IMG/VR virus record: IMGVR_UViG_3300030116_005122
Coordinates: 1-28,580 of that record
Direction: 5' to 3' (one strand)
Length of the DNA: 28,580 bases
Source of the DNA: a virus
The notes beneath the pieces are model-generated. The model was not told where the DNA came from and made no database searches. It was given only the letters and a program-made list of their open reading frames with translations. Shown here in pieces: positions 1 to 28,580 of the stretch. Position 1 is the stretch's first letter, and each line of letters starts with the position of its first letter. Both the position numbers and the translations under genes were made by a program.

Positions 1-254
1 AAAATCATTTCTTTCATTTGTTTTACATTCTCTTCGAACGCTGGAGATTCACCCATAATTTCTTTAGCGTAATCTTCCCAATATATCTTTTGTAAATCAG
101 GTTTACTTGCTCTAAAGTTCTCTGATAACTTCCAATTATTTATACCTGTATAATCTTCAGGCAAATATTGTGGATAATTTTCTTTTACTACTTTTTCTAA
201 CCCTTGACAGAAATCCCTTAGAACCCCATCAACATCAATACCAACTGTAATCAC
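1..254 (-). CDS. HAD-type 5' nucleotidase-like protein (3' end missing)
   Basis: The first 84 residues are visible; the gene runs off the window edge. The N-terminus reads VGIDVDGVLRDF. The two Asp of the DxDG motif (D7 and D9) are the nucleophile and acid/base of the haloacid dehalogenase superfamily, as in 5'(3')-deoxyribonucleotidases and related phage phosphatases. It would be expected to remove phosphate from a nucleotide or similar small substrate in the cytoplasm, but the substrate cannot be inferred from this part. The start is GTG at 254: a GAGGT ribosome site lies 8 nt upstream and no in-frame ATG is better placed. It follows the small membrane protein gene and has its own host-type promoter just upstream. 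Motifs II-IV lie outside the window, so activity cannot be judged. Confidence 0.7.
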   Translation of the reverse strand, partial: MITVGIDVDGVLRDFCQGLEKVVKENYPQYLPEDYTGINNWKLSENFRASKPDLQKIYWEDYAKEIMGESPAFEENVKQMKEMI

Positions 255-279
255 TTATTTATACCTCATTTATTAGACT

Positions 280-311
280 CAAATTTACAAACAATTTCAT
301 ATATTTGTCAA
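280..311 (-). promoter_or_regulatory. Bacteroidota-type promoter (TTG-N21-TAAATTTG)
   Basis: On the minus strand TTGACA (311-306) is followed by TAAATTTG (287-280). TTG and TA are separated by exactly 21 nt. This fits the Bacteroidota -33 TTG / -7 TAnnTTTG promoter, and the upstream element is also a perfect sigma70-type -35. It begins 5 nt past the stop of the membrane protein gene and would start transcription about 20 nt before the GTG of the HAD gene. The same architecture and spacing recur at 5211-5242. Confidence 0.65.
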
Positions 312-315
312 GCTT

Positions 316-645
316 TTATTTGACATTTATCAAGATAATTGTTAGTGCTAAAAGTAAAGAAACAATAATTCTTGGTGACGGAACTTCACTTAGTATCATC
401 CACGTCAACAAACCAAATATCAAATTACCCAAACCAAAACCTATCATTCTTATATTCCACACGTAACCAAAATGCTCATAAGAGAATCTTGTAGAGTAAT
501 AAAAGAAATAACTTATAGGAATTCCTATCAGTAATATGAACCATTGTGATTTAGCCCACTCCCATTTGAATTGTGCATTCATATGAAAGAAAGCCACTAT
601 GTGACCTAACGCTGATAACATGATAGCGTATATTAATTTAGACAT
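316..645 (-). CDS. small four-helix inner-membrane protein
   Basis: A 109-residue, very hydrophobic protein with four predicted transmembrane helices, at about residues 3-21, 34-51, 66-85 and 91-108. There is no signal peptidase site, so it is probably an integral inner-membrane protein. Size and four-helix layout resemble small multidrug-resistance/DMT-type half-transporters, but I see no convincing signature and give no substrate. The ATG at 645 lies inside the end of the Mom-like gene (8-nt overlap) and has GAGG 6 nt upstream, so the two are translationally coupled. The function is unknown; a role in the infected cell's envelope is possible. Confidence 0.75.
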   Translation of the reverse strand: MSKLIYAIMLSALGHIVAFFHMNAQFKWEWAKSQWFILLIGIPISYFFYYSTRFSYEHFGYVWNIRMIGFGLGNLIFGLLTWMILSEVPSPRIIVSLLLALTIILINVK

Positions 646-1390
646 TTATTTCCTCAATAGGTGTAAGATACTCTTCAGCGTCTGTAGGATATGGTTTTGG
701 TTCGTGTTTCATATTTGACTTATACATTTTGTTTTCTTTCTTATTACCTAAGAAATATAGGTAACGATGTTTTTCAGGTTCTTTTCTTCTCCAAAAAGTT
801 TCACCTATAGCTTCTCGCAACTTATCAACATTGTGACTTCCAAACCTAGCTGATACAGTCCTACTATGTATCCAATCATATGGTTCTTTAGTCAGCGATA
901 CCGAATAGTTAGGCATCAGATTCAATCCTGCACCTTGATAAATCCAATTTGTAGCTTTGTAAATACCACCCAAATGTAATCTATCAGGATCGGCATAACT
1001 GATAAGAACTTTGATATTTTCATCATGTTTTTTCAACCATTTGAAAGATAACCCTATTGAAAGTGATTCTACATTCTTTCCATAACCATCATGAATGAAC
1101 AATCTTGTCAGCTCTAAGATGTTATGTGTTTGAAGAATATTCTCATCCTTGAATATAGAACCCATTACAGTTCTACCCACAGGGTAGCCATAAGTCATAC
1201 ACCCAATCAACTTTTCCTCATTCCAATCTGCAAACCACGGATGAGGACTATCGGATTTATGGAATATACCTATGGCATACCTACAAGAAGAAAACCTGTG
1301 CGAATAATGATTTTCTACAATCATTCTCTTCGCTCTTTTTTTGTCTATTTCTTGTAGATAAACTTTTGATTTATCTACATATTCAGACAT
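638..1390 (-). CDS. Mom-like DNA-modification protein (GNAT-fold)
   Basis: A 250-residue protein resembling the phage Mu Mom family, which modifies adenine in DNA and protects phage DNA from restriction enzymes. Visible features are an N-terminal ENHYSHR segment (residues 26-32), an LIGCMTYG strand (61-68), ELTRLFI (93-99), and the central block SYADPDRLHLGGIYKATNW (131-149) followed by IYQG. An Asp- and Gly-rich stretch ending in IY-A-NW-Y-G is typical of Mom-like proteins. The C-terminal 60 residues are basic, which suits DNA binding. The start overlaps the clamp stop by one base (TAATG), so it is translated with the replisome genes. The exact chemistry in this branch is unknown; a different acyltransferase activity is possible. 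Confidence 0.72.
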   Translation of the reverse strand: MSEYVDKSKVYLQEIDKKRAKRMIVENHYSHRFSSCRYAIGIFHKSDSPHPWFADWNEEKLIGCMTYGYPVGRTVMGSIFKDENILQTHNILELTRLFIHDGYGKNVESLSIGLSFKWLKKHDENIKVLISYADPDRLHLGGIYKATNWIYQGAGLNLMPNYSVSLTKEPYDWIHSRTVSARFGSHNVDKLREAIGETFWRRKEPEKHRYLYFLGNKKENKMYKSNMKHEPKPYPTDAEEYLTPIEEINV

Positions 1391-2121
1391 TAGTCTACTG
1401 TTGTTTTTGCTACTAATACGTAAGAAGCATCAAAGTTATCAACTTTGAAATTTACTTTTGCTAAACCTGCAGCAGAAACATAAAGAGTAGCAGACTCACA
1501 ATCTTTGTTTGCACTCAATACTTCTTTGAAAGTATCTGCGTCGAAGAATACAGGTTCATCGAAAGACTCTATCTTTTTAGTATCTACGGGAATAGTTACT
1601 TTATTTGATTGAGTCGTCGTACTGTGTCCGATAACAACTTTAGCATCCACCCCATCAGAAATGACTGCGAAAGTACCTATATCAGACAATGCTCCCTTAC
1701 CTGAAATAAACGAATTGATAAATTGTTTATCCATTTCGATTTCTAATCCAAAGTCAGGAACATTTGTAAGGTCAGGTTTTTTAGATACGACATCAAGTCT
1801 TGCCAAACCATAATTTACTTTGGCGTTTGTTCTTGTTGACTTCACTTCTAATTGTGAAACCATATCACCAACCTTATCAGCTGTGATTGATATCTCACCA
1901 TCAAGAACATTCAACAACTTGATAAGATCCTGAATCTCATAGAGACCCATTTCGTAGTCACCAAAACCACCCTTATCTAATACTATATCACCCACACAAC
2001 TCTTTGCTGAGTTGATGAATGAACAACTTAGTTTATCTTTCGTTGACGTTACAGGCGCAGATTGTGTCTGACCACCTAAGTAGAAACGATTGATAAAACC
2101 CATTAGTGTTGACTTTTCCAT
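1390..2121 (-). CDS. 45: DNA polymerase sliding clamp, gp45-like
   Basis: A 243-residue protein, close in size to T4 gp45 (228 residues), encoded directly after the DNA polymerase. Gp45-type clamps are trimeric rings that tether the family B polymerase to DNA and, in T4, also activate late transcription. The call rests on length, the alternating short-strand pattern with two similar halves (LYEIQDLIKLLNVLDG near residue 60-75 in the first, a comparable FDADTFKEVLSANKD segment near 193-207 in the second), and position next to the polymerase. The polymerase ends in an aromatic peptide of the clamp-binding type. The ATG at 2121 has GGAG 6 nt upstream. No clamp-loader genes (44/62) are next to it, unlike T4 where 45-44-62 are adjacent. 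Confidence 0.82.
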   Translation of the reverse strand: MEKSTLMGFINRFYLGGQTQSAPVTSTKDKLSCSFINSAKSCVGDIVLDKGGFGDYEMGLYEIQDLIKLLNVLDGEISITADKVGDMVSQLEVKSTRTNAKVNYGLARLDVVSKKPDLTNVPDFGLEIEMDKQFINSFISGKGALSDIGTFAVISDGVDAKVVIGHSTTTQSNKVTIPVDTKKIESFDEPVFFDADTFKEVLSANKDCESATLYVSAAGLAKVNFKVDNFDASYVLVAKTTVD

Positions 2122-2139
2122 TATTACTCCTTTATATAC

Positions 2140-2165
2140 ATATATATCATTCTAAATCTTCAAAA
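2140..2165 (-). promoter_or_regulatory. candidate phage promoter element TTTTGAA-N8-ATGATATATAT
   Basis: On the minus strand TTTTGAA (2165-2159), an 8-nt spacer and ATGATATATAT (2150-2140) lie between the polymerase stop and the clamp ATG. The same two words at the same spacing occur before the SSB gene (16372-16397), and ATGATATATAT was noticed nowhere else in the window. The spacing does not fit a sigma70 promoter, so a phage-specific promoter or regulator site is proposed. No TTTG -7 box is present. Confidence 0.4.
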
Positions 2166-4667
2166 TCAAAAGAATTTGTTGAATCCAAAATTATCATTTG
2201 GTTCTTCCCAAGACAATGCTTCATATAACATTGTAATTTTTTTACTCAAACCTTGAGTGTAAATCTTATCAGTATTGATGTATTGTTTTATAAAATCTAA
2301 TGTTTCTTTAGGGTCTTCATGTCCCTTATAACAGATAGTCTCAAACTTGAATGGATTATCTTTTAGATATACCCACTTGATTTTTTCACCATTACCAATC
2401 GTCTGATACTTATTAGTTAGCTTGTTTATAAGTAAGAAGTTATTATAGTTTATAGCCGCCTTGATGTGTACAGGTGTTCCTTTTTTTGGCTGCATGATAT
2501 CACCACCCTTTTCAACATACTTCTTCACATTCTTTGCAGAAGTCGGCATAGCTATCGTGTCATAGTTCTTCAATTTCATTGAGTTCTTGAAGTTCAAAAT
2601 ATATTCATCAATTTTATGTTTAGGTACACTTGCTAAGATATCTTCTAATACTTTTGTTAGTGCTTCTTTCATAGCGATTGGGAAACTACTACGAACAATA
2701 TCTAAACCCTTTACGTGAAGTTTGTCTACCTTTACACCATTGTCATTGATAATCTTTAGACCATATCTTTTCTTAGTGACAAACAAACCACTTTTAGCAA
2801 TCAACTCTTGTTTGATTTCAAATCTATGTTTTTCTGTATTACAAAACTTTTTAGCGAACAAATCATAAGAATCATTTAAATACTTTTGTACGTCAGAAGC
2901 AATCTCTAAGATTTTTTCTGTCACCACATTTTCATCTTTGATATCTACGTGTGGATACTTCTTTTTGATGATAGGAATAGCAGAATAGAAAACTGAATCT
3001 GTATCAATATAGATACAATAATTGTCTTTATCACCCAAAGTTGAATTATAATAATGATTAGCCATCAATTTTGTATACTTGATAAGTTCAACGCCCGTAG
3101 TAGTGGTTGCTTCTGCATTATCTAAGTCATAGAAACGAAATACAGGCAAACCCAACACACCATACAATGAGTTTAGAACAACCTTTTGAATATATTGTCG
3201 TCTATCGAAGTATGCGTATTTCTCTTTATCACCCTCATCAGCGAATTTCTTTGCTAACTTTCTAAACTCAACTCTATCATCAAACCACTTCTCTAACAAT
3301 GTGGGAATCAAACCACGTTTTTCTTGATTATACATGACACCATTTGATGATACTGATACGTCATTATCTGTAAAAAATGATTTCATATCAGCTGATGACA
3401 TCTTAGCTTTTTCTTTACCATCATCATCCACAACCGAATATGTTTTATCTACCCCTTTGACAAACTCCTCTGCATTCCAACCAACCAATTTACCAAGTTT
3501 AGTTTCAGGCGATATGTTGAGAGTCATAATAATAGATGGATACATAGACGTAATATCTAAGTCATAAACCCATTCATGCTTACCTTTTATAGGATCCTGA
3601 ACGAATGCGCCTGAAAACTTATCGTCTCTACCCATCAACTCTCTGTTTTCCTTATTCTTATCAGGTGCTACAATACCAACTTTCTTCAGATAAACAAGTA
3701 TTGCACCCTCAAGAAATCTTGATGAGAAATAAACATTTTCATATGGTACGTGTCCTAAGTGACAAATAGCTCTAGCGATATTTATGAAGTCTAACTTTGC
3801 ATCCAACTTCTCAAGTATGATAACGTCATTGATGTTATATTTTACAAACCTATTTCTATCTGATTCGTATAAGTCATCAAGAGTTCCATCATAAGAAACT
3901 TTTTTCAACCCAACTTCTAACTCACCGATATCATCTAATCGATACGAAGACCTTTCACCAAAAGATAGTTTTTTATACAACTCAAGATAGTCAAGAGAAG
4001 ACACACCTGCAATCTTGTAAGTACCTGTTCTCTCTTGATAATCAACGATTCCGATTGGTGATAAACATTTGGCAGTCTCAGCACCCAAAACAACCATAGT
4101 TCTATTGTGTAGATATGGAACGTCAAACCTATCACTATTCCAACCACTAATGATTGTAGGACAGATTTCTAAATACTTTTCGAAAAACTTTTTGAGTAAA
4201 TCCTCTTCATAATCAAATCTCATAACTTCGGTTTCACCAAAGAGATTTGTATTTACTTTCTTTTCTTTATCAAGAACATAACAATAATATTTTTTAGTCA
4301 ACGCATCATAAAATGCAATAGAAGTTATTGCGTTTGCAGCTCTACTAACATCAGGAAAACCATCGGTGACTTCTACCTCAATATCAAAGAACATCACACG
4401 ATGTCCCTCAGACATCTCATCACTATCTGTATAGGTATCAACAAGAAATCTCATCTCAGGCATTACATCACTTTCAAATGCCTCATCATATTCCTTTGCT
4501 TGTCTTGGTGTAACCTTTTTCAACTTGTCTCCATATAAAGAAACAAACTGCCCACCCCTATCTTTCACATAAGCATAAGGTTTATAAGGAAATACTTGAT
4601 ACCCTTTTTTGTCATCCCATAAGTGTATACGGCGACGACTGTTTTCGAAGAAAATATTTTGGTAAAT
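2166..4667 (-). CDS. 43: family B replicative DNA polymerase, gp43-like (apparent ATT start)
   Basis: The replicative polymerase with 3'-5' proofreading, about 833 residues. Counting from the GTG at 4568, the motifs are Exo I FFDIEVEVTDGFPD (D62, E64), Exo II SGWNSDRFDVPYL (141-153), Exo III YNINDVIIL (244-252), polymerase motif A YDLDITSMYPS (335-345), motif B LNSLYG (465-470) and motif C YIDTDS (520-525). All catalytic residues are present. The C-terminus FGFNKFF resembles the clamp-binding tail of T4 gp43. The GTG at 4568 has no ribosome site and would remove a typical B-family N-terminus: the 33 codons before it read as coding (IHLWDDKKGY, then KPYAYV). The open frame starts after a TAA and contains no ATG, GTG or TTG before 4568. 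The best candidate is ATT at 4667, 6 nt after AAAGG and next to the upstream stop. Confidence 0.95.
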   Translation of the reverse strand: MYQNIFFENSRRRIHLWDDKKGYQVFPYKPYAYVKDRGGQFVSLYGDKLKKVTPRQAKEYDEAFESDVMPEMRFLVDTYTDSDEMSEGHRVMFFDIEVEVTDGFPDVSRAANAITSIAFYDALTKKYYCYVLDKEKKVNTNLFGETEVMRFDYEEDLLKKFFEKYLEICPTIISGWNSDRFDVPYLHNRTMVVLGAETAKCLSPIGIVDYQERTGTYKIAGVSSLDYLELYKKLSFGERSSYRLDDIGELEVGLKKVSYDGTLDDLYESDRNRFVKYNINDVIILEKLDAKLDFINIARAICHLGHVPYENVYFSSRFLEGAILVYLKKVGIVAPDKNKENRELMGRDDKFSGAFVQDPIKGKHEWVYDLDITSMYPSIIMTLNISPETKLGKLVGWNAEEFVKGVDKTYSVVDDDGKEKAKMSSADMKSFFTDNDVSVSSNGVMYNQEKRGLIPTLLEKWFDDRVEFRKLAKKFADEGDKEKYAYFDRRQYIQKVVLNSLYGVLGLPVFRFYDLDNAEATTTTGVELIKYTKLMANHYYNSTLGDKDNYCIYIDTDSVFYSAIPIIKKKYPHVDIKDENVVTEKILEIASDVQKYLNDSYDLFAKKFCNTEKHRFEIKQELIAKSGLFVTKKRYGLKIINDNGVKVDKLHVKGLDIVRSSFPIAMKEALTKVLEDILASVPKHKIDEYILNFKNSMKLKNYDTIAMPTSAKNVKKYVEKGGDIMQPKKGTPVHIKAAINYNNFLLINKLTNKYQTIGNGEKIKWVYLKDNPFKFETICYKGHEDPKETLDFIKQYINTDKIYTQGLSKKITMLYEALSWEEPNDNFGFNKFF

Positions 4668-4669
4668 AA

Positions 4670-4948
4670 CTAACCTTTCTTATTCATAGCTTCTACAGCT
4701 TTATCGTGTTTCAACACGTGTATAGGTTTACCTAAAGATTCTACCAACTCATCGTAGAATCCTAACTTTATAGATACATTCATAACTACTTGAATGTCAT
4801 CCCAACTTAGATTAGTAAACCATTCTAAATTTTCAATTTCAAGTAAACTAACTGCTTCACTCTTTGAGTAACCACCATCTAACAACATCGGATAAGTATA
4901 TCCTGTTTTTTCATCTATAAAAGTGCCAACTGATTGTAATTCAATCAT
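4670..4948 (-). CDS. hypothetical protein (92 aa)
   Basis: A soluble, mildly acidic 92-residue protein that I do not recognise. It has an N-terminal strand-rich part (about 1-30) and predicted helices afterwards (SKSEAVSLLEIENLEWF; DDIQVVMNVSIKLGFYDELVESLG), with no Cys and no obvious catalytic motif. Its ATG overlaps the previous stop as ATGA, with GGAG 8 nt upstream. Its own end sits 2 nt before the ATT start proposed for the DNA polymerase. Translation of the polymerase may therefore depend on ribosomes finishing this gene, and a regulatory role like that of T4 regA cannot be excluded. There is no sequence evidence for such a role. Confidence 0.75.
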   Translation of the reverse strand: MIELQSVGTFIDEKTGYTYPMLLDGGYSKSEAVSLLEIENLEWFTNLSWDDIQVVMNVSIKLGFYDELVESLGKPIHVLKHDKAVEAMNKKG

Positions 4949-5187
4949 ATTCCATACTCCAAATCTAATTTACCCTCTAACCATTCAGTTTCATTTTCTA
5001 TAGCTGAATAGTGATTTTGTAATTCTTCTAAAAGAGCTACTTGCTTTTCTTCAGACATATAAGATAACTTAGTAGGTTTACCTGCGTACCACATATCTAC
5101 AATCTTTATCTCATTATTGATAGAGCTAACAACATACTCCACTTTCAATGGAGCCAATAGCATTTCTTTTTCGAATACATAAGTCAT
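4945..5187 (-). CDS. hypothetical protein (80 aa)
   Basis: A small acidic protein of 80 residues, unrecognised. A longer frame begins at an ATG at 5202, but the ATG at 5187 is chosen because GAAGGG lies 7 nt before it, and the promoter at 5211-5242 would start transcription too close to 5202 for that codon to have a leader. The sequence begins MTYVFEKEMLLAPLKVEY and continues with short strands and one helix (SEEKQVALLEELQNHYSAIE). It has no membrane segment and no metal-binding cluster. It is the first gene of a short cluster leading into the DNA polymerase. Confidence 0.72.
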   Translation of the reverse strand: MTYVFEKEMLLAPLKVEYVVSSINNEIKIVDMWYAGKPTKLSYMSEEKQVALLEELQNHYSAIENETEWLEGKLDLEYGI

Positions 5188-5210
5188 ATTTATTCCCTTC
5201 ATTTACTAAC

Positions 5211-5242
5211 CAAATATAAGAATAAAATATGATACGTGTCAA
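5211..5242 (-). promoter_or_regulatory. Bacteroidota-type promoter (TTG-N21-TATATTTG)
   Basis: On the minus strand TTGACA (5242-5237) and TATATTTG (5218-5211) are separated, TTG to TA, by 21 nt, exactly as at 280-311. It also reads as a good sigma70 promoter (TTGACA, 18 nt, TATATT). The -35 element overlaps the stop codon of the 176-residue gene (GCT TGA CA). It would drive the two small genes and then polymerase, clamp and Mom-like protein. Confidence 0.7.
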
Positions 5243-5769
5243 GCCTTTTTTTGATAATTTTTTGGATAAACTTTTAATGTTTTTATCTCTTCCTCACTAA
5301 ATTTATCGAAATATTTTGTCTCTAATAACTTTCTATGAGCTTTATTTAGTTCTTCTGTTCCTGCGATATTGATTAGAAAATAAGGTGAACCTTTTCTTGT
5401 TTCTTCACCTGCTGCGGTGTGGTGTTCATAAGGTGAAAAGCATAGGGCTTTTATATCTGAATAACCCCTATCTTCCATAAGTAGCTGAATAGCTTTCTGA
5501 TACTTTCTTCTATCCACCTCTTCCCACAACAAACCATCCGTATTCATACATATCACTAAAGCAGATGTAAAATCACTATTTTCAAACTTTTCTAATATAT
5601 CTGTAAAAGATGATTCGTTTGGATACCAAATCTCAAACATCAACCCATCCTTTTCACGTTCTGCTTTTACAAACGGACATACAGGCATACCACCAAAGTT
5701 TTCATTTGGGATTTCAAGATACTCTGTAATCCAAGATTTTACTTCTGTTAGAATTTGTTTTTTATCCAT
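5239..5769 (-). CDS. hypothetical protein with CPF motif (176 aa)
   Basis: A soluble 176-residue protein that I cannot assign. It begins with a helix (KQILTEVKSWITEYLEIP), then N-x-N-FGGMPVCPFVK (residues 23-35), where a conserved-looking Cys-Pro-Phe follows a Gly-Gly turn. An alternating strand/helix part follows (FTSALVICMNTDGLLWEE), and the second half holds FSPYEHHTAAG with two adjacent His. The GMPVCPF context resembles a motif in uncharacterised phage and bacterial proteins, but I know no biochemical function. It follows the receptor gene and its terminator. There is no clear Shine-Dalgarno before the ATG at 5769, so expression may be low or depend on read-through. Confidence 0.75.
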   Translation of the reverse strand: MDKKQILTEVKSWITEYLEIPNENFGGMPVCPFVKAEREKDGLMFEIWYPNESSFTDILEKFENSDFTSALVICMNTDGLLWEEVDRRKYQKAIQLLMEDRGYSDIKALCFSPYEHHTAAGEETRKGSPYFLINIAGTEELNKAHRKLLETKYFDKFSEEEIKTLKVYPKNYQKKA

Positions 5770-5776
5770 AACATTT

Positions 5777-5805
5777 AAGAGAAAAGGGGGGAAATAAATC
5801 CCCCC
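5777..5805 (-). terminator. intrinsic terminator after the TonB receptor
   Basis: On the minus strand six G (5805-5800) and six C (5791-5786) form a stem with one extra A-T pair and a 6-nt loop. The run TTTTCTCTT follows directly. It begins 8 nt after the receptor stop codon. This is a textbook rho-independent terminator and would end the reductase-synthetase-receptor unit. Confidence 0.8.
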
Positions 5806-5813
5806 AAATCAAT

Positions 5814-8582
5814 TTAGAAATTGACAGTCAATCCTATGTTTGCATAACGTGGTGTTCCTAAGAATACCTCAGCGTTATGTGGTAGGTGAAGTTTATCACC
5901 GAAACCATTATAAGGTGAGTTGTCAACTGCGTCTTGTACATATAATGCATCAAGAGCGTTGAATACGTGACCTGTAATAGACATATCTAAACCACCAATC
6001 TTAGGTAGTTTGTATGAACCATGTAAGTCTAAACGATTATAGCCTGGTGCTTCCCAAACTTGTGCTCTATCTGCGTCTGCATCACTACCATCATACTCAC
6101 GTGCTGCAGGACTCCAATCAGCGTAGTTCTTTTCATACATCTTGAAAATACCTTGTAATCTAAGACCTTTGATTGGTGTAAGTGTTGCACCCAAGACATA
6201 AGAAGTCTGAGGTTGGTCACCTACGAACAATCCATCAAGTGCGTAGTTATATGGTGTCTGAGTAACTCCAATTACCTGACCTTCACTATTGTATTGGTCT
6301 TCTTGGTAGTTACCTTTTGCATCACCATCAAACTTCCAATTACCAAATGATACTGCTCCGTCTAAACGAATCATCTCATTGAGTTTCATAGAAGCTTCAA
6401 TCTCCATACCTTGATGTTTCTGATTGATACCTGATAGGAAGATAACATCAGTATCACCTGATGAACCTTGACCTGATTGTACTGCTTTAGTCAAGTTTCT
6501 ATCCATCCAATCAGTATTGTATACGTTTACTTTTACAGCAACGTTTTCTGTTTTGAAGTTTACACCAGCTTCAGTTGATAAGAATTTCTCATTATCAGGA
6601 TCGGAAGCGACTGTACCATCATAGTAGATTACGTTATCCATAATTGGTGGTTTCTGAACATATCCAGCGTTACCAAAGATAGATACATTGTCATCTACAT
6701 CATAAGTAGCACCACCCTTGACTTGGAAAGTCGAGATAGCGTCTGCTTTGATTACTTCGTTAGCTACTGTAAAATGGTCTTGGTAAGAATATTTGATACT
6801 TGATAATCCACCCATACCATAAACGTTTAGTTTATCGGCTGTGTAGTTACCTTGTAAAAATCCACCAATCCAATCAACCGTTGTTGAGTTGTGATAAGCT
6901 ATCTCATCACCTAAACGAACAACTTTACCATCAGGAGCGTTATCATCAGCGTAGTCTACGTAGTAATCACCACCAAGTAAATCACGAACTTCACGAGCGT
7001 GTTCAATACCTGCTGTTCTCCAATCAATACCAAATTGTAATTCAAGTTCATCACTAACAACGTGATTCAACTTAGAAATAACACCATAAGTGTTTTGACG
7101 ATTGATTGAGTTACGAAGAATACCCTTTGAACGATTCTCTGTTGGATGGAAGTTTGTATCTACTCTGTCTGAGTTGGTTGCGATAGCTGCATCCCAATCC
7201 CAACCCCACGGTGAGCTTCTGTACCACTTCTGTCCTTCAACAGCTGGTTTTCTGAACGAACTACCATAAGTTCCTGTACCACCACCTGAACCACCACTCC
7301 AATAAAATACAGAACTCAAACGAGTTTTATCTGTAAGAGTTAGGAAATGGTTGATGTTCATAAGTGGCTTGTGGAAGAAGTTCTCTCTTTCATTCAAGAA
7401 ATCAGAACTGTATCTATCACGTAGCCCTTTATCAAACAAACCACCGACACCATACATATACCAATATTGTTTACCCTTGTAGTCTGAACTAACTGAGCCC
7501 CAATTTTGGTTGAATGTACGACCTGCTTCGGTTTCGAACTTTGCACCCTCTGCGAAAGCACTGACATCATATCCATCGATATCACCTGCTAACTCTTGTG
7601 AGTAGGTAGCGATATTCTGTTTATATAGATTCTGTCCATGTCTTTGTGGTGCACCGACTATATATGCTTCAACTCTGTGTCCATCGTTTATTGCATATGT
7701 AGCTCCCATGTAGTATGCCCAAGCGTCTGTCCAAGTAGCGTCAATGATACCATCACCTGTCTTACGAACAAGTGTACCACTAAGTGCTAACTTATCATTC
7801 ATCATAAGACCTGTATTATAGTTCAAAGTAGTTTTCAAGAAACCACCTGCACCAAACTCTTGTTTATACTTACCACCTTTATCGAAAGCGGCAGGGTCGG
7901 TTATGATGTTCATAGTTCCACCAATAGATGGTGTAGCTAGGTTGACTGCTGATAAACCACGTTGCATCTGAATTGATGCAGCTGCGTCACCAACACCGTC
8001 CCAATTAGACCAATATACCCAACCATTTTCCATGTCGTTTTGAGGTACACCATTAATCATAACTGCTACGTTTCTTTGGTTGAATCCACGAACATTGATA
8101 CGGGCATCACCCGCACCACCACCTTGTTGTGTTGCATATACCGATGGAGTTGTATTGAGAACCATTGGAATATCTTGAGAACCAAGACGTACTTCCATAT
8201 CCTCTTTTGTTACCATCGAGTAAGCAACAGGTGTTTTTTCGTCAGCTCTTGAAGCTAGAACTTCAACGTCTGACAACTCTATCACACTCATTTCAAGTGC
8301 AAATGCCATATCAATTACAGCATCTGCTACTGTCACTTCTTGTGATAAAGGTTTGAATCCAATAACTGTCGCCGTAATTGTGTAGTTTCCTGCTTCCAAA
8401 TCAAGTGAAAATTCACCTGAATCATTTGAAGTAGTACCCATATCAGTACCTACCACAACAATATTAGCGTTAGCTAATGGGTCTCCTGCTTCTGATGTAA
8501 CTTTTCCTGTTACCGATTGTGCAAACAACATCATCGGTGTTAGTAGAGTCATCATCATAGCAATTAGATTACGATTTCTCAT
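5814..8582 (-). CDS. TonB-dependent outer-membrane receptor, full length
   Basis: A complete 922-residue TonB-dependent receptor, a cell-envelope gene that is very unusual in a phage. In order: a signal peptide (residues 1-21, with a Met-rich core AMMMTLLTPMMLFA), a CarboxypepD_reg-like beta-sandwich (about 23-105), a TonB-box-like LSDVEVLASRA (103-113), a plug domain (about 118-230, with INVRGF at 162-167, MINGVPQNDMENG at 175-187 and RGLSAVNLATPSIGGTMNI at 208-226), and a 22-strand-type barrel to the end, closing in LTVNF with the terminal Phe needed for outer-membrane assembly. AAGGAG lies 7 nt before the ATG. No SusD partner is adjacent, so glycan import of the Sus type is unlikely. The plug resembles Bacteroidota siderophore or ferric-citrate-type receptors; the ligand is unknown. 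Nothing suggests decay. Confidence 0.95.
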   Translation of the reverse strand: MRNRNLIAMMMTLLTPMMLFAQSVTGKVTSEAGDPLANANIVVVGTDMGTTSNDSGEFSLDLEAGNYTITATVIGFKPLSQEVTVADAVIDMAFALEMSVIELSDVEVLASRADEKTPVAYSMVTKEDMEVRLGSQDIPMVLNTTPSVYATQQGGGAGDARINVRGFNQRNVAVMINGVPQNDMENGWVYWSNWDGVGDAAASIQMQRGLSAVNLATPSIGGTMNIITDPAAFDKGGKYKQEFGAGGFLKTTLNYNTGLMMNDKLALSGTLVRKTGDGIIDATWTDAWAYYMGATYAINDGHRVEAYIVGAPQRHGQNLYKQNIATYSQELAGDIDGYDVSAFAEGAKFETEAGRTFNQNWGSVSSDYKGKQYWYMYGVGGLFDKGLRDRYSSDFLNERENFFHKPLMNINHFLTLTDKTRLSSVFYWSGGSGGGTGTYGSSFRKPAVEGQKWYRSSPWGWDWDAAIATNSDRVDTNFHPTENRSKGILRNSINRQNTYGVISKLNHVVSDELELQFGIDWRTAGIEHAREVRDLLGGDYYVDYADDNAPDGKVVRLGDEIAYHNSTTVDWIGGFLQGNYTADKLNVYGMGGLSSIKYSYQDHFTVANEVIKADAISTFQVKGGATYDVDDNVSIFGNAGYVQKPPIMDNVIYYDGTVASDPDNEKFLSTEAGVNFKTENVAVKVNVYNTDWMDRNLTKAVQSGQGSSGDTDVIFLSGINQKHQGMEIEASMKLNEMIRLDGAVSFGNWKFDGDAKGNYQEDQYNSEGQVIGVTQTPYNYALDGLFVGDQPQTSYVLGATLTPIKGLRLQGIFKMYEKNYADWSPAAREYDGSDADADRAQVWEAPGYNRLDLHGSYKLPKIGGLDMSITGHVFNALDALYVQDAVDNSPYNGFGDKLHLPHNAEVFLGTPRYANIGLTVNF

Positions 8583-8660
8583 ATCGAATCTCCTTGTTAT
8601 TATTTAACACGACACATTTTTCAACAGGTGTGTCTACTGCCTGTATGGTATGTGAAATTT
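8583..8660 (-). promoter_or_regulatory. synthetase-receptor spacer with a GACACA dyad
   Basis: This 78-nt gap holds an inverted repeat, GACACA (8611-8616) and TGTGTC (8629-8634), with a 12-nt centre. It sits about 30 nt before the receptor ATG. No T-run follows, so it is not a normal terminator, and no convincing -35/-10 or TAnnTTTG box is present. It could be a small RNA hairpin or an operator that sets receptor expression separately from the synthetase. The receptor is probably co-transcribed with the two genes before it. Confidence 0.35.
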
Positions 8661-9665
8661 TTAGCGACATACAGTCTCAATTAGTTTTTGACTTACTAAA
8701 TAAGGGTCACAATTAGCAGATGGTCTTCTGTCTTCTAAGTATCCACGTTTTTCTACACCAACTTGCCACGGAATACGAATAGAAGCTCCTCTATCAGATA
8801 TTCCATAACGAAACTCAGTTATACTACAAGTTTCATGCAAACCTGTAAGTCTCTTATTGTTATCTACACCATATACATCAATATGTTCTTGTGGATTTTT
8901 AGATAACTTCTCACAAGCTTCGATTATTTTATCATAACCATCATCTTCTCTCATCTCTTTCGTAGAGAAGTTTGTATGACAACCTGCTCCATTCCAATCA
9001 CCCTCTATTGGTTTTGGATTTAGAGATACTGTTACGTCATATTGCTCACAAATTCTTTCTAACAACCAACGAGCCACCCATAAGTCATCACTCATGTCTA
9101 CTGCTCTACCTGCTCCAATCTGATACTCCCATTGACCTAACATCACTTCTGCATTTGTACCACAAATACTAATACCTGCATCAATACAAGCATCTAAATG
9201 TTCTTTACTGATACTTTCTCCTGCATTTCTACCACAATAATAATCTCCTTGTGGTGGTGGTGTACCAATTTCAGGCCAACCTAAAGGTTTTCTTGTTTTG
9301 TTGTTGAATAGAGTATATTCTTGTTCAAAACCTACCCACTCTTCATCTCCATCTTCAAGAGTATCAATTAATTTTTTTCTTGTATTTGAAACGTGTGGTG
9401 ATGTATCTACGTTATAAACTTCACATAAGATAATTGTGCTATTTTCTTCTAATGGGTTTATGTAAGTCTTGATTGGTTTCAACACACAATCTGAATTATC
9501 TCCGTTTGCTTGTTGTGTTGAACTTCCATCGAATCCCCACAATGGGTCGAATCCCCATTCAGGTGCTTCGTGATTTCTATGATAAAACTCTTTTACAACC
9601 TTTGTTTTACTTCTGATTGTTGTTGGTGTACAACCGTCCAACCATAAGTATTCTAACTTTTGCAT
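8661..9665 (-). CDS. glnII: glutamine synthetase, GSII (beta-grasp, eukaryotic type)
   Basis: A 334-residue type II glutamine synthetase, which joins ammonia and glutamate to glutamine with ATP. The length matches GSII (about 330-370) rather than GSI (about 470). Signatures: GFDGSST (44-50), FEQEY with metal ligands E114 and E116, NAEV (E173), QWEYQ (E180), GCHTNFS (H230), GLHET (E278) and SDRGASIRIP (290-299) followed by YLEDRRP (E311). All expected metal and substrate residues are intact, so it should be active. It starts 10 nt after the reductase stop with AGGAG 7 nt before the ATG. GSII lacks the GSI adenylylation site, so the enzyme would escape that host control. I do not know GSII as a usual phage gene; a host origin is likely. 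Confidence 0.95.
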   Translation of the reverse strand: MQKLEYLWLDGCTPTTIRSKTKVVKEFYHRNHEAPEWGFDPLWGFDGSSTQQANGDNSDCVLKPIKTYINPLEENSTIILCEVYNVDTSPHVSNTRKKLIDTLEDGDEEWVGFEQEYTLFNNKTRKPLGWPEIGTPPPQGDYYCGRNAGESISKEHLDACIDAGISICGTNAEVMLGQWEYQIGAGRAVDMSDDLWVARWLLERICEQYDVTVSLNPKPIEGDWNGAGCHTNFSTKEMREDDGYDKIIEACEKLSKNPQEHIDVYGVDNNKRLTGLHETCSITEFRYGISDRGASIRIPWQVGVEKRGYLEDRRPSANCDPYLVSQKLIETVCR

Positions 9666-9675
9666 TTATGTACTC

Positions 9676-11688
9676 CTAATTTGCATAATCTTGGTCATCA
9701 TTATCACCATGAGTAGGAATGACTTCCACATCACAGAAATCACCATCACAGAATTTCTCTATGTTAGCTTCTTCTGCTTTTATAACTCCAAAGGATAATT
9801 TACCAAGTTTTTTTACTTGTTTCTTATACTCTTTTTCTTCAATCGATTCATAAGGCATTTGTGGATACGCTCCATAATCATGTCGTGGTAACAATGATAT
9901 ACCTTTTAGATGATACTGATAGTAATTCAAACATGGTTCTATCTGATTACCCTCTGTCTCAGGATCGAATGTTACAGTACAACTAACCTGATTGTCTGCC
10001 CAATGTCTTTGCATAAACGCTGCTATGCTAAATTGTTCCCATATGGAGAGTTCCCCCGCTGTCCTAATTCCCTCTCCAACATCTACAGGAACTTCTACAA
10101 CACAAGTTGTATCTTCTGAACCAAATGCAGGTTCTATCTTGTAACCTGCTTTCTTCATTGGTTCTATCAAATCTGAATGTTTAGATAGTCTAATTCTCCT
10201 AATATAGAATCTACTTTCGGGATAATGTAAGCCTGGAGTAGCACCAGCCAATAATGAGACTGTACCACTTGGTTTAACTGAAGTAGTCTTAATTGACTTT
10301 GGAACAGCAAACCAATCAGAATATTGTTTATCCCACTCTTGAATAACGTCATATCCGTTCTCCAACCAATCTCTCAATTCATTGAGACCTCTGTTTGTGA
10401 TAAATTGAGCAACACCACTAACTGAACAACCGATTCTTCTGTTTCTCAACATGACTCTGTTTGTATCAGCCCAATGTGTTCTACCAAGTGTAACTGTTTT
10501 AGCATACAAATAAGCATACTTTAGTGTACGAGCATAGTCTTCAAAATCATCGTGGTTGCTTGGAAATGTTTCTACAAGACAACACAACTCATATGATTCA
10601 AGTGTTTGTTCAAGACAAGGATTACCACCCATAGCTCTGTAATCTTTATCATCACCACCATTCTTCATCCTTGAGTAATGTCTCATGTTATCTAACCAAG
10701 CAAAACCTGGCTCACCATTGTCTACAATACGTTTTGCAGCTTCTGTATAATCCATACCAAGTTCAGCAAATATACTATTGTTAGATGTCCAACCATATTG
10801 GTCACGATGTGGATTCACTTCATAATTTTTCAAGTCTAAGTATTCTTCTGAATCAGGATCTCCAAATACAATCTCAGCAGTTCTTCTTACATTACCTGCT
10901 ACAACACATTTACCGATTAGATTCATTATATCTACGATCGTAGTTACTGTGATTGGTTCCCCACTATTTTTTTCTAAAACTTTTCTGATATCTCCATGAA
11001 CTTCTTCCAATGGTTCGGGACCTGAACTAACACCACCAAAACCCTTGATTGGTTCACCAGCTGGCCTTACCTCTGAGTAATCAAATTTCACTTCGGCTTG
11101 TCCATGAAAATAACTTTCTAATAATAATCTAAGAGATTCTACCCAACCCTCACGAGTATCAGGTATAATAAACATTGTTTCCCTTGTTTTATCAACACCC
11201 TTGACAACTATCTCACCAGCACCCTTAGTATCAAAACCGACACCAACACCTAACATAGATGCATCCATGAGGAAACAGAATGGTTTTGAGTAGTCTTCTT
11301 TGATTGTTGATGTTGATACGAATGCACAATTATTTAGAGCTGCGTATAATCCTTTTTCTTCTGTCACAGGTGTTCCCATAGCCCACAAACCACGGCCAGG
11401 AGGTAAGAACTTCATGTTGAAAATTCTATCATACATTTCTTGTGCTGACTTCTGAGCTTGCCAAGCGTTCCAACCTAACTGATGAGATTCAATCCAATTC
11501 TTTTGCATCGTGTAGGTTCCCTCAACAACACGTTGAACAGTCTCCCACCATCTCTCATTTTTACCATTCTCTTTAATACGAGAATATGTTCGCATATAAA
11601 CTAACTCACCTAATCCATTGAAACCAAAGGGTGCTTTCTTTCGCTTGTACTTGTCTATAAACTTTTCCGATAACTGAAATTTATCCAC
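9676..11688 (-). CDS. nrdJ: adenosylcobalamin-dependent ribonucleoside-triphosphate reductase (class II)
   Basis: A 670-residue monomeric class II reductase closely patterned on Lactobacillus leichmannii RTPR (739 residues). It makes dNTPs from NTPs with a cobalamin-generated thiyl radical and needs neither oxygen nor an iron subunit. Landmarks: redox Cys C121 (LNNC), the radical site NPCLE (C358, E360), the partner Cys C369 in ELCCLVETFP (11 residues on, as in RTPR), KTTSVKPSGTVSLLAGA (467-483), and the C-terminal shuttle pair CDGDFC (C647, C652). All essential Cys are present. The start is GTG at 11688 with AGGAG 6 nt upstream. It opens the module that continues with glutamine synthetase and the TonB receptor. 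No NrdB-like subunit is needed or seen. Confidence 0.95.
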   Translation of the reverse strand: MDKFQLSEKFIDKYKRKKAPFGFNGLGELVYMRTYSRIKENGKNERWWETVQRVVEGTYTMQKNWIESHQLGWNAWQAQKSAQEMYDRIFNMKFLPPGRGLWAMGTPVTEEKGLYAALNNCAFVSTSTIKEDYSKPFCFLMDASMLGVGVGFDTKGAGEIVVKGVDKTRETMFIIPDTREGWVESLRLLLESYFHGQAEVKFDYSEVRPAGEPIKGFGGVSSGPEPLEEVHGDIRKVLEKNSGEPITVTTIVDIMNLIGKCVVAGNVRRTAEIVFGDPDSEEYLDLKNYEVNPHRDQYGWTSNNSIFAELGMDYTEAAKRIVDNGEPGFAWLDNMRHYSRMKNGGDDKDYRAMGGNPCLEQTLESYELCCLVETFPSNHDDFEDYARTLKYAYLYAKTVTLGRTHWADTNRVMLRNRRIGCSVSGVAQFITNRGLNELRDWLENGYDVIQEWDKQYSDWFAVPKSIKTTSVKPSGTVSLLAGATPGLHYPESRFYIRRIRLSKHSDLIEPMKKAGYKIEPAFGSEDTTCVVEVPVDVGEGIRTAGELSIWEQFSIAAFMQRHWADNQVSCTVTFDPETEGNQIEPCLNYYQYHLKGISLLPRHDYGAYPQMPYESIEEKEYKKQVKKLGKLSFGVIKAEEANIEKFCDGDFCDVEVIPTHGDNDDQDYAN

Positions 11689-11806
11689 TAATAACTCCTG
11701 TATTTATTTGTTTTCCGTATACATTAGATAAGTATTATATATACTTCTCTTATGAGTTGAATATATATTTTTTTTTACTATTTATATGAAATTTTTCTGA
11801 TGAGTT
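11689..11806 (-). promoter_or_regulatory. helicase-reductase spacer with candidate promoter
   Basis: This 118-nt AT-rich gap holds an exact TATAAT (11739-11734) with a weak -35 (TTCAAC, 11761-11756, 16-nt spacer). The -10 lies inside a perfect dyad AAGTAT-N5-ATACTT (11746-11730), so a regulator could bind over it. A T4 late-type TATAAATA sits at 11786-11779, but that octamer also occurs inside genes here, so it is weak evidence. Any of these would serve the reductase-synthetase-receptor unit. Confidence 0.4.
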
Positions 11807-13180
11807 TTATTCAAACCCATCTGTGCTTGTATCATTCATATCATTGTACTTACTTGCCAACAATCTCCGTTGAAATTCACTACTATTATCCATCTTCTTT
11901 TGCTGTTCTTTACCTGAATAACTCAAGCTTTCATGCACTTCTATTTTACCAATATTTGTATTCATTGTCATGGGATAGTTTATACCATCCTGCCCAAATC
12001 TATTTTTGATAACGTGTGCTCTTGCGGTGTGACTAATTTTGTCTTCAGGCTTTCTACTGATTGACATGACAAAATCAGCTGTCATTACTTTAGAATAAGC
12101 TTCTGCGACTTTTGATGCGTCAATATATTCTTCTTCTAAAGCTGAACGATTAGCTTGTGATGCAGTCCATATTGGAACTTTCCATTCACCTGCTAACCCC
12201 CTCAAATTTTCATAGATACTACCTAACTGATGTCTCATCTCCCTCGCACCACTATTATCTCTCAAGATATCTGCATAATCTACAACTATCAAATCAGGAT
12301 TGATACCTTTGATTTCTAATTGTTTCATATGTGCATCAAGCGTATTTACTGTAGCTGAACGTGTTGGATAGTATTTTATCAGAAGTTGACCCTCAAGTGT
12401 ATCTATAATCTTTTTTACTTCATCTTTCTGATACTTGATATTTTGTGTTGTGACACCACTAAATATCGCATCATATCTCAAACCAACATAAGTTTCATTC
12501 AACTCTAAAGTATAATGAACTGCTGTAAAACCTTTCTTTACAGCGCCCGCAGCGATACATTGTAATAACCAAGTCTTTCCTATACCTGCGGGCGCTACTA
12601 CGACTCCTAACTCACCCTCACCTAAACCACCGTCCATGATATCATTTATGACATCCCACGGCGTTTTGATTGTAACCCTTGTAGCTTTGGTGAGCCTCTC
12701 CTCTATACCAACATTATAATCGTGACCTATATCGACAGGTGTACCTGCTTTCATAGCATTATCGATAACAGTCTTTATATCATCATAATTTTGATTTTCT
12801 AATAAATTTACACTTTCCATAATAGCTGACTTTAGAACTTGATTCTTACAGAAGTCAAGAGATTTTTCTTTTACAAATTCTAAATCTGCAGCTTCTCTAT
12901 TTCTCCAAGCATCTTTCAAACCCTCAATAATACTAAGTTTTAGAACTTCATTGTCTACTGAATCAACGGATATTTTTAGTGCTTCTAATGTAGGTGTTGT
13001 TTTATATTTTATAAAGTAATTTTGTATTTCTTCGACTAACCACTTATTTGAATCACTTTCGAAATACTCAGGCTTGATTATCTCCATAATAGTTTGTAGA
13101 TAAACTGAATCATTCAGAAAACAAGATATTACTTTTGATTGGAAACTTGTTCCGAATGATTGTAAACTATTACTCTCCAT
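11807..13180 (-). CDS. 41: replicative DNA helicase, gp41/DnaB-like
   Basis: A hexameric RecA-fold helicase that unwinds DNA ahead of the polymerase. Numbering from a GTG at 13186 (459 residues): an N-terminal helical domain (about 1-150), Walker A APAGIGKT (198-205), LELN after strand 2 (the glutamate region), Walker B LIVVDYADIL (299-308), and WTASQANR plus a C-terminal Arg-finger region (DFVMSISRK) typical of DnaB/gp41. The GTG at 13186 is possible, but ATG at 13180 (457 residues) is preferred because AAGAG lies 5 nt before it. The start overlaps the end of the small basic gene. Primase (gp61) is not in the window. The helicase follows the exonuclease and UvsX in one dense operon. Confidence 0.9.
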   Translation of the reverse strand: MESNSLQSFGTSFQSKVISCFLNDSVYLQTIMEIIKPEYFESDSNKWLVEEIQNYFIKYKTTPTLEALKISVDSVDNEVLKLSIIEGLKDAWRNREAADLEFVKEKSLDFCKNQVLKSAIMESVNLLENQNYDDIKTVIDNAMKAGTPVDIGHDYNVGIEERLTKATRVTIKTPWDVINDIMDGGLGEGELGVVVAPAGIGKTWLLQCIAAGAVKKGFTAVHYTLELNETYVGLRYDAIFSGVTTQNIKYQKDEVKKIIDTLEGQLLIKYYPTRSATVNTLDAHMKQLEIKGINPDLIVVDYADILRDNSGAREMRHQLGSIYENLRGLAGEWKVPIWTASQANRSALEEEYIDASKVAEAYSKVMTADFVMSISRKPEDKISHTARAHVIKNRFGQDGINYPMTMNTNIGKIEVHESLSYSGKEQQKKMDNSSEFQRRLLASKYNDMNDTSTDGFE

Positions 13181-13349
13181 ATACACTCTTTGACTTTTGG
13201 CTTTTATAAATACTAATTTTTTTATCTCTATATTTTTTTCTTGCTTTTTCTAATATCTCATCTCTGTTACGTTGGTAATATTCCATTTGCCACTTTCGTT
13301 GTGCGTCTTTCTTTTCTTTTTGGGTGTGATATATTTTCTTTCTACCCAT
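13170..13349 (-). CDS. small basic protein (59 aa) between RNase H and helicase
   Basis: A complete 59-codon frame fills a gap that would otherwise be 155 nt. It starts with ATG at 13349 and ends with TAA at 13170-13172. It overlaps the stop of the RNase H gene by 8 nt (ATGGGTAG) and the helicase start by 11 nt, a packing typical of real genes here. The product begins MGRKKIYHTQKEKKDAQRKW and is very rich in Lys, Arg, Gln and Tyr, with a predicted helix carrying DEILEKARKKYRDKK. A highly basic helical protein could bind DNA or RNA, or load a replication factor (T4 gp59 does this but is much larger). I cannot name the family with certainty. Confidence 0.72.
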   Translation of the reverse strand: MGRKKIYHTQKEKKDAQRKWQMEYYQRNRDEILEKARKKYRDKKISIYKSQKSKSVYGE

Positions 13350-14403
13350 TTGTAACCTGTGCGTATTTATCTAAAGTAGTAAATGTTTGTGATAACCAAC
13401 TACTGATGTTTGGAAGATTTTGAAACAATCTATCTTCCATAAATTGACTTTCGAACTTGAACTTGATAAGTCGGTTGATTGGTTGTCGAACAATGTCGAG
13501 TAACTTTGTTTTAGTTGAACCACTTATATCAACATCCGAAAGTTGCATAAGTTTATAGTTCCTCTCTAACAACTCTTTATTCTGTAATACTTTCACAAAA
13601 AAAGCACCACCCTCATCTTTGTGTTGTAAAGCATATTTATAAACTTCATCCAATGTATAAGTATTATCTTCGTTAGCCAAAGTAGGCATGTTTTTTACTA
13701 AAGTTTTAGTGGCAACTCCCTTTACTCCGTTTATATTATCAGACTTGTCTCCTTCAAATACTTTAGCCATTATAAAGTTGTTTGCTGTCACGCAATATTC
13801 CTCTAACACACTCTGTTTATCATACAATTTTTTTCTTGTTGGTGACCAAACTTTAACATTGTCATTGACGAGTTGTAAGAAATCCTTATCAGTTGACATA
13901 ATAATTTTATCACCATCTCCTAAAGCGTTTCTTGTAAGATACGCTATAGCATCATCTGCTTCTATTCCATCTACTGATATTGAAGTAACAGGTAATAGTT
14001 CAAGGTAATCAACGATACGACGTAGTTGTACTCTCATACTACGTTTCTCATCCTCAAGGTTTTCTAAACCCTCTAATCTATTGACACGATACGATGTACG
14101 TCTTCGTTGCTTGTAATCAGAAAATATCTTTCTTCGTCTACTACTACCACCTTTACCATCGAATACTATGATTACTCTTGATGGATTGAACATATTGATG
14201 GCATATCCAAGACTCTGTAAGAATCCGACTATGCCACCAACATGAACTCCGTTTTCGTTCACAGTCGGCATTACGCTGAATACTCTAATAAAAGTATTCA
14301 AGCCGTCGACTATTAGAACTCGCTTGTTCGGTTCATCGTAATCAACCGAACCACCTTTTTTCTTTATCTCATTTAGGATTGAAAGATATCTTGCATTAGT
14401 CAT
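13342..14403 (-). CDS. rnh: 5'-3' exonuclease, T4 RNase H/FEN-1-like
   Basis: A 353-residue flap nuclease of the T4 RNase H type, which removes RNA primers and 5' flaps on the lagging strand. The acidic metal-site residues appear in order: VDGLNTF (D33), VFDGKGG (D82, followed by RRRKIF), VDGIEADDAIAYL (E148, D150, D151), STDKDFLQL (D172, D174) and GDKSDNINGVKG (D219, D222) with the helix-hairpin-helix after it. All are intact. The ATG at 14403 overlaps the UvsX stop by 8 nt, so expression is coupled to recombination. The N-terminal 25 residues before the first strand are an extension I cannot interpret. T4 RNase H is 305 residues, so this version has an insert or tail of about 50. Confidence 0.92.
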   Translation of the reverse strand: MTNARYLSILNEIKKKGGSVDYDEPNKRVLIVDGLNTFIRVFSVMPTVNENGVHVGGIVGFLQSLGYAINMFNPSRVIIVFDGKGGSSRRRKIFSDYKQRRRTSYRVNRLEGLENLEDEKRSMRVQLRRIVDYLELLPVTSISVDGIEADDAIAYLTRNALGDGDKIIMSTDKDFLQLVNDNVKVWSPTRKKLYDKQSVLEEYCVTANNFIMAKVFEGDKSDNINGVKGVATKTLVKNMPTLANEDNTYTLDEVYKYALQHKDEGGAFFVKVLQNKELLERNYKLMQLSDVDISGSTKTKLLDIVRQPINRLIKFKFESQFMEDRLFQNLPNISSWLSQTFTTLDKYAQVTNG

Positions 14404-15493
14404 CTAATACTTCTTCTGTCTCCACAACATCATCAATTCCTAAATCTTTCATGTCGTATTGAAGAACAAGCTTTTCGCAAATTTGTTGATAAACATATTC
14501 CTTGAGTTCTGCATCTTGTAATAGTTCAGCGAACTCTTTGGATTGAAACTTGTGTTCTTCACCTAAGTGGTCTACAAGTGTGTACCATGCACCTGAACCT
14601 TTTACTATCTTATGGTCTTTCATCACTTTCAACCAACTACCAACATCATCAATACCACTTTCAAAATAAAGTGGAAATTCACAACTTCTCAAAGGAGGAC
14701 CCAATCGATTTTTTATTACTTGTGCAAGTATTGTCATTCCGATTGTATTATTCTTTTTGTCCTTTATTTGTCCTTTGTTCTTTAGTCTAATTCTTGTAGA
14801 GGAATGGAATGGTAATGCTTTTCCACCACTTGTAGTCCACGGGTCTCCAAACATCACTCCAAGTTTTTGACGTAACTGATTTGTAAACACAAGAGCTATC
14901 TTTTGTCTACCAATCATTTGAGTGACTTTTCTCATAGCTTTAGAAATGATGATTGCTTTAGATGTTGCAAAACCATCTTTATCAAAATCTGCATCCATCT
15001 CAATTTTTGTTGAAGCTGCTGCTAATGAATCAACAAGGATTGTAACCAATCTGTTCTTATCACTTTCACGAACTTTTACAACTATCTCTTCTATAGCCTG
15101 AAATATATCCTCTACAGTTTCTAAGTGTAGATATAACATACTATTTATATCCACACCAATTACTTTTAGAAAATCTTGACTTACGGCGGTTTCAGTATCG
15201 ATATATACTGCAACTCCACCTTTCTTTTGAGTTTCTGCGAGTAGGTGTGCACCTACTAACGACTTACCACTTGACTCTAAACCATTGATTTCTGTAATTC
15301 TACCCACAGCAATACCACCATTTGGTCGATTAGCAACTGCTAAATCTAACAACGTGGAACCTGTAGAAATAAAATCTTTTATATCAGTTGGTGTTGTATC
15401 ACTACCATCAAGGAAGTAAGCAACTTTCGTATCCTTGAACTGCTTATTTAGACTTGAAGCAAGTTCTGAGGCTAATGTGTCTCTTGTAGACAT
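14396..15493 (-). CDS. uvsX: UvsX/RecA-type recombinase
   Basis: A 365-residue RecA-family recombinase that coats single-stranded DNA and drives strand invasion, which T4-like phages use to start replication and repair breaks. Walker A is GLESSGKS (71-78). The catalytic-Glu region is IDTETAVS (98-105) and Walker B is LVTILVDS (149-156). The L2-type segment is VFTNQLRQKLGVMFGDP, followed by TTSGGKALPFHSSTRIRL. The C-terminus is acidic (VVETEEVLDD), as is common in recombinases that interact with SSB and mediators. AAGGAG lies 6 nt before the ATG. It follows the SSB gene across a G/C hairpin. Confidence 0.95.
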   Translation of the reverse strand: MSTRDTLASELASSLNKQFKDTKVAYFLDGSDTTPTDIKDFISTGSTLLDLAVANRPNGGIAVGRITEINGLESSGKSLVGAHLLAETQKKGGVAVYIDTETAVSQDFLKVIGVDINSMLYLHLETVEDIFQAIEEIVVKVRESDKNRLVTILVDSLAAASTKIEMDADFDKDGFATSKAIIISKAMRKVTQMIGRQKIALVFTNQLRQKLGVMFGDPWTTSGGKALPFHSSTRIRLKNKGQIKDKKNNTIGMTILAQVIKNRLGPPLRSCEFPLYFESGIDDVGSWLKVMKDHKIVKGSGAWYTLVDHLGEEHKFQSKEFAELLQDAELKEYVYQQICEKLVLQYDMKDLGIDDVVETEEVLDD

Positions 15494-15516
15494 TCACTTC
15501 TCCTTATATTAGAAAC

Positions 15517-15543
15517 GGGGGGATAGAGCGAATCGTATCCCCC
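15517..15543 (-). terminator. strong stem-loop between SSB and uvsX
   Basis: An 8-bp perfect stem, GGGGGATA pairing with TATCCCCC, encloses a 10-nt loop, between the SSB stop and uvsX. On the minus strand it is preceded by a run of A and followed only by CGTTTCT. The long T-run follows it on the plus strand, where no gene is seen. In the direction of transcription it is therefore a weak terminator at best. It more likely trims or stabilises the SSB mRNA so that uvsX is expressed at a lower level. Confidence 0.55.
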
Positions 15544-15551
15544 ATCTTTTT

Positions 15552-16307
15552 TTACTTATTGAACAAATCGTCAAAAGCTGAAGATACATCCTCAGTAGCT
15601 TTTGGAGCCTCAGTTTTATTAGAGGTTTCCTCTGCTGATTCTTCTGTCTCTTCATCTTCACTTGGATTTAGCCAAGCGTTCAACACTTCTGTCAAATCTT
15701 CATAAGATAACTCATTATAGATATCTGTAATGTTTGTCTGATTGTCTGTGATGGTTTGTAAGAGACTTGCATCTTCGGTTATCGGAGTTTGATTCGGTTT
15801 TACTCGGATACTTGTTTTAGGAAAAGAAGCTCCAACTTCTTCTGCCGTCTTGAATTCGACTGCGATGTCACGACCATTCATTGGATCGGTAATGTCACCA
15901 TAATCGGGATCGGCAATGATAGAAAGAAGTTCTTGGTAAACAGTTTTACCAAAGCCCCAAAACTTCACACCTTGATTTTCTTCACCTCTGACAATGATTG
16001 GAGCGAAAGTTCTCATTTTAGCTTCAATCTTACGGGCGAGACGATAGTCTTCTTTGTTACCCGAAGCTTTTAGCTTTTGAGAAAACTCTTCGATTGGGTC
16101 AGGACGACCGAATGAAACAGGTGAAAGATATGACTTACTACCCAAATCGTAATGAAAGAACAATTCAATGAAAGGATTATCCTTATTGAATGCGTAAGGA
16201 ACCACTCGGATGACAGTTGTGCCAGGCGATGGTTTCCAAAGATTTGAGGTTCTGTTATTGGTGGTTTGAAGTTGATTGAGACGCTTCTTCAGTGCGTTAA
16301 TATCCAT
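15552..16307 (-). CDS. 32: single-stranded DNA-binding protein, gp32-like, without zinc site
   Basis: A 251-residue SSB of the T4 gp32 type. It covers single-stranded DNA and organises the replication and recombination proteins. Layout: a basic N-terminal assembly segment (INALKKRLNQLQ), an OB-fold core (LWKPSPGTTVIRVVPY, IELFFHYDLGSKSYLSP, FAPIIVRGEENQGVKFWGFGKTVYQEL) and an acidic tail from about residue 212, ending SSAFDDLFNK. There is no Cys, so the zinc-binding CxxC part of T4 gp32 is absent and replaced by SFGRPDPIEEFSQKL. AAGGAG lies 6 nt before the ATG in an A-rich leader. Placement before uvsX supports the call. Confidence 0.88.
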   Translation of the reverse strand: MDINALKKRLNQLQTTNNRTSNLWKPSPGTTVIRVVPYAFNKDNPFIELFFHYDLGSKSYLSPVSFGRPDPIEEFSQKLKASGNKEDYRLARKIEAKMRTFAPIIVRGEENQGVKFWGFGKTVYQELLSIIADPDYGDITDPMNGRDIAVEFKTAEEVGASFPKTSIRVKPNQTPITEDASLLQTITDNQTNITDIYNELSYEDLTEVLNAWLNPSEDEETEESAEETSNKTEAPKATEDVSSAFDDLFNK

Positions 16308-16364
16308 TTGATACTCCTTATTTATTATTATTCATTTGTTATTTGTTATTGGGTGAAACCTTCA
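16308..16364 (-). promoter_or_regulatory. SSB mRNA leader, candidate self-repression operator
   Basis: The 5' leader holds AATAACAAATAACAAAT (16350-16334) and then AAT/AATA steps up to the AAGGAG ribosome site. It has almost no G and no stable structure. Just upstream TGAAGGTTTCA (16364-16354) can make only a tiny stem. In T4, gp32 represses its own translation by binding such an unstructured A/U-rich leader. The resemblance is visible; the function is inferred. Confidence 0.4.
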
Positions 16365-16371
16365 TTCAGTA

Positions 16372-16397
16372 ATATATATCATATATATTTTTCAAAA
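16372..16397 (-). promoter_or_regulatory. candidate phage promoter element TTTTGAA-N8-ATGATATATAT
   Basis: TTTTGAA (16397-16391), 8 nt, then ATGATATATAT (16382-16372) on the minus strand. This is the same arrangement as before the clamp gene. Here the second word is part of a perfect palindrome, ATATATAT-G-ATATATAT. It lies 64 nt before the SSB ATG in the longest gap of the window. Confidence 0.4.
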
Positions 16398-16432
16398 CGT
16401 GTTTTTTTTAATTCTTTTTCTATCCTCTATAC

Positions 16433-17704
16433 TTAGCTATAGTCTGTAACTTCTACCCAAGTTGGTAGCCCCGTATCATTTGTAGTTAATGTTCCATTGT
16501 TACTATTAGTCGAATGGTCAATAACAGTAGTTCCACTACCCTCATTGAATTTCCAATATCCTACAAGATTAGCAGTGTGACTATTAGTCAAATGATTGTA
16601 ATTAGTTCCAGCGTTATATACTTCACTAGCAAAAGTGCCCTCCGAATCAATACATTTATTGTAGATAGCCACTTCATCAAGTGCACAAGCGAATCCGCTA
16701 GTATATCCTGAACCCTCGGTGTTACGTCCCCCAAAATATATTCCATGAGTGTAACTTTCAGTAGCTTCATCTTGATTATTCCAAGAAGTGCTGTTATTAT
16801 TAGTCATTCTTGCATCTGTATTTATCCACATTCTGAGTTTTCTTTCTCCTGCATCAAATTGAGTACCTGTATACGATATTACCCAATTATACCATCTACC
16901 TATTTCCATTGGATTGCTAATTCCCGTAACATCATTACCACCAACACCTACTCCAATATTATTGACACCTGCACCTGAAAATCCGAAGTGAAATCTTGCT
17001 ACAGGACTACTAGCTCTAGTACCTAATATAACTGATTTTTGATTCATTTCTTCATCTGGCCTAACCCAAAATGAAATAGTAAATCCGTTCCAAAGTGAAT
17101 AAGTATCAGGATTAAAGTTGGTTGATACAAATGTTTCTGTAGCTCCGCTTCTGTCACCTGAAAATGAAAGTGCATAATTTTCTTGTGTAACTGCTCCACC
17201 ACCTCGTGATATTTTTCTATCTTCAAAATTTCTTCGTATATATTCGGTAGTGGCGTTGTAAACGTCTTTAGCTATGCTTTCATTCATTTCATACAAATAT
17301 CTATTCTCAGGTATCAATAACCAACTTTTGAAATCCAATTTTCGACCACCTTGTTTTTTTCTTCCAACGGTTGTCAATAGAGGTATTATCTTTGTATCTA
17401 TAACTTTTACTTCACCAAGAATTGTTTTAACGTTGCCTTTATATTTTGATGATAAAGTAACTTTATTTTCTAACCAACCTGATTCCTTCAATTCTCCTAA
17501 AATATTAGATTTTTCTTTTTGTAATATAGAAATTTGATTTTTTAATTCAAGTATTTCTTCCTCTAAGTTATTAATAATCGCATCTTTTCCATAAATACGA
17601 TTTTCTAATGTATCAACGGAAGCAAATAAGTTGTCAGTATAATCAATATTTTGTGACTCAGGATGTAATTTGTCAAACTTTTCTATTTCTTTTTTTAAAC
17701 TCAT
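16433..17704 (-). CDS. coiled-coil protein with LamG-type lectin domain
   Basis: About 423 residues from the ATG at 17704 (428 if the ATG at 17719 is used). The shorter form is preferred because a GAAG lies 6 nt before it and the upstream gene ends just before; the longer form has no usable ribosome site. With 428-residue numbering, residues 45-75 form a coiled coil (NNLEEEILELKNQISILQ). Residues 95-170 are an unassigned basic part (GRKKQGGRKLDFKSWLLIPE), followed by SRGGG. Residues 181-428 are a LamG/concanavalin-like jelly roll (YALSFSG, FTISFWVRPDE, WYNWVISYTG, ALDEVAIYNK, VGYWKFNEGSGTTVIDHS). Such domains bind sugars and occur in phage tail or capsid decoration proteins, so a surface adhesin is likely. 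The lack of a signal peptide agrees with a virion protein. Confidence 0.8.
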   Translation of the reverse strand: MSLKKEIEKFDKLHPESQNIDYTDNLFASVDTLENRIYGKDAIINNLEEEILELKNQISILQKEKSNILGELKESGWLENKVTLSSKYKGNVKTILGEVKVIDTKIIPLLTTVGRKKQGGRKLDFKSWLLIPENRYLYEMNESIAKDVYNATTEYIRRNFEDRKISRGGGAVTQENYALSFSGDRSGATETFVSTNFNPDTYSLWNGFTISFWVRPDEEMNQKSVILGTRASSPVARFHFGFSGAGVNNIGVGVGGNDVTGISNPMEIGRWYNWVISYTGTQFDAGERKLRMWINTDARMTNNNSTSWNNQDEATESYTHGIYFGGRNTEGSGYTSGFACALDEVAIYNKCIDSEGTFASEVYNAGTNYNHLTNSHTANLVGYWKFNEGSGTTVIDHSTNSNNGTLTTNDTGLPTWVEVTDYS

Positions 17705-17705
17705 T

Positions 17706-18128
17706 TTATACTTCGTCATTCTCCGATTTCCACGTTTCTGTATGGATTATTGAATATACACGTGTATTTATTTTATTGAGACCCTCTTCGTTAGTCAATA
17801 ACAATGAGTTTCTATAGTTCTCCCACGGTATTGGGAACTTAGAATCCAACACACCATTGTTCAACTCTTTGACGATTTCATTCAAAGCGTTGATTGTATA
17901 CAAAGTATTACTCTGCTTTTTTCTATGAACTGAAATAGTATCAGGTATACCCTCTAAGAAATCATTTTTCACCTCTATATTGTAGGTACAGATTAATTGA
18001 TGGTAATCGTCTTCGTTTTGAAATACATAAATCTTATTGAAGACTATATCGTTACAAGCGATTATGATATCGACTGTTTCGTATAATCTATTCCTCTTAC
18101 AAAATGTTGCTAATAGTTGTGTTTTCAT
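17706..18128 (-). CDS. conserved-looking hypothetical protein (140 aa)
   Basis: A soluble 140-residue alpha/beta protein. Notable stretches are IYVFQNEDDYHQLICTYNIE (33-52), GIPDTISVHRKKQSNTLYTI (59-78, with NALNEIVKELNNGVLD after it) and NSLLLTNEEGLNKI. The HRKKQ-NTLYTINALN pattern looks like a conserved binding surface, and I believe similar proteins exist in other T4-like phages, but no function is known to me. The ATG overlaps the stop of the 700-residue gene as ATGA. It lies between possible virion genes, so a virion or assembly role is the first guess. Confidence 0.75.
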   Translation of the reverse strand: MKTQLLATFCKRNRLYETVDIIIACNDIVFNKIYVFQNEDDYHQLICTYNIEVKNDFLEGIPDTISVHRKKQSNTLYTINALNEIVKELNNGVLDSKFPIPWENYRNSLLLTNEEGLNKINTRVYSIIHTETWKSENDEV

Positions 18129-20227
18129 TTTTTCTTAGTCCTTAGTGCTAGATTAGCAGATGCATATTTGATATTAGATATTTTTGGTGGTGGTCCTGAA
18201 TCTACTTGATTTTTATTCAATGGTAGATATCCCTTATCATGTAATCCAAAATCCTTTGTTGTGTATTCTTTTCCTTTATCTCTTATATCAACATCACCAT
18301 CACCAACAACAACTTCTATAAACTTCAATCTTGAATCAAGATTTAAATCACTCATTGTCGAAAGTGTTTTTTGTCCTGCATATTCTCTAAATAATAATTC
18401 TTTTAGTGCCTCACCCATACCTTGTGGTGTTTTTTCAATACCATACTGTTCAGCTTTTTGTTTATGAAATCTATCCACTTTTACCATCAAGTTAGCTGCT
18501 ACCTTATCTCCTAACAATTCTTTTGCTAAAGATTCAAAATCATCCACACTTTCCATCTGAGTTACATCTTTTATTTTTGCCATATCATTTTTTATATCTT
18601 CATTCTTTATAGCTTCAGTATCAATTTCATCAAAGTCTAACTTGTGTAACCTATTCAAATCTTCAAATGTTTCTTTGTGTTCAGGATAAGAATTACCAAA
18701 ATGTTTTAGAAACTCAGAAGCTGAAGAACCTGGTTGTTGTTCTTTACCTCTTTGTGATTTTATACTATAACCATCTATAGTAAGGGCTTCACCTGTTTTT
18801 TCATCTCTACTAACAACAACTACATCAGCCAATGGGTAATTACCTGATTTGGGTAGATAAGCTTCTTTACCCTCTGATAGATACATCATATAAGTTGCTA
18901 ACTCACCATAATCTTTTAGAATATTTTTTCCCTCATCTTCGTTCAATTCCATAGCACTAAACACTAAGTCTGAAAAATCTTCTTTTAGTATAGAACGAAC
19001 TCTTTCTAATTTTTCTTGAGGTGTGGTATCAGAATTTAGTATTGAATCCATATCTTCAATAAATTTATTAAAATATTTTTTAGTATCGTCGTCTGCATTT
19101 TTACCAACGTAACTCTTTGTATAATCCATCACCATTGAGATGTTATCAACGAATGTTAGAGGATCCTCAGGATTCAATGGTCTACCAAAAAATTCATCAT
19201 CACCTAACTTTACACCTTGATTTTTTTCAATATCAGACAAAGTTTGTCCTGTTATGAGAGAGGTTCCTTTTGTTGTTGGTGCTTCATCTAAAATTCTATT
19301 TGGTTTGACGGATAGTGGGTCGTGGTCTACTACAGGTGGTTTATCAGTTAGTATTCCTGCAGCAACTTTGAATTTAGGTGGCTTTACACCTGCTTTCTCT
19401 AATTGTGCACTAACTTTATCCCAATTTCTCAATAACTCATTTTTATGTTTGTTTCTATCTGCAAACTCAGGTGATTTTTTACCTGCCGACATCAAACCAC
19501 TATCTTTATCTAAAGCATCTCCTATGTACAACTGCCCACTACGTGCATTACCACTAATTCTTAGCATTTCCATATTTTTCTTATCGGTGTCATTCAATTC
19601 AACATCAGCACCCATAGACATCAGTTGTAATTTTGAATATAATATTCTAGCTCTTCTACCTTGTTCTGCTCTTGATAAATTTTCTTCATCGAATGGTAAA
19701 CTTTCTCTCTCTGATAATTCTTTGTAGTAATTTACTTGTTTTTCAGCTATGTTAGTATCTAAATCTTGTTCTATCTTACCCACATCACCTTTATCCATAG
19801 TATCTTCAGGACCTGCATCTCTATCACCACCTAATTGTGCATCTACTTTACCACCTTTAGAGAGATTTATATCTTTTGGTTCTTCCTTGTCATCTTTCTT
19901 ATCTTTATCGTCTTTATCATCATCCACAGCTACAAGTTTACCATCTACATTTCTATGTGTGGTAGGTCCATCTTTATCCTTTCCCCAATTACCATATCCT
20001 TTAGATACTAATCCTAACTTTTTAGCTTGACTTCTCACTCTTGGGTCTGTCTCAGGCTGTTCACCTAATAACATCTTTATGGCACTATCAACTTCATCGA
20101 TAGGCATATTCATTTCGATTAAATAGTTCTGAAAAAGATAGACATGACTCTTGTCTTTAGGATTGAAAACAGATATCCCATCTGTTTTACTTGCAAAATC
20201 ATCAAATATTATCTGCCACTCGTCCAC
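18125..20227 (-). CDS. large protein with possible PD-(D/E)XK nuclease-like motif
   Basis: A 700-residue hydrophilic protein of unknown function. Residues 77-100 carry GYGNWGKDKDGPTTHR followed by DGKLVAV, a motif I associate with other phage proteins. Residues 102-118 are a charged D/K linker. Residues 360-455 are helical. Residues 463-501 read GNYPLADVVVV, then GYSIKSQRG, then QQPGSSAS. An Asp on a strand (D468) followed by S-x-K (S488, K490) on the next strand is the spacing of PD-(D/E)XK nuclease folds with Ser in place of Glu. That reading is tentative. The start is GTG at 20227 with GGAG 8 nt before it, and it overlaps the polymerase-like stop (TAGTG). Its place among virion-type genes also allows a structural or scaffold role. 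Confidence 0.7.
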   Translation of the reverse strand: MDEWQIIFDDFASKTDGISVFNPKDKSHVYLFQNYLIEMNMPIDEVDSAIKMLLGEQPETDPRVRSQAKKLGLVSKGYGNWGKDKDGPTTHRNVDGKLVAVDDDKDDKDKKDDKEEPKDINLSKGGKVDAQLGGDRDAGPEDTMDKGDVGKIEQDLDTNIAEKQVNYYKELSERESLPFDEENLSRAEQGRRARILYSKLQLMSMGADVELNDTDKKNMEMLRISGNARSGQLYIGDALDKDSGLMSAGKKSPEFADRNKHKNELLRNWDKVSAQLEKAGVKPPKFKVAAGILTDKPPVVDHDPLSVKPNRILDEAPTTKGTSLITGQTLSDIEKNQGVKLGDDEFFGRPLNPEDPLTFVDNISMVMDYTKSYVGKNADDDTKKYFNKFIEDMDSILNSDTTPQEKLERVRSILKEDFSDLVFSAMELNEDEGKNILKDYGELATYMMYLSEGKEAYLPKSGNYPLADVVVVSRDEKTGEALTIDGYSIKSQRGKEQQPGSSASEFLKHFGNSYPEHKETFEDLNRLHKLDFDEIDTEAIKNEDIKNDMAKIKDVTQMESVDDFESLAKELLGDKVAANLMVKVDRFHKQKAEQYGIEKTPQGMGEALKELLFREYAGQKTLSTMSDLNLDSRLKFIEVVVGDGDVDIRDKGKEYTTKDFGLHDKGYLPLNKNQVDSGPPPKISNIKYASANLALRTKKK

Positions 20228-21501
20228 TAAAATTTCTCCGTAATGTTTTCAAGTTCGTGGTAATTGTTACCCCAAGCTACTTTTACAGGATGTCCGTTCA
20301 TCTCTAACACATTCTTGACATCCGATAAGAAACCTATTCCATCATCAACATTGAAATCAAATAAAAATGAATCATAACTATACAGAATAAATTTACTTTT
20401 GTAGTGAGATTTTTCCATCATTTCTTTCAAATTTTTTATAACTAACATATTCGTTTCTGTTTCAAGTAATTGAATATAATAATTAAATAACTTATTGGCA
20501 TTGAAGTCTTTACCAAATATTCTTCTTCTATAAATATCTGATTCTATAAAATGTTTGTTTCTATATATATCCCACATCTTATCTGTAAACTCTTTTACCT
20601 TACCAAAATACTCTATATTTTCTGCTATATCATCAGGTATAAAACCATACAAATATTGGAATGAAAGACTTTTGGCATCTGCATAAGTTACACCGAATAC
20701 ATCTGCGAAATGTTGGTGTACAGATTCTTTTGAAAACTTATAATCAATCTTATCTGCGATAAGTCTAAGGTGATATGCATCATAGTCAAACTCAACCAAC
20801 TTACCCTCACCACCAAATCTACTAATGAACTTTTCACGACTTCCATCTGATTTGTTCAGTGCTGCAAAGTTTATACCACCAAATCTATTAGATGGACGAC
20901 CTGTAGAGGTATATGGATTATATTCAGTATGTACCATATCATCTATAGTTTTCAAACCATTTTTTTCAAGATAGGTAAAGTTATCAAACATATCATTGTT
21001 GTATGACATAATGTCAGTTTCATCATATTTTTTGACAATTTCTTTCATATCTTGGATTACTTTGTTTAATTCTCCATTGAACCTCATTATAGGAATAGAC
21101 TTTATCAAATCTTGTTTTTCAGAATACTTCATGAAATAATTTTGGATTGTCGTATCTTTGTAGATATCAAACTCTTTTTTCACACCTGTATTCCAATATT
21201 CTAATAAAGTTACATCTACTAAGTTATCAAAACCTGTTAGATGGTATGTTTCTTTTTTATTTATTGTGTATATTTTTTTATGATTCAGATGCTTCAAATC
21301 ACCTATAGGACGACATAGAGCGTCGGTGTGATTGAAAGGTATAATATGTGTAAATTTATCAAAGTTTATAAATATAAAAGAAATTTCTGATTGGGTAGGG
21401 TGTTTTTTATGACAAACAGGAACTGCTATCATATAGATATTGTCGGTTTCCTTGTACTGAACCAACAAATTATTGAAATCTCTTGTGTTTTCAATAAACA
21501 T
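20227..21501 (-). CDS. family A DNA polymerase-like protein (divergent, short)
   Basis: A 424-residue protein whose residues 190-410 match the family A polymerase domain. TSTGRPSNRFGGINFAALN (198-216) corresponds to TGR...NLQNIP. EFDYDAYHLR (237-246) is motif A with the catalytic Asp as D239. AKSLSFQYLYG (276-286) is motif B with K277, F281, Y285 and G286. LYSYDSFLFDF (373-383) is motif C with D377. Both metal Asp survive, but the steric-gate Glu is His (H244), the motif B Arg is Tyr (Y273), and the HDE triad is Y-D-S. The N-terminal 150 residues show no exonuclease motif. The phage already has a family B polymerase, so this is a second, specialised or inactive enzyme. AAAGG lies 6 nt before the ATG. 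Confidence 0.85.
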   Translation of the reverse strand: MFIENTRDFNNLLVQYKETDNIYMIAVPVCHKKHPTQSEISFIFINFDKFTHIIPFNHTDALCRPIGDLKHLNHKKIYTINKKETYHLTGFDNLVDVTLLEYWNTGVKKEFDIYKDTTIQNYFMKYSEKQDLIKSIPIMRFNGELNKVIQDMKEIVKKYDETDIMSYNNDMFDNFTYLEKNGLKTIDDMVHTEYNPYTSTGRPSNRFGGINFAALNKSDGSREKFISRFGGEGKLVEFDYDAYHLRLIADKIDYKFSKESVHQHFADVFGVTYADAKSLSFQYLYGFIPDDIAENIEYFGKVKEFTDKMWDIYRNKHFIESDIYRRRIFGKDFNANKLFNYYIQLLETETNMLVIKNLKEMMEKSHYKSKFILYSYDSFLFDFNVDDGIGFLSDVKNVLEMNGHPVKVAWGNNYHELENITEKF

Positions 21502-21527
21502 TTATAACCTTTATTTTACTATAAGTA

Positions 21528-22100
21528 TCATTCAGGTTTGTTGTATTCAATTAAATTTACCAATTTTACTTTTATTTCGGGTATTCTCTTTGCTAAATTA
21601 TTTAGTGATTGTGCATTCTCTTTCGATTGCTGATTAGCATCAGTCTTTAGTGACCAATCTAAAGTGTATGTATCGTATATACCATCAGCTGCATTGTAAC
21701 CTTTTTTGTCAACCTCTACAATATCTGCATTTTTGTTCCCTGCTAATCTAAGAAAATATCTCTTGTAACTACCTTTTATGTAATCGTTTTGTTTTGGTGG
21801 TATTTTTTTATCTGTAAAGTAAGTTGTAACTTTTGGTGCACCTTTTGTAGCTACAAAATAATCTGATAATAAAGACTCTACAGTATTGTCTCTTGTTTGT
21901 TTTACAATTTCTCTAACTCCAAAACTTGGTTCTTCTCTTGTTTGATACTTTACACTTTTATCTCTCAATATCAATGAATGATAAATTGTGTTAGTTGGCA
22001 CCACATCTTCCGTTTCAGCGAATCTAAACTCACCTCTTTTAGTTCTCAAATTAGTATTGAGTCTTTCTATTCTTTTATCGTCTTTGTTGTTTATTATCAT
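21528..22100 (-). CDS. hypothetical tail/baseplate-region protein (190 aa)
   Basis: A basic, soluble 190-residue protein without a recognised domain. It begins with charged residues and RIERLNTNLRTKRGEFRF. The middle is strand-rich (PKVTTYFTDKKIP; YKRYFLRLAGNKNADIVEVD), and it ends with TYTLDWSLKTDANQQSKENA and a helix. The phrase RYFLRLAGN followed by IVEVD suggests a beta-sandwich of the kind seen in small baseplate proteins, but this is weak. Its ATG overlaps the stop of the 894-residue gene as ATGA, so it is translated with the baseplate genes, and a wedge or connector role is likely from position alone. Confidence 0.75.
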   Translation of the reverse strand: MIINNKDDKRIERLNTNLRTKRGEFRFAETEDVVPTNTIYHSLILRDKSVKYQTREEPSFGVREIVKQTRDNTVESLLSDYFVATKGAPKVTTYFTDKKIPPKQNDYIKGSYKRYFLRLAGNKNADIVEVDKKGYNAADGIYDTYTLDWSLKTDANQQSKENAQSLNNLAKRIPEIKVKLVNLIEYNKPE

Positions 22101-24781
22101 AACTGAAATTTTGGTCCTTGTATTTCTTTTATTTCTGCTCTGTACTTTGACTTCTTACCTATGTTTCCATTCAGATAATCCATAAAGTTTTTGTATACGT
22201 TAGTCCGAGCTTTTCCTTCTTCAAAAAGCTTTTGGTCACTAATTTTAGTTTTATTTCCAAGTGAATTATCAATTCTCATCAAACCTTTGAGGGTAGTTTT
22301 CCAACCACTTGGGTCTAACTGATGAGATACATCCATTACTTGGAACACACATGAATCTAAATATTTTTTTGGTATGTATGATGAACTAAATGCTTCTCCT
22401 GAATAAATTCCACCTGTACCATCAATCGTAACCTCTAAATCCAAAGGAACTGTAACATCACGTGTTTGTTGAATGCTATCTCTGTCTTCTCTTAGAAAAT
22501 AATTCATTGCTTCTTTGTAGTGTTTTCTAATTTTACCATCATCGGAATACAGATATTTGTAATCTAATTTCTCTGACTTAAACACTCCAACAAAATCATC
22601 CCACCAACTACTTGATTCAGGATCCTTGTCTTTGTCATAAGGTATACCATCATTCAATACATCCAAAATTTGCTGTTCGGTATAATATTTTATAACTGCT
22701 GAATAATCTATTTGTATACCATCTTTGGCTGAAACATTTATCTCATCTACAGTCCCATCTGCATCAGGTAATTTATTGTAACCTATTTTTGTAAATTCAG
22801 AATTACCAATCACTCTTCTCAAGTTCTGAAATAATATGTCGTCTACAGAATCGGAATCTTCATTCAATGCTGGATTGAATAACTCACCAAACTTTTTTCC
22901 TTTTGCACTAAGTGTTTCATTAGTTCTAGCTATCTCTTCTGTAGAACCAAACTTTCCATAGATAGCCGCTACTTGTAGATTACTTGGCAACCTCGCAGTA
23001 AGTTGTTGATTATATACTATGGAGTTTGTCTGCCAAGCAGGAAATACTACTAATCCGTCGTTCTGATAAGTTGGGGAAAGATTTCCACCTGGCTGTAAAT
23101 TTTTATTATCTAATAATTCCCTAACCTTCTTATCAGTTGAGGATTCTTCTACCACTCTCAAAGTTTGTCCGTCATCAGCTTCAGCTATCTTGAAATCCCA
23201 AATACCCCCACAAGCTGAAGATATTCTACCTAATAAATTATTCAAACCATCCTCAAAACTTGCTGCTGAACCCAACTCCTCTTCTATCATTTTTGTATTG
23301 ATTAGAAGATTTCTCAGGTAACCTTCATCTTTTGTTGTATCTTGTTGGATTGCACCAATCCTACGATCCGCTAATAATTTAAACTCAGTTGTTATTATAC
23401 GACTGACGTTATCAGTAGAAAATACAGGCAACTCAGCTACTTTTTTTGCTAATCTTATATAAGCCTGTCTTGTCGCTGTATATTTTTCTGAGTCTTTTGT
23501 CTTTTTTGTCTTTCCACTTTCTTCTCTATCTATTTGTTGAAAGTTGATATCCATAGGCCATTGGCCAGGTATAATTACCTCACTTGCATTCATTGTCAGT
23601 AAATTGTTGACATCGTTTCTCACTCTAATACTTCTAAATTTACCATCATCACTTACTTTCTCTACAGACCTAACTTTGAATGTAAGTTCATTTTTTCCAT
23701 TTACAGCAGAAACAAAAGGTAATAACAAGTTGTCTTCAAACCACCCATAAGAAACATATGGACCTAACCACTCATCATCACCAAAATCATACTCAAGTAA
23801 TATCGTGTTTTCATATTCAGGTCTCTTTCTACCCTTACCACCTTGACTTCTATCCAAAGCTATGTCTTTTAGTATGTCTGTAATGTTTGAGTATAACAAT
23901 TCAGGAGTTACTTTTTCTATAAACTTTTCATCTATACCTTTATCAACACCCAAACCAAATTTTGATAACTTGTTTGTTAAGTCATCATCATTCAAAACAT
24001 CTTTTACTTCAGATTTTCTTTTTTGAAACATATTTCTATGTGGTCTAATCTGATTTGCTAATTCATCACTTATTTCAAAAGCGGTTACATCACCATCACC
24101 CTCTTCAGAAGTCGCTTGCATACCAAAAATATTTGATGCTATAGAAACTATTTTAGTTGTACAATCAAAACCACCATCATCACGTCCTGTCCATTCAAAA
24201 TCTTTTACAACACCATAAACTAAATCTTGATTTCCTTTTCCAAATTTTCTTATCCCATTAGATAAATCACCGATGGCTTTAGCATCTAAAGTTCCCCACG
24301 AATCGTAAATGAATTCTTGTGGTTTATGTCCATCCCACATCCAACCAAATTCTACAGCTATACTTGCGCCAGGCGTAAGAAAGTAAGGTGTCAATCTTTC
24401 TAATGTTTCAAAATCCCAAACAATCCAACGAACATCAGCTGTACGTGTTGCTTTGTAATTACCTTGTGTTTGTGTTGTTATGGATTTCAAGCCAGGTATA
24501 GGTCTATTGTATGTACCTCTATAAACATCATCTATAGAGCTAGCTAATCTACCTCTTATTGGTTGTAAGTTTGAATTATCAGTTACAGGCTCAGTCTCTT
24601 CTAAACCTGCTGATATAACGATAGGTTGGTCTGCCTGGTCTTTTATTTTAGATAGAGATATCATTCTTGCCCATGTTGTGCGATTTTCTAAGTATCCCAC
24701 ACCATCGACTTTTGACGATTGTTCTATCTTTTCATTGATTGTCTTTTGAACTTCAACGTCGATTGGTTTTAGTATTATCAT
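22097..24781 (-). CDS. large baseplate/tail structural protein, hub-like
   Basis: An 894-residue protein in the tail cluster. Near residues 94-152 it has PIPGLKSITTQTQGNYKATR, then ADVRWIVWDFETLERLTPYF, then LTPGASIAVEFGWMW. This PGLKS...TxG...A.V.W...LE.L...PG.S..VEFGW pattern recurs in large baseplate proteins of T4-like and jumbo phages, where a domain starts the tail tube. The rest is long and acidic with many short strands and Gly/Asp turns. Near the end VPLDLEVTIDGTGGIYSGEAF leads to FQVMDVSHQLDPSGWKTTLKG, a pattern of the gp27/gpD-type hub beta-barrel (known hub proteins end in W.T.L.g). I give it as hub-like, not as a proven orthologue. Four bases separate it from the gp53-like gene. 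Confidence 0.78.
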   Translation of the reverse strand: MIILKPIDVEVQKTINEKIEQSSKVDGVGYLENRTTWARMISLSKIKDQADQPIVISAGLEETEPVTDNSNLQPIRGRLASSIDDVYRGTYNRPIPGLKSITTQTQGNYKATRTADVRWIVWDFETLERLTPYFLTPGASIAVEFGWMWDGHKPQEFIYDSWGTLDAKAIGDLSNGIRKFGKGNQDLVYGVVKDFEWTGRDDGGFDCTTKIVSIASNIFGMQATSEEGDGDVTAFEISDELANQIRPHRNMFQKRKSEVKDVLNDDDLTNKLSKFGLGVDKGIDEKFIEKVTPELLYSNITDILKDIALDRSQGGKGRKRPEYENTILLEYDFGDDEWLGPYVSYGWFEDNLLLPFVSAVNGKNELTFKVRSVEKVSDDGKFRSIRVRNDVNNLLTMNASEVIIPGQWPMDINFQQIDREESGKTKKTKDSEKYTATRQAYIRLAKKVAELPVFSTDNVSRIITTEFKLLADRRIGAIQQDTTKDEGYLRNLLINTKMIEEELGSAASFEDGLNNLLGRISSACGGIWDFKIAEADDGQTLRVVEESSTDKKVRELLDNKNLQPGGNLSPTYQNDGLVVFPAWQTNSIVYNQQLTARLPSNLQVAAIYGKFGSTEEIARTNETLSAKGKKFGELFNPALNEDSDSVDDILFQNLRRVIGNSEFTKIGYNKLPDADGTVDEINVSAKDGIQIDYSAVIKYYTEQQILDVLNDGIPYDKDKDPESSSWWDDFVGVFKSEKLDYKYLYSDDGKIRKHYKEAMNYFLREDRDSIQQTRDVTVPLDLEVTIDGTGGIYSGEAFSSSYIPKKYLDSCVFQVMDVSHQLDPSGWKTTLKGLMRIDNSLGNKTKISDQKLFEEGKARTNVYKNFMDYLNGNIGKKSKYRAEIKEIQGPKFQL

Positions 24782-24783
24782 GA

Positions 24784-25080
24784 CTAACGATTTAGGTTTT
24801 CAAAATCCGATATGATTTGTGTTACGTTTCCTGGTATTCTAATTTGAAAATTTGGATTCAATATTGTTCTACCCTTACCCAAACCATTTGCTTGTGCGAT
24901 TACCCACCAAAGAGTTTCGTCTCCATAATATCTGAAAGCAACATTATCTAACCTATCACCATCTCTTGGATATATAAATCTATCTGAGTCTTTAATAGGT
25001 ATTTGAGGGTAACGAGTTATTCTCAATACCCTTTGATTTTTTTTATTAATTGTTATTGGTGTTCTTTCGTATCTATTCAT
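24784..25080 (-). CDS. 53: LysM-like baseplate wedge protein, gp53-like
   Basis: A 98-residue protein. The core DRFIYPRDGDRLDNVAFRYYGDETLWWVIAQANG (residues 33-66) has the features of T4 gp53 and P2 gpX-type tail proteins: a strand, GDRLDNVA, a YYGD turn and the LWWVIAQAN helix of a LysM-type fold. These proteins join the baseplate wedges or cap the tail hub. It is shorter than T4 gp53 (196 residues), so it keeps only the LysM-like core. The ATG at 25080 follows the previous stop by 4 nt. It lies between two large structural genes, which agrees with a baseplate role. Confidence 0.82.
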   Translation of the reverse strand: MNRYERTPITINKKNQRVLRITRYPQIPIKDSDRFIYPRDGDRLDNVAFRYYGDETLWWVIAQANGLGKGRTILNPNFQIRIPGNVTQIISDFENLNR

Positions 25081-25084
25081 AAGT

Positions 25085-28000
25085 TTATAGGTTTAGTAAT
25101 TTAGTTAATTCTTTACTACTTTTTGGTATGTCTCTTCTTGTTGCATTTAGTGTGCTTATTGCCGTATCTCTTTGACGTTCTAATGCTTCAAATTCAGCAG
25201 CATCCGCAGATATTTTCTCTCTTGTTTCATTATCTAAATCTGCTACTATATTCAACTCTGCCCATAAGTCTCTGTATTTTCCAAAATGAGCAGGTTGAAC
25301 AGCGTGTGTAGATCTATCTCTACTTGGGTCCATCATGAACGTATCTGATGTACCATCATAATCAGGATAAGGATCGTACTCAGATAACCAATCTAAATCA
25401 TAGAATTTACCTGTAGTCTTTGGTATATGCTTTTCTAATAATCTCATATCAGCCGCTACTTGAATAAACTTTGGTAGTCTCAAACCTGGTTTTATTTCCC
25501 ATGTAGAAGAAGTATCTATTGTATAGTTTAGATTCTGTAACAACATTGGTTGTAAATCATACATATCACCCAATGTAAACTCCATCATTGGTGCAATCAT
25601 ACGATTTTGTTGAATATTAGGATATGTCAAACCACGTAGGTAATTTAGTTTCTCCCATAGAACAATCAATTCTTGTACTGATTTTGGCATCACCCTAAAT
25701 GTAATGTTTACATTTCTTGTAGCTCCTTGATACACATAAACCTTATCAGGTCGTCCGATATATCTTTCCTCTGCGTATTCAGGTGCTGAGTTGTCAGATA
25801 TACTTTCTAAGATTGAACGGAAAATCATATACTTACCATTCACTTTATCCCTAAACTTTAGTGGAACAAAATCGTCTTCATTATCATTTATCTGAGGTAC
25901 ATCTTTCAATCCACCATAAGGATGTAGATTTATCTTATCTGCGTGAGTTGACTTGAAGCCTGACTCTGTTTTGATTACCAACCCATCTGCACTTTCACCA
26001 ATACGGCCTGATGCACCAGGTGAACCAATACCTCTTGTAAAATCTGCATTAGATTCACCAGGTGGATTAGTTTCATCGTAACGATTTTCTTTAGTCAAAG
26101 AACCATAATCTGCTAACATATACTTTTGTAATCTTCTTTCACCATCTTGTGATTCAATTACTTGATTCTTTGGAAAATTGATTGGCTTTGCATCTTTTCC
26201 TATTGGTTTTACGTTTAGTGGAGCTGTAATCTCATCATTACCACCAAATAATCTATTAGAAAAACCTTGAAAGAAAGCTATTGGTACTTCTCCATTTGGT
26301 GTCTTTTGTATCGAAATACCTGCCCAACCCTCTTTCTTCGCTTCTTCGTACCTATTGTTCTTATCATATAGGTTTATCATTCCACCTGTATTATCTTTAA
26401 AATCTTGTGCTACAGTATAATATAATTTAGGACCTGTAGAGTCATCATTGTAGTCATGTATCGAACCGAAGAAGTTCACATCATACCCATAACCAAATCC
26501 TGCTTCAGCCTCTGCTCCCTCTGAACCACCTGTAAGACTATCATTGGGTGAACTAGCTGCACTATTTTGTGCAGTTCGATGAGATGAAAGAGAATTGAAA
26601 TCAAATCCTGGTGTTTTGATTAGTGTCGATAATGCTCCTTGAAAGGTTCTCTTTACAGTGTCGAACTCTCTCATATCAAATGAGAAACCACCACCTGTAA
26701 TACTTGGGTTGAAACTCACACTTGGAAAAAATCCTTTTAGGTTTAGATTTATACCATCTATGTTAGGTAGTTTTGGTAAACTAACTGCAGGGAAATTCAA
26801 TTTCGGTAATGATGGTAATGAAAATGAACCTAATCCAAGTCCACCCGTACCACCAAACTTAGGTAAAGGTATAGATGGTAAAGATGGTAATTTTAAACCT
26901 TTGAACGGATTACCAATCGTTATATTTGGTGATGGAATATCAGGTAGTTTTGGAAACTTGAAGCCAGGTAGACTTGGCATTCCGATTGATGGTGGTTTTA
27001 TCTTACCAAGAATATTTTTTATATCCGCCTGTAAACTACCCATCGCTTTCTTGACAGCACTAAAGTCAGGTTTTCCAATCTTTCCAATGTCTACAAGACC
27101 TGAGAATCTTCCTGTAAATGGTAGGTTGAAATCAACATTTGGTAAATTTGGAAATGATATGTCACGTAACTTATCTGCTATAGCTCCACCTAAAGCACTC
27201 GCCTTTTCACTACCATCTGCAGCTATGTTAGAAAATAAAGCCGCTGTTCCTTTTGCACCACTTTTTAATGCGCTTCCTACACCTGTTAGTATTTTACCTG
27301 CTTGAAACTCAGGATTCAAACTTACATTTGGAAATGCAACATCGATACCATCTATCATTCTAAATGTACCACCACCAACGTCTACGACAAAATTAGAAAC
27401 ACCTTTTAGTAAAGTAATACCTGCGCCTGATAAACTTGGTACTGCGAATCCACCAAGTGAGGTATCAACACTCAAGCCTGGTGCTTTCAATACAGGTGAT
27501 GAAGTAGGAACTTTATGTCTTACGAAATGCCCACCTAATACTAATGAATCTATTACTGATGTAGGTCTCCATGTTCTTATATCGCTACCTTTTAAATCAA
27601 CACCATTTGCATCTAATTGTGTCTTCGGACCTGTCTTGGTTATTCCACCCAATCTTTTTATTATTTGAGAACCTAATGTACCACCCTCAAAAGCACCACC
27701 TGAATTTAGTTTTTGTAAGATGTCTTGTTTTAGAACAAAACCTGCACCACGTGGTGTAATCAAAAATTTACTAATTCTCTCAATGTCAGCGATAGTTCTA
27801 TTAGCTTGTACTTGTGCACCTGCTTTTATCACTCCGAAACCTGGCGAACCCCATCTCTGATTTACTTCTCTCAATACAAATGGTTCATCGAATCCAAATT
27901 TATTTTTTCTTGCACTTAGTGGGTCTGCCTCATTGAATGCTCTCTGATAATAATCATCTAATATATCTTTGGTTTGAGTTACTATGGATGGTGTATCGAA

Positions 28001-28204
28001 ATTCTCATTGAACTTGAATGTTAGTTCATCACCAACACGATTGAATGCTCTAAATTGAAAATCTTCGGCGTTGAATCTATCGGATGGGTCGAATGATTTT
28101 TTACCTGATACTTGAGTAGCAGAATGACCATCCTCATAATTTTGAGGTGTTTGTTTGCTACCTATACCGACAGCTAAATCCGATCTCATTTCTTGTAATG
28201 CCAT
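25085..28204 (-). CDS. large tail/baseplate protein with Pro-rich LP repeats
   Basis: A 1039-residue virion protein. Residues 1-240 are globular. Residues 250-380 hold Gly/Ala segments and helices. Residues 400-485 form a Pro-rich section of LP repeats (PSLPGF, PKLPDIP, LPSLPSIPLPKF, LPSLPKLNFP, LPKLPNID). Residues 560-600 are a Ser/Ala/Gly linker. The C-terminal 240 residues contain YVYQGATRNVNITFRVMP, LIVLWEKLNYLRGLTYP and APMMEFTLGDMYDLQP before LQNLNYTIDTSSTWEI. This last part resembles LysM- and tail-tube-initiator-associated baseplate proteins of large phages. The ATG at 28204 overlaps the preceding stop (TAATG). The exact T4 counterpart is unclear; gp48/gp54-like is possible. Confidence 0.75.
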   Translation of the reverse strand: MALQEMRSDLAVGIGSKQTPQNYEDGHSATQVSGKKSFDPSDRFNAEDFQFRAFNRVGDELTFKFNENFDTPSIVTQTKDILDDYYQRAFNEADPLSARKNKFGFDEPFVLREVNQRWGSPGFGVIKAGAQVQANRTIADIERISKFLITPRGAGFVLKQDILQKLNSGGAFEGGTLGSQIIKRLGGITKTGPKTQLDANGVDLKGSDIRTWRPTSVIDSLVLGGHFVRHKVPTSSPVLKAPGLSVDTSLGGFAVPSLSGAGITLLKGVSNFVVDVGGGTFRMIDGIDVAFPNVSLNPEFQAGKILTGVGSALKSGAKGTAALFSNIAADGSEKASALGGAIADKLRDISFPNLPNVDFNLPFTGRFSGLVDIGKIGKPDFSAVKKAMGSLQADIKNILGKIKPPSIGMPSLPGFKFPKLPDIPSPNITIGNPFKGLKLPSLPSIPLPKFGGTGGLGLGSFSLPSLPKLNFPAVSLPKLPNIDGINLNLKGFFPSVSFNPSITGGGFSFDMREFDTVKRTFQGALSTLIKTPGFDFNSLSSHRTAQNSAASSPNDSLTGGSEGAEAEAGFGYGYDVNFFGSIHDYNDDSTGPKLYYTVAQDFKDNTGGMINLYDKNNRYEEAKKEGWAGISIQKTPNGEVPIAFFQGFSNRLFGGNDEITAPLNVKPIGKDAKPINFPKNQVIESQDGERRLQKYMLADYGSLTKENRYDETNPPGESNADFTRGIGSPGASGRIGESADGLVIKTESGFKSTHADKINLHPYGGLKDVPQINDNEDDFVPLKFRDKVNGKYMIFRSILESISDNSAPEYAEERYIGRPDKVYVYQGATRNVNITFRVMPKSVQELIVLWEKLNYLRGLTYPNIQQNRMIAPMMEFTLGDMYDLQPMLLQNLNYTIDTSSTWEIKPGLRLPKFIQVAADMRLLEKHIPKTTGKFYDLDWLSEYDPYPDYDGTSDTFMMDPSRDRSTHAVQPAHFGKYRDLWAELNIVADLDNETREKISADAAEFEALERQRDTAISTLNATRRDIPKSSKELTKLLNL
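26750..27005 (-). repeat. in-frame LP/Pro-rich degenerate repeat
   Basis: About 85 codons in the 1039-residue gene repeat a short unit built on P-(S/K/N)-L-P with Phe, Ile or Gly between units. On the plus strand this appears as recurring GGTAA/GGTAG and AAACTT-type words. Units vary in length (roughly 4-12 residues), so this is coding low-complexity sequence, not a perfect tandem DNA repeat. Confidence 0.7.
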
Positions 28205-28580
28205 TACGATGTTCCCAATCGTTGTATTTCACTCTTCATTGAACGTAAGAGTTCATTTGTTTCACCCATATCAAAATTACTTGTTCTCACAATAGTTTCA
28301 CCTGCGTGTGCTGTAGCAGCTCCACTTCTAATTGAGGCTGCGGATGTATCACCAAGACTTTGGAATGACGGACCACCACCTCCACCACCACTTATAGCTC
28401 TTGCGAAAGCACCTACATCTAATCCTGCAGCCGCGGCTAATGTTTGTCTTCTAACAGCGTCTAATTTTTGGAACTCTTCAGGTGATACAATTTTTGATAC
28501 CTCTGCTAATGCTCCTGCGATATCGTTGTTGAAAGCTAACTCTCTTGCTTTTTCAAGATTGATATCTCTACCAAGTAATA
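28204..28580 (-). CDS. tape-measure-like structural protein, C-terminal end only
   Basis: The last 124 residues of a longer protein whose start is outside the window. The sequence begins LLGRDINLEKARELAFNNDI and continues with AGALAEVSKIVSPEEFQKLD and AVRRQTLAAAAGLDVGAFAR, a helical pattern that recurs at the end of tape-measure or tail-associated proteins of large phages. A six-Gly linker (SGGGGGGPS) follows, then ETNELLRSMKSEIQRLGTS, a short amphipathic end helix. The stop TAA shares one base with the next ATG. Confidence in the reading frame is high; confidence in the name is moderate because only the tail end is visible. Confidence 0.68.
   Translation of the reverse strand, partial: LLGRDINLEKARELAFNNDIAGALAEVSKIVSPEEFQKLDAVRRQTLAAAAGLDVGAFARAISGGGGGGPSFQSLGDTSAASIRSGAATAHAGETIVRTSNFDMGETNELLRSMKSEIQRLGTS

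Follow-up and report, generated by a model that had tools for sequence, protein, structure and literature searches.

The DNA analysed here carries a gene for a complete outer-membrane receptor of bacterial type in a viral genome, which raises the questions whether the gene really belongs to the phage, where it came from, and what it could do in an infected cell. Auxiliary genes known from phages mostly encode enzymes or small carriers. The window, i.e. the whole stretch of 28,580 bp that was analysed, is an entire virus record, and all recognisable genes are located on its minus strand.

Receptor gene and its surroundings in the phage genome

The gene for the TonB-dependent receptor (TBDR), its signals and the neighbouring genes are listed in Table 1. 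Plug and barrel both scored above the curated Pfam cut-offs (PF07715, 53 bits vs 23.9; PF00593, 1.6e-15 and 50.3 bits vs 27). In an alignment of 26 phage and 24 bacterial sequences, the TonB-box core E107-R112 (EVLASR, within SDVEVLASR) is invariant, as is the greater part of the plug (69 of the 112 residues at positions 121-232), and the terminal F922 is conserved in at least 90% of the 50 sequences. An AlphaFold2 model shows a TBDR barrel (mean pLDDT 70, pTM 0.67), and searching with this model by Foldseek led to solved TBDRs, namely PqqU (4e-26), Fiu, FhuA, FoxA and FecA. The protein therefore has the plug, barrel, TonB box, C-terminal aromatic residue and fold of about 22 strands that define a TonB-dependent receptor, the fold being taken from a model of moderate confidence with a poorly modelled plug and the strands being counted by hand from its DSSP line.

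Table 1. Features of the receptor locus (window positions; all on the minus strand)
Feature	Position	Strand	Remarks
TonB-dependent receptor (TBDR) gene	5814..8582	-	Complete ORF, ATG start, 922 aa; Pfam, alignment, model, Foldseek
Signal-peptide-like N-terminus, residues 1-21	8520..8582	-	Hydrophobic stretch (MRNRNLIAMMMTLLTPMMLFAQ) after Arg residues; read without dedicated predictor
CarboxypepD_reg-like N-terminal domain, residues 24-108	8259..8513	-	Pfam CarbopepD_reg_2 PF13715, 1.1e-17
TonB-box segment DVEVLASRA, residues 105-113	8244..8270	-	Core invariant in phage and host copies
Plug domain, residues 115-223	7914..8240	-	Pfam PF07715, 5.5e-14
Beta-barrel, residues 236-922	5817..7877	-	PF00593, AlphaFold2 model; about 22 strands, C-terminal Phe
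Ribosome-binding site AAGGAG	8590..8595	-	7 nt before TBDR ATG
Intrinsic terminator stem-loop GGGGGG-ATTTATTT-CCCCCC, then TTTT	5786..5805	-	8 nt past TBDR stop
GlnII-type glutamine synthetase (GS)	8661..9665	-	NCBIfam NF041605, 444 bits, below its cut-off of 500
Adenosylcobalamin-dependent (class II) RNR	9676..11688	-	TIGR02505, 369 bits vs cut-off 340; phrog_367
Three small genes between TBDR and polymerase	4670..5769	-	92, 85 and 176 aa; last weakly DUF6875-like
Family B DNA polymerase	2166..4568	-	phrog_262, 1.2e-185

Phage genes were found on both sides of the TBDR, with GS, class II RNR, DnaB, exonuclease, UvsX and gp32 upstream and the DNA polymerase and a Mom-like gene downstream. Pfam and PHROGs thereby revealed a T4-type replication set (gp43-type polymerase, UvsX, gp32, DnaB-like helicase). 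The nearest named polymerase is that of Microcystis phage Mel-JY01 (47%), followed by those of T4-like cyanophages (about 31%). Among structural genes, one baseplate wedge match is present in the record, and the capsid genes are located outside of it. The third-position GC of the TBDR is inside the range of the remaining phage genes. The hairpin behind it is the sole GGGGG/CCCCC hairpin in the window, and terminator-like hairpins are kept behind phage TBDR genes, with the strict pattern in 59 of 93 phage copies. An initial annotation had described a complete host-type receptor with a strong ribosome site amid phage replication genes. This description was confirmed, including the CarboxypepD_reg-like domain, TonB-box-like segment, plug, barrel and terminal Phe (Pfam, alignment); the signal peptide stands as a hydrophobic, signal-peptide-like stretch, and the structure prediction proposed there supported the barrel but resolved the plug poorly.

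Two further genes of the window were noted. The gene for the Mom-like DNA modification protein (638-1390; phrog_1384, 1.6e-45) recurs in this part of the genome in related phages, some of which have two copies. A 424-aa protein (20227-21501) without a PHROGs match resembles in sequence the palm region of family A DNA polymerases; the phage already has a family B polymerase.

A chimeric assembly or a prophage edge in a bacterial chromosome, against which the initial annotation had cautioned, was rejected because independent contigs carry both borders of the TBDR, and the window is a whole virus record. The GS/TBDR border is crossed by two contigs from other metagenomes, L141 (97.2%, 7422-16207) and L142 (96.5%, 7449-16549), and the border on the downstream side by L007 (81.5%, 5213-8661).

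A cargo slot between RNR and polymerase

Relatives of the TBDR were detected on at least 304 viral contigs in a scan of IMG/VR, the best 80 of which stem from about 65 metagenome identifiers (hand count). Across 116 distinct phage loci, the interval between RNR and polymerase contains a TBDR in 77, either alone (66), followed by GS (9) or preceded by GS (2), while GS alone was found in 19 loci and neither gene in 20. In every TBDR-bearing locus of this set the TBDR is co-directional. Because TBDR and GS had themselves served in part to assemble these loci, the count was redone on loci picked by RNR alone. With 73 of these showing downstream sequence, the next gene was a TBDR in 63, GS in 8 and the polymerase in 2; this selection comprised the 80 loci nearest to the RNR of the window, and the TBDR share may drop further out. 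The RNR-polymerase interval is a cargo slot, which can be empty or contain TBDR, GS, or both in either order, and the TBDR is almost core in this phage group. The view that outer-membrane transporters are not normal phage cargo was thus too strong, all the more since other phage TBDRs have been published (PMC9723777, PMC8857322).

The phages whose polymerases come nearest to that of the window (77-80%, L220-L239) have an empty slot, with an RNR-polymerase gap of only 181 bp in L220, the nearest TBDR-less relative; the TBDR is also absent from L498 and L499. The TBDR of the window is closest to that of L014 (80%), yet the polymerase of L014 is just 56% like that of the window. Since the polymerase kin have an empty slot and the TBDR kin has a distant polymerase, the cassette appears to be exchanged or lost within the phage group. 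Relatives of the GS of the window were found on at least 251 viral contigs, and GlnII with 51-59% identity is present in 49 of 120 Marinimicrobia genomes. In a further contig (L031:2453-9900), the DnaB and RNR matches are broken up by inserts of kilobase size, as introns or inteins would produce.

Origin of the receptor and presumed host

Bacterial relatives of the TBDR with 53-71% identity belong almost all to Ca. Marinimicrobia. The 71% match, L082, and also L130 are phage contigs inside wrongly named bins ('Flavobacteriales' and 'Euryarchaeota', respectively); both contigs belong to the phage group, and their bin names are probably binning errors. In a tree of 60 rows, all 27 of 27 phage representatives were placed on one side of a single branch (SH-aLRT 99). 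When nine divergent outgroup sequences were added, the phage clade (100) was nested inside Marinimicrobia as sister to the group of L092, L098 and L104, in a tree obtained by quick search and with long outgroup branches. Repeated independent captures, hinted at by phage/host mixing in a first FastTree run, were rejected as the mixture-model tree gave one clade. Because the sampled phage copies without exception fall into a single clade within the Marinimicrobia receptors, the simplest reading, which we favour, is a single capture from Marinimicrobia-type bacteria followed by descent and exchange among phages. The tree proposed in the initial annotation thereby narrowed the source of the host-type receptor to the clade of Ca. 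Marinimicrobia.

The bacterial orthologue stands alone beside genes for HMCES, tRNA, YqeY/CvpA/DnaG or Lon (gene names by eye). Since it is a stand-alone gene next to HMCES, tRNA or DnaG-CvpA-YqeY genes, it has the appearance of a general chromosomal gene and not of a member of a polysaccharide locus. A polymerase of this phage type was found in none of 245 Marinimicrobia genomes, and phage contigs binned with Marinimicrobia, none of which has a close polymerase, provided no link to the host. The phage TBDR, whose tree is the sole source of the host placement, points to the Marinimicrobia (Fidelibacterota, SAR406), a major phylum of uncultured ocean bacteria, as the likely host or, at a minimum, the donor of the gene.

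Possible roles and comparison with known systems

The phage TBDRs are under purifying selection (median dN/dS 0.13 in 58 close phage pairs). This value, the fixed slot, the occurrence in many independent data sets, the own terminator and the gene borders on independent contigs all contradict a functionless passenger picked up by chance or assembly error, for which nothing but the absence of the TBDR from some relatives speaks; its probability is close to nil and it is effectively refuted. The TBDR is a host-derived gene in a genuine phage genome that is kept by selection, as is required for an auxiliary metabolic gene, with expression and action on the host during infection being predictions.

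Our best explanation, which taken as a whole is probably but by no means certainly correct, is that a T4-like marine phage lineage captured a Marinimicrobia-type TBDR once, keeps it as slot cargo, and would use it as a transport-competent receptor for import of the ligand of the host orthologue. The receptor would be made during infection together with the products of the replication and nucleotide genes. Sec would export it, BAM would insert it, and the TonB-ExbB-ExbD motor of the host would energise it. By importing the conserved ligand that the host orthologue also takes up, it would top up the uptake of a limiting nutrient during copying of phage DNA; GS from this slot would contribute to nitrogen supply. 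The phages thus probably add an uptake channel of their own to infected cells. Against a transporter it has to be considered that producing an outer-membrane protein of 922 aa demands much time and resources within one infection cycle, and that the close relatives without TBDR named above manage without it.

The extracellular loops help to discriminate between import and a role at the cell surface. The predicted loop motifs APQRHGQNLYKQN, YWSGGSGGGTGTYG and WRTAGIEHAREVRDLLGG are common to phages and hosts nearly letter for letter. The ratio of loop to strand divergence is 1.02 in phages (half-sample 0.97-1.08) and 1.31 in bacteria (1.23-1.38) without overlap, based on pairs that are not independent and on strand limits from the moderate model, and the contrast persists at matched strand divergence. 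Only 4 phage-specific fixed differences were found, none of them in an extracellular loop. Such divergence ratios are expected if phages and toxins drive loop change in bacteria while ligand binding holds the loops of the phage copies.

TBDRs are classical phage receptors, and small phage-encoded blockers exist, such as Llp of T5, which blocks FhuA. A phage copy might accordingly replace or dilute the entry receptor of the host and exclude rivals, or reduce the trapping of progeny. The FhuA-Llp and FhuA-T5 pb5 structures are among the Foldseek matches, and the receptor from which the phage copies derive has the appearance of a conserved surface protein with a general role in the presumed host. 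A decoy should, however, differ or evolve fast at its surface, whereas the phage loops are more conserved than those of the hosts at matched strand divergence and free of phage-specific fixed differences, and an export-competent TonB box and plug are retained without exception in the 50 sequences. Because of the loop conservation we regard a decoy as unlikely. Of the three roles initially proposed, ligand import fits best, since the phage copies retain the TonB box and plug, have loops in common with the hosts and evolve under purifying selection; replacement of a lost receptor and blocking of rivals are without support in the loop data.

The conservation of the loops makes a phylum-wide ligand likely. 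Several assignments were tried and rejected: BtuB (NF007926, 29 bits vs cut-off 836); the SusC/RagA subfamily and thereby a polysaccharide ligand (TIGR04056, 63.5 bits, far under the cut-off of 368), with no SusD-like partner recognised in a general survey of the phage neighbours and the clustered host neighbours; and a ligand derived from the fold, as the matches are generic (13% identity) and the model has a pLDDT of 70. A PDB sequence search with the receptor gave plug-level or domain-level matches only (9gbc).

Since a class II RNR adjoins the TBDR, which is its direct neighbour in 63 of the 73 RNR-picked loci, a BtuB-like receptor feeding cobalamin to this adenosylcobalamin-dependent enzyme was also considered. 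Nine of 10 Marinimicrobia genomes tested contain one cobalamin riboswitch each, which, where the downstream gene was readable, is located directly 5′ of a different receptor of about 700 aa, and zero cobalamin riboswitches were found within 15 loci holding the host orthologue. Because the readable riboswitches precede a different receptor, cobalamin supply is highly improbable; the low BtuB score and the existence of phages that have this RNR and lack the TBDR also argue against it.

Some phages of the group additionally encode a secreted mini-TonB of 104-122 aa, consisting of signal peptide and TonB C-terminal domain (E 1e-10 to 1e-14) without membrane anchor and linker. It was found in 5 of 38 long records of the phage group that were not picked for mini-TonB (2 of 8 and 3 of 30); sites in relatives are L391:1387-1701 and L392:1372-1695, with further ones in L396-L399, L402, L403, L404 and L405. 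TonB_C proteins of Marinimicrobia, the presumed host phylum, are larger open frames of 130-546 aa. Exported periplasmic domains of TonB reportedly inhibit TonB function in E. coli. With such a gene at hand, receptor and mini-TonB together could occupy or block the Ton machinery of the host and bar TonB-dependent phages, bacteriocins or competitors. We consider this very unlikely, as mini-TonB was undetected in most TBDR-carrying records (many of them fragments), and as a complete receptor would be a costly way to sequester TonB, a task for which conserved ligand loops are not needed. A broader remodelling of host import, in which the own receptor and in some genomes a free TonB C-terminal domain, a potential competitor of the host TonB, reroute Ton traffic and shut out rivals, is likewise suggested by the secreted mini-TonB and appears quite unlikely. 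Two to three genes upstream of mini-TonB, type IV pilin-like genes are present (L394:6093-6536, L398:2726-3166, L399:540-980); they contain the prepilin motif GFTLIELVMV, and another pilin-like gene is adjacent. Small MscS-like membrane proteins (~111 aa, motif EDDVVEVDGSPGRI) are also encoded near mini-TonB (L393:7545-7880, L394:4830-5171).

Import of the host ligand remains our preferred reading. In an abundant group of marine phages, a complete energised transporter of the outer membrane is almost a core trait, and infected cells may import dissolved nutrients via a virus-coded door, which would bear on models of ocean nutrient flow. The clean slot states (TBDR, GS, both, none) offer a natural experiment on the limits of phage production.

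Phage TBDRs were known before; the lineage, the slot and the Marinimicrobia origin were not found in the literature searched, which included few subscription papers. TonB is absent from the main text of a worldwide survey of auxiliary genes in ocean phages (PMC11360552), and a search largely without subscription journals and preprints returned no report of a TonB receptor coded by a virus of Marinimicrobia. The marine megaphage Mar_Mega_1 (LR745206) likewise carries a TBDR, which is SusC-like and was proposed as an uptake gene (PMC9723777). A0A8D9FQQ5, annotated as 'TonB-dependent receptor SusC' of an uncultured marine phage, is probably of the same kind. These receptors differ from the one described here, with 12% identity in the structural match for A0A8D9FQQ5 and 27% over the plug for LR745206; they come from single megaphage genomes, and a conserved cargo slot was not described (PMC9723777). 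Virus bins of gut Bacteroidetes share the same Pfam domains (TonB plug and barrel), but come from a gut setting with Bacteroides and Alistipes as predicted hosts and are known as enriched domains only (PMC8857322). The siderophore and cofactor receptors PqqU, FhuA, FoxA and FecA have the same fold. Their ligands are not transferable because identity is 11-15% and the phage protein is longer and has the additional N-terminal CarboxypepD_reg-like domain. The stand-alone TBDRs of Marinimicrobia (L085, L098, L104) are homologous over the full length (57-68% identity in the alignment) and have the same domains, TonB box, plug and loop motifs as the phage TBDR; unlike the latter, they are chromosomal, located beside HMCES, tRNA or DnaG genes, and their surface loops diverge faster.
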